A DNA stretch of 64,000 bases from Eutreptiella sp. 'Long Island Sound 2002' (taxonomy: Eukaryota; Euglenozoa; Euglenophyceae; Eutreptiales; Eutreptiaceae), in contig OZ038402.1 of NCBI GenBank assembly GCA_964036045.1, positions 1,705,380 to 1,769,379 on the forward strand. Reading direction: 5' to 3'. Shown here piece by piece: positions 1-64,000 of the stretch. The translations under genes were made by a program, and so were the position numbers. The notes under the pieces were generated by a model. The model saw nothing but the letters and a program-made list of their open reading frames with translations, had not been told where the DNA came from and did no database searches. The stretch's first letter is position 1, and each line of letters opens with the position of its first letter.

Positions 1-349
1 GCTGTGCGAAAACGCCCCCTTTGTCACAGGAGTCCTTTTCAAAAAGAGAAACAAGTAAAGAGTAAGTAGCCGACTCAGCCTGAGGCCTGTACTTATTTTG
101 AGACAGGTATGCCCATCCTTGGGCACAAACCTGGTGGACTGAGGAACTCTGGATGATGCCAAGCAAATTCCGGTCACGTGGTGCAATGTGCTCCCTGTTA
201 TACCTAAGTGCCTCTGTGCGCATGGCTTGCAGTGCCATGTCCCACCAGTCTTTGGAGTTTCCAGGGAGGTCTTGCAGGTGGTGTCTAAGGGACTCCACTG
301 CTTCCTCATCCTCGAGAATTTCTTGAGGGCGGCGTAGACGGGCTCTCAT
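1..349 (-). CDS. partial LINE-like ORF, inter-domain segment (runs off left edge)
   Basis: Read on the minus strand, a frame of more than 110 codons stays open from an ATG at 347-349 to the window edge. It is hydrophilic and helical in character, with an acidic stretch (EILEDEEAVE) and a segment reading DWWDMALQAM, followed by arginine-rich residues. A tryptophan-rich, basic helix of this kind is typical of the linker between the endonuclease and the reverse transcriptase of LINEs, so I infer a LINE remnant in the opposite orientation to its neighbour. No catalytic motif lies inside the window. It could equally be a host exon; the end of the protein is not visible. Confidence 0.4.
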   Translation of the reverse strand, partial: MRARLRRPQEILEDEEAVESLRHHLQDLPGNSKDWWDMALQAMRTEALRYNREHIAPRDRNLLGIIQSSSVHQVCAQGWAYLSQNKYRPQAESATYSLLVSLFEKDSCDKGGVFAQ

Positions 350-404
350 GGAATCAAAGTTGGGTGGTTTGCATGACGCGCAATTTTATTTCTGCCGTTT
401 TGAG

Positions 405-472
405 ACTCATTGAAATCTCCGAATGCATGATATCGTTTACTCATTGAAATCTCCGAATGCATGATATCGTTT
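405..472. repeat. 34-bp perfect tandem duplication
   Basis: The 34-bp unit beginning actcattgaaatctccgaat occurs twice, at 405-438 and 439-472, with no spacer. It sits between the minus-strand LINE-like fragment and the plus-strand LINE, so it may mark a junction or an old insertion. Confidence 0.95.
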
Positions 473-548
473 ATCCTATCAACCCCGACCGCCCCCTACC
501 TGTGGGAAGGGGAGTGGTAAAGGCAGTGGTGTTTCACCCGTCCGCTAA

Positions 549-3500
549 ACGACCGGGGAAACTTCAGGGGATCTGAGAACGCAAAGGAACGAATTGTATC
601 GGTTAATGCGGGAGTTGCAGGAGCGAAAGAAACTTCCGCAGCTGGTATCCAGGACAGGCTCGGCGATACGGGGAGCAAAGGCGGTGGCAAAAGAGCTGGT
701 GAACCATTGGGACAAAGTGTCCACCCCAACGGGATCCACCGAAGAAGATTGTGTGGCTTATCTGAAGTCGTTAGGAGTGGAACAGCGGTTGCGCAAGGCA
801 GGTCGACTTCTTTTCAAGCAACTATCCCTGGACATAGTTCATGACGGCCTCAAGAGGCTGAACAGCAACAGTTCCCCTGGATTGCGGATTGGATGGTTTC
901 TCGGCAAAATTCTTCAAGAGGTTCTCGGGCATCTTTGAACCGCAAATGTATGACTCAATGAAACGCTTCCTCGAAGTGGGCAAAATGCCGGAGACATGGA
1001 CCTCGGGAGTGGTGACAATGATCCCCAAGACGAAGGCGATGCAGACACCAGATTCGCTCCGACCAATTGCACTGCAAACTACAAGGCAGAAGTGGCTCAC
1101 CAACATCCTCCTGATCCAGTTAGAGGATGTACTCCTTCACTGCATCCCGTCACAGCAAACAGGTTTCCTTCGCCACAGAAGCATACTCCAGCATGTCTAT
1201 GGGTCACGGGCACTCTGGGATGGCTTAAGTGAAGGAGCGGCGTTATCAGTAGACTTCAGAAATGCTTTCCCCACGATGTCTCACGAGATGGTGTCGGCGT
1301 TGGGTCTAATGTGCATACCATTCTTGTATATCCGTCTGATTCTACATCTTTTACGTGCACCGTATCTATACTCCGTTGGAAAAGGATACGTCCCAGGTGT
1401 TTACCACCACCCGAGGGCAGGCACGCGCCAGGGGGATCCACTCTCCCCGGCGCTGTTCTCCCTGGTGGCATCCTTTGTGATTTTCCCACTACAAGACCTG
1501 GGTCCAGTGCTGACTGTCATGATGTATGCAGACGACCTCATCATCTTCTTGGATGGAAGAGCCAACCCACAGCTGTTGAAAAGGGTATGGGAAGTGGTTT
1601 CTCGTTTTGGACAGTTTTCGGGGTTGAAGGTCAACCTGAGCAAAACGGCAGCGATAGTTCGCAACTGTGGGGGAATGGAGTGGGCGAGGTGCTTTCGGGA
1701 CATTGGAGTGGGAGTCAAAAACTTCGTCAAGTATCTGGGTGTGCGCTTGGGGAATATTCAGCACCAACAAGATGACCAAGGATGGGGGCTGACGGTAGAG
1801 CAGGCTTTCGCACCAGCGCTGCAAGAGGCCTTCCGTCGCGCTAGGGTGGTATCCACGCTGCAACTGTCCATGAACGAACGTGCATTCATGCTGACATCAT
1901 GGATTTTGCCGGTCGTGGCATGGGTATCCAAGGCATACTACGCCCCAGTCTCGGTGATCAGACAACTGAAGTTGGTGTACCACGTGACTATGGGTACCAA
2001 CAGCTGGGGAATCACCCTACCAATCCTCTCATGACCAGGGACGCAAGGGGGACTGGCACTACCAGAACCAAAGCTGTTTCTTATGCACCAGGCAGCGGCT
2101 CCGTTCGTCAGCCTGTTGGGAGAGCCTCACAAATTCCCTGACAAGGCAGTGGAGACCTTCTATGCATGGGCAACAGCCATAGGGTTCACACCATCCAAGG
2201 ACAACCTTCCATATATTCAACTGGGCATGGTCCGAACAGCAGATCTCACATTTTTGGGATGGTCGGTGAAGGCACACTCCAACATTCAGCGAGTGGCCCC
2301 GCAGGTGGCCCCCCCGACAAACCGGGACCGCCTGCCGTTGTGGCACTCTGTGTATTTCCGAAATGAGTTCAACTGCTCCAACTACAACACGAAATTGATC
2401 AGGCAGGGGGTGCTGACGTGGGGTCAATTCCAATCCCTGGAGGACGCAAGACTGTTCAATGCACTGCCTCGGACATGGAAAGGGGTCTACAATCATGGCG
2501 GACGACTCCTCAACAAAGTCCCGTCACAAGGGGGGTTTGATACCCCCGCAGCCCATACCCAAAACTGGACCAGGGCATGGCTGCTCCAGTTTTACGCCTC
2601 TCAGCCAGGGGTCCGCGACCCGCAAACACCGGAGGTATGGGAACAGTTTGCACAGGCGCTGTGGCACAAACTGACCGTACATGCAAGAGTCTACAAGAGG
2701 TAAGGCACGGACAAGTGCCCGTTGTGCTCACAAAAGGAGACAGCTAAGCACGCGATGGTCGAATGCCCCATGTTCAAAGCGGCGGCGGCGGTGATACAGC
2801 ATTACTATGGCCAGGTGGAAACTGATAACGGGACACCCACAATTCGAGACATGATGGAGTCCGCCGACCAAGAATGGTTGCTCAAAACGAACCAAGGCTG
2901 GGCGATGTGGTCAGCAAGAAGTGCCCACTGGCGGTACCGATGCGAAGTCAAGGGAGGAGTGTCGCCGGTGTTCACGTCATACCTAACAACATGGCTAAGG
3001 GAGCTATGTGAGTGGGTGGGATTTTACACAGGGGAGCGCAGGGAACAATGGAAAGGTTTTCAAAAGTCACTGGAGCAACTTCGAGACACCGGAGTGCAGC
3101 CGCGACAAGGGGAAGTGCAAGTACATGGGAGACTGCATGCGTGGTGGCAAACACACACGGAGTGCTTCACCCAAGATAAATCAGCCAACAACCATAGTTG
3201 GCAAAGGGCAACAAAACCACGGCCGAAGCGCCCGAGGCAGGCAGGCCCGGGAGTGCTACAAGGAGTGCAAGATCCGATTGCAGAATTGGTGGCGAAGGGC
3301 TACAGGATAGTGTACACGGACGGATCGTCGAAACGACTGAGCCACAAGGACATGCGCAGGGCTGGGGGATTTGGCGTGTTCGCGGCGGAAGACGACCAAG
3401 GACCAGAGGTGCGCTTCTGTGGCTACGTACCAACACATCACAGGCAAACAAACAACGGGGCAGAGCTTTGGGCAGCCGTGGAAGCCTTACAGGGATTCTA

Positions 3501-4128
3501 GGTGCCAAAACTGGCAATCCTCACCGACTCGCAGTACCTGCATCTGGGAGCGACTGTCAAGGCCCAACACTGGAAGTCAAAGGGATGGACAACCACATCT
3601 GGAAAACTGCAAGTCCACGTCCCAGTCTGGGAAATGCTGCTCCAGGAAATGGCGACGCCGGGAAGAGAAGTCAGGTGGGAACATGTCCCAGCACATGTCA
3701 ACGTGCAGGGAAATGAGGTGGCGAATGGATTAGCCATGGAAGGCATGTGTTCAAGCCCACTGTGGTCTCGGCATGTTGCACCAAGTTCATCATCAGGGTC
3801 AGAGTCCACGGTAGGCTTGAGGGGAGGGTCGGGATCAGAGTCAGAGGGCACCAGCGCACTCTGGTCATCCTTGGGTATGGTACCCATGGACAGTGATGAA
3901 CTGACAGGGGAGGAATCCGAGGAGCCAGCGCCACGTGAAATGGGACCATACTCCTCAAGCAGTACAGAAAGTGAGGAAATGAGGACAGGACACACACACC
4001 AGGGAGTGCTGTCGAGTGCACTGTCAGCAGCGGACACACTGTCCTTCAGCACTGATGTGAGTGACACCAGGCGACAGCGCAAGAAGCGAATGCTCAGGAA
4101 ACGCAGGAACCCAGGACAGGGTCGATAA
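549..4128 (+). pseudogene. LINE ORF2 remnant: reverse transcriptase, zinc finger, RNase H, Ser/acidic tail
   Basis: This is the RT-to-RNase H part of a non-LTR retrotransposon polyprotein; the N-terminal endonuclease is missing. RT motifs run from LRPIALQTTRQKW through VDFRNAFPTMSHEM and GTRQGDPLSPALF to the active site YADD at 1525-1536. A zinc-finger segment (CPLC...H...C) follows near 2720, and the RNase H starts at VYTDGSS near 3310. The frame is broken by a 7-bp imperfect tandem duplication near 879-890 and by in-frame stops TGA 2032-2034, TAA 2701-2703 and TAG 3499-3501; reading otherwise continues in one frame to TAA 4126-4128. The last RNase H acidic residue is Asn (NEVANGLA instead of the usual NExADxLA). 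The tail (about 3740-4120) is rich in Ser, Glu and Asp and ends in basic residues after FSTDVSDTR, a motif shared with the LINE at 51241-52613. Confidence 0.9.
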
Positions 4129-4326
4129 TGACAGAGCCAGTAGCCCTTGCACAATGGTGCAGACATCTCACAGGTTCCAAGCACAACAATGCATGTCTGA
4201 AATCTGTGTTCTGACGCAGAGTTTGCATCACACGAGCTGCGTTTTGTCGCAGCGAGCAGCAGCACGCAAAGGAGAACTCCAAGCATCTGAACGCCGCGTC
4301 CTGTCGCGGACAGGCACCCAGGCGTC
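4129..4326. other. spacer between LINE ORF2 and its 3' ORF
   Basis: About 200 bases with stops in all plus frames and no recognisable element. It separates the RNase H/tail ORF from a short downstream ORF in the same frame number. Confidence 0.5.
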
Positions 4327-4867
4327 ATGCCGTCTGTAAGGACACAGCAGGAGAAGGGAACACATCAGCAGCGGTATGGCCCGTACACACACAAACAGCC
4401 AACCCCAAAGAAAGTCAAGCCTCAGCAAGAACGCCAGCGTTTCAAAGTGCAAGCACTGAGTCAGCTGGACGCCATTGCGAACGAAGGACTGCAAGCAGTT
4501 GAAGCAGAGCTGACCACAATGGCCTGGGCCCGCAACCAGCAGATCTGGCTCTGACTGGACCAACCACATGACACCAGGATGCGTTGTGAGATTGTGGACA
4601 ACCATGAGGAACCATTGCTGATGAGCAATCAGGAGCTCTACTCGGTGATGGTCCAGATCAACTGGACCCTGAAAACCCAGGCTTTGGCGAACATGCAGGT
4701 CCAGTGGCGACCCAAAAGTGCAGGCAAGTGGCACCCGTTCCAGTGGGAGGCGATCCTCCACTGTCCGACAACAGAAGGGCATAGAGCGGTGCCCTCCTCG
4801 GTGAGCAGAACTGGAGATTGCATGCATGTGTGGCTGGCAGGCCGAGCGGACCTCTTGCGGTTGTTCC
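4327..4867 (+). pseudogene. LINE 3' ORF, left part, split by YR1
   Basis: An ATG at 4327 opens a basic, Gln/Lys-rich frame (PKKVKPQQERQRFKVQ). It is interrupted by TGA at 4552-4554, then stays open through a Trp-rich segment to 4867, where the YR1 retrotransposon begins. If YR1 is removed at its A-rich junction, the same frame continues at 10688 without a stop (LRLFQ, then KNALQAGG). I infer that this was one ORF before insertion. Its function is unknown: I recognise no domain, and it might be a nucleic-acid-binding accessory protein of the LINE. The stop at 4552 is compatible with a CGA-to-TGA change. Confidence 0.55.
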
Positions 4868-4870
4868 AAA

Positions 4871-4985
4871 TCTTAGCTCAGCCGTGCCTGAGCTTTGGTT
4901 TTGCTCGTCGGGTGGTGTGTGTGTGTGCATGCGTGTGTGCAGTGAGCCTCTGTACTTGTAGAGCATTTTTGCTTGTTGCCAGCAG
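4871..4985 (+). repeat. YR1 split direct repeat A1 (left end)
   Basis: 115 bp identical to 10416-10530, including a (gt)n-rich stretch. It immediately follows AAA at 4868-4870, the crossover core, and lies 62 bp upstream of the gag ATG, so it may contain the promoter or leader. Confidence 0.93.
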
Positions 4986-5047
4986 ACCATAGGTGGTCAC
5001 ACGTAGAGCCTGCTCCGTGACACTTTGGAACGACCCGGTCTGTGAAT

Positions 5048-6097
5048 ATGTCAGTTGACGATTTTGCCGTCTTCGCGAAGGGAACAATTTGTTCCCAGTT
5101 CATTGATAGCGTTCCCATGCTAGAGATAGCCAGGGCTGCCTCGCAGGTGGAGATGAAGCTGTCGGTGCTGCTGGAACGCAGGCCAGAGTGGGAGGCTAGT
5201 TTCGTCGCCAGGTACGGAGTCGAGTTGGGGGAGGTGGGGCTGGTGAAGATGATCGCCTCGTATTGCGTCATGGCCCAGTGCGACCTGGATGTGGCGTCGC
5301 TGGGCTTTGTCAAGGTGGAGGTACCACCCCAACAGCCGCAGACGGTGTCGCCAGAGCTTCAGGAGCTCAAGCAGTTGGTTCAGGGACAGGCCCTTGTGAT
5401 GGAGGGCCTGCGCAAGCAGTTGGAGGCGGTCAGTGCCAAGGCCGAGGCGGAGTCCAAGAGGAAAATGGCGAAGGTCCCGCCGCTGTGTAAAGCGGAAATC
5501 GTGAAGGTGAGGGAGTTGGATTCTAAGCCCCAGTGGATCTTCGCCAGCCTTCTCGCGCTGTCCACCTTGTTGTGGCGCAGGGAGGTGCCCCAACACGAAT
5601 ACGTCTCCAAGTACAAGGACAAGGAAAAGTTCACGGACGCCATCCTGGACGAGCTGGCGCCGGTGGTGGACGCGGACTCCGCGGACACGGAAGTGTGGCA
5701 GCTGGAGTCCATGGATGATGACGAACTTACGCGCCTTCGGAGTTTTGTCCAGGCGGTCTGGACGTTCACGGTGACTAGCCTGTCGGCGTACAGGGGCAAG
5801 AAGGGCTTGGACCCCGGACCGGTCGGCGAGGGGTCGGACGCGGCCGAGGACGCGTCCGATGTGCCTGTGCTGTCCGCTGGTTGTACGGGAGCGGCGGAGG
5901 AGGAGGTGGTGGGGCGGCGGCTGCAAGCCATGAAGGGTAAGTTCCGCGTTGAGGGGGGCCGCCGCCTGTACACCGCCAAGCCGGGCGCCGAGCCGATGGA
6001 CGTCACCAATGCCCCGGTGACAGCGTGTCGGGCATGCAAGAACGCTGGGAGGGGAGTGAAACGGCATTGGTTTCACGAGTGCCCCGGCTTTGACTGA
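5048..6097 (+). CDS. YR1 gag-like protein
   Basis: The first ORF of YR1 starts at ATG 5048, ends at TGA 6095-6097 and gives 349 residues. The N-terminal third is helical with no known signature. The middle is Gln/Glu-rich (PPQQPQTVSPELQELKQLVQ) and looks like a coiled coil. The C-terminus carries a Cys/His cluster (CRACKNAGRGVKRHWFHEC) resembling a non-canonical zinc knuckle. Position and composition fit a structural, RNA-binding gag. The TGA is directly followed by TGG GGA, and the same frame stays open into the recombinase, so gag may be made alone and as a readthrough fusion. An alternative in-frame GTG lies at 5042. Confidence 0.8.
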   Translation: MSVDDFAVFAKGTICSQFIDSVPMLEIARAASQVEMKLSVLLERRPEWEASFVARYGVELGEVGLVKMIASYCVMAQCDLDVASLGFVKVEVPPQQPQTVSPELQELKQLVQGQALVMEGLRKQLEAVSAKAEAESKRKMAKVPPLCKAEIVKVRELDSKPQWIFASLLALSTLLWRREVPQHEYVSKYKDKEKFTDAILDELAPVVDADSADTEVWQLESMDDDELTRLRSFVQAVWTFTVTSLSAYRGKKGLDPGPVGEGSDAAEDASDVPVLSAGCTGAAEEEVVGRRLQAMKGKFRVEGGRRLYTAKPGAEPMDVTNAPVTACRACKNAGRGVKRHWFHECPGFD

Positions 6098-7582
6098 TGG
6101 GGAAGCTGCCCCATCCGGCCCATCCCTCCCGAGCCCCGGGGGGCCTTGGTGGTTCTCGGACCGTCGGACTTCCGGGATGGCGAGGACGTGGTCTGGCGCC
6201 TGGTGTGGGCAGCGTGGAGACGGATATGGAAGGAGGATGAGATCACCTCCGTGGACGCCCTGCAGGCATCCTCCTGGGCAAAAAGCACCATGGGTACGTA
6301 TTGTACCCACTTCCGCAAGATGGCCCTCTGGGTGGGCTACACGCCCACATCCGAGCTTGAACGAGCGGCGTGCCGCTACATTTTCCAGTTATGGGGACTG
6401 GGGTACTCGGGAAGCTCCCTCAAGGTCGCAGTGTCGGCGTTCCGGGCGCTGGAGGACATGGGATGGCTGCCAGCGTTCGTCAGTCGCCGGGTCTGGCGCT
6501 GTGCCAAATGGGCGCCCACGGAGCCGGCCCTACGGCCCTACGCAGGTTTGGACGACCTCCGCAACTTCGCGCTGGCTTGCACGGAGCGACCGCAGTGGAC
6601 CGTCTATGGGATGGCAGTCCTGGCATTCACCTGCCTTCTGCGGGTGGGTGAGGCCGCGCCCCTCCGTCGGGGGGGATCCCGGTGTCGGGGATTGGCGTTC
6701 CGCACGGTCAAGGTGGCGCCGCGCATCGTGCGCAGGCGACTCGGGAAGTATGCCCAAGAGTGGCTGGGCTGGCTCGATGCCACGGGGGCCACGTCTGCTG
6801 TCGTCGGAGCGCAATTCTGTCCGCAGGGACCAGCTTTCATGCAGTCGGTCATGGCTGCCGCGTTGGGGGGCAGCGACAACCCCCACGCCAGGTGGCACGC
6901 ATGGAGGCGAGGGGGCTCCGCGGCCCTGCGATGGTTGGGGCTGCCCATCAAGTGGCTGGCTTGGTGGGGGCGGTGGCTTTCGGAGACGGTGGCAGTCCAC
7001 TACGCCGACGCGCCCGACGACTTCGTCGTCACGACCGAGGCTGTCCTCCCCTGGCCCCCTGATAACCATGCAGGAGAGTTCGTTTGGCGCGCCGTGTCCC
7101 TCCGGGACATTTTCCCGAAGGAGCTCCTGGAGCTCTGTGCCCCTGATGCCGATGAGCCCCCACAATGGGGAGGTGACGGGGATGGGTCGGCAGGAGGTCG
7201 GGGTGGATCGTGCCCTGGGGAGTCCGCGAGTCCTGCCGCTGCGGAAGCTGCTGGGAGGGAGGACCGGGCTGGCGCACGTGACCCGGGGGCCCCTCCGGCC
7301 CTTACGGCTGTTGAGGGGTCCTCAGGACGCGGGCGCCGGCCGCGGGGGGACGGGGGGGGGGAAGTCATTGATGTGGATGCAGACCCCCCACCTGCCTCCG
7401 CAGCAGGCTCCTCCATCAGGCGGCTGCGCATCGCGGCCCGCAGGACGGGTGAGGTCGCGTCCGTCTTGGGCAAGCGGAAGGCCGCGGGCCCGGCCAGGAT
7501 TGTGGGTGCGGCTGCCCGAACGGCAATTTCCCGTCGCGTCGGAGCTGGGTCAATGGGTGCGGGAGCGCCTTCGGACCGGTGA
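6098..7582 (+). CDS. YR1 tyrosine recombinase (integrase)
   Basis: This frame is the same as gag and is open from just after the gag TGA to TGA 7580-7582; no ATG occurs near its start. The protein has the tyrosine recombinase layout: an N-terminal SAM-like part (SSWAKSTMGTYCTHFRK), the first catalytic Arg in CLLRVGEA (codon 6641-6643), the HxxR box in HAWRRGG (His 6896-6898, Arg 6905-6907) and the nucleophile Tyr in AVHYADAP (codon 7001-7003). It should cut and rejoin the circular DNA intermediate and the target through a 3'-phosphotyrosine. The C-terminal 170 residues are low-complexity Arg/Ala/Gly. Its end overlaps the RT frame. All catalytic residues I can place are present. Confidence 0.88.
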   Translation, partial: WGSCPIRPIPPEPRGALVVLGPSDFRDGEDVVWRLVWAAWRRIWKEDEITSVDALQASSWAKSTMGTYCTHFRKMALWVGYTPTSELERAACRYIFQLWGLGYSGSSLKVAVSAFRALEDMGWLPAFVSRRVWRCAKWAPTEPALRPYAGLDDLRNFALACTERPQWTVYGMAVLAFTCLLRVGEAAPLRRGGSRCRGLAFRTVKVAPRIVRRRLGKYAQEWLGWLDATGATSAVVGAQFCPQGPAFMQSVMAAALGGSDNPHARWHAWRRGGSAALRWLGLPIKWLAWWGRWLSETVAVHYADAPDDFVVTTEAVLPWPPDNHAGEFVWRAVSLRDIFPKELLELCAPDADEPPQWGGDGDGSAGGRGGSCPGESASPAAAEAAGREDRAGARDPGAPPALTAVEGSSGRGRRPRGDGGGEVIDVDADPPPASAAGSSIRRLRIAARRTGEVASVLGKRKAAGPARIVGAAARTAISRRVGAGSMGAGAPSDR

Positions 7583-9571
7583 GTGGGACGCCTGGTTGTG
7601 CTCCCTGCGGGCTTGTCTGCCCCGCGCACCGCCTGGTTTACTGGAGCGTCGCCTGTTGCAGTTTCTGGAGTGGGGCAGTGAAGCTGCCCGTGATCTCAGA
7701 CAGCCGGAGTTTCTGCGAGTCTTGGCTGTGGCTTTGTCCTCATTTAGCCCTGAGGTTTGGGAGTCGCTCTTGCATGATTCGACGTCGCCCAAATTGCTTA
7801 TGCAGCGTATCAGGGAGGAGGTATTGGCGCGGGGTTTGGGGCCGGTGGGGCGTGTGGATATCCCCCGCGAGGTCTGGGATAGTTGTGTGCCGGACGGCTT
7901 CGCAGAATTGGTAGGCAGGCAGTTTTCTGGGATAATTCCCCCATCGGATGAGGCGGTGGTCATGATGAGGGCATTGCGGGACCAGGGTTTGCTTTTCCCC
8001 CTGCCGCCGGGGTCACCTGGGCCCAATGGGGGTGTTTTTGCGATACCCAAGACGGAGGAGAAGTGCAGTTTGATTGTCAATCTGGTGCCCCTTAATGAGG
8101 AGATGCGGTCTCGGCCGGAGAAGTTCTCCCTCCCCTCTGTGGAGGTGTTGGCCCTTTTGGCGCAGGTGGCTCAGCAAGGGTCCTCCTTTTTCCTCCCCTC
8201 TTTTTATGCCCGAGCGCGTTGCATGAGGCCGGTGTGGGATATTCTGTCCCTGCCGGGGGGGGGGGGGGGGAAGAGCTGTGCATGTGCCACATCGACCTGA
8301 GTAATTGCTTTTGGTCACTTCAGCTGCCGCGCGAGTTCTGGGGGGCCTTTCGCGTCTCGGATGGAGAGGGGGGGGTGTTGGCTTTCCGGTGCTTGCCCTT
8401 TGGGTGGAAGTACAGCCCCCTCCTGTGCCAGCGAGTGTTAGAGGGTCTGGTGGCCGGCGCGGGGCTGTTGGGGGTGCTGGTTTTAATTTACTTGGATGAT
8501 GTCCTGGTTGTGGGGCGCGGCCGCGCGCGTGTGCGGGAGCAGACGGCAAGGGCGGCGGAGGCGTTGCGCCGTGCAGGTGCTGTAGTCAGCCCAAAGAGTA
8601 CGTTAGAGCCTGTGCAGCGGCTGGTGTGGCTGGGGAAGGATATTGATTTGCAGGGGGGGGAGGTGCGGACTGCTGGCAACGCGTGGGAAGCTCTGTTTGC
8701 GCATTGGTTGAGGTTGTCTGTGGGACCCTGTAGGGTGAAACGGCTGCAGCAGTTCTTGGGGCGGGCACAGTGGATATGTCGCCCGGGTTCTGGGCACAGT
8801 CCGCACCTGTCTGGTGTGTGGGCTCATGTGCTCTGGGCGCCCCCCCGGCTGCCGTTTACCCCAGTGCGTTTGCTTAAGTCTATGTGCGTGGCGTGCGTGC
8901 TTGCCAGGAGGCAATGGTCAGTGGTGTCCCTCCCCAGGGTGGTGAAGCGGTCGCCGTTGGTTGTTTACGTCGACGCGGCGCTGGACGCGGGTGAATACCG
9001 GCTGGGCCTGTTTTCGATGGATGTGGGTTCTCGATCGGTTGTGCCCGCGGAGCAGCCGCCCAACCAGCAGTGTGCGGAGGCTGCCGCGCTGCTCTGGGGC
9101 TTGAAGCTCATCCTCAATGTAGGCGTTCGGGAGGCCCATTTGTTTGGGGATAATGCGGCGGCGCTAGTGCAGTTCCTTCGGTGTAAAGCCAAGGTGGGGC
9201 GTAAATTCCAGCAGTCCATTCTGAAGCGTTTCCGCTACCTGTGGGCGTCGTGCCCAGGCTTCACGGTATATATGCACTGGGTGCGTGGTTCACATAATCC
9301 CGCTGATCCTATCAGTAGGTTGAGTGACAACTTCAATGGAGATCTGGGTTTGGCGCGCGAGGTGGCGGCGCGCAGGGTTGGGGATCTCTGGGCCTTTCCC
9401 GATAGGCGCACGGTTTTTTTGTGGACCCTGGGGGTGCCTATGGGGCCCTTTGTTCTGCCGCATTCGTGGAGAGCGGGCCTGTGGTCCCCGGGGGGTGGTG
9501 AAGGGGGGGCGGAGTTCCACGAGGTTTTTTTGCAGTACCGCTTGGAGGAGTCGGTGGGTGCAATGACTTGA
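7503..9571 (+). pseudogene. YR1 reverse transcriptase - RNase H (one frameshift)
   Basis: RT of the DIRS/LTR type. The frame runs from upstream of the YR stop; I place the first plausible residues near 7503. Motifs are a fingers segment (PKTEEKCSLIVNLVPLN), DLSNCFWSLQ, FRCLPFGWKYSP and the active site YLDD at 8489-8500. The reading frame changes inside a run of twelve G near 8258-8270: upstream residues lie in one frame and everything from DLSNCFWS onward in another. The RNase H follows with its acidic residues in YVDAALDAG, CAEAAAL, GDNAAA and the closing HNPADPISR. TGA at 9569-9571 ends it. No methyltransferase domain follows. The shift may be a sequencing error or true decay. Confidence 0.85.
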
Positions 9572-10323
9572 TGTCGTGTAGTGCCGGCGCCTGCTTGTAG
9601 AGCTCGTTTCTCTTGGGGTGGGAGTGTGCGCTCACCCTTTGCTTTGCGTTCTGTGTCAGGTCTCTGAGTGCCACCCTGGGATGGCCGGGCTGCTTTGCGC
9701 CCGGGCATTGCTCGCGCATTTGTGGGCGTTTTTTGGCTTCCACGGCTGCGCCAATGTTCTGGTAGTTGTGTGTGGCTCGTATTCTCTCTGCGTTTTGGCA
9801 GGTCCAGTGTGCGCAGGCGGGAGCCCTCCGGGCGATTGTCGGTAGAGGCGGCCCTGCCCTGCGTGGATGTCGCGGGCTGATTTTGTGGTTATGGGCCGGG
9901 CGTTGGTCCTTTGGCCTGCACCGCTGCCTCTTTGTTGTGGGTCCGGGGTCCATGCTTTCTTAGGGTTAGAGCTGGGTTGGGCGCTGGCCCGCCTTTTTGA
10001 GATCTGCTGCGGATCTCAGGGGTGCTGCCCTGGGCTGACCGGGCAGCTCTGCGACAGGGCGGCAGTGCCTGACGGTCGCTGTACATTTACCGCTTCCTCA
10101 TTGGCGGCGGCAGGGGTCGTCCAAGCTCTCTTGGGCTTGGTCTGCGGACGCCTGAAGCCTGGCGGGTGGCGCCGGTGTGTGCGGGGCGCCTTTGGCGATT
10201 TATGTTTGGGGCGGCCGTATACTTCGAGGGTGTGGCGTGCGTTGCGCATGGGGGCCGCTGGGTCTCAGACCTGCGCCGGGGGGGGGGGGGGGGGGGTTAT
10301 GCGGCAGTTTGGCATGAACGAGA
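9572..10323 (+). other. YR1 3' non-coding region
   Basis: About 750 bases between the RT-RNase H stop and repeat B1. I find no protein resemblance in any frame. It is T/G-rich on the plus strand and contains a long G run near 10278-10294. Confidence 0.6.
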
Positions 10324-10415
10324 CCCACGAGGAGGCGGCACACTGACGAGATGTGCCACAGGAGACGTGCGTGTTTTGCCTCGTGTTTGCGTGTTTGCTT
10401 GTGGTTTTAGCAAAA
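10324..10415 (+). repeat. YR1 split direct repeat B1
   Basis: 92 bp identical to 10596-10687. It ends in AAAA (10412-10415) and joins directly to A2, forming the internal B1/A2 junction that mirrors a circular intermediate. Confidence 0.93.
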
Positions 10416-10530
10416 TCTTAGCTCAGCCGTGCCTGAGCTTTGGTTTTGCTCGTCGGGTGGTGTGTGTGTGTGCATGCGTGTGTGCAGTGAGCCTCTGTAC
10501 TTGTAGAGCATTTTTGCTTGTTGCCAGCAG
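10416..10530 (+). repeat. YR1 split direct repeat A2
   Basis: 115 bp identical to A1 (4871-4985). A unique 65-bp spacer (10531-10595) lies between it and B2. Confidence 0.93.
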
Positions 10531-10595
10531 CCCACCCGTCCCGCCCAATGACGCTATTTGCGACTTCTATTGCCCATACCGGGCTTTTGTGACTG

Positions 10596-10687
10596 CCCAC
10601 GAGGAGGCGGCACACTGACGAGATGTGCCACAGGAGACGTGCGTGTTTTGCCTCGTGTTTGCGTGTTTGCTTGTGGTTTTAGCAAAA
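10596..10687 (+). repeat. YR1 split direct repeat B2 (right end)
   Basis: 92-bp copy of B1 ending in AAAA at 10684-10687, followed by GAAC of the flanking LINE. It is the right terminus of YR1. Confidence 0.93.
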
Positions 10688-10838
10688 GAACGCTCTTCAG
10701 GCAGGCGGACCCGGTACCCGGGGACGCTGTGCGGTTCCTCTACACGCTGCTGAACACACCCCCATGCGAAAGAAGATACACTTGACAGGGGGTGACACAA
10801 AGGAGAAGAAGATTGGAGCGCATGGTGCAGATACCCCA
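10688..10838 (+). pseudogene. LINE 3' ORF, right part, after YR1
   Basis: This continues the frame interrupted at 4867. It is open (KNALQAGGPGTRG, later MRKKIHLTGGDTKEKK) and Lys-rich up to the tRNA-like SINE head. Its identity rests on frame continuity across the empty site, not on a known domain. Confidence 0.5.
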
Positions 10839-10905
10839 TCGTCGTGGCTCAGTGGATACACCACACCTCTTCTGTCCCGTGGAGGATGGTTCGAACCCCG
10901 GGGGG
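10838..10905 (+). mobile_element. tRNA-derived SINE head
   Basis: An A-box-like TGGCTCAGTGG (near 10845) and a perfect B box GGTTCGAACCC (near 10888) are spaced as in a tRNA gene, but the anticodon arm does not fold into a standard loop and no matching acceptor stem is present. I read it as the pol III promoter head of a SINE rather than a working tRNA gene. Confidence 0.6.
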
Positions 10906-10927
10906 GATAGAGATGCACCGAACGACC

Positions 10928-10956
10928 CGAACCCCCTTTTTTTGGGGGGGGGGCGC

Positions 10957-10989
<33 letters not shown>

Positions 10990-11101
10990 GGTAGAGCACA
11001 GTGGGAAAGGAACAGAGAGGAGCAACAAAGAGATAGAGCAGGGGAGAGCAAGAGAGATTGGGAGGGAGAGAGTAGGAGAGAGACCCACAGAGCAAGAGAC
11101 C
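10928..11101 (+). repeat. G run and (GA)n-rich tract
   Basis: A T/G homopolymer block is followed by an almost pure purine stretch (gagagagagagagaaagaga and similar) to about 11101. It lies directly downstream of the SINE head and might be its tail. The apparent ORFs here are artefacts of low complexity. Confidence 0.85.
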
Positions 11102-11880
11102 GGGGCTAACCGGCGCAAAGGGAGGGTGGTGGGTTCGAGCTGACCAGGGTAAATGGGACGCCACGACAGCACGGAACAGCCAAGAAATGAAAAAGCAGCG
11201 CGCCGTAGTCCCCTGAGCCACAGGCTCGACACGTCGTCACGTGTTGAACAGCCGAAGCATGACTGGGGCTGCGAGAGTGCGGCCCACGTGAGGCAGCTGG
11301 AAGCCAGTGGGCAAGAAAAAGTGGACAGCATGCGCATGAATGGTGTCGAGCGAAAAAGGTAGACGCCACACACGGTACAGCAATGAACTGTTGAGACACC
11401 TGACAGCAGGAGCACATGGTGAAGTGTTGAGACGCCTTTGCACCAGCACAGGCGCCTTTGCGCCCCTGGGGCACGACAACAACACGTCCTTACGTGCCAG
11501 GGAAAGAGTGCAAGGCAGGGGCACGACCTGCAGGGCACATGCATGCACTGACGAGAAGAACTTATGGATGTACGACAGGCGGTGGTGGACGTCTGTACGT
11601 TTCAGCAAACCACCTTTATGGCCTGCAGGGCAAGGGTTAAAGTCTAACCGGCACTGTGGGTGGGTGGTGGGTGCGAGCTGACCTCACTGTTCAGAGGAGC
11701 ACAGCCAATGCACGGTAAGAAACTACCTGGTGTGGTACAGAACTGGTCTACGCTGCAATGCAGCAAGCATGACATTGAACAATGTGGTTATGACCATGCG
11801 CCTGTGACACGGGGGCGTATGCGAACCCAGTTTCCGTTGCCTCATGGCCGTCCGCTGGCATTGGCCAAGGTGACCCCTTC
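11102..11880. other. unassigned DNA with a short repeated motif
   Basis: I see no gene. A motif of the form taaccggc...gtggtgggt-cgagctgacc occurs near 11106-11145 and again near 11652-11683, so the stretch may be repeat-derived. Left of 11882 the sequence has no match to the flanks of the other copies of the LINE relic that follows. Confidence 0.5.
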
Positions 11881-11881
11881 T

Positions 11882-12778
11882 CCCTGTACTCTTCTCCTTC
11901 TGTGTGTCTTTTGTCTTGTATGGTTTTGAGTCCCTCATGCACGTACAAGCGTATATGTACGCAAACGATCTTGGAGCACTGATCCAAGGACGTCATGTCT
12001 CCTCTATTGTGTTTGATATCTTGGAAATGATGAAACAATTTGGCATTTTCTGCTTTCTGCTCAACATGGGCAAGTGTGGAATTGTGGTCAAAGGTCAACT
12101 ATTAACCAGGGACCAGAGACATTTGACAGAATCCCCAGCAGGACCACTGCTCTGTGGTATTCAGATCCGCCATTTTGTCCGTTACCTCAGGGTGACAATA
12201 GGCAACATCACGTCAGATGAATCCTTTGCCACCTACCTTGGTGAAGCCCAGCGCAGAGCATCCACTATGGGCTCCCTGGGGCTGTCCAAAAAAGGGGCGA
12301 TCATCCTACTCAAAACATGGGTCCTCCCCATGTTGCTCTTGACCGCCAGGTCCTATTTTCCGTCAGAGCACACCATCAAGGCCCTAAAAATCGTGTTTCA
12401 AACAGCACCGGGTGTGGACAGCTGGGGGGTCACACTGCGGGAACTAGCCCAGCATCCGGAGTGTGGTGGGTTCCAACTTCCCACCCCCAAATGCTAGTTA
12501 CACGCCCAATTTGGTCTGTCCTTCCACAAATTCCTACAGCATCCTGAGATCTTCAGTGAGACAGCCACCAATCCTTTTAGGATGTGGTGTAAACAATATG
12601 GAGTCTGTCTGCATGCCTGGGCGTGGCCCTACATCTAGTTGGGTCCCGTCCCGTATAAGACATTCGGCTATCTTGCTTACAGTCTAAAATCCTTCTCTAT
12701 CGCCAGACGGTACATTCTCGATGGCTTGGCAGACCCAACGGCCCAAGGCCAGCTGCCCCTGTGGCACTCTGTGGTCTT
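11882..12778 (+). pseudogene. LINE alpha, RT 3' half (first part)
   Basis: 5'-truncated reverse transcriptase of a LINE family present four times in this window in part. It begins inside RT (PVLF-FCVSFVLYGFES) and passes the active-site region, which reads YAND instead of YADD. It continues through NMGKCGIVVKG and a conserved YLRVTIGNI segment, and a TAG at 12495-12497 interrupts it. It nearly matches 23300-24190 and 34138-35036. At 12778 it is cut by the 8.4-kb insertion and resumes at 21178. The loss of the second catalytic Asp pair member means this RT cannot work. Confidence 0.85.
12767..12778 (+). repeat. 12-bp target-site duplication, left copy
   Basis: ctctgtggtctt at 12767-12778 recurs at 21166-21177. 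Unbroken copies of the same LINE (near 24185 and 35027) read straight through this site with a single-base difference (c for t). Confidence 0.9.
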
Positions 12779-12809
12779 TCTGAGTGTCTATTTTTTTTTG
12801 ATTCTTTTC

Positions 12810-13247
12810 ATGCCATGCCTGCCCGGGGACATGCCCCAAGGCACTGACAACGCTCATTCGCCCCTAAACGCCGATTCACCTTTACACTGGGAAGTGCAGC
12901 AACACTGGGAGGAGATTGAAGCTGAGATAGCCCGGCATCCGCCCTCGCCGCCATCACCACCCTCGTCGCCGCCGACACCCCACGACACGCAAGAGACCCA
13001 CGAACAGCAGGCATTTCGATTGGGACGGAACATTCCAGCTTTCCTGGACAGAGATCTGGTCGACAGCTTCAGGCCGATCTACCTGGTTGCGGACTTTCTA
13101 TTCCGAACAAGTCACCCAGTTCAATTCGGACTCAAGCACTGCTTATACCAACTTCTACTACCGCCTGCCGTCTATTGGGAGTGGAGGTTCATCACCTACC
13201 CCCCTGCTCTTCAACACTTCATCCTACAAAACTCTCTCGGCCAATAA
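12810..13247 (+). CDS. short 5' ORF of the 8.4-kb LINE
   Basis: An ATG at 12810 opens 145 codons within the insertion; the frame also extends left through the junction. The protein has a Pro/Ser-rich stretch (HPPSPPSPPSSPPTPHD) followed by a hydrophobic segment (FRPIYLVADFLFRTSHPVQF). I do not recognise it. It lies 75 bp upstream of ORF1 and could be an ORF of the element or a chance reading frame in its 5' leader. Confidence 0.4.
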   Translation: MPCLPGDMPQGTDNAHSPLNADSPLHWEVQQHWEEIEAEIARHPPSPPSPPSSPPTPHDTQETHEQQAFRLGRNIPAFLDRDLVDSFRPIYLVADFLFRTSHPVQFGLKHCLYQLLLPPAVYWEWRFITYPPALQHFILQNSLGQ

Positions 13248-13322
13248 CTCCGCCAACTGTGACAGACGCTTCGCACGGTTCGCTCGCTGTTTTTGAGTGC
13301 TCCAGCCGACCACGTCACAATC

Positions 13323-15755
13323 ATGGACGAATTTGCCGTACCAGTAGTCGATGACAGCTCCATTCGGCAGCTACTTCAAGCCATTACCTCAGCCAGTGCC
13401 GACTCTCTGACATCATCCGTACAGGATGTTCTCCGACAGGCTCCGCTCACCGAGGCAGCCCTGACGCAAGTGCTGTCGCAATGCAACTGGAATACCTCAA
13501 ATAAAACATTCACGACTCCTTTAACCGCAGCCTCTAAAGCTTTGCTTTCTCAGCACCTCATCACAATCCTGAATCAAATTACGCAGCAGCGGTCAAAAGA
13601 AATCGTTGACGAAATGATGGAACAAGCCGTGAGCGACGACCCTATGACAAGAGGTGTGCAACTCTCTTTTGCAAACAATATTCTGGATCTCACTTCTAAG
13701 AGAAGCGCGCTACTTACCGAAAAGAGCAACTTGGAGAAATCCGGTCACCTCAACAGCCCTGAAAATGCCTCCTACGGACAGCGGCTAACACAATCTATCG
13801 ATGATCTGGGCATCGCTATTCGAATGACCCTACAACAGCTAGAGATTGCTGAGGACAACCCACTTCTGAAAGCCCGTAAGAACTATTTTGACCTCATCAC
13901 CCAAGCCAAGGAAGTGGAAAGTCAACATGAACAGCTTGGAACCGAAGTCACCGCTGAGGATACCACCCGCCTTCAAAAGCAGTGGACCATCATAAACTCG
14001 CAAATCGGGGAGGCAGAGAAGGCCATTTTTGACCTGCTTTGCAACCCTGACTCTAAGATATCAGATGTCATTTCTAAGCAGCAGGAACAGGTCATGCAGC
14101 AACAAAAGGTGCTCTTACATCAGAGAGAAAAGGTTCACTCCAAGCTCTCAAACGCTTTGGGCGTCTCTCCGCTCAAAAAGAAAAAAAAGCCAGCCGAAGC
14201 CCAAGGGTCGGCTGACCACCCACCCCCCGCTACGGAACCAGGGATCTCCATGACCCCTGCGAACATTCAGGCAGCCATTGATTTATGTGCTAACAAAAAA
14301 ACCCTGCACGATCCTGAATTTCTGACCGCACTCATGGACTCTGAACAACAGCTCCTTATGATGCAATTCAATTGGCTGCAGGACTTTGTGGTCCTTCAAG
14401 CCACTGCCGCCTTCTCCACTGATGGTTCCCCCAAAAGTTGGAAAGGACTCACGGATTTCACAGATGATGATCTTTCACAACATTTTCCCAACTCACACAC
14501 TAACTTTTTGTTAGTCACGAGGGACACGGAACTCACGTCCTGTGTCAAAACACCGAATTTTCTATACACCAGGTTGCGGCCGAAACGAATCGACATTTTG
14601 GTCGACCTGACGCATCAGCACAATTTCCCACAATGGTGTGACGCACAGTTACAACACGCCTCTTGTACGCCACAGGCGTTTTCAAGACTTTCCAGACAGC
14701 TACAGGACACTGATGGACACTCCAGGGATTTTTTCGTTATTCTGCACACTGCTACTTCTATAGATCAAAGGCTGGAACCGGCCCGTTTCTCTACGAGATT
14801 GCTATCCCAGGGGCGAACCCTGGACCGCAAACCCTGCCAGTTGCCGGAGTCCCCTCTCCACTCCCATGCGGTGCATATGTCTGAAAAGGATATGACACAA
14901 ACAATGCTGAAGCTAGGCATGACCGGGTCCCAATGTTTCAACATTCCGGGACCGGTCAATCTGAGACAGCAAGGCATACAATCAAAAATCTTTCTGGTCA
15001 ATCTTGATGCACCATAGTGCGCTAGCTTCACTGCTGATTTTAAAAAGTTGGATTTTTTCGCACTTATGAGCATGTCGGAATTCGACGGCTCTATTTTCCC
15101 TCACTGCCACACCGTTCTCGATGTCTTCCATAAGAAGACCCACAAGGAAAACTACGCCAAACATCTCTGGCGCAATGTCAAGCAAGCTCTCTCTGATATT
15201 TCTTACCCTACGTATCTGCAGGTCACCGGGTTTAACAAACTGCGGGTGGGCCTTTCCACTGAGTCCGCCACTGAGCAGTTCATATCTGGCCCCTATGTCC
15301 AAATGAAGGCCAATGGCCTACTGTTCAAGGACGAACGCCAGCGTGACTGGTTCAAAGGGGAATCCGACACGGAGTCAGTCTCTTCCGCCTCTTCCGCCTC
15401 GTCCTCACCGGAGGGGCGTTCTGATCTAAAAGTCGTTTATGACGTTCCCATTTGGTTACAGGGCCCAGCCCTATTGTCTTTCCTCAATGAAAACGGTTTT
15501 CTTGCTGAATCAGCGGTCCGGTCAACATGGAACCCGGGACGCTTTTCCACCGCCGCATGGCGAATAAAAGGCAAATTTGCCTCCGCAAACCAAAGCGTCA
15601 TGCTTCATGACGAAGCTAAACAAATTTCAATTTCCATCATCCCCATAGATGAGTTTAATAATCTCAAGCGTGAATCCATGGCCAACAGGAAAAAACCAGC
15701 TTCTGCTGAGTCCAAAAAGCCCTCTTACGCACAAACTGTGAAGCAGCCAACATGA
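13323..15755 (+). pseudogene. LINE ORF1 protein (one in-frame TAG)
   Basis: A frame from ATG 13323 to TGA 15753-15755 is interrupted only by TAG at 15015-15017; before and after the stop it is the same frame with no indel. The protein is helical and rich in Gln and Glu (coiled-coil-like, about residues 120-300). It has a lysine cluster (SPLKKKKKPAEAQ) near the middle and a Ser-rich acidic patch (SVSSASSASSSPEGRSD) near 15385. No zinc knuckle or RRM is obvious. By position it is the nucleic-acid-binding ORF1p. The stop fits a CAG-to-TAG change. ORF2 starts 4 bp after the final stop, which suggests reinitiation. Confidence 0.75.
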
Positions 15756-15759
15756 CCTT

Positions 15760-18700
15760 ATGACGTCACATTCACAAAAACCAGCACACCACCAACCACC
15801 AGCGGTTGGACGTCCGACAGGAGACAACCATCAGCCAGTGGTTTATGCCGCAGCTCACACCAAGGTAGCCACTTTTAACGCCAACGGGCTGACCACCAAG
15901 GTCCCCGTCAGCGACAACTTTTCGGAAGATAGGCAGGTCCAGATATGCCGTTTTTTGTATCGTAACTCCGTACATGTAATGGGGCTTCAGGAAGCGCACA
16001 TCAAGGATGATCAATGCCTTGAGCAGCTTACTGAACGGTTTAGGGACTGGGGGTTCGTCCTCCTTTCCAACCTGAGCCCCAAAGGTAGAGGGGGATCTGC
16101 ACTGATTTTTCACAACACTTGGACACTCCTGAATTCGTATGCCATTGAAAAACGCCACTTTTTTGCTCAGCTGGCTGACCCCGATGGGGTCAAGCACCAT
16201 TTCTGTGTTTATCATTTTCATCATGACGCAGTCGAAAGGCAGCGCCAATGGACCTTGCTCTCGCAAGTCTCGCCCACTCTCGTCCCGGGAGACACCATCT
16301 ATCTGTCCGACCACAATTCGGTCACAGTCCCCTCAAGGGACATTTCTGCACCGCATCTATCTTCTGAGCACTCCACTGTCATCGCCGCCCGTGAAGCGGA
16401 ACTTGATTTTCTGACGAACCATCAGCTCATCGACACATATGCATGTTTCCACAGTGGCAGACACTCCGATTTTGATTTGGAAGGCTGGACATGGGGCTTT
16501 GCCCCGGCCAAGCCGACTACGTCGGCTAGGCCCGACCTAGCCGCAAACGAGTGCGCCCCCGTCCTTGACAGGAGACGACGGATCGATAGAATTCTCCTTC
16601 ACGAGAATTTCCAAAACTCCGTGGTAGAGTGCTATACCCGTTTTGTGGCCAATTCGGACCACAAGGCAGTTATTGCCTCACTGTCGGCCAAGCCTACCAA
16701 GCAAGGGAAGCGACTCAGAATCCCTACATCTTTCTTATCCTCGGAGGACACCCTCCAACAACTACAGGCTGAACTGCACTCCATCAACACTGAAGGTTAC
16801 TCCAAGTGGGCGGACGGTTTGGAATGTATCAAAACTGCAGCTTTCTCCTATGAGAAGGCCACCAGAGCCACAGGCATCACGGAACAATCTCTCTTGATGG
16901 TCTCTTCTACACATCACCTCTCGGAAGAGGCCTGGCGCTACCTCAAGGATCATGGGTACACCCCCTCATCCGCCAAAGCGGCTTATCAAATTTTAACAGC
17001 CCTGGCCGAACGGTCAGACACCGACCGTTCAGGGCAGCAGGTTCTGGATAAGCTAAAAACTACCCTACACGACCCACATCATTTGCAACCATGGCGCCGC
17101 CGCCAAGAAATCTGGCGACTCACCAAACAACTACAATTCAAACGAAAACTATACTCTTTGCGCAATAGGTCCGGCCAGCTTCTGCCCGACCCTGAGTCCA
17201 TGGTCTCTGAAATTGTTTCCTATTGGCAACAAACAATGAACCCCTCCGGAAAATCACAAATGGAGGTGAAGCCTTATCTCAAAACATTTTTCCGTGGCAA
17301 AAACACAGCATTGATGGCAAAAATGCTGATACAACCGCTGTCACTGGACCTAGTGCACGCCGCGCTGGAGTCCTTGAACGGCACCTCGGCACCCGGAATT
17401 GATGGGGTACAGGTTTCCATCTACAAGGCCTTTTCGGATTTCTTTTGCCCTCTTATGCTTGACATTTACAAGGGCATTCTGGACTCTAACACACTCAACG
17501 ATGATTGGTCCTTGGCACTTCTTAATCCCATTCCGAAAGGACTTGGGACCGCTTCAGTACACAATCTACGGCCTTTGGTGCTGCAAAACACTTCACACAA
17601 ATGGGTGGCAGCCATTCTTGCCCTGCAACTTAGAGATTACATTGATGCCCTCACCCCTATCCAGCAACGAGGTTTTATCAGGGGACGGTCCATTTTCACG
17701 AATCTGTGGCATACTTTTGGCTCCTGGAACTCCCCGGGGGACGCCCTGTTTTGCCCCATCGATTTCAAAAAGGCCTTTGATTCTGTTTCTCATGAGTATA
17801 CCCGCACGTTCCTTAATCTAATGCAATTGCCAGACAGTCTAATTTCCCTATGTTTACTGCTCTTTACAGCGCCAATCTGTGTCCTTGTCCGTGATCACAT
17901 TTACACAGACCACAAAATTCTCCCCCGTTCGGGTGTACGACAGGGGTGCCCCTTTTCGCCGTCTATATTTGCCATGCTCATTTCGCCCATCATCCACAAA
18001 CTTATGGATTTGTCAGAACATGTGCAAGTTCTGCTCTACGCAGACGACTTAATCATCATCATCGAATGCGACCCCACCACTGGGACAAGGGTGTTCCTCT
18101 TGGTCTTGAGCAGGGTTCAGGAATTCTCAACAGTTACAGGTTTGTACACAAACCTGGACAAGTCCAACATTCTGCTCAAGGGGCATTGGGACCCCATACA
18201 CAGGGTTAAGCTCCTGAGCACAGGCCTCAGAATAGTCGACAAATACAAGTACCTGGGCATTGTCCTTGGGGCTACCACAGCGGAGGAGGCCTATGGACCT
18301 GCACTCAGAAAAGCCACAGGTCGTGCGTTTTCCATGCAGTCGTGGTCCCTCTCACTCACTGAAAGGGTGGAACTCCTCCAAAGCTGGATTCTCCCACTTT
18401 TGGTCTACCCGTCTCGTGTTGTCTACCCTACAGACAATGTCATCGCCGCGGTCAAAACAATTTATCGGGTTGCCCTCAAGCTCAGCAACTGGGGCATTAC
18501 ACTAGACATCCTGTCACACAGCAAAGAGCATGGGGGGCTCGAGCTGGCCCCCCCTGACACTTTCCTGCTTTGGCAATTTTCCACTATCTTTATTCGTCAT
18601 GTCTACAAGGCCGAGGCCATTCCTAAATGTGTCACCGAGCCTTATGAGCGTTTTGCCACTAGGTATGGCATAAATGTCTCCCCGTCCACGTTCCACACTT

Positions 18701-20190
18701 TTCAAATGGGGAGCAATGTGGCTTGGCACAAAATGCCTTATCTGGCTTGGAGCGCACGAGCATATTCACTCGTCACTGCCAAAGTGACTTTCAACCGACC
18801 TGAAGCACTATCGTCTGACACTCCACTCTGGCACAACAGACTGTTTTCCAAGTCAGCATCCCTCACCTACTATTGCCCCCAGCTTATCCGGCAGGGGGTC
18901 ATTACAGTGGGAGATTTAATCAACAACAGCACACATATTTCGCAGATCGCACCCACTTGGGCCAGCATTTATCAGCAGGGAGTGTTTCATTATCACTCCT
19001 CAAATCTCGGCCAAGCACCCACGAACCCACCCCTCCACCCGGTTCCGGGAGCGGATGTGTGGTCTCGATGGACCACAAAAACCATGGCTTTGTTCCTCTG
19101 CTCCACTACCTCCCTGGCACCAAGGCAACCACCTGAGGTATGGAAGGCCTTTCACCTTTTCAACATTCCTGCACACCACAAAGACTTCATCAGACAGGTG
19201 CTATGGCTCCGCCTCGCTGTGGGGGAGCAGCAAAAAGATTGGAAACCAGATGACGTGTGGTGCCCAATTGACGGTGAGCTAGAGACAATCGACCACGCAC
19301 GCACGGAGTGCTCCTTGCTCAAAGTCGCTTTTGACACTATTGCCAAATGCTTTCCCACGGCCATTGTAGAGGAACGTCCAACCGCCCTGCTTTCCTCCTT
19401 CCTACAGTTTTCCTTTCAGTACCCGACAGGCTTCCTGGCCTGGGCGGCGGTATACGCCAATTGGCAGGTCCGCCAAAAGAAAAAATACCAACGACAATAT
19501 TCAGCTACCTGGTCCCGCTTTGTTTCTATTTGGATTGCCACCTTGAAACTATGGGCTACATGTCCATCGAGCATCCCTATTTCTGATCATGACCTGCATC
19601 TTTTCATCGGAGCGCTACAGTCGCTACTCCATGATGGAGTGCTACAACACCCCCATCTGCGTGTCACACCTCCCACTCCCCCGCCCAGCAAAAAACAACG
19701 CAAAGAAACAGCGCGCCGACTGCGCAAACAGCAACGGGCGGCGGAGCTGGAAGGAATTTTTGACACCCTCTCCGCGGACGGATACACCCTGGTTTTCACG
19801 GATGGCTCATCCGCCGAAACGGAAGGTGTGGGCCGGGTAGCAGGATATGGCATCTACGCGCACCCTGACATCAGCATCTCTGCATATGTCCCGGTACACT
19901 TCCGGCAGACAAACAACACGGCAGAACTCCTGGCCGTGGTTCGGGCATTGCAAATTCTCTCTTTTGGTAAAGTCGCTATTTGCACAGACAGTGAGTACGT
20001 CTTCCTGGGAGCCATTGGCGCGGCGCGCCGGTGGAAACTCAGGAGATGGACGGGAAGCAGCGGTCCGGTTTCTAACGTTCCTCTCTGGGAACTTCTTCTG
20101 GACACCCTCAGTGCACACACAGGCTCCATCAAGTTTATTAAAGTGCCGTCCCATGTGGACATTCTAGAACTACGAAGATTGGCTGAATAG
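15760..20190 (+). CDS. LINE ORF2: APE endonuclease - reverse transcriptase - zinc finger - RNase H
   Basis: A single 1476-residue frame. The N-terminal APE endonuclease (about 15850-16680) shows FNANGL, the catalytic Glu in GLQEAH, SDHNS, RIDRILL and the closing NSDHKAV, so it can be expected to nick target DNA. The RT (about 17340-18260) has SAPGIDGVQ, LNPIPK, IDFKKAFDSVSH, GVRQGCPFSPSIF and the active site YADD at 18037-18048. A Cys/His segment (CPIDGELETIDHARTEC) follows near 19260. The RNase H (about 19790-20190) has VFTDGSS, NNTAELLAV and CTDSEY but ends early after VPSHVDIL: the usual GNExADxLAE block is shortened and a TAG closes the frame. It is the best-preserved LINE ORF2 here. Confidence 0.93.
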   Translation: MTSHSQKPAHHQPPAVGRPTGDNHQPVVYAAAHTKVATFNANGLTTKVPVSDNFSEDRQVQICRFLYRNSVHVMGLQEAHIKDDQCLEQLTERFRDWGFVLLSNLSPKGRGGSALIFHNTWTLLNSYAIEKRHFFAQLADPDGVKHHFCVYHFHHDAVERQRQWTLLSQVSPTLVPGDTIYLSDHNSVTVPSRDISAPHLSSEHSTVIAAREAELDFLTNHQLIDTYACFHSGRHSDFDLEGWTWGFAPAKPTTSARPDLAANECAPVLDRRRRIDRILLHENFQNSVVECYTRFVANSDHKAVIASLSAKPTKQGKRLRIPTSFLSSEDTLQQLQAELHSINTEGYSKWADGLECIKTAAFSYEKATRATGITEQSLLMVSSTHHLSEEAWRYLKDHGYTPSSAKAAYQILTALAERSDTDRSGQQVLDKLKTTLHDPHHLQPWRRRQEIWRLTKQLQFKRKLYSLRNRSGQLLPDPESMVSEIVSYWQQTMNPSGKSQMEVKPYLKTFFRGKNTALMAKMLIQPLSLDLVHAALESLNGTSAPGIDGVQVSIYKAFSDFFCPLMLDIYKGILDSNTLNDDWSLALLNPIPKGLGTASVHNLRPLVLQNTSHKWVAAILALQLRDYIDALTPIQQRGFIRGRSIFTNLWHTFGSWNSPGDALFCPIDFKKAFDSVSHEYTRTFLNLMQLPDSLISLCLLLFTAPICVLVRDHIYTDHKILPRSGVRQGCPFSPSIFAMLISPIIHKLMDLSEHVQVLLYADDLIIIIECDPTTGTRVFLLVLSRVQEFSTVTGLYTNLDKSNILLKGHWDPIHRVKLLSTGLRIVDKYKYLGIVLGATTAEEAYGPALRKATGRAFSMQSWSLSLTERVELLQSWILPLLVYPSRVVYPTDNVIAAVKTIYRVALKLSNWGITLDILSHSKEHGGLELAPPDTFLLWQFSTIFIRHVYKAEAIPKCVTEPYERFATRYGINVSPSTFHTFQMGSNVAWHKMPYLAWSARAYSLVTAKVTFNRPEALSSDTPLWHNRLFSKSASLTYYCPQLIRQGVITVGDLINNSTHISQIAPTWASIYQQGVFHYHSSNLGQAPTNPPLHPVPGADVWSRWTTKTMALFLCSTTSLAPRQPPEVWKAFHLFNIPAHHKDFIRQVLWLRLAVGEQQKDWKPDDVWCPIDGELETIDHARTECSLLKVAFDTIAKCFPTAIVEERPTALLSSFLQFSFQYPTGFLAWAAVYANWQVRQKKKYQRQYSATWSRFVSIWIATLKLWATCPSSIPISDHDLHLFIGALQSLLHDGVLQHPHLRVTPPTPPPSKKQRKETARRLRKQQRAAELEGIFDTLSADGYTLVFTDGSSAETEGVGRVAGYGIYAHPDISISAYVPVHFRQTNNTAELLAVVRALQILSFGKVAICTDSEYVFLGAIGAARRWKLRRWTGSSGPVSNVPLWELLLDTLSAHTGSIKFIKVPSHVDILELRRLAE

Positions 20191-20346
20191 GGAAGGCTCT
20201 CCCATCCCAGATGCCCTGTACTTAAGACCCCGTCGCGGGACTTCATCATGCCCACGTACACCCCTCCCACCAAGCGACCGCGCAGGACCACTGTCGCCGA
20301 GCTGGATTCGATTGTGCAAGTTTTGAATTTTTCCCCTTACAAAGAC
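20191..20346 (+). other. LINE 3' region
   Basis: The frame beyond the ORF2 TAG still reads as a plausible basic tail (GRLSHPRCPV) for a few codons. After that there is no coding signal up to the first SINE head. Confidence 0.45.
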
Positions 20347-20427
20347 AGTATGGGAGGCAGTGTGGTATAGTGGTTAACATCGTCGGATGTCGTCACGTAG
20401 ATGGCCGGTTCGAACCCGGCCTGTAGC
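20347..20427 (+). mobile_element. tRNA-derived SINE head (plus strand)
   Basis: TGGTATAGTGGTTAA fits a tRNA A box/D arm, and GGTTCGAACCC fits the B box within a perfect five-pair T arm (GCCGG TTCGAAC CCGGC). The anticodon arm and acceptor stem are poor, so this is probably a SINE head or tRNA pseudogene. A C-rich stretch and gcctcgcccgacagggg follow. Confidence 0.6.
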
Positions 20428-20654
20428 AGTGCTCCCCCCCACCGGCCTCGCCCGACAGGGGACTGGGGCCCCTCCCGTTTCTATCTATTTTTTCACATTG
20501 GCCTGGTCTATTTTCTTAATGCGCTGTTTTAGTTACATACACCATCATCAACTAGCAAAAATGTGCCCGGCCACCTGCAGCAGTGCGCCCCGCCACCGTC
20601 CACGCCCGATGGGAGGCTGCCACCCCACCCGTTGCTTGCCCTTGCCCGAGCCTC

Positions 20655-20730
20655 CGCGGCTCGGGCACTGGGGTTCGAACCTGGGACCAGCGCCGCTGGA
20701 ATCCAGGGTGCTTCCACTGAAGCACGGGGC
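20655..20730 (-). mobile_element. tRNA-derived SINE head (minus strand)
   Basis: Read on the minus strand: a D arm GTGC TTCAGTGGAA GCAC, a CCAGC-GGC-GCTGG hairpin, then the B box GGTTCGAACCC. The B-box side is GC-rich and repeats a nearby CGAGCC/GGCTCG inverted repeat. The acceptor stems do not pair well, so a working tRNA is unlikely. Confidence 0.55.
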
Positions 20731-21165
20731 ACCTCACCAGAAATATGATCCCATAAGCACACAGCCACATGGCACACATGCATCTGCAACGCATTCTGAT
20801 TTCTGAGCCTTAATGTATGTTACTCCCTTCACTCTTTGAAACTAAACAGCGACAGACGGGGTAAGGCCGAATGAGTGCCATGCTTTGCAGCCCAGTTAGC
20901 TCGCATGTGACACAGTGAATGCAGTCCACATTTATGGACGACTGCTTATATTGATCCAGGTTGTTCGCTAGAGTCGGCAGCAAAGGACAAGCACACAAGT
21001 GACCCACGGAGCTAACCGCAACGCCTCGCTGTATTTTACATAGTGGAGCACCCCAACCAAGAAGGGGACACGTGCATTGATTGGATTTCGCAGTACTGCT
21101 GGACTAATGGCTGGAATTGTCTATGGCGGGGACATTCAGTCTATCAGAACCGACCATTGATCCCC
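20731..21165. other. unassigned 3' end of the 8.4-kb insertion
   Basis: No ORF, repeat or RNA gene is recognised. It ends at the right target-site duplication. Confidence 0.5.
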
Positions 21166-21177
21166 CTCTGTGGTCTT
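21166..21177 (+). repeat. 12-bp target-site duplication, right copy
   Basis: Second copy of ctctgtggtctt, joined to the LINE alpha continuation (caaacatgctaagc). Confidence 0.9.
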
Positions 21178-22606
21178 CAAACATGCTAAGCACCTCACCT
21201 ATTACTGCCCTGCCTTGATAAAAAAGAACATTCTCACAGTTCAGGATCTCTATTATGTCTGCGGACGAATCCCCGCCCATCTGTCCAGTAAAATAGCCCC
21301 AACCCGGAAGGTGATCTACGAGGTAGGGCTTTCCAATTTCATGCAATGCCAGCCCACGGACTGGTCCCCCCCCTCGGTATGGGCGGGGGCTTGGGCTAAG
21401 ACGGACACCCTGAAGCGCCTGGCCCCAGACCCGGAAACAGCCACACGACGCTCACCGACAATCTGGAAGGCCTTTTGGGCAGCAAAACTGCCGCCCTCCA
21501 TTGTGGATTTTGTGCACCAGGTTCTCTGGCGAAAACTCAAAGTGGCTGAACGCCTGTCCCCTTGGACGCAAGACTCCACATCCCCTGTCTGTGGGGGCCA
21601 CTGAACCAATTGACCATGCGTTGAATAGCCGCTGGTTTCACATTATCATTTTTGACACGTTAGACAAGTGTTGGGAGCCGGTGGTGGTGGATCACCGGTC
21701 ACATGCCGCAAGGTCTATCCCGCTGCATCACACGTTCTCAACCCCGTTGGGCATCATGCTGTGGACGGCCTTGGCTGCCCATTGGTCCTTCCGCAATTCC
21801 TTGATTAAAGGGGGGGTCGGCTCCTATGACGGTTTTTTATCTATCTGGATTAAGTTTATAGCTGTGCTCGCAGTCCGGGAGCCACTCTCCCGATACTCTG
21901 AGGTCTTCAGGCAGTTTCATAAGTCTTTAAGTCACGTTCTCACCCAAGGGTCGCTCATTACAACCAAGATCCGCTTTGAACCGGCGGAGCCCAAATCGGA
22001 GGAAAGGGCACGGAAACGCAGCAAAAAGATGGAACGTAAGCATGAATTGGCAGTCCTGGCACGAGAAGAAATTGCCCAGCTGAAGCAACAAGGACATGTC
22101 CTCGTCTACACGGACGGTTCAGCCGAATGGGTACAGCAGGTGAGATGGGTGGGGGGATATGGATGTTTTGAACCCACTGAGAAGTGGGAATACTGCTCTT
22201 ACCTCCCCCCCCACCTGAGGCAGTCTATCAACTGCGCGGAACTGCAAGCGGTCATAGATGTGCTGCACCGCTACCGACACCGGGCACTGTCAGTAGCGGT
22301 CGCAACGGACTCGGCATATGTCCATGATGGTCTACAGGGTAAGGCTTTGCAGTGGAAGGCCTCGGGTTGGATCACAACATGGGGACCTGTCATTAACGTC
22401 GACCTGTGGGACGAAATGTTAGAAACACTTCTGCATAGCACCTGCAAGTTTAGATGGGTCAAAGTGCCCAGTCATGTTGATATTGCTGAAAACGAAAAAG
22501 CAGACAAGCTTGCCGAACAAGGCAGGAAGATGTCGCCCTTGTACAACACATTACGTAGGGCTGTGCGCCCCCCTGTCCCCCCCCCCCCCCGTGCTCCCCC
22601 CCAGCA
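21178..22606 (+). pseudogene. LINE alpha, second part: RT thumb to RNase H
   Basis: Continues LINE alpha after the insertion: a connection region (HAKHLTYYCPALIKKNILTV), a zinc-finger segment (PVCGG...TEPIDHAL) with a +1 shift near 21590-21605, and an RNase H at about 22090-22540. The RNase H keeps YTDGSAEW, NCAELQAV, ATDSAYVHDG and HVDIAENEKADKLAEQ, so its acidic residues look intact. The frame ends in a proline stretch encoded by a C run. From 21882 onward it is part of the 3.3-kb segmental duplication and nearly matches 32708-33432. Confidence 0.85.
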
Positions 22607-22958
22607 TTGAGAATACGTACAGATGCATCCACAGGCCCACACACTCGTGTGGAACTCACCCCTCCGCTTCAACAAGATGATGTCACACCACTCATTGTGC
22701 GAATGAATGCCACAAACACCCACCCGGAGGACCCTGTGAGACAGCTCTTTCCGGCAGTCCAATGGACTGACGCTAGGGACTGAATGCCCTGAGATGACGA
22801 AAGCCAGTCAATCTGCACCACCATTGAGTCCCCGAGGCACGATGTCGTCGATGATTACCTTTCCAATGACAGTACAAGTGATCATGCTCACGCGTGGGAT
22901 GATGAATTTAGTACAGATGTTAGCTCTACCAGGAAACAAAGGAAATGAGCCTCAGTTT

Positions 22959-22959
<1 letters not shown>
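22607..22959. other. LINE alpha 3' flank, no gene
   Basis: Duplicated non-coding sequence between the RNase H and the (CA)n tract; nothing recognised. Confidence 0.6.

Positions 22960-23000
<41 letters not shown>
22960..23000 (+). repeat. (CA)n microsatellite, 41 bp
   Basis: Uninterrupted CA repeat; the duplicate copy at 33786-33838 is 12 bp longer. Confidence 0.95.
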
Positions 23001-23002
<2 letters not shown>

Positions 23003-23299
23003 TTGACCTTCCCGCCCTGAGCGCTGTAGGAAGCTACGACAGGTTGGCCGATTGAGTGCCAGCACACAGCAAGCTTGTCCAGCCACCTGTGGACCTCAAC
23101 CCCCAGTGATGTGACATGCAGGCTAGAGGTTTTGGCCGACAAAACACGGCCAGAGGAAGCTGACCAGGCAAACACAAGTGCTACCTGTACATAAGCTGAT
23201 TTGCTCGTGGAACCATCATATCTATGGAACTGCCGAACATTGCTGCATATGCATACCAGGCCGTGCACGTGTGGAGCGCTTTGTTGACCTGCTTGCGGC

Positions 23300-24345
23300 C
23301 CCTGTACTCTTCTCCTTCTGTGTGTCTTTTGTCTTGTATGGTTTTGAGTCCCTCATGCATGTACAAGCGTATATGTACGCAAACGATCTTGGAGCACTGA
23401 TCCAAGGACGTCATGTCTCCTCTATTGTGTTTGATATCTTGGAAATGATGAAACAATTTGGCATTTTCTGCTTTCTGCTCAACATGGGCAAGTGTGGAAT
23501 TGTGGTCAAAGGTCAACTATTAACCAGGGACCAGAGACATTTGACAGACTCCCCAGCAGGACCACTGCTCTGTGGTATTCAGATCCGCCATTTTGTCCGT
23601 TACCTCAGGGTGACAATAGGCAACATCACGTCAGATGAAGCCTTTGCCACCTACCTTGGTGAAGCCCAGCGCAGAGCATCCACTATGGGCTCCCTGGGGC
23701 TGTCCAAAAAAGAGGCGATCATCCTACTCAAAACATGGGTCCTCCCCACGTTGCTCTTGACCGCCAGGTCCTATTTTCCGTCAGAGCACACCATCAAGGC
23801 CCTAAAAATCGTGTTTCAAACAGCACCGGGTGTGGACAGCTGGGGGGTCACACTGCGGGAACTAGCCCAGCATCCGGAGTGTGGTGGGTTCCAACTTCCC
23901 ACCCCCAAATGCTGGTTACACGCCCAATTTGGTCTGTCCTTCCACAAATTCCTATAGCATCCTGAGATCTTCACTGAGACAGCCACCAATCCTTTTAGGA
24001 TGTGGTGTAAACAATATGGAGTCTGTCTGCATGCCTGGGCGTGGCCCTACATCCAGTTGGGTCCCGTCCCGTATAAGACATTCGGCTATCTTGCTTACAG
24101 TCTAAAATCCTTCTCTATCGCCAGACGGTACATTCTGGATGGCTTGGCAGACCCAACGGCCCAAGGCCAGCTGCCCCTGTGGCACTCTGCGGTCTTCAAA
24201 CATGCTAAGCACCTCACCTATTACTGCCCTGCCTTGATAAAAAAGAACATTCTCACAGTTCAGGATCTCTATTATGTCTGCGGACGAATCCCCGCCCATC
24301 TGTCCAGTAAAATAGCCCCAACCCGGAAGGTGATCTACGAGGTAG
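23300..24345 (+). pseudogene. LINE beta, RT 3' half
   Basis: Second copy of the same 5'-truncated RT as at 11882 (YAND at the active site, FRM-CKQYGVCLHAW downstream), with a TAG near 23955. It runs through the connection region (LIKKNILTVQDLYYVC) to 24345 and joins a re-used piece of itself. The piece at 24347-24472 repeats 23740-23866 with few changes, so the end is rearranged. Transcription and translation to a useful protein are unlikely. Confidence 0.85.
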
Positions 24346-24619
24346 GGTCTTCCTCCCCACGTTGCTGTTGACCGCCAGGTCCTATTTTCCGTCAGAGCAC
24401 ACCATCAAGGCCCTAATAATCGTGTTTCAAACAGCACCGGGTGTGGACAGCTGGGGGGTCACACTGCGGGAACCAGAGTGATGTTTTTATTGTAAAAACA
24501 GAGGTTTTGAGCGACCAACGTAATTGGTGTGCATTGTTTGCACATGCCCTGTCAGCAATGTGCTGTTGCCTGTGTACATTAGTGTATTACATGTTTTAGT
24601 GCATTTTTGATTTGCATCC

Positions 24620-25357
24620 ATGGGTGACGGTACTCTTGCGCTGGAAGTCCTGCTTGATTTTGCTAAGCAGGGATTTGATTTGTGGTCGGAGTACCTGGGG
24701 TCCAACATCGTGGAGATGGCAGCCAACACCACGTGGAAACGAATGACCAACATGGAGGGTGGTGCTGGCAGAGTGACTGAAGCCCTGACTCGAATATTCC
24801 CGGAGCAAATCGGAGACCACCAAAAGTTATGGAACCTGCTGACGGTGTATGAACTCTGGTCCGGTCACATTTTGACGTCCCCGGCTTTGGTGTTTGTCCA
24901 GGATGGTTTAAGCTCTGTGCTCGAGCCAGGATGGGAAGTACAGCTGCAGCAGTACAGCATTGGCTTCGTTGAGAAGGTCAGAGGTGGGAGGGACCATCAC
25001 ACTGGTGGTCAGACGGCGACTCAGTTTGGAAAGAGTGGTACTAAGCCGCCAGTGGATAGTTTTGCGACCGAGCCATCCCAGACAGATGACGATCAGCATA
25101 TGGCAGACCCGGAGAGAGGACAGCTGAACTTGGAGGGGGCGGCAGAGGTGGTAAACCAAGCGAAGGTCCTCTCGAAAAAGAACATGAATATGCAAGCAGC
25201 AAGCAGCAGCAGCAGGCGGTTAAAAAGTCCTTGCGACCACACCACGGCTCAAAACCGGCATCCAAGTAGCTCAAAACGGCCGGGGAGCAAATGCGCATCA
25301 CCACAAACAAGTTTCGTGCCGTTTCGAGCCGTCAAGCCCGTTCTATGGCCGATTTAG
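24620..25357 (+). pseudogene. unknown ORF, copy truncated by the duplication breakpoint
   Basis: ATG 24620 starts a protein (MGDGTLALEVLLDFAKQGFD) identical to that at 40557 for 191 codons. At 25192, the end of the segmental duplication, it diverges into a Ser/Lys tail that is probably chance sequence. The shared part is helical, then Gly/Thr-rich and acidic. I do not recognise a domain. The longer copy suggests a gag- or ORF1-like protein. Confidence 0.6.
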
Positions 25358-26618
25358 TGTCCAAAAATGGCCTTTTTTGGGCTGTTTTCAACACCATCGT
25401 CCTGAAAACTCAGGACGATCGCCGCTGTGTCAAGTGGGCTCTTGCAATGAGGGCCGTTATTCTTCCATGGCGATTGGGCTATCAAATGATGGCAAATGGG
25501 TGTTCAATGCGGCATGTACCATGCCGTGGTGCCACACGGTGGTCCATTTTGAGGTGAAAATGAGCCATTTTTGAGCCGTGTTTCAGGACGATCGTCCTGA
25601 CCGCGGAGGCATATCTCTAAAGCAAGCGGTCTTTGTTCAATGGTGATTTCCAATGCGTTACGCAAGACTAGGACCCAGCTCGGTCCTAGTTCGAGTCTTG
25701 ATCCATTTATTATATCCTCTCAAAAGGTCTGGACAAAGGCCTTTTCTGACACAGAAAATAGGTCAAAAATGGACCCCCAAAAAAGCAATGTTGCACCCAA
25801 ACAAGTGTATTTGGGGGAACGTAAGTGTGCCGGGCGCGCGCTGGGTATCTTTTAGGCCACAATGCCTCCCAACGACACTGCAACAAGCAACCACTGTGGT
25901 TCCTCCCCGCTCTGGGGACCCCGAGAAGGCTGGGCACGCGCCAGGCAAACAACCCCCCCTTTAGCCCACTTGCAGTCCACTTTGACCCCTTCGGTTCGTG
26001 CAAGGTGCATGGTGACTGGTGTGCTTTGCACACTTTGCATCGTGAAGAACCACATTCTGATTGGGTGTGGGGTGCTTAATATAGAGCCTAGATCAGGGGT
26101 ATGGTGTGGCCCCTGTAATAAGGTCCCCCACTCTGCAGTTAGAGCAAGAGGCTCGGGCTTATGAGACTTGGGTGAGTTCTGTGGTTGCTAGCAAGTGTCC
26201 TTCATAAAGCCTCCTTCCATCCTGTTTGTACCCCATGGCGAGCATTCTGCACGCCATGGTGTTGTCCAGTGGGGCTGTGTTTTCCACGGTCAGACTGGGA
26301 TAATTTCGTAATGCCTAACAGGCAGGAGCTGGTTGGAAGCAAGTGGAACTACCAAGGATTCCGCGCTGTTTGAGTACATGCTGTGACCGTGGGTTGGATT
26401 CAGGGCTCTGCACAACGGTTCCCTCACCCCCCCATCGGCCTGCCAAATCTCAGGAGGGGGGAATTTCACACTGATTGGCATATTGATAACACTATATATT
26501 TGTTGCTTTGTGCTGTTGGCGCACAGGATGCTTTGGGGGGCTCTACCGTGCTGCTTTTTTGCTCTGCTGGTGCGCCTCCTTCCACGACATTGTGCAGCAT
26601 ATTGACAAGATCGCCAAG
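25358..26618. other. intergenic region with inverted repeats upstream of histidine kinase A
   Basis: No gene is recognised. It holds an inverted repeat ATCGTCCTGA-aaac-TCAGGACGAT at 25396-25419, an 18-bp perfect palindrome of the same core at 25583-25600, and a hairpin (ACTAGGACC / GGTCCTAGT) at about 25663-25700. The stretch next to the kinase could contain its promoter but shows no clear motif. Confidence 0.5.
25396..25600. repeat. paired GGACGATCGTCC palindromes
   Basis: Two sites share the half-site TCAGGACGAT: one as arms with a 4-base loop (25396-25419), one as an uninterrupted 18-bp palindrome (25583-25600). Confidence 0.75.
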
Positions 26619-28545
26619 ATGGCACCGGCAACAACAGCAACCATGGAGTTACTGCGCTGTACGCCATGGGGATGGAAAATACGTGACCCTGAACGTCACA
26701 GAAAATTCAGAGATGAATACCCTTCATGGTGCTCAGTACCCGCGAAAGTCTATTCTGCTTTCTGGTTCATCCTGCCCTTGTGCTGTATGGGCGGCTACCT
26801 GATCCTAGGCTGGTCCCTAAAACTCGCATTCTTTTGCGAAATCTTTCCGGTGGCCGTGGCTTTGCTCCTCGGTATCTGCTGCTGCTGGAGTGTGACTAAG
26901 CCCTATACAGAGCTGCTGCTCACTGTTGCAGTGTGTCTGGTTGGGATCTGGAGCAGTGCGAAGTGCTACATCCTTCCGGCGTATTTCAATGAGTCTCACG
27001 TTGAAGGCAAGTTCACTGCTCCCGATTACAGTGAGACTCAGATCGCTGCAATCCGGAACGTTACCATGGAGTTCGCCAACATGCTTGTGATTGCCGGGCA
27101 TGTGCTTTCCTCGATGCCCCAATTTGTCGCAATGTTATATTTGTCTGCCAGCCAAATCGTCATCATTCTTCTCTGGGCCTCTCATGCCTGCTGCCTGTTG
27201 CTCTGTCCGTACTTGGACGCCAGCTCGACCATTGTTGGCGTGGGCGTGATGACCATTTTTTCGGTCTTCTTTTTCTTCCTGTCGTTCCAGTCCAGGAAAT
27301 TCCTTCAACTGCATTACTTGGCCTCCGACTGCTTGGAAAGAGAGCTGAAAATGAATTTCGAGGCCTCTCAAAAGGCGGACAGCATCCTGAATCACACATT
27401 GAAGAACAAGATGGCCGATGCCGCGGGGGAACTGGAGCTCTTTTTGAGCACCTATGACGGGCCCCGTCACCCTTTCCAGAAGATTCTGACCTCCCTACGC
27501 CGAGGGATGCAGATGTGCCAGCAGCGGCAGGCGTACCTGAAGCTCATGGCTGGAGCCTATCAACCTCGCAATGTGCCGTGTAGCCTGTACACGTTCGGGA
27601 AGTCATTGGCCTCAGGGCGTCAGTTAATACTCGAGCAATTCAGCGCCGTTTGGGCCAAATTTGACACCGTTGCATGCGAGATGATCCTCGAAAATGCCCT
27701 CAGCAACGCTTTCAAACACGGCTGCCCTCAGAATCCCGACGTGTCCTTCACGATTTCCGCTGGTGAGCGTTGCAACGAGTCCCAGCGGTTCCCACTCGTG
27801 TTCCGCGTGGCGAACCGAACCCACCCCGAACGGCCGCCAATCACGGCGGATTTCATACAGAAGCTCGTGGATCAGGTCCCGGAGAATACCGGGAGCAGGG
27901 CTGTGCCGGCGCTGTCTGACCAAGTTGGGGGTGTCCCACTGCCTCGCCATTGCCAAGGCCTGTGGATTCGCTTTGAGCCTGAAGCAGGACGACGATCTTG
28001 TCACATTTGAGGCCAGGGTCGTGGCAGGGCATATGGAGCCGCCCGCCGATGTTCCCCCCGACCGCGTGTCGCGCCCCCTGCCCCCGGGTCTGCGCTTTCA
28101 CGTCCTGGACGATTCTGCCGTGGCCCGACGCTTGGTCACCCACCAGCTCACAGCGCTGGTGTTCCCGCAATCCGTGAAAGCGTTTGGCGCGACGCAAGAC
28201 GAGGTGCTGCTGTTTGTGCTACAGTCGGTTGCGACAGCGGACGTGGTGATCATGGACGAGCACCTGCAGTACTCGGGCACGGAGTTCCGGGGATCCGACC
28301 TCATGGAGCAGTTTGTGGCGGCGGGATTCCGCGGCTTGCTCTGTGCCCGCTCCGCGAACTGCTCGGAAACCGACATACGCAAGTACCTGCAATCGGGCGC
28401 ACGCTGTATTCTCGGGAAGGAAATGTCCGGGAGCGAAATGGTGGACAGCATTGCAGATGCCTATCACCGGATGAAAGACGCAGAGTCCCCACCAATTGCA
28501 GCGTCGTCACGCAGGAGCACAATCTCGGACGTCAAAGTGTTCTGA
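26619..28545 (+). pseudogene. hybrid histidine kinase A (membrane sensor + receiver), one frameshift
   Basis: From ATG 26619 the protein has about six hydrophobic segments (about 26750-27300), then an H-box (SILNHTLKNKMAD; His codon 27393-27395) and an ATPase N-box (MILENALSNAFKHG, about 27682-27720). After a 1-nt gain in a G run near 27929-27933 it continues in another frame with the glycine-box segment GVSHCLAIAKACGF and a receiver domain. The receiver has LDDS, the phospho-acceptor Asp in VVIMDEH (28255-28257), a Ser/Thr position and Lys 28417-28419. It would autophosphorylate on His and pass phosphate to its own receiver, probably at a membrane. Removing one G restores one frame, so an assembly error is as likely as a pseudogene. 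It resembles the gene at 42842. Confidence 0.85.
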
Positions 28546-28640
28546 CACAGCGAACTCGCATAGTCTTCTGCAGTCCTGCATGCACATTCACTGTCCGGCG
28601 ACCTCGTTTCGTCCACCGTCCGGCGCCCGAGTTCCATCGG
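28546..28640. other. 3' flank of histidine kinase A
   Basis: Short non-coding stretch before the tandem duplication; no AATAAA signal seen. Confidence 0.4.
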
Positions 28641-29169
28641 ATGCGTACTGATGATCCTCCTCATGCCGTCTGTCACGGGCAGTCGACACTCGCACACATC
28701 CCCTGCCGACTTGGCTTACCTCCTGCCCCCCCTGCACCCGGGATCGGAGTAGTTTGGGCAATTTCCTGCATGAAAATGCGCCAATCTGCTCCCGGCGTGT
28801 CACTCGGTGTCTCAACTTTGTGATTTCGAGTGATAGCCACCCAAAGTGAAGCAATGAAGCAGTGAAGCAGTGGAGCAAACAGAGGTCCAACAGCCCTCCT
28901 TCATCTGGTCCATTGGTCCATCGCCTGCCACTGTTTTGTTTTTGCAGTGCCAGTGCCAGCTCCACAGTGAATGAATTGTATTTTGCCCCCACCCCCACCC
29001 CGTGTATGTGCCGCTGATTTTTCTGATGTGTTTTCTTAGCCCACCTGAGTTTTTTTCGCCTGTGGTGTGTCTGTTTTGGTCTGCTGTCAGTGAATTGTTC
29101 TGTTTTCTGTTATTTCCTGTCAGTTCTGGTCCGCTGCAACCCCCGCCCCCCCTGCCCCACCACCAACGT

Positions 29170-29270
29170 ACGGGGGGAGGCAGATTTAGGGGTTTAGGGG
29201 TTACAGTGACCAGGGAGTGTCCCTTTCGTCATATGTGGCGATTGATATGAAGCGACCAACAATGCAGCGG
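29170..29270 (+). repeat. (TTTAGGGG)2 and block shared with 31450-31530
   Basis: ttaggggtttaggggtt leads into ttacagtgaccagggagtgt; the same block, and the following ttgatatgaagcgaccaaca, recurs at 31455-31520. It marks a repeated RNase H-containing fragment. Confidence 0.7.
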
Positions 29271-29440
29271 GACTGATGGCAGCGCTACGTGCGCTCCAGA
29301 TGCATCATTGGGGAAAGACCTCCATCTTCTCCGATCTGCTAGGGGTCAAGGGAGCAGCAAAACGATGGAAAATCAAGGGCTGGGTAGGGTCGTATGGACC
29401 TTTCAGTAATGTCCCTATCTGGGAGACATTTAGAATTTGA
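29259..29440 (+). pseudogene. LINE RNase H fragment (copy 1)
   Basis: The frame reads TNNAAGLMAALRALQ, then IFSDLLGVKGAAKRWK and GPFSNVPIWETF. This matches the middle of the RNase H in the 15760 ORF2 (TNNTAELLAV, CTDSEY, GPVSNVPLWE). The catalytic Glu is lost (NNAAGL), and a 16-nt deletion removes the SDSEY motif kept in the second copy. Confidence 0.75.
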
Positions 29441-30041
29441 GAGGGAGCGACGATTCAATGTGAAGACCCAAGCCTTTTCCCCAGTCAATCCTGGCGTCTC
29501 AGGCAGCAAGGGCGCTTTTTTTTATTGCAGTTGCTGGCTCCAGCGGTCAGGACTTCCATGGTATGCGTACTGATGATCCTCCTCATGCCGTCTGTCACGG
29601 GCAGTCGACACTCGCACACATCCCCTGCCGACTTGGCTTACCTCCTGCCCCCCCTGCACCCGGGATCGGAGTAGTTTGGGCAATTTCCTGCATGAAAATG
29701 CGCCAATCTGCTCCCGGCGTGTCACTCGGTGTCTCAACTTTGTGATTTCGAGTGATAGCCACCCAAAGTGAAGCAATGAAACAGTGAAGCAGTGGAGCAA
29801 ACAATGGTCCATCAGCCCCCCTTCATCTGGTCCATTGGTCCATCGCCTGCCACTGTTTTGTTTTTGCAGTGCCAGTGCCAGCTCCACAGTGAATGAATTG
29901 TATTTTGCCCCCACCCCCACCCCGTGTATGTGCCGCTGATTTTTCTGATGTGTTTTCTCAGCCCACCTGAGTTTTTTTCGCCTGTGGTCTGTCTGTTTTG
30001 GTCTGCTGTCAGTGAATTGTTCCTGTTTGCTCTTGTTTCCT

Positions 30042-30205
30042 GTGCGCTCCAGATGCATCATTCGGGAAAGACCTCCATTTTCTCCGACTCCGAGTAAGTT
30101 CTGCTAGGGGTCAAGGGAGCAGCAAAACGATGGAAAATCAAGGGCTGGGTAGGGTCGTATGGACCTTTCAGTAATGTCCCTATCTGGGAGACATTTAGAA
30201 TTTGA
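30042..30205 (+). pseudogene. LINE RNase H fragment (copy 2)
   Basis: Duplicate of 29290-29440. It keeps FSDSE but has TAA where a Tyr is expected, followed by VLLGVKGAAKRW and SNVPIWETF. Confidence 0.75.
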
Positions 30206-30283
30206 GAGGGAGCGACAATTCAATGTGTAGACCCAAGCCTTTTCCCCAGTCAATCCTGGCGTCTCAGGCAGAAAGGGCGCGTG

Positions 30284-31340
30284 GTTTTACGGTCTTCATT
30301 GCTTTCAGTTCAGTGTTCCAGATCTCTGTGTTTGCTTTCCGAGTGTTCAAGGGCTGGGGTCAGGGGCAAAGTCCCTTCCTCCCTTTTCCACAGTACCAGG
30401 TCAGCTGCCGCCTGTCAGGCTGTGTGCGAGGCAAACATTCGGCCAGGCATACACCGGTGATACACTGCCCGCGGATTGCCCGGATGGTTCACAAAGCACA
30501 AAATCGCAAGGAATGGGACTCGCTGCGCGAGTCAGGGAAGACGTAGATGCGCAAAGGGCTCCTTTGCGCGGTGCTGTGCGCAGCTTGTGACAGACGGAGA
30601 GCAGAGAGGCGTCCACAAGAATCTGCGCGCCTCCGTGAATGAGCAGGCACGTCAGACAGGACAGCAAGGACAAGGACAACGCCTACGGCTGCTGGGCGGA
30701 TGGGCCGCGTGCTACGCTGCCCGTGGGGTTCAGGGAGTGGGCAAAACCGTCGGGACTGCTCAAGCTACAGAGTCGATACGTTGCTCATGGCTGCACTTCA
30801 CATGCATGTCTCGGGGGCTGTACAACGGCGTTGGCAAGAAAATGGATGACCGGCACCTCTCTCTGTTGCATGCACTGACACGCCTACAGGGTAGGGGCAG
30901 ATGCTGAGGCACCACGCGGGAGGCGAAGGGGACCAGGGAGAGGTTGGCCAGAGGAAGAGGGTATGGAGTGCCGTCACCTTGCATGCGTATGGGCCTCCGT
31001 GACCGTCAGCACCAGAGGCGGTAGCGGGTTTTGTCTGAGACATTGCCTGCTGGCGGCACGGTAGACTCTGATCGCCCCCTGCGACGTCGGAGGGTGTCCA
31101 GAAGATGTTCACCCAGCGATTGCCCTCGCTAATCCGACTGCTGCTGCATGTGCGGGCGTGCCGCCCACCCCTAAACCTCACTGCCCCGAAACACAAACCC
31201 GGGACAGTGGTGCGCCCGCAAGCACGTAGGAGGAGTGCCGCGAGGTCCCCCACGGAGTGAACATCTTGGGCAACACCTTGGGTGGGATCGCCGCATAAGC
31301 GCAGCCGGCGTAACCACCACAGGCAAAAAAAGCACAAAAA
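30284..31340. other. unassigned DNA
   Basis: Open frames on both strands lack recognisable domains. The minus-strand frame near 31180-31300 (PPKVLPKMFTPWGTSRHSSY) looks somewhat protein-like, but I cannot assign it. Confidence 0.4.
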
Positions 31341-31448
31341 GGGCCTATTAGGGGGCGTATTAGGGGGCCTTTTAGGGGGCATATTAGCGGGCCTACCAGG
31401 CGGTCCATTAAGGGGCCTATTGGGGGTCTATTAGGGGGCCTTTGAGGG
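31341..31448 (+). repeat. degenerate minisatellite, GGGGGCCTATTA-like units
   Basis: About eight units of 12-14 bp of the form gggggc-tatta. The TTAGGGGG core recalls telomeric repeats, but the unit is longer and irregular. Confidence 0.8.
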
Positions 31449-31579
31449 GTTTAGACGTTTACAGTGACCAGGGAGTGTCCCTTTTGTCAAAAACGCCAAT
31501 TGATATGAAGCGACCAACAATGCAACAAGATTAACGTCTCCACAAGTGTCAACAAGTGAGCCCCAACGGTAAGCAGCAT

Positions 31580-31779
31580 GCAGTAGCATGCCTCAGCGGC
31601 TGCCAATGGGAGTCCGTTGGGGGGGGGGGGGGGGGCAGCATGCTGCAGCATGCCGCAACAAAAAGCAGCATGCTGCAGCAAAAAGCGTAATGCCGCGGCA
31701 AAAAGCAGCATAGATGAATTTTTTGTTGGTTCCCAAGGGCGCCAGCCTGTTCAAAATCCAGACCTCAACCCCCCCCCCC
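31580..31779 (+). repeat. GCAGCATGC-rich simple repeat with a G run
   Basis: The motif agcatgc(t)gcagcatgc repeats several times around a run of about 17 G (31618-31635); low complexity, no gene. Confidence 0.7.
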
Positions 31780-32690
31780 CCTCTGTGGAAAAAAGGAAAC
31801 TGTCAAGCATGCTCTCTCGGAATGCAAATTTTACCCTGTGATCTTTGACTTCTTAAATAAATCCTGGGGTCCAACCAAGTCCCTCGGATCAGTGGACGAC
31901 CCGGATGATAATAGTGCAGGCCCTTTGACTGCAAAAGACATGGCCAAGCCTAGTCATGAGTTTTACTCACTCATTGAACCACTTGGGCAACTCCTTTGGG
32001 TGGCACGGGAGGCCCACCGGGCATTGCGATGGCACGCCAAGGAGGGGGGGACAGCGACATTGCAAAAATTCTTGACAATATGGGTTGGCATGCTGGCAAA
32101 GTGGACCTCTATGCCAGGGTGGAGGGGGCGGGGGGGGGGGCAGACCAAATGGTGTGACCGGATCAAGCAACCGAGACTCTCCATCCATGACAGTCTGAAG
32201 CACCCGAGGGGGCTGTGGCAAGCCCCACCCCCCATGGAGGGTCGTAGGAGAAACGGGGTGGCACAAGGGATAAGACATGACACCGATCCAAAAGTCACTG
32301 TGCACTGTCAAGAGTCGCCTTCAAAGAAGGCAAAAGAACAGTTAGCCGCGGAACTCGCAAGCCAGCAAGTTGCGGCGGCGGTAGAGGATGGATGGAGGTT
32401 GGTGTATGTGGATGGATCGTCCAAACCATTGTGGAAGTGGAGCAAATACAGGCCGGGGGGAGTTGGGATCTACTCACAAGAGGACACACAATCGGGAAAA
32501 ATCAGCATCTCAGAACCGCTACCGCTGAACCTCCAGCAAACAAACAACGTAGCGGAACTTTGAGGGGGGGGTACAGGTGCTAAAACGGGTACCATGGGAT
32601 AAACTGGCCATTTTGCCAGACTTGGACTACCTGATCTCGGGAGCACAGGTTCACTCTTGGCGTGAAACGTCGTGGATCGGCAAAGGGGGG
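31780..32690 (+). pseudogene. LINE fragment: zinc finger to RNase H
   Basis: The frame starts in a zinc-finger-like segment (KKETVKHALSECKFYP), passes a Trp-rich connection (LIEPLGQLLWVAREAHRALR) and enters RNase H at VYVDGSSKP and LQQTNNVAEL. At a run of G (32563-32570) the frame breaks. In another frame it continues as KLAILPDLDYLISGAQVHSW, where the usual TDS reads PDL, so the catalytic Asp context is degraded. At 32708 it is cut by the segmental duplication boundary. Confidence 0.8.
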
Positions 32691-32707
32691 GGGGTGATCA
32701 GCAGCAT

Positions 32708-33432
32708 CCACTCTCCCGATACTCTGAGGTCTTCAGGCAGTTTCATAAGTCTTTAAGTCACGTTCTCACCCAAGGGTCGCTCATTACAACCAAGATCCGC
32801 TTTGAACCGGCGGAGCCCAAATCGGAGGAAAGGGCACGGAAACGCAGCAAAAAGATGGAACGTAAGCATGAATTGGCAGTCCTGGCACGAGAAGAAATTG
32901 CCCAGCTGAAGCAACAAGGACATGTCCTCGTCTACACGGACGGTTCAGCCGAATGGGTACAGCAGGTGAGATGGGTGGGGGGATATGGATGTTTTGAACC
33001 CACTGAGAAGTGGGAATACTGCTCTTACCTCCCCCCCCACCTGAGGCAGTCTATCAACTGCGCGGAACTGCAAGCGGTCATAGATGTGCTGCACCGCTAC
33101 AGACACCGGGCACTGTCAGTAGCGGTCGCAACGGACTCGGCATATGTCCATGATGGTCTACAGGGTAAGGCTTTGCAGTGGAAGGCCTCGGGTTGGATCA
33201 CAACATGGGGACCTGTCATTAACGTCGACCTGTGGGACGAAATGTTAGAAACACTTCTGCATAGCACCTGCAAGTTTAGATGGGTCAAAGTGCCCAGTCA
33301 TGTTGATATTGCTGAAAACGAAAAAGCAGACAAGCTTGCCGAACAAGGCAGGAAGATGTCGCCCTTGTACAACACAGTACGTAGGGCTGTGCGCCCCCCT
33401 GTCCCCCCCCCCCCCCGTGCTCCCCCCCAGCA
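32708..33432 (+). pseudogene. LINE alpha RNase H, duplicate copy
   Basis: Almost identical to 21882-22606: Lys/Arg-rich linker, then YTDGSAEW, NCAELQAV, ATDSAYVHDG and HVDIAENEKADKLAEQ. The sites that should hold the acidic residues are intact, but the RT half is absent. A different sequence joins on the left. Confidence 0.85.
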
Positions 33433-33784
33433 TTGAGAATACGTACAGATGCATCCACAGGCCCACACACTCGTGTGGAACTCACCCCTCCGCTTCAACA
33501 AGATGATGTCACACCACTCATTGTGCGAATGAATGCCACAAACACCCACCCGGAGGACCCTGTGAGACAGCTCTTTCCGGCAGTCCAATGGACTGACGCT
33601 AGGGACTGAATGCCCTGAGATGACGAAAGCCAGTCAATCTGCACCACCATTGAGTCCCCGAGGCACGATGTCGTCGATGATTACCTTTCCAATGACAGTA
33701 CAAGTGATCATGCTCACGCGTGGGATGATGAATTTAGTACAGATGTTAGCTCTACCAGGAAACAAAGGAAATGAGCCTCAGTTT

Positions 33785-33785
<1 letters not shown>

Positions 33786-33838
<53 letters not shown>
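33786..33838 (+). repeat. (CA)n microsatellite, 53 bp
   Basis: Six CA units longer than its duplicate at 22960-23000. Confidence 0.95.
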
Positions 33839-33840
<2 letters not shown>

Positions 33841-34137
33841 TTGACCTTCCCGCCCTGAGCGCTGTAGGAAGCTACGACAGGTTGGCCGATTGAGTGCCAG
33901 CACACAGCAAGCTTGTCCAGCCACCTGTGGACCTCAACCCCCAGTGATGTGACATGCAGGCTAGAGGTTTTGGCCGACAAAACACGGCCAGAGGAAGCTG
34001 ACCAGGCAAACACAAGTGCTACCTGTACATAAGCTGATTTGCTCGTGGAACCATCATATCTATGGAACTGCCGAACATTGCTGCATATGCATACCAGGCC
34101 GTGCACGTGTGGAGCGCTTTGTTGACCTGCTTGCGGC

Positions 34138-35076
34138 CCCTGTACTCTTCTCCTTCTGTGTGTCTTTTGTCTTGTATGGTTTTGAGTCCCTCATGCATGT
34201 ACAAGCGTATATGTACGCAAACGATCTTGGAGCACTGATCCAAGGACGTCATGTCTCCTCTATTGTGTTTGATATCTTGGAAATGATGAAACAATTTGGC
34301 ATTTTCTGCTTTCTGCTCAACATGGGCAAGTGTGGAATTGTGGTCAAAGGTCAACTATTAACCAGGGACCAGAGACATTTGACAGACTCCCCAGCAGGAC
34401 CACTGCTCTGTGGTATTCAGATCCGCCATTTTGTCCGTTACCTCAAGGTGACAATAGGCAACATCACGTCAGATGAATCCTTTGCCACCTACCTTGGTGA
34501 AGCCCAGCGCAGAGCATCCACTATGGGCTCCCTGGGGCTGTCCAAAAAAGAGGCGATCATCCTACTCAAAACATGGGTCCTCCCCACGTTGCTCTTGACC
34601 GCCAGGTCCTATTTTCCGTCAGAGCACACCATCAAGGCCCTAAAAATCGTGTTTCAAACAGCACCGGGTGTGGACAGCTGGGGGGTCACACTGCGGGAAC
34701 TAGCCCAGCATCCGGAGTGTGGTGGGTTCCAACTTCCCACCCCCAAATGCTGGTTACACGCCCAATTTGGTCTGTCCTTCCACAAATTCCTACAGCATCC
34801 TGAGATCTTCACTGAGACAGCCACCAATCCTTTTAGGATGTGGTGTAAACAATATGGAGTCTGTCTGCATGCCTGGGCGTGGCCCTACATCCAGTTGGGT
34901 CCCGTCCCGTATAAGACATTCGGCTATCTTGCTTACAATCTAAAATCCTTCTCTATCGCCAGACGGTACATTCTGGATGGCTTGGCAGACCCAACGGCCC
35001 AAGGCCAGCTGCCCCTGTGGCACTCTGCGGTCTTCAAACATGCTAAGCACCTCACCTATTACTGCCCTGCCTTGAT
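34138..35076 (+). pseudogene. LINE beta RT, duplicate copy, cut by YR2
   Basis: The same truncated RT as at 23300 (YAND active site) but without the TAG near 23955: here the codon is CAG (34793-34795), so the frame is open from 34016 to YR2. It is interrupted at the AAAA of cttgataaaa (35077-35080). The rest of the LINE continues at 40180 (aagaacattctcacagtt). Confidence 0.85.
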
Positions 35077-35080
35077 AAAA

Positions 35081-35222
35081 CCGAAGTTTTCCATAAAAAC
35101 TGAGGTTTTGGGAGGGGGGGGGGTACAGTGGCAGGGGCAGAGACTGAGGCTGACCGCCCCCCCCCCCCCCCTGTACTTTCAGTTGATGCTTTTCTTCTGA
35201 CTGTGCTTTCGGGGGGACTACT
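35081..35222 (+). repeat. YR2 split direct repeat A1
   Basis: 142 bp matching 39858-39999; contains G and C homopolymers near 35112-35120 and 35157-35171. It ends 3 bp before the gag ATG. Confidence 0.93.
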
Positions 35223-35225
35223 AGC

Positions 35226-36389
35226 ATGCCGGGGGATACATCGAATGGGTCATCGGACGCGGCTGGTGGGGAGAGCCGCGGGGCAAAGCGGGCCAGGCTG
35301 GCTTTCAACCGAGACGACATGGACCTGGACCCCGTCAAGACCCCCGAGTACGCACGTCGGGAGCGGTGGCGAGATCACGCAGCGGCCACCGCGTACGGGT
35401 TCCTGGACAGCGCGGACGCCGGCATCATGGCTGCCCGGTACCAGGAGCGGCTGATGGAGGATGGCCTGTCCGTGGCGGGCGTTGATCGGGCGGTGGAGTG
35501 GGCCGGCGGCGGGCTTGACGCCCCGACGGCCCTCATATACATGGCCCTCTTTGAGCGATCAACGGACCTGCGGCTCGACGTCGAGGCGGCTGCGTGGAAG
35601 GCGGTGCCGCAGCCCAGCCGGCCTGCCCGGGAGCAGGCAGAGGAGACGCCGAAAGACCAGCCGCGGGAGCCGCATGAGTCCCCGGAGCAGGTGGAGATAC
35701 GACGGCTGGAGGCTCGCATCCGGGAGCTCCAGCTACCAAAGGTACCACCCCTATCCGAGGGAGAGCTAGCCAAGATAGCCGCGGGGCAACTTCCCTGGCT
35801 CTGGCAGCAGGAGCTCGTCCAGGCCTTGAGCACCTGGCTCAAAGCGGAAGACCCCGTTGGGAGGGGCAATGCGGTTGTGGAAACGCTGTGGAAGGTGGTC
35901 TACAGGGACTGCCAGCCTACGCCCACCCACCCTGCTGGGGCGGCGGCGCGGCTAGCGCCACAGGGATGGTACGCCCAAGCCCAGCAGCCTACGCCGAGTC
36001 AGAGCCAGGCGCAGACCCAGGCGCAGACCCAGACTCAGGCGCCAGCTCAGGCGCAGGCCCCGGCCCCTGCCCCCCCTGGGGCATGCTTCCGTTGTGGCTT
36101 GCACGGACACTGGGCCAGGGACTGTGCCAGTGGTACCCAGGGGCGGGCCCCCTCCGTCGCCGGTTCCGTCGCGGGCTCGTACCGGGGGGGGTTCAGTACC
36201 GTGGGTAGCCAGAGCCTGTACACAGCGCACAGCACGGGCGGCACCTATGACGCGACTGGACCCCCCCCGTACCCATGTTTTCGGTGTGGCCGCAACCACT
36301 GGGCCGTGGGCGGCCCGTGCCCGGCGCCGCCTACCCAGGCCCCCCAGCCCTTTCCGGCCGGGCCGGCCCCAGCGCCGGCCAGCTGCTGA
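35226..36389 (+). CDS. YR2 gag-like protein with zinc knuckle
   Basis: From ATG 35226 to TGA 36387-36389, 387 residues. The N-terminus is Asp/Arg-rich and helical. The middle holds a Gln/Pro/Ala repeat (SQSQAQTQAQTQTQAPAQAQ). The C-terminus has a canonical CCHC zinc knuckle (CFRCGLHGHWARDC, codons 36084-36125) and a second Cys/His cluster (CFRCGRNHWAVGGPC). This is a retroviral-type gag nucleocapsid pattern and should bind element RNA. Its 3' end overlaps the recombinase frame by about 300 nt. Confidence 0.88.
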   Translation: MPGDTSNGSSDAAGGESRGAKRARLAFNRDDMDLDPVKTPEYARRERWRDHAAATAYGFLDSADAGIMAARYQERLMEDGLSVAGVDRAVEWAGGGLDAPTALIYMALFERSTDLRLDVEAAAWKAVPQPSRPAREQAEETPKDQPREPHESPEQVEIRRLEARIRELQLPKVPPLSEGELAKIAAGQLPWLWQQELVQALSTWLKAEDPVGRGNAVVETLWKVVYRDCQPTPTHPAGAAARLAPQGWYAQAQQPTPSQSQAQTQAQTQTQAPAQAQAPAPAPPGACFRCGLHGHWARDCASGTQGRAPSVAGSVAGSYRGGFSTVGSQSLYTAHSTGGTYDATGPPPYPCFRCGRNHWAVGGPCPAPPTQAPQPFPAGPAPAPASC

Positions 36390-37947
36390 AGAACCTGGCG
36401 CCAGCGCCAGGGATGGGCCCGCCGGCGACGGGGGCGCCGATGACGAGGGGGGCGGGGCACTCAATCTCCGATACGCGGGGTCGGCAGTGGACAGCCTATG
36501 GTGGGGCAACTACATGGAGGAGCCCCTCGCGCTGGCCATCCGGCGGTGGTCCCCTGGAACCGTGGAGCGGTGGACAGCAATCCTCAGGGATGTGGGCCGG
36601 TTCGCGGCGCACTGGCCCGAGCTGGACGCGGCGGGGGCACTGTCCCAGTACCTCGTCCGACGCGCCGCCATGGGCCAGCAGCCTGGGACGCTACGAGGCG
36701 TCATATCAGCCCTTCGCCTGGCAGAGAAGCTCGGATGCATACGACCCACGGTGCGGCCCGTGCACTGGCTCATGGCACGAGGTGCGGCCACCACCACTGC
36801 CGCGCCACGACCCACTCAAGTATGGGCCGAGCTGGTCACCCTCCGACTCATGGCGCGGAGCATCAGGACCACCCTCGACTGGTTCTGCCTGGGCCTTGCC
36901 GTCATCTCCTTCGCCACTCTCCTCAGGGTGGGTGAAGCAGCCAGCGTACGGCCCGTGGACTTGCGGAAGCGGTGCGTGCTGGGGTTCTTCGATGACAAGA
37001 AGGACGACGACTGGGTCACGGTACGGCTGGGAGCGTGGCCCGAAGCATGGCGCGCGGCGATGGCAGCCCACCCGTGGGTGTCCAGCAGGCCCGCGTCAGT
37101 GCTGCTTATGGCTGCCGCGTTCGACCTCCAAGCGGCGATCCATGGCTTGCTGGCTGCCACGGGGTGGGAATCCATGGGGTGGCACGCGTGGAGACGCGGA
37201 GGAGCTGCGGCCATGCGGGCGTTCGGGGCCGCCGTCGCCAGCATCGCGGTGGCTGGCCGATGGGACAACGAAGCGGAGGCGCACAGGTATGCCAGCGCGC
37301 CCCCTGGATGGGAGTTCTTCCTGCCCGACAATGTGCCCTGGCCAACGCCGGGATTTGGGGTCGAGATCCGGCCGGTCCACGCGTACCAGCTCTGGGCGCT
37401 TGGCACGCTTGGGCCCCGCGGCCCCGACGGGACGGGCGCCGCCCCTGCCCCACCCGATGTCCGCGCTGGGAACCATGGCGGCCAAGGGACCGGCCTGCGT
37501 GGCGATTCCGACATGCAAGAGACCATCGTACTGGGCTCCTCCAGTGACGAGTCGCCCGGCACGGTGGCACGCAGGGCCGCCAGACACCCCCGCGAAGGCC
37601 AGCGCAAGGCCTACGTGCACCGAGCCGTGGCCCGCGGCCGGTCGGCACCCGCAGCGCGGGCAACGCGGGCTGAGCCCGCCCCAAAGCCCCGAGCCAAGCG
37701 GGCCGCAGATGGAGCGGCCGACCGCCGAGCCGCAGCCCCCCGTTCCGCGGCTGTGCCCCGGGTCACGCCGGCAAGGGCAAGCACCAGAGGCACCCAGGCA
37801 CCCGGGGGGGCGCCGGCGAGACGGCGCAGCGGAGCGGCTGGGGATGCAGCTGGCGGTTGCCCGGTGCGCCAGGTGTGGCCTCGACTGGAACGACCACCTG
37901 GAGGCGGCGGCGCGCCACATGGGGCGCAGCCTGAGGGCCCCTGCTGA
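36388..37947 (+). CDS. YR2 tyrosine recombinase
   Basis: The frame is +1 relative to gag and open from before 36094; no ATG lies near the domain start, so expression may need frameshifting. The protein has an N-terminal helical domain (LALAIRRWSPGTVERW) and the catalytic Arg in TLLRVGEA (36925-36927). HxxR is in HAWRRGG (His 37183-37185, Arg 37192-37194), and the nucleophile Tyr is in AHRYASAP (37288-37290). It would catalyse integration of the circular element at A-tracts. The last 200 residues are Arg/Ala/Pro-rich and overlap the RT frame. I put the start just after the gag stop only for convenience. Confidence 0.88.
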   Translation, partial: EEPGASARDGPAGDGGADDEGGGALNLRYAGSAVDSLWWGNYMEEPLALAIRRWSPGTVERWTAILRDVGRFAAHWPELDAAGALSQYLVRRAAMGQQPGTLRGVISALRLAEKLGCIRPTVRPVHWLMARGAATTTAAPRPTQVWAELVTLRLMARSIRTTLDWFCLGLAVISFATLLRVGEAASVRPVDLRKRCVLGFFDDKKDDDWVTVRLGAWPEAWRAAMAAHPWVSSRPASVLLMAAAFDLQAAIHGLLAATGWESMGWHAWRRGGAAAMRAFGAAVASIAVAGRWDNEAEAHRYASAPPGWEFFLPDNVPWPTPGFGVEIRPVHAYQLWALGTLGPRGPDGTGAAPAPPDVRAGNHGGQGTGLRGDSDMQETIVLGSSSDESPGTVARRAARHPREGQRKAYVHRAVARGRSAPAARATRAEPAPKPRAKRAADGAADRRAAAPRSAAVPRVTPARASTRGTQAPGGAPARRRSGAAGDAAGGCPVRQVWPRLERPPGGGGAPHGAQPEGPC

Positions 37948-39728
37948 CGATGTCCTGTCCCTCTTGCAGGCGTGGTGGGCGGAGTCCATCAAGTGGGCTG
38001 TGGATCGCCCGGCGTGGAAGGAGAGGGCAGCGGCCGCGGACCTGGCGCTGGCGGAGGAGGCACTGCACCTCCTGGCGGGGGGCGAAATCCCGCTCGATGG
38101 GGGCTCCTCGACCCGCCTGAACGACCAGTCGCGCGTCACTGTGGAGCTCGCGGCGCGTGGGCTGGGGGACGCGGGCCGCGTACAAGTCCCGCCGCACGTC
38201 TGGAAGGACTGGGCTGACCCCGAGTTTGGCAGGGCGGGGGGGCGTGTCCATCCCCTCCCCCCCTCCCGCTGCCCGCGGGTGGCAGCCCTCCTCTCCACCC
38301 TCGCGTCCCAGGGCCTGGTCAGCGTGGTGGGGGGGGATGCGAATGCGGAGGTTTTCGTCAAGTGGAAATCAGAGCGCAAATGCGCCCTGATTGTGAACAT
38401 GAAGATGTTCAACCGGGGATGCAAGTACAAGGCCCGCCCCTTCAAGCTGCCGTCGCTTGAGGGCCTGGCCATCCTTCTCAGGGACCTGGGGGGAAGGGTG
38501 GGTGGGGCAGGGGGGGGGGGGCTGTGGGGCACCAAGCTGGACATAGCTAACTGCTATTGGAGTGTGGAGCTCCCCCCCCCCCCTGGCGAACACCATCCGG
38601 GTGGCGGCCCAGGGGCACACATATGCTTTTCTGCGGGTGCCCTTTGGCTGGCACCAGGCGCCTGGGCTGGTCCAGGCCCTTATTTCCGACCTGCTGCGGG
38701 ACCTGGGGAAGGGGGGGGTGGTGGTGGTACAGTACCTGGATGACGTCCTTTTTGTCGGTCATGATCCGGGGGAGGTGGCCACTGTCACCGACAGTGCGGC
38801 ACGCCTCCTACGACAGGCGGGCTTCCTCATCAGTGACAAGTCCGTCTTCACGCCGCAGCGCTCCTTGCGGTGGATGGGCAAGGATGTGGACCTTGCAGGG
38901 TGCAGGGTGGCGCCGGCGGCATCGGCGGTGGCGGCGGTGGTGGCGGCATGGGTGAAGCTGGCCCTCAGGCCATACACCTATGTCGCCCTGAGGCGTCTAC
39001 TAGGGAAGATAGGGTGGTTGGGTCGCCCAGGGAACCTGGGGGGGTGCTTTCTGGCGGGTGCCCGGTCATGGCTGCGCTGGGGCCCGCGCTGGGCCTGGCG
39101 CACACCGGCGGCAGTGGTGCGCGGTCTCTGCGAAGCCATAGCCCAGTGCTACCGGGGCTGGGAGCCGGACACTACCGGAGGGGGGCCGGCAGTGCGCGTG
39201 TTTGTGGACGCGGCCAGGTGTGCCCTTACCACGGGGACTGACCCCTCCTACTGCGTCGGCTCTTGGGGACCGGGGGGGGCGGATCTGTCGCTGTGCCCGG
39301 CGTGGGTGACCACACAGCAGGCGGCTGAGCTGTGGGGGACGCTGGTGGCGCTGGACGATGCGCAGGCGCGACGAGCGCGGCGCCTGGTGCTCGTGGGGGA
39401 CAACATGGGGGCGTTGGCCCAGCTCCTTTGGGGGAGGGCGGGGGCAGGCAAGGTCCAGCAGCAGCGCATCCTGCGGAGGATAGCCCACCGCCTCCGCTGG
39501 ACGGGGCTGCAGCTGACCCTCTGCTGGGTACAGTCCGCACTAAATCCAGCGGACTCCATCAGCCGAGCATGGGACGGGAGGGGGGGCAGGGCAGCAGTGA
39601 TCGAGGCGGCGGCGAAAGAGCGCCTGTGGGTGAGCTCGCCGCAATGGGCAGCGTGGGGGGCTATTGCAGACCGGGACAAGGCGGTACGACCGTGCACGGT
39701 CCCCCTTCCTGTCTGGTTGGGAGGATGA
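37844..39728 (+). pseudogene. YR2 reverse transcriptase - RNase H (one frameshift)
   Basis: ATG 37844 lies inside the YR frame. The first residues hold a Cys pair (CARCGLDW) and are helical. RT motifs follow: KSERKCALIVNMKMFN, KLDIANCYWSVEL, FLRVPFGWHQAPG and the active site YLDD at 38733-38744. The frame changes at a run of eleven C near 38571-38583, just after CYWSVEL. The RNase H shows FVDAARC, QAAELWG, GDNMGAL and LNPADSISR. A G run at about 38512-38522 encodes Gly residues at the same place as the frameshifting G run of YR1. The C-run shift may be an assembly error. Confidence 0.85.
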
Positions 39729-39744
39729 CAGCCAAAATTTTTAT

Positions 39745-39857
39745 CCCAGGGGGCCTACAAATACGGTAGCTGGTTGGAGAGTCGATGTCCAGTGCGCAGT
39801 GCAGAGGGGTGCAGGGCAGTGCAGGGCGGTGCAGGGCAGGGCGTGCACATGCCAAAA
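39745..39857 (+). repeat. YR2 split direct repeat B1
   Basis: 113 bp with internal gtgcagggc repeats, matching 40067-40179 with two differences, ending in AAAA. Confidence 0.93.
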
Positions 39858-39999
39858 CCGAAGTTTTCCATAAAAACTGAGGTTTTGGGAGGGGGGGGGG
39901 TACAGTGGCAGGGGCAGAGACTGAGGCTGACCGCCCCCCCCCCCCCCTGTACTTTCCAGTTGATGCTTTTCTTCTGACTGTGCTTTCGGGGGGACTACT
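39858..39999 (+). repeat. YR2 split direct repeat A2
   Basis: 142-bp copy of A1. The 67-bp spacer to B2 (40000-40066) is unique in the window. Confidence 0.93.
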
Positions 40000-40066
40000 C
40001 GCCCGGGAGGTGAGGTACTATGCACTATGTGGCGCTATAAGCGCGGCCAAAGGCCATCATCGTGCC

Positions 40067-40179
40067 CCCAGGGGGCCTGCAAATACAGTAGCTGGTTGGA
40101 GAGTCGATGTCCAGTGCGCAGTGCAGAGGGGTGCAGGGCAGTGCAGGGCGGTGCAGGGCAGGGCGTGCACATGCCAAAA
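40067..40179 (+). repeat. YR2 split direct repeat B2 (right end)
   Basis: Copy of B1 ending in AAAA (40176-40179), followed by aagaac of the interrupted LINE beta. Confidence 0.93.
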
Positions 40180-40556
40180 AAGAACATTCTCACAGTTCAG
40201 GATCTCTATTATGTCTGCGGACGAATCCCCGCCCATCTGTCCAGTAAAATAGCCCCAACCCGGAAGGTGATCTACGAGGTAGGGTCTTCCTCCCCACGTT
40301 GCTGTTGACCGCCAGGTCCTATTTTCCGTCAGAGCACACCATCAAGGCCCTAATAATCGTGTTTCAAACAGCACCGGGTGTGGACAGCTGGGGGGTCACA
40401 CTGCGGGAACCAGAGTGATGTTTTTATTGTAAAAACAGAGGTTTTGAGCGACCAACGTAATTGGTGTGCATTGTTTGCACATGCCCTGTCAGCAATGTGC
40501 TGTTGCCTGTGTACATTAGTGTATTACATGTTTTAGTGCATTTTTGATTTGCATCC

Positions 40557-41501
40557 ATGGGTGACGGTACTCTTGCGCTGGAAGTCCTGCTTGATTTTGC
40601 TAAGCAGGGATTTGATTTGTGGTCGGAGTACCTGGGGTCCAACATCGTGGAGATGGCAGCCAACACCACGTGGAAACGAATGACCAACATGGAGGGTGGT
40701 GCTGGCAGAGTGACTGAAGCCCTGACTCGAATATTCCCGGAGCAAATCGGAGACCACCAAAAGTTATGGAACCTGCTGACGGTGTATGAACTCTGGTCCG
40801 GTCACATTTTGACGTCCCCGGCTTTGGTGTTTGTCCAGGATGGTTTAAGCTCTGTGCTCGAGCCAGGATGGGAAGTACAGCTGCAGCAGTACAGCATTGG
40901 CTTCGTTGAGAAGGTCAGAGGTGGGAGGGACCATCACACTGGTGGTCAGACGGCGACTCAGTTTGGAAAGAGTGGTACTAAGCCGCCAGTGGATAGTTTT
41001 GCGACCGAGCCATCCCAGACAGATGACGATCAGCATATGGCAGACCCGGAGAGAGGACAGCTGAACTTGGAGGGGGCGGCAGAGGTGGTAAACCAAGCGA
41101 AGGTCCTCTCGAAAAAGAACATGAATATGTTGCGCAAGCGGATTGCGGCTCCCAAGTATGTTCGCCACTTTGTAAAATTATTAAGTGATTTCGCAGAGGA
41201 ACATGATGGGGCTGTGGAATTTGGCCCAGTGGAGGTTAAAATTTGGGAGGTGCTGCTGAAATGCGACGAGAAGGAGAAAAAGCACTTGAAAGATGAAGAG
41301 AAGATCTGGAGGTCAAAGGAAAAAGAACGTAATAACAAGGAGAAGCCGGCCAGGAAGAAGAGCGAGAAGGCGTGCAAGGGCAAGAAAAAGAAATCTTCCA
41401 GGTCTGGGAAGTGGAGTGAATCGAGCTTGAGCGTGGGTAAATGGCTGCATTATATGGAAAAGACATACCTGGAGTGGCTGCATGAGGTGGATTTATCATA
41501 G
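40557..41501 (+). CDS. unknown 314-residue protein, Lys-rich C-terminus (ORF1/gag-like)
   Basis: From ATG 40557 to TAG 41499-41501. The first 190 residues are identical to the truncated copy at 24620. The N-terminal 110 residues look globular and helical (MGDGTLALEVLLDFAK), then a Gly/Thr/Asp-rich linker. From residue 200 comes a Lys/Glu-rich helix (KCDEKEKKHLKDEEK) and a strongly basic run (KGKKKKSSRSGKWSE). It is probably a nucleic-acid-binding protein of a mobile element. The leader at 24484-24509 and 40421-40446 (taaaaacagaggtttt) resembles the start of the YR2 A repeat (taaaaactgaggtttt), so a YR-element gag is possible. No domain is recognised with confidence. Confidence 0.6.
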   Translation: MGDGTLALEVLLDFAKQGFDLWSEYLGSNIVEMAANTTWKRMTNMEGGAGRVTEALTRIFPEQIGDHQKLWNLLTVYELWSGHILTSPALVFVQDGLSSVLEPGWEVQLQQYSIGFVEKVRGGRDHHTGGQTATQFGKSGTKPPVDSFATEPSQTDDDQHMADPERGQLNLEGAAEVVNQAKVLSKKNMNMLRKRIAAPKYVRHFVKLLSDFAEEHDGAVEFGPVEVKIWEVLLKCDEKEKKHLKDEEKIWRSKEKERNNKEKPARKKSEKACKGKKKKSSRSGKWSESSLSVGKWLHYMEKTYLEWLHEVDLS

Positions 41502-42712
41502 CATATCCTGGGTCTACGGCACTCACTAATACAAAAGGGCTTGCAACGGCGCGAGGAAGCACCACAAAACACGGCCTGCTCACCGCCACGGGCCAAACGG
41601 ACGTGTACCACTAGGAGGATAACAGGGCGAATGAGAGTATCACCAGACTCACCCATGCAAGTCCTTGGAGCAAAGAAAACTTGTCATCGGTGAGAAGACA
41701 AGGGCCAAACATGAGTTGTGGCGACCCCAAGTCGCTCTGCAGGTATACTCAAGGTAGGAATATAAGTTGCTACTTCTTTGTCATCCTTGATCCCTATCCT
41801 TGACACGGGAAGAAGCTATGGTATGTTGTGAGAGTGTACTTAGATCCCGAGATTGACTCGTATTGCTGCAGAACTATTGCACAACTTACCAGCTTCGTCC
41901 AAAAAAAAAAACAACACGGACACCGGGACGCCTGTGTGGACCACATGGCCCATCTGACATCTCCCTAGGCAAAGGGACAGTGAAGCAGACACAGGGCGAA
42001 CAACACATGCCAGACCAACAAACCACCATCCCAGCATGCCATTGAAAAGGTTAGCGCACGACTATGCCGCCTCATTACACCAGGGTCCACTTCGCTACAC
42101 CAATGGCAAACAGTAGACCATCGAAACGAGAGGGACGGTCCTGACCCCGTGGTGCGCGCGGTGCAGTGCGCGGTGCGACGTCAGCCCGGCGCACACAATA
42201 TATGCTCACACTAAAAGTTGCTGAAAAGTGGCCAGTGTGCACTGTATGCAATGGTTAGGTGATGCTATTGGTGTGTATGGGTAAAACACGCTTGGGGTGC
42301 ATTATCTGGGGGGAAGTGGTGATGATGCATGCACAAAAGTTTCCCATTTCAATGTGTTTTCTCCGCATCCCTGCCTACCTTCCGAAAGGGTGCACATTGC
42401 ACTAAAGCGTTGCATCCTCTGACGGTGCGTGCGGTGCAGTGCGCGGTGCGCTTCAGCACCCTCAGGGCCCTAAAGTTCGACCGAGCGTGACATCAAGGCC
42501 GAATGGCAGTATGCCCCAGAGAACCACTCGTCAACCTGCACACCACATCCAACCGTCAGTTTTCAGTTTTTGCTCACTTTTTGGTATTCAACATGTCACC
42601 GCATCGTTCATCAAAAATTGGGCGGCAACCGAAGCACTGCTTGCTGCCATAACCCGTGTTCAATGTACAGCCTGAAACAGCGATATGAAACCTTACTCCT
42701 TACACCAGATCG
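41502..42712. other. intergenic region upstream of histidine kinase B
   Basis: No gene is seen. A short repeat, gcggtgcagtgcgcggtgcg, occurs near 42158-42177 and 42431-42450. A run of A at 41902-41911 suggests a poly(A) remnant but no element is attached. Confidence 0.5.
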
Positions 42713-42841
42713 GTGACCCCAACCAGTCCATTTTTCTTTCTGTCATACGGACTGCCTTGCACAGGTCTTTTTATTTTCACTGCCTCGTCGACTGCAAACA
42801 GCAATGAGAACTCCACAGAAGTGACCTGGGGTGCTACTAAG

Positions 42842-44944
42842 ATGCTCTCATTTTGGAGGGACTTCCGGTTTTCATGTCCGTCGAAGGAGAGGGGTTTCCA
42901 GATGAGCCGGGCATCTCCGGCCAAGACAGTGTTTGTCTTCGTCTGCCTGGCAGCCTTGGAGCTCTTGCAGGTTAGAGCTGTTTTTAGCTCACCCGGGGCC
43001 CCATGGGTCACCCTTCTGTCCGCCATTCCCCTGTGTATTCTCCTCGTGGCGTCGCTGGTCCTGATCCGATGGTGGAGTGCAGTCTCGCCCTATGCCTCAC
43101 ATGTGATTTGCACGGCTATCATTGTGGGGTCTGTGGGCAAAATGGCGTATCTGGTCACAGAATCGAATGCTGTGCAGACCAACATTCGCCAGTTTGTTGA
43201 GGGCATAAGCTCGGAACCGCCGGACGCAATCATAGCAGCGGTTGACCGTCACACACATTTCGCCACGGCTGCCATACTCTGCCCGGTCATTTGTGTTCTG
43301 GTGCAAAATTTGATGCTGAATGCTGGCTTTCTGTATACTCGATGGATCGGGCTGACCAATTGCACGCTCCCCCTGGGGGCCGTTGTGGCAACCGTCGTCT
43401 CTCCAAGGAGCTTGCTTGCTCTTCCTGCCTTCATTATCCCTTTGGTCGCCTTGTGGATGAACGTGTTGCACAGCGTTGCACAGCGAAAGCAGTTCATGGC
43501 AGAGAGCAGACAAAGAGAGACAGAAGCGTTGGAAGCCCAACTGAGGCACGCACAAGCAGATGTTGAATCCAACAGCATCCTCGACCACCACCTGAAGAAC
43601 ATCATGGCGGAGGTAAAAGGTTCCATTGAAACGTTCCTGGAGGATCGAACAGCAGACGAGCACCTGCACCAGGCCTTAGAGCGGCTGCAGAGCGGAATTA
43701 AATGGTGCAAGAATAGGCTTGTTCTGATTGGAGAAGTTTCCAGTGAGTACGTCCCGCAGCTGACCTCCGTGAACCTTGCAACACTTGTCCAAGGTCTGAT
43801 CTCCGGCCGGCAAATGCCGCATGTCACATTTCCTGACCAGTCCGTATGGATCAACGAGAACCTGTGTGCATTGATGTTGGAAAATGTGATTGTCAACGCG
43901 CTTCGACATGGGCATCCTGAAGGGCCTGCCGTATCCCTGCACATTGATCTGCAGCCCGAGCCCAGGACTGCCGAACATACAATTACGTTCCGGGTGACGA
44001 ATCGCGCGGATCCAGCCAAGCCTCGGATTACACCCGAGTTTTGCCAGCAGTCCTGTGAAGGCAACCATCAGCAGCTGAGGCCTGGTGGGCTGTCTGATGG
44101 CCTTGGGCTGGGTCACATATTCATGATTGCTGAACGGCTTGGTGCCGTAGCCTCACTAACTCAGGCAGAGGGTGAAGATACAGTGGTTTTTGAGGCCTCT
44201 ATGCCTGTCCAAGTCTGCGATGACCGTCGCATTAGCGTCTCAAGCACTGCTGTGCCAGAGCAGCCCGTGCCCTCCGCAGTACAGCAACGTCCCTGGAACC
44301 TTCGCTTCTTCTGTGCCGAAGACAGCGCACTTAGTCGGAGGCTATTGAACAGCAACCTCAAGCGTTATTTTGAGGGAAGCTGTGTAGAAATGTTCGGGGC
44401 AACCAAAGACGATTTGGAGGGTTTTGCGGAGGCCGCCCTGGCACTGGCTGACGTCGTCATCGTGGATCAAAACATGGAGTACGGGGCAACAACGGTGTAC
44501 GGCACGAACCTCTTGAAGCAGCTGACCGCCCTCGGCTTCAGGGGGCTTTGCTGCGTCAGATCCGCCAGCACCTCGGCCGATGATGCTGCGTTGTACACAT
44601 CGTCGGGCGCACACCTCACATTAGACAAGGGCCTCAGCTTCAGGGATATGGCATTGCGCCTCCAAGACGCATACATCAAGCATGTGGCACTTCCCGCTGG
44701 TCATGCTGCGTCTGCTGGCAGCAGTCACCCCAGCAGCGCTGGCTCCTCTGGCGTGCTGAACGACGTGGGGTCACCGAGGCAGGTGTGGGGACAGGGATGC
44801 AGCCGTGGCAGCGCTCACGCAGGGCCAGGGAGGCACGTGGGGGGGCAAAGTGGCAGGCCCTGGGACAGCAAGGTGGTTGTGCCGACCGGCAGCTGCGATT
44901 GGAAAGCGGTCGGTCCGGCGCTCCATCGTCCGAGCTGCGGTTGA
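42842..44944 (+). CDS. hybrid histidine kinase B (membrane sensor + receiver), intact frame
   Basis: The frame is open from 42713; the first ATG is 42842, with a second at 42902. About six hydrophobic segments (42930-43470) precede a coiled linker. The H-box is SILDHHLKNIMAEVK (aligned His 43586-43588). The N-box is MLENVIVNALRHG (about 43875-43913) and the G-box DGLGLGHIFMIAERLGA (about 44098). The receiver has CAEDSALSRR, Asp in VVIVDQNMEYG (44465-44467) and a Lys in LTLDKGLS. This is a full sensor kinase fused to its own receiver, presumably in a membrane. No known sensor domain is recognisable, so the signal is unknown. The C-terminal 70 residues are Ser/Gly-rich. It is a paralogue of 26619-28545, with no frameshift. 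Confidence 0.88.
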   Translation: MLSFWRDFRFSCPSKERGFQMSRASPAKTVFVFVCLAALELLQVRAVFSSPGAPWVTLLSAIPLCILLVASLVLIRWWSAVSPYASHVICTAIIVGSVGKMAYLVTESNAVQTNIRQFVEGISSEPPDAIIAAVDRHTHFATAAILCPVICVLVQNLMLNAGFLYTRWIGLTNCTLPLGAVVATVVSPRSLLALPAFIIPLVALWMNVLHSVAQRKQFMAESRQRETEALEAQLRHAQADVESNSILDHHLKNIMAEVKGSIETFLEDRTADEHLHQALERLQSGIKWCKNRLVLIGEVSSEYVPQLTSVNLATLVQGLISGRQMPHVTFPDQSVWINENLCALMLENVIVNALRHGHPEGPAVSLHIDLQPEPRTAEHTITFRVTNRADPAKPRITPEFCQQSCEGNHQQLRPGGLSDGLGLGHIFMIAERLGAVASLTQAEGEDTVVFEASMPVQVCDDRRISVSSTAVPEQPVPSAVQQRPWNLRFFCAEDSALSRRLLNSNLKRYFEGSCVEMFGATKDDLEGFAEAALALADVVIVDQNMEYGATTVYGTNLLKQLTALGFRGLCCVRSASTSADDAALYTSSGAHLTLDKGLSFRDMALRLQDAYIKHVALPAGHAASAGSSHPSSAGSSGVLNDVGSPRQVWGQGCSRGSAHAGPGRHVGGQSGRPWDSKVVVPTGSCDWKAVGPALHRPSCG

Positions 44945-45258
44945 TCATCATCTCTTTGTGCGCTGGTAGGTACAGACCATGGTGACCCCGATACCCCATG
45001 GAAAGGACAGGCCTTGCCGCATACTGCGCGCTTCGATCTGCAGGCGTCCAGCAGATGCTTGCCTGTTCAGGCCGCTCAGCGAAGGAAACAACACCACACG
45101 CGCGGGCCGACACCATTAGGCCCCCTTCAGGAGGTCTTCCCGGAAGGTTCTCGCCGTTGCGAGGGAATGGCGGCATGCAGAGGTCTTCCTCCTTGGGCCG
45201 TATCCACCGCCCGGTGCCATGAGGGATTCGTTTTCTTCGGCATTATTGGCCGCTAATG

Positions 45259-45424
45259 CAGGCACCCTTTGGGCTCTGGGCCCACAGTTTTGAATGCAAA
45301 TCTGAGAGACTGTTGAGAGCCTGTGGGTATGTCCCCCAAGCTACCATCGGTCATTGGTCACACAGGGCGGACAAGTGTAGTCCCCCTGTAATAGCTACGT
45401 CCTTGTCCAAGCTACAGGGGGCTT
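45259..45424 (+). repeat. 166-bp dispersed repeat, copy 1
   Basis: Matches 51032-51198 with a few substitutions (gcaccctttgggct... to ...gtccaagctacaggggg). It ends in an inverted pair, tagtccccctgtaatagcta / aagctacaggggg. It may be a small non-autonomous element. Confidence 0.85.
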
Positions 45425-45651
45425 GGAAACGGCATTAATTTGGTACCTGAATTGATTCGGTACAAATGTAGTGCGGCCACCTAAGGCGTTGGTTTGGTGA
45501 CAAATTTGTCAGCTACATGGAGTCATGGACACATTTGTTGTGAGTGTTTGCCCACATGAACGCACATAGCTCTGATTTTGGGGATAGTTGTGCATTATAT
45601 TACCATTATATCCTCCAGGTGCCAGGTGGGATCATCGTAGCACTGGGCAGC
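45425..45651. other. unassigned spacer
   Basis: No gene or repeat is recognised before the tandem array. Confidence 0.4.
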
Positions 45652-48146
45652 TCTGTATGCATCCTTTACCCCCCCCCCCCTGGCGCAAGCACTCCCTTGT
45701 CTAAGCACATGAGCCCGTGTTACCGTCGTTTTGGTGGAGTTTTCTGACGACGGTTTTTATGGTCAGAAACGGAACATTGCGCCTTTGTGCTTCGCTTGTA
45801 GAGGGAAAGGGGGGCTGCATCATGCTTCTGGTAGTTCCTCCTGCTCATCCCAACATTCTGCTTCCAATTGCAACCCAATGCTGTCTGTTTTGATGTGATT
45901 TTCAGCCACGGCTCAGTTTGCTACACCTGGCATAGTTGTTAGGTACATCCGGTCCACCGGTGAACATGTCTCCGCAACAATCATTGGTCCTTCTACTCGT
46001 GGGGATGATTTCTTTCATGTGAATTGCATGCGGAATGGGCATGAGCTTGAGCATCATGCTCCTATGGATCGTGTCTTTTTCCCAATTCGCAGCCCTTCCC
46101 CAGAACCTTCAGAGCCCTCTCCAAAACGAGGGCGATCAGCAACGGTGACACATGTTTTTTTTGGCACCGCTCGTCGCGCGCAAGCACGGGCTTGTCTAAG
46201 TACGGGAGCCCGTGTTACCGTCGTTTTGCTGACTTTCAGGGTGCTTGCGCAAGGGGGGTGGGGGGTAGATGTATGCATCCTGTACCCCCCCCCCCCCTTG
46301 CGCAAGCACTCCCTTGTCTAAGCACATGAGCCCGTGTTACCGACGTTTTGGTGGTCGTTTTCTGACCACGGTTTTTATGGTCAGAAACGCAACATTGCGC
46401 GTCGGCTTCGCTTGTAGGGGGGCTGCATCATGCTTCTGGTAGTTCCTCCTGCTCATATTCTGCTTCCAATTGCAACCCAATGCTGTCTGTTTTGATGTGA
46501 TTTTCAGCCACGGCTCAGTTTGCTACACCTGGCATGGTTGTTAGGTACATCCGGTCCACCGGTGAACATGTCTCCGCAACAATCATTGGTCCTTCTACTC
46601 GTGGGGATGATTTCTTTCATGGGGATGGGCATGAGCTTGAGCTCCTATGGACCGTGTCCTTTTCCCAATCCGCAGCCCTTCCCCAGAACCTTCAGAGCCC
46701 TCTCCAAAACGAGGGCGATCAGCAACGGTGACACATGTTTTTTTTGGCACCGCTCGTCGCGCGCAAGCACGGGCTTGTCTAAGCACGGGAGCCCATGTTA
46801 CCGTCGTTTTGCTGACTTTCAGGGTGCTTGCGCAAGGGGGGTGGGGGGTAGATGTATGCATCCTGTACCCCCCCCCCCCCCTTGCGCAAGCACTGCCTTG
46901 TCTAAGCACATGAGCCCGTGTTACCAACGTTTTGGTGGAGTTTTCTGACGACGGTTTTTATGGTCAGAAACGGACATTGCGCCTTTGTGCTTCGCTTGTA
47001 GAGGGAAAGGGGGGCTGCATCATGCTTCTGGTAGTTCCTCCTGCTCATCCCAACATTCTGCTTCCAATTGCAACCCAATGCTGTCTGTTTTGATGTGATT
47101 TTCAGCCACGGCTCAGTTTGCTACACCTGGCATGGTTGTTAGGTACATCCGGTCCACCGGTGAACATGTCTCCGCAACAATCATTGGTCCTTCTACTCGT
47201 GGGGATGATTTCTTTCATGGGGATGGGCATGAGCTTGAGCTCCTATGGACCGTGTCCTTTTCCCAATCCGCAGCCCTTCCCCAGAACCTTCAGAGCCCTC
47301 TCCAAAACGAGGGCGATCAGCAACGGTGACACATGTTTTTTTTGGCACCGCTCGTCGCGCGCAAGCACGGGCTTGTCTAAGCACGGGAGCCCATGTTACC
47401 GTCGTTTTGCTGACTTTCAGGGTGCTTGCGCAAGGGGGGTGGGGGGTAGATGTATGCATCCTGTACCCCCCCCCCCCCCTTGCGCAAGCACTGCCTTGTC
47501 TAAGCACATGAGCCCGTGTTACCAACGTTTTGGTGGAGTTTTCTGACGACGGTTTTTATGGTCAGAAACGGACATTGCGCCTTTGTGCTTCGCTTGTAGA
47601 GGGAAAGGGGGGCTGCATCATGCTTCTGGTAGTTCCTCCTGCTCATCCCAACATTCTGCTTCCAATTGCAACCCAATGCTGTCTGTTTTGATGTGATTTT
47701 CAGCCACGGCTCAGTTTGCTACACCTGGCATGGTTGTTAGGTACATCCGGTCCACCGGTGAACATGTCTCCGCAACAATCATTGGTCCTTCTACTCGTGG
47801 GGATGATTTCTTTCATGGGGATGGGCATGAGCTTGATCTCCTATGGACCGTGTCTTTTTCCCAATTCGCAGCCCTTCCCCAGAACCTTCAGAGCCCTCTC
47901 CAAAACGAGGGCGATCAGCAACGGTGACACATGTTTTTTTTGGCACCGCTCGTCGCGCGCAAGCACGGGCTTGTCTAAGCACGGGAGCCCGTGTTACCGT
48001 CGTTTTGCTGACTTTCAGGGTGCTTGCGCAAGGGGGGTGGGGGGTAGATGTATGCATCCTGTACCCCCCCCCCCCCCTTGCGCAAGCACTCCCTTGTCTA
48101 AGCATATGAGCCCGTGTTACCGACGTTTTGGTGGAGTTTTCTGACC
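45652..48146 (+). repeat. tandem array of about 600-bp units with G/C hairpins
   Basis: Four units, with period exactly 598 bp for the last three, plus a partial one. Each contains gtgcttgcgcaagggggg, then a loop with tgtatgcatcc, then ccccccttgcgcaagcac: a long perfect hairpin (for example 46824-46893). A 55-bp segment (gcaagcac-ggcttgtctaagcac) repeats in direct orientation on both sides of it. The apparent 142-residue frames, one per unit, read across the hairpin and C run and look non-coding. Confidence 0.92.
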
Positions 48147-48189
48147 ACAGTCCCAAAGAGTTTCGAACTGTTGCAGTGGAATAATGACT

Positions 48190-48412
48190 GCGCCCCCCAT
48201 GACCCCCCATCATGCCCATGCCCATGCCCCAACTCTTGCCCATGCCCATGCCCATGCCCACTCCCCTAATGCCCATACCCATGCCCATGCCCCCCCTCAT
48301 GCCCATGCCCGTGCCCATACCCACGCCCCCCCCTCATGCCCATGCCCATGCCCATGCCCCCCCTCATGCCCATTCCCGTGCCCATGCCCATGCCCATGCC
48401 CCCCGTCATCCC
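48190..48412 (+). repeat. (CCCATG)n minisatellite
   Basis: Imperfect hexamer array (cccatgcccatgcccatgcc with cccgtg, cccctc variants) grouped into larger 50-60-bp blocks. Frames through it are artefacts. Confidence 0.9.
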
Positions 48413-48569
48413 CGTGTCAATATCTTGCCCACTGTCAACCGCCGTCAGTTCATCGCGCATCGTCGACTGCCGTTGAGGGCCTGCCCCCAACGAAACAGAA
48501 GATAAAGAGAGTCGCCGTCTCTCCGGACCCCCCCCCCCCCCCCCCACACGGGGGCTGAAGGCACACCGG

Positions 48570-48746
48570 TGGTCATCACCAAGTCTCCTGAGCGAACGGG
48601 GTCCTTCGTGTACGTCAGGTGCCGCGCCAGGCACACCCGCGACACGCCCTCTCCGATGCCTTTCATAATGAGGAACTGCAGCTTGACAAAGACGGTGGCT
48701 GGTTCAGGGGGCTCCCCATCAGATACGGGCACCTGTGGGGCATTGC
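48570..48746 (-). CDS. candidate host exon (minus strand)
   Basis: On the minus strand a tract ending in ccccacag is followed by a frame coding PVSDGEPPEPATVFVK, LQFLIMKGIGEGVSRV and RHLTYTKDPVRSGDLV, then gtgatg, which could be a 5' splice site. The amino-acid composition is more protein-like than that of its surroundings. I cannot name the protein, and neighbouring exons are not visible. It may be a chance frame. Confidence 0.3.
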
Positions 48747-49799
48747 AAGAACACCTCAACACACAACCACACACATAACCGACAGCAACCGCCCCCCACC
48801 GCTTCGGCAACCTCCTCCAACCGCCTGTCTGACCGCGTTTAAGGTCCCTTCCCTTCTAGTGCCCCCCACCCCCCGGTTGCACGCAGGGGCGCCCCTAAAG
48901 GAGTGACCCCGCCCACACACAGACCACTGCCTCCGCCACGACCGCAAGGGCCTGTCGGGGGGGCCCCGTGTTACCCCCGTACCTCAAACACATGCCCAGC
49001 GGATGTGGTCAAACACGGAGGAGCAGGAGGCATAGCACACCTGGCCGCCCCTGCACCCATCGTGTGCAACAGCTCTGTGTCTCACTTGCGGCCACGGGTG
49101 TCCCCAGATGTGTGTCATGGTGGCCCCCTTCTGCGTCAGTCACCAAGCGCCAACGAGGGCGGGTGCTTCTAAGCGGCCGGCACAAGAGCCGGGCCCAGAC
49201 CCGCGCCGTGACTCTGGTCTGGACTCTGGCCCAGGCCCTGACCTTGCCCCAGCCCCGAATGACCTGCAGCGCGTGGAGCAACGGGCGCCTGAGCTGGTGC
49301 CCTGTGTCGCAATAAGTTGGGCTCGCTTGAGGTCTTGGCAGCAATGGAGCGTGAACACATGGCGACCTGTGGCCTGTTGCCTGAGCGCCAGACGGCGAGG
49401 AGCCTTCTTAAGGAAAGGGAGGGTCAGGGCAGTTACTGAGTGTGCCTGTGCTGTACATAAATGGACCTTCAGCTTTCCGGGGTTCTCCTGAGTACAATCA
49501 CTGACACCTTGAGCGTCTGGAAATTAAAAAAAAAGAAAGGGAGGGTCAGGGCAGGTGAGGATCAGGTGGTGTCCGCTTGGGGCATCCGTTTTCTAAGGGG
49601 GGCACCAGGTACAACGGATCACCCCCCGGAGTTCCACATGACAAGTGGGCAACCCATGGGGCGCGGGAGGCCCCATGGCCCTGCATGGGCTCCATTTTCA
49701 ACAGATTACCCTTCCTCAAGTCATGGGCAGGAATTCCGTTCAGTTTTGCTGCTGGGGTACAGTTGAATTTTGGTGAACTTCGGTGTTTATTGGATGAAC
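48747..49799. other. unassigned DNA
   Basis: No gene, element or RNA recognised. It contains a duplicated aaagggagggtcagggcag segment (near 49415 and 49535), each with an A-rich lead, perhaps a small insertion. Confidence 0.4.
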
Positions 49800-49908
49800 G
49801 CCCCCCCCCCCCCCCTTTGTATAAGCTACGCCCTCGTCCAAGCTACAGTAGGCGTAGGGACCGTAATAATTGTGTACATTGGCATAGCTTATACAAGGGG
49901 GGGGGGTA
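49800..49908 (+). mobile_element. foldback/MITE-like element with C/G-run termini
   Basis: The ends pair: a C run followed by tttgtataagctacgcc at the left and ggcatagcttatacaa plus a G run at the right, giving a stem of about 25 bp. The inside includes cgtccaagctacag, shared with the 166-bp repeats at 45259 and 51032. A 29-bp direct repeat, ggtgaacttcggtgtttatt..., flanks it at 49771-49799 and 49940-49968. Confidence 0.7.
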
Positions 49909-49968
49909 GGGAAATTTAGGTCATGTTAGCGGAGTTTTAGGTGAACTTCGGTGTTTATTGGATGAACG

Positions 49969-51031
49969 CAGATCTCCCCAGAAACACAACTTTGACACCA
50001 CTGACCCTCTTTATCAGAGTGTGCAGTATATGGTGGGGCCGGGGCCGGGGTTGCTCGCTCCCGCCTGTCATGTGGTTGTCCGCTTTGTACTGTGCCTGGG
50101 GAATCAGCCAAACTTGGGTGAACGCGTGTGGATTTACGTGAACTTACTTGAATTTGAGTAAACTTAAGTGTCCCTGCAAAAAAGGTGCCCCTTTGAACAG
50201 ATGTACGGGCATTGTGCTGCACTGCATTTTCCGTGAGCTTTGTTTTTTTTGCAATTCCCATGGGGAGCCCGGCTCCGTCCGTCCTACTACTATGAGAAAT
50301 ATTCCATGCACTGCGTGGCACACTGCACCGTTTTGTGGAAAGCCCGGGGGTCCTCCGGGGTCTTACCTCAAAAAGGCATGGACAGGCAAAAGTGGGTTGG
50401 CGCGCCACCGCAGCCAGAGATGCAGCCAAACGCACATCACCTGCAGCATTCGGAAGGCAGGAGCAGGATACCACACAGGCACCCTATTACAAGTGAAGCA
50501 GGCGGGTATTGCCCAGTGGGCTGTGTGGTGCCTTGCGCCCTGTGTTTGGACCTTGTCGTCCTCCCGTTTTGGGGGCATGGGAAGGTACAGGGGGCCTCTC
50601 CCCAATCTTTACAGCATCCTGCACCTGCCTTCCACCTGCTGCAGGCGATGTGTGTTCCTGTGGCTGCAGTTGCATGCCGACCTTATGCCACCACATCCAT
50701 GCCCTTTGAGGGTGCTGCCCGCGCACTGCATACGCTGCGCCATTCCAGTATCGCGGGTGTTGTGGGATGCTGGACAACATAGCCCCAGGACTTGGAACGG
50801 AGTGAGGGGGTGACGTGCAGTGCACATGCGCATCAGCGTTCATGGATGCGGCCAAACACATGTGCCCTGGTGCACCGTGTGCACGGCGTGCACTGCGCGG
50901 TTGGCACCCTCTTTGAGGTACAGGTCCATGTTCTGGAGCACATGCCTCTGTGCTGTGGTCTGGAAAATGAATGCAAGGAACTCTGCTTTTCGGCCGAGTA
51001 GAATCAGGGCCATTGGAGTTGATTGGCCGAT
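49969..51031. other. unassigned DNA
   Basis: Several frames of 180-220 codons lack domain features and are Cys/Trp/Pro-rich, as expected of chance translation. Nothing is supported. Confidence 0.4.
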
Positions 51032-51198
51032 AATGCAGGCACCCTTTGGGCTGTGGGCCCACAGTTTTGAATGCGAATCTGAGAGACTGTTGAGAGCATG
51101 TGGGTATGCCTCCCAAGCTACCATCGGTCATTGGTCACACAGGGCGGTTAAGTGTAGTCCCCCTGTAATAGCTACGCCCTTGTCCAAGCTACAGGGGG
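51032..51198 (+). repeat. 166-bp dispersed repeat, copy 2
   Basis: Second copy of 45259-45424, in the same orientation; another ccaagctacagggggcta lies at 51269-51286. Confidence 0.85.
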
Positions 51199-51240
51199 AT
51201 ACTTGCTGATTGAGGGCATAGGTCTGTCGGTGGGGACCTA

Positions 51241-52613
51241 TTGCTGAACTTTCCACTGTTCTATGGCCAAGCTACAGGGGGCTACGGGCTGTTGATATCC
51301 CTGCTTGCGAACCAGCGCGAGGCCATGTTCAAATCGGATATGTGTGATAGGCTAAAGCGGCAGTTACAGCCCCGGGAGGTGCGAGTGCAAGGTCAGGCAA
51401 ATCGCCGGCGGACCATCCACAACTTGGTACGGCAGTTGCGAGAGCGACAACACGTGGCACGACTTCGGGACTCGCAGGGGGGGGTACACACCGGGGTGCG
51501 CTCGATCGCACAGGCTATGCGGGACTATTAGGCGGGGGTCATGGCGGGGAATGCAGTAACCGAAGAGGAGTGCTGGCGGTATGTAAGGTCCCTTCCCATT
51601 CCCCCGAAAATCCTGCAGGCGTTGCCTTTGCTTATGAAGCCACTGTCGCTGGACGTGGTATTGGCAGCGCTCGAGCGGCCAAAAGGGGGACCGGCACCGG
51701 GTAAGGATGGTATACCAGCGGAGCTGTACCAGGCGTTTCCATCTGTCTTTGCCCCGCGGTTGTTGTCAGCCATGCAGGATTTCCTCAGGGTGGGGGGGGT
51801 GCCAGCGGAGTGGTCGGTCAGCCTGATGCGGTGCCTGCCTAAGTTTTGTGGGGCGGAACAACCCAAAGATATGAGACCCATTGCGCTCCAGCAGGTATGC
51901 CTAAAGTGGGTGACCACTACGGTGATGTTACAGCTCTCGGACGTGTGGCCACAGGTGACCCCCCCCCTGTCAGAAAGGCTTCGTGCCGGGGCGGCAGATG
52001 CTGGATCATATAATCTACGCCAGGGCAGAGTGGGAGCGGCTGCCAGACCAGATCATGGTGTCGGTGGATTTTCAGAAAGCCTATGACTCGGTAACTTTCA
52101 CCTTGTTGCGGGTCACCCTGATCCACTTGGGGTTGCCCTTGGCGTACGTTGGTTTGTTGATGTCAGTGTCGGCGGGGCCCGTTTTATTTTGTGTGGGGAG
52201 GGGCTTTGTGGCCGATGTGGAGCTGAGCCCACGCTCAGGCATCCGACAAGGGGACCCAGTACCCCCCTTGCTTCTTGACCTGATAACGGTCCTGCTAATT
52301 TTTGATTTCAAACGGTTGCATGTTACTGTGGTGGTGCCGCTATACGCAGATGATATTTTGTTGGCGCTGCCGGGGCGGGGGCCGCAACAGGTGGCCGACC
52401 TGAGGGCGGTTTTGTATGTCCTGCAGGTGTTCGGGTATTTCTCTGGCGTGATCGGGCGACGAAGACGTTTTTCTGTCCAGCTCGGAAGACATGTCATTTA
52501 GTACAGATGTCAGTGACACGCGGTTGCGGGGGGCGTGGGACAGTGACAGTGATGGGTTCAGTACAGACGTGAGTGAGAGCAGGAAGAGGCGGCGGGGGGG
52601 GATCGAGTCCTGA
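51241..52613 (+). pseudogene. internally deleted LINE: partial RT fused to the element tail
   Basis: A basic linker (RLKRQLQPREVRVQ), TAG at 51529-51531, then RT motifs PLSLDVVLAAL, GPAPGKDGIPAELY, KDMRPIALQQ, VDFQKAYDSV, GIRQGDPVPP and the active site YADD at 52343-52354. The frame shifts at a C run near 51958-51967. After GYFSGV the thumb, zinc finger and RNase H are missing, and the sequence jumps to the Ser/Asp tail MSFSTDVSDTR...FSTDVSESRKRRR ending at TGA 52611-52613. That tail is shared with the LINE at 549-4128, so both belong to one family. It might be a non-autonomous derivative. Confidence 0.85.
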
Positions 52614-53029
52614 GACGGAGGGGCGCCAGTGGCGCCTATGGAGCACGGGGCAACAACGGGGGAGGAGCATACCAGAAACACGCGTGGCTCCCAAGCCACG
52701 GTCGGTGGCGAAGTCAACGGGCACGCCACCGGGCATTTGAGCCTTGAAGGTCTGCACTAAGTGCACACCGCAGCAGCAACCGCTGGGGCCGGCGGGGGGG
52801 GGGGAGACTTGGTGGTTTCCGCGGCCGGTACACAGCGTGTTGGACAGTGACAAACAATAGGGGAGGAGCATACCTGACGCCGCGCAGGTCCCGACCGACG
52901 GGCATCGGACTGGACAGGCACCTGCCACAATGACCAGAATACACGCATTTCCTGGATCAGATCCCTTCGTGCTATTGCCACAGTATCGTCAGGAACCCCC
53001 CTACCCCTCGGGACACCCCCCCCCCCCTC
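52614..53029 (+). other. LINE 3' flank and start of the 2A element
   Basis: A segment ggggaggagcatacc...cgacgggc is partly repeated (52668-52720 and 52860-52905). An ATG at 52931 opens a frame (MTRIHAFPGSDPFVLLPQYR) that could join ORF1 of the next element if the C run at 53017-53027 were one base different. Confidence 0.45.
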
Positions 53030-54148
53030 ATGGGAGAGGAACTGCCTTGCGACCCACCATCTAGGCAGGCACCCCCCAACAATCGACGACACCCCCCCGC
53101 CCTCATTGGGTTGTTGCGGGACCGTACGGTCGACGGTGATATCGAAAAGAACCCGGGGCCTGAAGATGCGCAGACCACAGGGAACGACATCCCCCCCCAG
53201 CACAGAGAGATGGTCTCCCGGCTGGCTAGCGAGATCCAAACGGCCTCCAACCCCCACTACCCCGCTAAACTATACAAATACGCGACACAGGCACTCACGG
53301 AGGCACTGCAAAAAAAGCGGCGCGCATCCACCCCTCCCTTAGGACATAACACACCCGCTCCATGTGCAGAACCGTCTACCACACATGGCACAATGGAGGT
53401 GCCATCACCAGAGGCACCCCCGGTGCAAGGGGTACATGACCCAGGCACACCACGACCCGCCCCCTTGGAAACTTCCGAGTTGACTGTGAAAACACAAAAA
53501 CACCACTCACCGGTAGGATTAAACATGACCACAGCCATCAATGTAGTTTGCCCCCGATGCAACATGGCCGACTTTGTGTACTTCCGCTGCACCACATGCA
53601 AGTATTTTGCCATACACCAACCGGATACCCCACACTTGGTACCACGGCGACTCTACAACGTGATGTCCCCAGACCCCTTATACCCACGACAAGAATCCTG
53701 GCAAGAGGCCATACCGGCCACCACCTCGCAAACCTACCACACGCCAGTACCACACGAGACGCGCCCCCGACCGACCGTGGAGGACACCCCGGACGGATGG
53801 TTACGTGACGTCACAAGTGACGGGGATGTCGAACCTAACCCGGGTCCCAGCCCATCAACACCCTCAGCGAAACGCACGCGATACAACCAAGACACGCCAC
53901 ATATGTACCAAACACCTAGGATGCTACGCAAACGCACCGCGGACAACACTCCCCCCGGACAAAAACGGAGGCGCGCAGACCACGTACCCATGGCGAACCA
54001 GGAGCATCAATCGTCAACACTGGTATATAACCACCACAAACGAAAGGCGGACGGGGAACCTACCCACCAACCACTACCCAAAAGGCACCAGAGCACGACC
54101 CACTGGGACGAGCAACACCCCCCGGGAACCAAGGAAACCTACGCATGA
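53030..54148 (+). CDS. 2A-LINE ORF1: two 2A-like motifs and a zinc ribbon
   Basis: ATG 53030 to TGA 54146-54148, 372 residues. Residues 35-44 read DGDIEKNPGP and residues 264-273 DGDVEPNPGP, both matching the D(V/I)ExNPGP consensus at which ribosomes can skip a peptide bond before the last Pro. Between them lies a Cys pair module CPRCNMADFVYFRCTTC (53549-53599), typical of a zinc ribbon. If both motifs work, the ORF gives three polypeptides: a 43-residue leader, a zinc-ribbon protein of about 229 residues and a basic C-terminal piece (KRRRADHVP, HHKRKADGE). The next ORF's ATG overlaps the stop. Confidence 0.85.
   Translation: MGEELPCDPPSRQAPPNNRRHPPALIGLLRDRTVDGDIEKNPGPEDAQTTGNDIPPQHREMVSRLASEIQTASNPHYPAKLYKYATQALTEALQKKRRASTPPLGHNTPAPCAEPSTTHGTMEVPSPEAPPVQGVHDPGTPRPAPLETSELTVKTQKHHSPVGLNMTTAINVVCPRCNMADFVYFRCTTCKYFAIHQPDTPHLVPRRLYNVMSPDPLYPRQESWQEAIPATTSQTYHTPVPHETRPRPTVEDTPDGWLRDVTSDGDVEPNPGPSPSTPSAKRTRYNQDTPHMYQTPRMLRKRTADNTPPGQKRRRADHVPMANQEHQSSTLVYNHHKRKADGEPTHQPLPKRHQSTTHWDEQHPPGTKETYA
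53132..53161 (+). other. 2A-like motif 1 (DGDIEKNPGP)
   Basis: Codons 53132-53161, preceded by LIGLLRDRTV; a full match to the 2A consensus including the terminal NPGP. Confidence 0.85.
53819..53848 (+). other. 2A-like motif 2 (DGDVEPNPGP)
   Basis: Preceded by WLRDVTS; a full match. Shares the WxxDxTx lead with motifs 3 and 4. Confidence 0.85.
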
Positions 54149-54417
54149 AACGGACATATGAAGACACCACTGAACAAGTCATGGGTGACTCACCACGCAG
54201 GAAGATCCGCCGAACACAACGCCTGCGCAATCGCCCCTACCCGAGACCCACGAGCTGGGTCCACGACCCGACTCAAGACGGAGACACAGAGCCCAACCCC
54301 GGACCAACCACACCCGCAGTGGAGCGCACAGCCCAGACCACACCGCCGGGGGACATGGGGACTGAGGTGCACAACGCTCTGCCACCGCTCTTGCTGGCGG
54401 CACCACCACCCCACTAG
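54145..54417 (+). CDS. 2A-LINE ORF2: short basic protein with a 2A-like motif
   Basis: The ATG overlaps the ORF1 stop (ATGA at 54145-54148), suggesting termination-reinitiation. 90 residues, beginning MKRTYEDTTEQV and Arg-rich (RRKIRRTQRLRNRPYPRP). Residues 45-54 are DGDTEPNPGP, where Thr replaces the usual Val/Ile. TAG 54415-54417 ends it; the same frame then continues straight into the RING finger of ORF3, so readthrough (or a CAG-to-TAG mutation) would make one larger protein. Confidence 0.7.
   Translation: MKRTYEDTTEQVMGDSPRRKIRRTQRLRNRPYPRPTSWVHDPTQDGDTEPNPGPTTPAVERTAQTTPPGDMGTEVHNALPPLLLAAPPPH
54277..54306 (+). other. 2A-like motif 3 (DGDTEPNPGP)
   Basis: Preceded by SWVHDPTQ. Thr in place of Val/Ile may weaken skipping; the NPGP core is intact. 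Confidence 0.75.
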
Positions 54418-57400
54418 CCCAATGACGACGTGCACAAACACTCATGGAACACGGATGACGGTGGACGGGCCCTAGAGGAGTGCCCCGTATGCTTGGACAG
54501 CCCCGCGGATACACACCTGAGCTGCGACCCCAGGCACAGACTGTGCCAGGACTGCGCCAACGACCCACGACTGCTAAGATGCCCACTTTGCCGCGGCACT
54601 CTGCAACCGAAGATACCCCCCCCACCCCCGGATGACCCAACATATGCGTATTTCCACATACAGATCTACAACAACAGACTCCTCACATACACGGATCACT
54701 GCGCAACTCCCAACCCGCCAGTGCATTTGGCATACAACGTGTGGAGGAGGCTTCCTAGCACAACAGGCCAACTGTGGGAGGTGCACCTCAGGACTGACCT
54801 CCCATACTACCACATCGCAAGACACAGACTGCATGCCCTCACGGGCACGAGGGAGGGCTTCCAAATGGCCGTATCCATACGAGACTGGCTCTTCCTGGTC
54901 CAACCCTTGCAACACGACCTGCTCCTGGAGTATGACACCTCCGACTGTGTGCCACCCGACCACCCATCGGACGTGCGCCATGACAGGAACACATCCGTAA
55001 CCCCAGACGTGGCCTACCCACAACACACCCAATGGGTGCCGGACGCCACGCAGGATGGTGATGTGGAACCAAACCCAGGCCCGGATACCAACGCCCCGCC
55101 CCACGGCATGGTGCGCACCCTGGCAGAAAATTACGAAAGACACACGTCCGGACTGCACACTGGTGTGCAAGACCAAGGGGAAGAAATGGAAACCCCGGAC
55201 ATCCTGGAGTCAACCTCAAAACCCCCACCAGAGGATACCACTGAGCGGGAACCCCCCCAGAATGGTGAACCTAGCACACCACCTGACCAACACACCGAAG
55301 GGCTAAGTTACGCCCCCCCTCCACCCCAAGAGGATACACAGGCATACACATTCCACGAAGACGGCAACAACCCACTGGACAAGCTACCCATACACACACC
55401 TACGGAATACCAGCTCATAGAAGAACTCGTAAAGCTCAACACAGGCGCGTCACAACAACCAATGACTGCAGCAGAGCAAGACACATTGAAAGCATCAGTT
55501 GTGTACGACGCACCAACCAGACTAAAAACATACTTAACAAAGCACCCAAACCGTGCAGTGACCACAGAGCACATCAGGAGGCAAACACAGGAAGGGGTAT
55601 GGTATGACAGGAACACCTACCAACTCCCTCTGTTTGCGCAACACAAACTGCGCGACGTCATGACGGTGAGGCATGAGGCAGACTCTGACGGTATACACAC
55701 GGTATCCGAGATGGCCAAAGCACACCAATACACAATACACACGGAAGCCGACCATCAAGGGAACCCAGACATCCGGAACAAGACATACTTACTACTGCCA
55801 CAGGTTACCGGGACCCGCCGCAACCATGAACGACGCATGCAGCGCGCCGCCATACAAACGGAATGGGGCGGAAGCGAAGACGAACGGGTTGACCAAGTCC
55901 TACGGGCACTCGGCGACCCGGGGGCCAAGGAACTGATCCTGGCTTACGAGGCGGACCGCCAAGACATTACAGCACTACAAACCTACCGCATGGACTGCCT
56001 CCACCGCGCCCCCCTGCGCAAACTGGCCCGCTATGTAAGGGGCGTATACCAATTCGACAAATTCCCCGTGCGCAAGTGGTCCCCGGAACACGAAACTATG
56101 GTCGACCACCTACAACCCAAACCCATCATGGTCCTCCACCGGGACAACACCATAAAGATGGGACACGAGCCCACGCACAAAACATACGCACTCACGAAGG
56201 GCACACCCATACAAGTGGGACTGAAAGACCGCACAGACACACTACAACCAGAACCGGCCAAGATTACAATCGTAGTGGAGTGCCCACCAGAAACGGGCAT
56301 TAGGACGCGAGACGCATTTATGAAATGGATCAACGGCCACCAGTCTGACGTCGCATCCACCATAGCAAGCAAAGACCCCCACAACACTTTTCGGTGGAAG
56401 TGCGCATCCGAACACACCGCGGGGCAAAGTGGGTCGCACGCCTGGAGACTACACCTGCCCATGCAATTGCTGCCTCGCTTGACACAAGCACTGCAAACCA
56501 TAAAACAAGAGGAGGAAAACGCCGGCAACCCTGGATCCTACTGGCTCACCGAAACGGACTATGAGAGCCTGTATATACTGAGACAACAATACACGGAACA
56601 CAAAGAAGACAGAATAACGTCCGTACAGGAGATACTGGACGACCTGGACAGGGAACAGCTCGAGCTAGGAAGGAGCATTGCATCCTTCCTCAAGGGGTTC
56701 CGACCAGTGGACTCATACCGTCTACTGGTACAATTCCACCCAGACGCAGACCGACGCTTGATTGCCCAACTACTAAAGGGCATGAAAAGCTACGAACTGG
56801 TCCACGTGATGACCAACGTCATCCTCAACCGCAACAACTGGACACAGTCCACGAGCCGCTCTAGGGACATCAAGCGACCGCCAAAATCGACTAGGCACGA
56901 CACCACGACGGTGTTCGTAGGGTGGACACAGGGCGCAGGAGACGCCACGGCGAAAGTCGTGGCATCATTCTTTGGATGCTGGACCAGCTGGAAGCCGGAA
57001 CCCAACATGTGGAGCGACGCGGGCTGCACCTACGCCTCCCTCCAATACCAGCACGCCACGGCAGTGGCCCTCAGTGCCGGACAATACATCGGAGTGGCAC
57101 CCGGTGAATACGTCCACATCACGCTGGGAGATGACAACACGGACACACAGGCGGCAGAGCGCATCGACCAGATGCTCGCAAACAAAATGCCGCAGGAAAC
57201 GGGCGACGACGCGGCCTTCACGAGACGAATGAAGGCAGGGAAACAATTGGGCTCAGACATGATGACTGAACGCGTCATCAAGGAAATCAACAGGGAAAAG
57301 CAGCTGTTCGCAGAGCCGGAACCCATCAACGTGGCAGACTGGCACGCGGCCATCCTGAACGAACTCGGCCATGCCACTAACGACGACACCCCATCAGACA

Positions 57401-57705
57401 CCCACCCAAATTTGGCCACCATGGACACGGATGAAACCCCCGTCCAGCAACCAGACAACCCGGCAAAATTAACCACAACACACGCACGGCAGTCACACCC
57501 AGCGCAGAAAACCAAGGCCCACAACAAGACACCACAGAAAACGCCCACAAAAACAACGCCACCACCAAAAAAGAAGAAGGCAGCACCTGCATCGCCGCAA
57601 TCCACACAACAAGCAGACAGTACGGCTGCCTTCACCGTGGACAGCAGACACAAGGGGAAAGGAAAGGGGCCGCCAAAAAACCCGTCGGGCAAAGGGAAAA
57701 AGTGA
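54418..57705 (+). CDS. 2A-LINE ORF3: RING finger, 2A-like motif, long gag/ORF1-like region
   Basis: Open from the TAG at 54415 to TGA 57703-57705, about 1095 codons; the first near-cognate start is GTG 54430 and no ATG precedes the RING. The C3HC4 RING finger has perfect spacing (Cys codons from 54481 to 54591: C-x2-C-x10-C-x3-H-x2-C-x2-C-x8-C-x2-C), the fold of many E3 ubiquitin ligases. A 2A-like motif follows at 55054-55083, so RING and remainder could be separated. The remaining 870 residues show no named domain but hold helical, charged segments and a Lys/Pro tail (PPPKKKKAAPA, KGKGKGPPKN) suited to RNA binding. I infer an ORF1/gag role for that part. There are no frameshifts or internal stops. 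Confidence 0.82.
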   Translation, partial: PNDDVHKHSWNTDDGGRALEECPVCLDSPADTHLSCDPRHRLCQDCANDPRLLRCPLCRGTLQPKIPPPPPDDPTYAYFHIQIYNNRLLTYTDHCATPNPPVHLAYNVWRRLPSTTGQLWEVHLRTDLPYYHIARHRLHALTGTREGFQMAVSIRDWLFLVQPLQHDLLLEYDTSDCVPPDHPSDVRHDRNTSVTPDVAYPQHTQWVPDATQDGDVEPNPGPDTNAPPHGMVRTLAENYERHTSGLHTGVQDQGEEMETPDILESTSKPPPEDTTEREPPQNGEPSTPPDQHTEGLSYAPPPPQEDTQAYTFHEDGNNPLDKLPIHTPTEYQLIEELVKLNTGASQQPMTAAEQDTLKASVVYDAPTRLKTYLTKHPNRAVTTEHIRRQTQEGVWYDRNTYQLPLFAQHKLRDVMTVRHEADSDGIHTVSEMAKAHQYTIHTEADHQGNPDIRNKTYLLLPQVTGTRRNHERRMQRAAIQTEWGGSEDERVDQVLRALGDPGAKELILAYEADRQDITALQTYRMDCLHRAPLRKLARYVRGVYQFDKFPVRKWSPEHETMVDHLQPKPIMVLHRDNTIKMGHEPTHKTYALTKGTPIQVGLKDRTDTLQPEPAKITIVVECPPETGIRTRDAFMKWINGHQSDVASTIASKDPHNTFRWKCASEHTAGQSGSHAWRLHLPMQLLPRLTQALQTIKQEEENAGNPGSYWLTETDYESLYILRQQYTEHKEDRITSVQEILDDLDREQLELGRSIASFLKGFRPVDSYRLLVQFHPDADRRLIAQLLKGMKSYELVHVMTNVILNRNNWTQSTSRSRDIKRPPKSTRHDTTTVFVGWTQGAGDATAKVVASFFGCWTSWKPEPNMWSDAGCTYASLQYQHATAVALSAGQYIGVAPGEYVHITLGDDNTDTQAAERIDQMLANKMPQETGDDAAFTRRMKAGKQLGSDMMTERVIKEINREKQLFAEPEPINVADWHAAILNELGHATNDDTPSDTHPNLATMDTDETPVQQPDNPAKLTTTHARQSHPAQKTKAHNKTPQKTPTKTTPPPKKKKAAPASPQSTQQADSTAAFTVDSRHKGKGKGPPKNPSGKGKK
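55054..55083 (+). other. 2A-like motif 4 (DGDVEPNPGP)
   Basis: Preceded by QWVPDATQ; full consensus. Lies about 155 residues after the RING finger. Confidence 0.85.
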
Positions 57706-57719
57706 GGTGCCTGTTCCTT

Positions 57720-60700
57720 ATGCCCTGCATCGCCATAATGGCCCTCCTCCTACTCCTGGCCCCCACGCATATAGAGGGGCCGGTATATTTACTCCCCGTG
57801 AACCGGAGAGTCCGCAGACGATATACCCCGCCGTTACGGCACCGGCATGGTTACGCACGGGGCCCCAACCCCCATAGTTACCGTATATGGCAGCCAGGCC
57901 CACTCCTCCTCTATATCGTCTGTTTTTTCCACACCCCGACCGCCCCAATCACGGCAGCGCCATGCCGCTACCATGCACCTGTCTCGATCACCACGGTAAC
58001 CAGCCCATATAACACGCGGTATAACACCAACTGGGTCCTCCAATGCGGAGATGTGCACCCCAACCCCGGGCACCGTAGGATATATCAGCTCCGGCGGGGA
58101 TGCCGGGATGTGCGGGGACCCCCCATACCGTTGCTTGACATTGAGGAGTATGCTCAACACCTGGTGGTCAACACCAATCGACGGTATGACAGTCTAGACG
58201 ACGCAACCACCGCGAAGGACCACGACATGAAACTGGCCTCCTGGAACATACAAGGAGCGCAGGGATCCGTCCGCCTACAACGATGGGCCAATACCCTCCA
58301 CCTAATCAGCCAGTGCCGTATCGACCTATGCGGCATCCAGGAGTATCACCCAGGTTTCCCTAAACCAGAGGCAGCCACAACATCACTCAACAACGACTAC
58401 AAGTGCTACGCTGCGCCTGGGACCGAACCACGGATAGCTTTCATTGTCCGCAACGCTGTGGTCCCCCACATACTCGAAACGTTATACTCGCCCAACGGTC
58501 TGGCAGGGGCCATCAGGATACAGCTCCCAAACAGCCCCCGCCGCACCATTGCGTGTGTGTACTCCAAATTCAACCAACAGGACAAACAAGAGGTAGACCT
58601 ATTTCTACAGTCCCTCAGACCATACGACATCATTATGGGGGACTACAACGATGACATTTGGTCACCCAACCCGACACGCCCGTCGCAGGAAGACCTGAAT
58701 AGCGGAGTGTTCCTGGACCCTTTGCACGCTAGCAGCCAACCCCCGGACCCCCGGCCATACTAAACCCGCATCCCTAGGCATGGACGCCCACGTCGACTAG
58801 ACGCCATCTTGATTAGGCAACAAATACTGAACATACCCTGGACCTACTATGACACCATACAAATGCCCATATCGGATCATGCTTTGGTCCTGCTTGGGGT
58901 CCGATGGAGGATAGGGGTCCCCGACCCACCACGCGGAAAACCACAGCCCACAGTCGCGAAGTGGTATACAAAATAATTTCAACGGTTTACTAACACCGTA
59001 TCCACACTACCCATAACAATCAACGACCCACCCTTACACACGGCATGACGGATCCTGTCAGCTATAGCGCACGCGGCGCGGCCACGACGACCCACGCGCG
59101 CAAAGACAGCAACCACCGCAAGCTGGTCGGAAACCACGGACCCCAAAACACGGTTACGAGAGTACGGGGAAATACAAGAACAACACATACGGAGACAAAT
59201 CGGCAAACTGCGCCGAGCAGCAGTGCACAAATCGGGCTATTTTTATAAAATGGTCAAGAGATGGCGCACTGGACTCATAGCCCAGGACACACCGCAGCCC
59301 CCAATAGGAGGAACACAGTACGTACTCAACCACTTTGCGGGCGACCCAACATACGACGAAGACGCGTGCCGGCAACTCATACGGAAACATGTACGGCACC
59401 GCACGTGGAACACAGCAACCCCCACATACGAGGAGTACTTGCGGTGCCTTCGGGCCCCAAAGAACAAATCTGCCGGACCTGACGGTGTCCCCCCACACCT
59501 GCTCCGGCACCTACCGGACCACGTGCAGCGGCAACTATACCAGGCAATCGTTGCAGTCTGGAACGGACAGCACATCCCAGTGGCATGGCTGCAGTCCAGG
59601 GTAGTGCTCATCTATAAAAAGAAGGATCCCCAGGACCCACGAAACTACCGGCCAATCTACGTATCCACGGCCATATATAGTATACTCACACGTCTCCTCC
59701 TGATGCGTATATTGGGAGCCTTGACCCCGGGACTATTGGACATACAACACGGCGCCACACAGGGCCGAAACACCACAACGTTAGCCACGAAACTATTAAA
59801 CGACCTGCACGTTGAGGACGGGTACGTGGCCCTACTTGATGTGGCCAAAGCTTTTCCATCAGTCCCCCGACCCATGCTGACTGGGATCGTCAAGGAGGCA
59901 GGGGCACCAGAAAACATCATACGGATGTTGGGGGAAATATACCAGCATACACCGGCCGTACTGACCCTACACGGAAAGGATCTACCCATACGACCCACCA
60001 GGGGTATGAAGCAGGGGTGCCCCCTCTCCCCAACACTATTTCTCCTATACTACGACATACTATTACGTGAAACCATGGAACGATGCCCGGGAGCCCGACT
60101 GTACGTGTTCGTTGACGACATAGCTGTGCGTGCGCCCACGAAGGAGGCATTGCTGCACACCCTGGATACCCTCCACGACGTGGCCCACACAATGGGGTTA
60201 CGCTTCAACAAGGACAAAACTGAAGTGTGCCACTGGGCTAAGGACTACGACCTAACGCCCATCACGTGGCGGCATCAGCTCATCCCCGTGCGGCCACCTA
60301 TAATGACTTACCTGGGGCATGTGCTTGCCCACCCCACACAAGAAGACACAGCATGGGACATGGTCACTACACAGCTACACCACGACGTAGCGGCGTACAG
60401 GACCCTGCCGCTCAACGCCTACGAAAAGGTGGCTATCATCAACGCCGTCCTTATCCCCCGTTGGACGTACAGGGGACTGTTCCTCGGAAATAGGACACGA
60501 ATGGCGCAATGGGACGACATACTGCTGCAGTTCATCAGGGATACACCCGGGGTAGAACAACAAATGAACAAACACCGGCTGACTACCAACCTCAGCCACG
60601 GGGGACTTGGCCTACGCCAGCTGTGGTGGTCCTACATCACCCGGTGGGTCACAATTGGCCAACAGGAACTGCAGCGCACCGGCCCAACACAACAACTCAC

Positions 60701-62858
60701 CGCAACCCAATATAAATACATAGACGCCGTCCGAGCCCTAGGGGGCACGGTGGGTCAGCGTATATCCCAACCCCGACAACACCGACCCTTGTCCGCGGGA
60801 CTCTACGACTCGGAGAGCTCAGAGGAGGACCAGGAGTCGCATGCAGGGAAGACACGGCCAGCTACCAACCGCTTAGACTACAGCTGGATGAACCCTCCAG
60901 AGGAGCCAACCCCTGAGGAAACCCATGAGGTATGTCAGGCACTCCCCCGCCAGCAAAAACTCCACGGAATCACCATACACTACACAGGAGAACCCACCAC
61001 CACCCGGTGGTACACAGACGGGTCGAAACGACACGGACGAGCGGGAGGGGGCATCTACAACGGAACATACCGTGCGGCATTCCGGGTGCACGGGCCACAA
61101 CAGGTTTATCGGGCCGAAACGATCGCTTGCGCCTTAGCTTCAGAGCTGGCCTAGCCAGGAGACGACATTATACTAGACAACCAGAGTGTGGTAAAGGCCA
61201 CACCTATAAAACGCAAAGGAGTGGTCAAGGACCAGAACTACCGCGACATAGGGTACCTCAACTCCACCACGAAACGACTGGCGATCCGATGGACACCAGG
61301 GCACCGCAATCTAGAGCAAGCCACCACGTATAAAGACTACCAGGACATACAGGGGAACAACCACTCTGACGTCCTCGCCAATATGGGCGACAACTTGCCC
61401 ATGGATTCCCAACAACCACAACCCCATGATATTGTCATCACAGGACAGATCATGCCCACGCCTGCCAAGGCATGGATCATGCAAGTGCGTAGACAAAAAC
61501 AAACACCAGACGTACACTGGGCGAGTTGGCTCCCCATGAAGCACTACAGACGGAACGCGTGGACACCCTGGCTGTGGGGGCAAGTGCGTTGGTGGGGAAT
61601 GGGCGCCCCCTGGGAACGGACACCCCGCCTCTGCTCCCAGTGTGGCCAACAACACGGAGCATCGGTGCAGTCAAAACTGGCTTACTGTCCTGCCTGGAGC
61701 GACTTCTGGGACCTGTGGCGCAAGAGCTGGACTGATTGGGCCCCATACACGCACCAATGGCTGCAAGCGGCCGACAACCAAGAACTATGGCTCTGTGTCA
61801 GGCTGCTCATACCACTATCCCTCGTCGACGCCATACCCACTGCGGAACGACACAAACTGCGAACGGAGGTGGGCCTGTTCCAGTTTCGCATGATACAGTC
61901 CGTCCAAACACTAAGACGAAAGTACGCCGACCCAACACCACAACAACCACCGTCGCCCCTGTGGCTCACCAAATACATGGCACAGGCACTTCCGCCGCGA
62001 GAAACGCCCCGAAACCTACGGAACCAAGTCGGGGCGCCCACGTGGTGCGGCGCGAAACGCAAACGTAAGGCCGAGGTCGCAACGGCTGACCCAATCGATC
62101 CCAGCCAATGGTTACAAGATGCACGCAACGCGGGCGATAGTGAGGCAGTGGCATGGTTCGTCGCACGAGCCACTAACACAGGGGCAGACGACCACATAAA
62201 GAAACGACAGCGCCTCAACGTTGACACACAGCGGTGGGAACAGTACAAGACGACCACAGACAGGCTGGCAAATGAACACGCTCAGCAAGCACGGGACATA
62301 TACCACAAAGCACACATGGAGGCGATGGCGAGACAACACCTGCACACCCTACACATGGGCTACACCAACGCACTGACGGCAAAAGGAGACTATCACAGGC
62401 TTGTCATAAAACTAGTCGACCAACAGAGACAAACACAACGACTGCACGACACACATGCACACCTATACCAAATACGTAGGCAATGGTACGAACAAGCGAA
62501 GGACGACACAAGGATGTGGTACGCTGACGCAAAACTGCTACTGATGGTCAACGACCGATACTGGAGGCTGAGCGCAGGCACTGACAAGCTACTTGACCTG
62601 CACCATCAACAAGCGACCTACATGTGGCAGGAGCAGACACACCTGACTGCCATGGCACAGTACTACCAAGACGCCTGCAAACACAAGACAACACAATACT
62701 GGCAAACAACCCGACCAGCCCGACAGACAGTATGCCTGATACGGAAGCGGCCGTGGGAGCACTGGGACCCCACCTTGTGGGAAGTCCCGTTGCAACCGCT
62801 ACCGAAACGCCACAAAACGCCTTGGGACCCAAATGAGTGGGAAGTACCACTGACATGA
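57720..62858 (+). pseudogene. 2A-LINE ORF4: APE endonuclease - RT - RNase H - tail (four in-frame stops)
   Basis: One frame throughout, with no indel, interrupted by TAA 58761-58763, TAA 58973-58975, TGA 59046-59048 and TAG 61152-61154. The N-terminus after ATG 57720 is hydrophobic (MPCIAIMALLLLLAP), like a signal or membrane segment. A degenerate 2A (GDVHPNPGH) at 58044-58073 precedes the APE endonuclease (KLASWNIQGAQG, GIQEYHPG, MGDYNDDI, later RRLDAIL and MPISDHALVL). The RT has NKSAGPDGVPPH, YRPIYVST, LLDVAKAFPSV, GMKQGCPLSPT and an active site FVDD at 60108-60119 rather than YADD. The RNase H has RWYTDGSK, YRAETIACAL, ILDNQSV and HSDVLANMGD. A Cys/His cluster (CSQCGQQHG) and a long helical tail follow. 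All four stops are compatible with single C-to-T changes. Confidence 0.88.
58044..58073 (+). other. 2A-like motif 5, degenerate (GDVHPNPGH)
   Basis: Aligned with the others (NWVLQ lead), but Glu is replaced by His and the final Pro by His; the last Pro is needed for skipping in characterised 2As, so this one is probably inactive. Confidence 0.7.
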
Positions 62859-63013
62859 CTACACCAACCTCAATGGGAAACCATGGGGGCACAGTCACGA
62901 GCTGCAGCCCGTATGCATACCCTGGCTTCGCCGAAATCTGTATCTTACTTCGAACTTGGTCCACTGTGCCCCCTGGCACTTATGAACTGGCCTTTTTGAT
63001 CAAAAAAAAAAAA
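62859..63013 (+). other. 2A-LINE 3' UTR and poly(A) tract
   Basis: About 140 bp after the ORF4 stop, then 12 A at 63002-63013. This supports LINE-type target-primed retrotransposition. I found no convincing target-site duplication. Confidence 0.75.
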
Positions 63014-63015
63014 GC

Positions 63016-63736
63016 TTTCACTTTCCTGACCGCGGTACACTCCATGTATGTGTGCATTATAGCAGCACGCAAAAAGCGAGATGCGCACAGCCCTTCCATT
63101 TTTGCAGGGTACAGACTGTCGCAGCAAGTCAGGCAATACCCCTATCAACAGCCGGTTGGGCCACTGCCCCAAACGGTGGCACACGGTACCTTGACACTCC
63201 GCACCCCCAAGGGGCATGAATGGAAGTGGGAAAAGAGCTTTCTCGCGGACCTACTCGGTTGGCTACGAGCCCTGACGTGGCCGGAGGAACCTGGGACAGT
63301 CACCTTTTTGGAACTGGCAATTGATTTCGAAGAGTTCGCGCAAAGGACCCTCCCCCATGCGCCTCAGGCGAAGTATGCAGGACATACCCTGTCCCTCCAA
63401 GAACGAGGCAGGGTACTACGTTTGGCAATATCCAGCGCCCAGCGACTGGTCACCTCAGTCCAGCTGCACCCAGCCGGCATGGTGACCCGCTGTGGCTCGC
63501 TTGTGCCGCTGGGGGGACCGGCGATCTGCGGTTTAAATAAACGCCCGTATTTTGCACGCCGAGAGGCCATGATTTCACACATCCGCAAACATGTTGAGTA
63601 TTGCGAAGAGCAGTGGGTGGCCAAGGCGGGAACACACCGCACACATGCGCTGCGCCCATACACATACCGCCCGCGTAAGACAACAGCAGAGATTGAAGCA
63701 CATGGACTGCACAGAGCCCTGTGCGGGAACTTGTAG
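63016..63736 (+). pseudogene. C-terminal tail of another LINE polyprotein (fragment)
   Basis: The frame is open from the poly(A) of the previous element to TAG 63734-63736. It reads HEWKWEKSFLADLLGWLRAL and TFLELAIDFEEFAQ, then ICGLNKRPYFARREAMISHI. From memory, a Trp/Leu segment of the type WL-AL-WP...TFLEL-IDFE followed by GL--RP closes many RT polyproteins of algal LINEs, so I infer a LINE tail; no catalytic motif is present. The beginning is replaced by the 2A element, which probably inserted here. Confidence 0.5.
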
Positions 63737-64000
63737 ACAGGCCTGGCACCAGCATCTGGTGCACAGCTCACAGCTAAGGGTGGAGCCACAGGCTCCAATT
63801 TTGGAGCTGATTTTTTCCCCATCATCGGCGACGGTCGCTTGCCACAGCGCCCGTACACAGGAATACGCAGGCACGTACCAACAACAGCACAAGCACACGT
63901 AAACAGGGCGCCAACAAATGCCACTGTATGTGACACACACTCTCTACCGGCGTGCATCACGTGCAAGAGGCTGCGCAAAACAGCCCAGGAGTGTTGCTCT
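63737..64000. other. right edge, no gene recognised
   Basis: 264 bases without a supported feature. Confidence 0.5.

Follow-up and report, generated by a model that had tools for sequence, protein, structure and literature searches.

Four predicted StopGo/2A sites in the ORF1 polyprotein of a damaged Eutreptiella LINE

A damaged APE-type LINE in the window

The window (the whole stretch of 64,000 nucleotides of Eutreptiella DNA that was analysed) contains a damaged, 5'-truncated LINE of the APE type, whose endonuclease and reverse transcriptase are encoded by ORF2.

52876..63013, + strand: non-LTR retrotransposon copy, 5'-truncated; its 3' end is the A-run at 63002-63013
57702..62858, + strand: ORF2, with a hydrophobic N terminus, the degenerate motif M5, an APE endonuclease, a reverse transcriptase and an RNase-H-like tail (Pfam and P0014)

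The 5' limit was set at 52876, where the tblastn alignments with the related proteins P0107 and P0108 start. The element ends in a 12-base A-run; the longest common word near both ends has 7 bases and is not terminal, and no convincing target-site duplication was found near the element ends.

The reverse transcriptase was identified by Pfam (RVT_1, 1.9e-26), as was the APE-like endonuclease of ORF2 (PF03372, 6.9e-7 in the window and 4.3e-10 in P0014, a protein that matches 57702-60506 at 94% in tblastn). When P0008 was compared with solved structures, the nearest chain was 8gh6 ('Reverse transcriptase-like protein', 4.9e-22), which we take to be an R2 element; LINE-1 ORF2 chains followed at 2.3e-11, among other matches. 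The RNase-H-like tail was recognized by eye from TDGS, AET, DNQ and HSD after the reverse transcriptase and has no Pfam match. Four in-frame stops (58761, 58974, 59046 and 61152) interrupt ORF2 of the window copy, with sense codons at these positions in relatives. An ORF2-less non-autonomous subfamily, considered because blastn alignments end near 57920, was rejected, as the retrieved stretches merely stopped there. Rfam gave no match at gathering thresholds, no dinoflagellate spliced-leader relic was seen within the window, and no relatives were confirmed in the viral contig and genome contig collections.

Four NPGP motifs and a degenerate fifth

The sequence-only reading had proposed several 2A-like motifs in one LINE, and four NPGP motifs and a degenerate fifth were indeed found where it placed them.

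53111..53161, + strand: M1, LLRDRTVDG-DIEKNPGP, predicted StopGo site; of the 47 genomic copies that cover it, 36 have the core intact
53798..53848, + strand: M2, WLRDVTSDG-DVEPNPGP, predicted StopGo site; core intact in 40 of 50 copies
54256..54306, + strand: M3, WVHDPTQDG-DTEPNPGP, predicted StopGo site carrying T at p13; 41 of 50 copies have the core when T13 is accepted
55033..55083, + strand: M4, WVPDATQDG-DVEPNPGP, predicted StopGo site; core intact in 36 of 47 covered copies
58050..58073, + strand: M5, DVHPNPGH, degenerate 2A preceding the endonuclease, in ORF2; without the final P

On the + strand, NPGP occurs at 53150 (DIEKNPGP), 53837 (DVEPNPGP), 54295 (DTEPNPGP) and 55072 (DVEPNPGP), so that M1-M4 follow the pattern DGD(V/I/T)ExNPGP. 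In 1,627 residues of the same composition, D[VIT]ExNPGP would be expected to match 2.6e-5 times by chance. Across all six reading frames of the window, the looser pattern [DG][VIT][EH]xNPGP matched four times, and 200 mononucleotide shuffles of the element gave a mean of 0.0 matches.

According to the consulted part of PMC12846837, the StopGo core follows (D/G/C/N)(V/I)ExNPGP, with V or I at p13 in viral sites. M1, M2 and M4 fit this rule, and M3 deviates at p13 (T). T13 is not among the active variants reported in the same part of that source (PMC12846837), a point against serial StopGo. The fifth motif (GDVHPNPGH, ending at 58073) carries H at p14, which is accepted as a rare variant, and deviates at p19. 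Its last residue is H or D in 4/4 proteins and H in five of five further genomic copies as well as in the window, none of which has the final proline. By the known rules, M5 is thus probably inactive as a 2A.

ORF1 is continuous in relatives

The motifs had been assigned to four linked ORFs, which is true of the window copy taken alone, where the ORFs 52934-54148 and 54031-54417 occupy different frames; in relatives, M1-M3 or M1-M4 share a single frame. Specifically, M1, M2 and M3 lie in one ORF in the proteins P0006, P0094, P0095 and P0097 (the M3 core is altered in P0006 and P0094). The spacing is fixed, at 229 aa (M1-M2) and 153 aa (M2-M3) in 4/4 proteins. Among the 46 genomic copies in which all four sites could be placed, 23 have M1 and M4 in a common frame of about 642 codons, which is free of stops in six. 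Three of these six (L006, L011 and L018) also keep all four cores intact, and one (L035) has three broken cores; across the fully covered copies, all four cores are intact in only 15 of 44. In P0107, 963 residues of ORF1 precede the M1 cut. By these reading frames, M1-M4 are parts of one ORF1 polyprotein, and the four-ORF layout of the window copy is due to damage, since the relatives are continuous. The damage within ORF1 includes an in-frame stop:

54415..54417, + strand: in-frame TAG, a lesion of the window copy; Q in 7/7 aligned stretches of relatives

An ATGA stop-start where the first ORF of the window copy ends, near 54146, was rejected, because P0097, P0101, P0104, P0105 and P0106 have no M there and the in-frame allele lacks the stop. 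No viable structure models were obtained: those of ORF C and P0107 had mean pLDDT values of 28.8 and 30.5 and were uninformative.

Segments between the sites

53525..53620, + strand: zinc-ribbon-like CPRC...CTTC in the predicted M1-M2 product (229 aa); cysteine pattern by eye
53849..54255, + strand: basic segment M2-M3 (153 aa in relatives) containing several KR-rich clusters; the frame changes once in the window copy
54481..54591, + strand: RING-type C3HC4 zinc finger in the predicted M3-M4 product (259 aa); eight ligands present
55081..57705, + strand: predicted gag-like last ORF1 product (874 aa) with a Lys/Gly/Pro-rich tail, ending in TGA; 'gag-like' by position

By eye, 11 of 15 listed sequences show the CxxC-x9-CxxC pattern, and the segment has no Pfam match above the cut-off. 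All eight C3HC4 ligands are present in order in the window and in 6/7 proteins, P0006 having W in place of one Cys; P0095, which is outside this count, loses the frame within the RING. Taken alone, the RING piece matched PF13920 at 4.2e-5, under the Pfam cut-off, and SIAH1 in the PDB (E 0.0017). For the gag-like segment, searches of Pfam and the PDB returned no known domain.

The ORF1/ORF2 junction

ORF2 (endonuclease, reverse transcriptase and RNase-H-like tail) lies after ORF1 in another frame. The ORF1 stop is preserved in 11 of 12 aligned junctions, and the junction reads GTGA in 11 copies and GCGA in the remaining one, with no ATG over the stop; in the window, ORF2 has its first ATG at 57720. 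An ATGA overlap of the two ORFs, guessed from the first residue of P0014, was rejected. Because the ATG is missing in 12/12 junctions, the M of P0014 probably stands for a GTG start. No standard slippery heptamer for programmed -1 frameshifting was seen by eye at the junction. The arrangement recalls the stop-restart coupling of SART1, as far as described in the consulted part of PMC5972666, in that the ORF1 end and the ORF2 start lie within a few bases and in different frames; unlike SART1, the window family has no ATG overlapping the ORF1 stop.

Constraint on the modules

A lack of conservation above background in intact relatives had been named beforehand as an observation that would refute the proposal; in the relatives, the motifs proved to be conserved above background while the flanking sequence drifts. 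In 14 divergent copies, pN/pS was 0.13 within the modules and 0.42 outside, with similar pS; the values were 0.11 and 0.41 in 12 intermediate copies, and 0.12 and 0.50 in 20 close copies. Changes that break a core were seen by eye at tree tips or in near-identical pairs. In proteins, the modules were more conserved than the rest in relatives at 48%, 66% and 77% identity (one-sided p 4e-5, 2.5e-4 and 0.004) and in P0105 (one-sided p 0.016). The excess was not significant in P0109, P0110, P0103 and P0100 (p 0.06 to 0.48), and two proteins were less conserved within the modules than outside: P0099 (29/34 versus 289/321) and P0101 (17/23 versus 294/348).

The modules differ individually. M1 as a whole is unremarkable, with pN equal or lower in 96 of 228 control windows and a higher score in 308 of 499 windows in proteins (P0106 is out of frame there); its core kept 80 of 88 residues, compared with 61 of 99 in its lead. 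For M2 and M4, pN/pS in the divergent copies was 0.11 and 0.10. The cores of these two are identical in 8/8 amino acids and differ in five codons, the same residues thus being encoded differently. Overall, the modules look constrained, and the comparison of copies indicates selection that keeps the signals.

Serial StopGo and alternative explanations

From this sequence record, it is quite likely that serial StopGo/2A at M1-M4 divides the ORF1 polyprotein into five products. At each NPG/P, as with this signal in many viruses, the ribosome would release the upstream protein and continue translation, so that one mRNA would yield a long leader (at least 963 residues in P0107), a zinc-ribbon protein of 229 aa, a basic protein of 153 aa, a RING protein of 259 aa and a gag-like protein of 874 aa; we infer the skipping, this product list and the product roles. 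At least six products had been envisaged earlier: the zinc-ribbon-like, basic, RING and gag-like segments among them are present, and five ORF1 products are predicted.

It is possible, though rather unlikely, that only M1, M2 and M4 work within such a series, M3 being leaky or dead and the basic and RING segments staying mainly one protein. T13 departs from the V or I of the viral rule (in the part of PMC12846837 consulted) and occurs in 49 of 50 copies, and is therefore an old feature of M3. A dead site should drift, yet M3 is the most conserved module, none of the 228 control windows having a pN as low.

Alternatively, the motifs might be kept for another reason, such as a role in the binding or folding of the ORF1 proteins, with no skipping. 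Skipping is a prediction, and conservation similar to that of M2 and M4 is seen in 20/228 and 10/228 other 17-codon ORF1 windows, respectively. This explanation appears improbable, because a StopGo-like signature of 17 residues occurs four times in one ORF, two of the copies adjoining zinc-binding segments, and because the kept residues are those described as near-invariant in StopGo in the consulted text of PMC12846837.

A layout of four separate ORFs that 2As, frameshifts or reinitiation connect, and likewise a variant code reading through TAG/TAA, would suit the frames of the window copy alone and are very improbable: the relatives are continuous, and the stops face Q (54415), Y/S (58761), H/Q/P (58974), R/W (59046) and S/K/R (61152), residues that vary among relatives, so that no single codon reassignment fits and a variant genetic code was rejected.

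Origin of the shared lead

Genome-wide, 366 strict 2A sites were found, compared with none for the reversed pattern. A relative, L065, has two adjacent 2As 29 residues apart, and 2A sites can thus multiply locally. A duplicated module of about 17 residues had been proposed for the window element. The shared lead is real (D-x-T-x-DG is common to M1-M4, and the first residue is W in M2-M4 and L in M1), but its duplication is not proved. The consulted part of PMC12846837 gives WV(R/K)DLTx[acidic]G for StopGo classes 1 and 4 and WV(R/K)DLTxDG for class 4, with S at p15 associated with class 4. M2-M4 have W-x-x-D-x-T-x-D-G at the class-4 offset with D at p12, and by eye M1-M4 share D-x-T-x-D-G with this class of tested sites. 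Unlike class 4, they have R, V, P or A in place of the L of DLT and P or K at p15, besides T13 in M3. Given the resemblance, duplication is not needed to explain the lead. Codons differ at many residues common to the motifs. The flanks share little: 3 of 12 flank comparisons between modules beat 95% of shuffles (13-25 of 500 as good), and the rest had 55-500 as good. With this weak flank similarity, the modules may still stem from an old duplication.

Relation to known systems

To our knowledge, the known 2As of LINEs are single. The window element resembles L1Tc/ingi of trypanosomes and the sea-urchin elements in being an APE-endonuclease LINE with a D(V/I)ExNPGP core and in having M5 before the endonuclease, and differs from them in the four sites dividing ORF1. 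LINE 2As are described as internal in the consulted part of PMC4981915. NPGP sites in series are found in Paavivirinae (multi-2A picornaviruses) and in iflaviruses with 2A1/2A2, according to the consulted parts of PMC11512398 and PMC8623073; these are RNA viruses, whereas the window element is a chromosomal LINE with an endonuclease and a reverse transcriptase. No multi-2A retrotransposon appeared among the literature matches listed (titles and starts of abstracts), the primary LINE-2A literature being outside their scope.

Were the sites functional, ribosome skipping would supply a chromosomal retrotransposon with five or more ORF1 proteins, a serial 2A strategy otherwise documented for RNA viruses within the literature covered, and the accessory domains (zinc ribbon and RING) would be carried in a LINE as 2A-bounded cassettes. 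A bolder and rather unlikely possibility is that a whole clan of LINEs in this genome relies mainly on serial StopGo for its ORF1 proteins, in the manner of some picornaviruses; each transcript would then bring along components of a ubiquitin system, with a RING E3 and a leader resembling ubiquitin set free as separate proteins. The modules are potential new, naturally co-evolved 2As, and the dozens of decaying copies of differing age provide a natural mutagenesis record of selected StopGo residues, for example, T13 of M3.

Four 2A-like modules in a single LINE copy

The window lies in contig C25 (1705380-1769379) of a 2.28-Gb genome and contains the following features, where M1-M4 are putative StopGo/2A modules of 17 residues (9-residue lead, 8-residue core):

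52876-63013: LINE copy, with ORF1 pieces, then ORF2 (APE endonuclease and reverse transcriptase), then a 12-base A-run
M1: LLRDRTVDG-DIEKNPGP
M2: WLRDVTSDG-DVEPNPGP
M3: WVHDPTQDG-DTEPNPGP
M4: WVPDATQDG-DVEPNPGP
M5: DVHPNPGH, a degenerate motif in ORF2, ahead of the endonuclease

The sequence-only reading of multiple 2A-like motifs in one LINE was borne out, since M1-M4 are real and far above chance. The copy is 5'-truncated, its match to the related protein P0107 beginning at residue 870 of the latter, and it is damaged by shifts of frame at about 53030 and 54120 and by in-frame stops at 54415, 58761, 58974, 59046 and 61152, opposite which the relatives have sense codons. 2A sequences in LINEs and serial 2A sequences in viruses are already known; among the literature matches listed, none described serial 2A sequences within a LINE ORF1, the main LINE-2A papers being outside that literature.

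M1-M4 belong to one ORF1 frame

The motifs had been assigned to four linked ORFs, which is contradicted by the relatives: M1-M4 share one frame in some genomic copies, and M1-M3 lie in one ORF in four proteins. Specifically, four proteins (P0006, P0094, P0095 and P0097) contain M1, M2 and M3 and continue into the RING region without a change of frame; the spacing between sites is 229 and 153 residues in 4/4. Two of them have an altered M3 core, with N replaced by D in P0006 and G at core position p12 in P0094; P0006 also lacks one RING cysteine, and in P0095 the frame is lost within the RING. P0001 contains M2 and M4, and the 874 residues that follow its M4 take it to the ORF1 stop. None of the relatives retrieved by protein searches covers all four motifs, but genomic DNA copies do. 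Fifty copies were sampled from the 86 matches listed (the 30 best and 20 others chosen for lower identity). M1 and M4 share a frame in 23 of the 46 copies in which all four sites could be placed, 22 being in frame at each step. The M1-M4 region is free of stops in six of the 46 (L006, L011, L015, L018, L019 and L035), with M1 and M4 in the same frame; all four cores are intact in L006, L011 and L018, three are broken in L035, and M1 is incompletely covered in L015 and L019.

P0001 has no M3 and no RING in frame, and 11 genomic copies end between M3 and the RING (matches stop at residues 439-442). The RING may be dispensable, or copies breaking off before it may be dependent copies.

Upstream, P0107 has 963 residues before the predicted M1 cut, and P0102, P0103, P0108 and P0110 are also extended. 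A stretch of P0107 (approximately residues 151-200, followed by GLKGGG) resembles the C-terminal half of ubiquitin (PF00240 at 6.3e-4 when the piece is searched alone, below the cut-off; polyubiquitin match in PDB, 2.2e-4 summed over repeats), and we regard this candidate similarity as a lead rather than an identification. Residues 1-25 of P0107 comprise an L-rich start and then NGDGGVEPC; in this one sequence they might be what remains of an N-terminal 2A.

Signs of constraint on the modules

pN/pS was calculated inside and outside the four 17-codon modules, leaving out L029 as well as L024 and L027, which nearly duplicate L023 and L026; modules that are out of frame (M1 in L044 and L050, M3 in L049) were not counted inside. 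In the 14 divergent copies, pN/pS was 0.13 inside (pS 0.400, pN 0.053) versus 0.42 outside (pS 0.343, pN 0.145), figures that are descriptive and carry no test because the copies are non-independent and were pooled against one reference, L001. The corresponding values were 0.11 versus 0.41 in 12 intermediate copies and 0.12 versus 0.50 in 20 close copies. The modules are thus kept above background in related copies. Individually, they differed as follows.

Constraint on single modules: pN/pS in the divergent copies (descriptive); overlapping 17-codon control windows, out of 228, with pN as low; intact cores among covered copies (Thr at p13 of M3 allowed)
M1: 0.30; 96; 36/47
M2: 0.11; 20; 40/50
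M3: 0.04; 0; 41/50
M4: 0.10; 10; 36/47

Changes in M1 fall mostly in the lead (core 80/88 identical versus lead 61/99, in 11 divergent copies). Of the 44 copies with full coverage, 15 have all four cores intact. On a tree read by eye, the changes that break a core fall on tips or within two near-identical pairs (L023/L024 and L026/L027), and the lead varies between subfamilies (M1 LL or VV, and V/A/T; M2 L or I, and R or H). This is the pattern expected of a family that keeps its sites while active and loses them randomly after insertion.

The protein comparison agrees in part with the constraint seen in the copies. Identity was significantly higher inside the modules in four of eight tested relatives (P0106, P0104, P0097 and P0105), with no significant excess in the other four (P0109, P0110, P0103 and P0100); in P0099 and P0101, outside this significance comparison, it was lower inside. 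Across five divergent relatives, M3 was the most conserved (0/499 sliding windows higher), followed by M2 (18/499) and M1 (308/499, a figure that includes P0106, which is out of frame at M1).

2A sites across the genome

The strict pattern DGD(V/I/M)ExNPGP, which leaves out M3, had 366 exact genomic matches, split 185 and 181 between the strands, against 0 for the reversed control. Positions were listed for 100 of these 366; 25 clusters of two or three within 3 kb account for 59 of them, and 32 of the 34 gaps in those clusters are near the M1-M2 or M2-M4 spacing. Eight other places were fetched: L065, L067 and L068 are relatives of the window ORF1, L066, L069, L071 and L072 have only short matches to it, surrounding the 2A, and L070 weakly matches ORF C (31% over 80 residues, E 3e-5), spanning its 2A and CPVC stretch. 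L066, L069, L070, L071 and L072 have one strict 2A site each; downstream of it there is a CxxC pair in L066 and the CPVC stretch in L070.

Origin of the shared lead

The lead common to M2-M4 had been read as a duplicated module. An old duplication is possible, and so is convergence. Class-4 StopGo sites have WV(R/K)DLTxDG ahead of D(V/I)ExNPGP, and altering characteristic residues killed activity in nearly all cases, as reported in PMC12846837. M2-M4 resemble this class, except for the L of DLT and, in M3 and M4, the R/K; given this resemblance and the loss of activity, the lead would be explained by function. The module flanks show little similarity (3/12 comparisons beat 95% of shuffles), and common residues often come from different codons: M3 and M4 are identical at 14/17 residues, 11 of these 14 with different codons. 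Meanwhile, L065 (G000:C3:18396900-18399100) carries, in the place of M4, a pair of 2A modules spaced 29 residues apart, followed by a gag-like part 43% identical to that of the window, indicating that 2A sites can multiply locally.

Predicted translation of ORF1 and ORF2

From the observed motifs, frame, spacing and constraint, we infer skipping at M1-M4, the list of products and their roles. Most likely, ORF1 would be translated once and separated at these predicted sites into five products: leader, zinc ribbon, basic protein, RING and gag-like protein.

ORF2 is shifted to the -1 frame with respect to ORF1. Thirteen junction stretches were fetched, of which L054 failed to align; 11 of the 12 aligned junctions retain the TGA that ends ORF1, and L057 has CGA instead. 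The TGA overlaps a GTG, and the first ORF2 ATG in the window is 14 bases past the stop. The final residue of M5 is H in the window and in 5/5 further genomic copies covering it, and H or D in 4/4 proteins. The residues reported as tolerated at this position (p19) are P, M and W (PMC12846837), and also G at lower efficiency; H and D being outside this set, M5 is probably what is left of a 2A that once preceded the endonuclease.

Other features of the window

Remnants of other non-LTR elements with RVT_1 matches were found at 862-4125 and 51214-52501, and an RNase H match at 2704-3498 was just below the cut-off. Two further element remnants (5021-9568 and 35956-39725) have RVT_1 matches at 8099-9568 and 38547-39725; nearby ORFs resemble, by eye, tyrosine-recombinase (DIRS-like) proteins, with no Pfam support for a recombinase in either remnant. 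An ORF at 42689-44941 has weak histidine-kinase ATPase and response-regulator matches, below curated cut-offs. Finally, 45800-48150 contains approximately four head-to-tail units of about 600 bases that are 95-96% identical.
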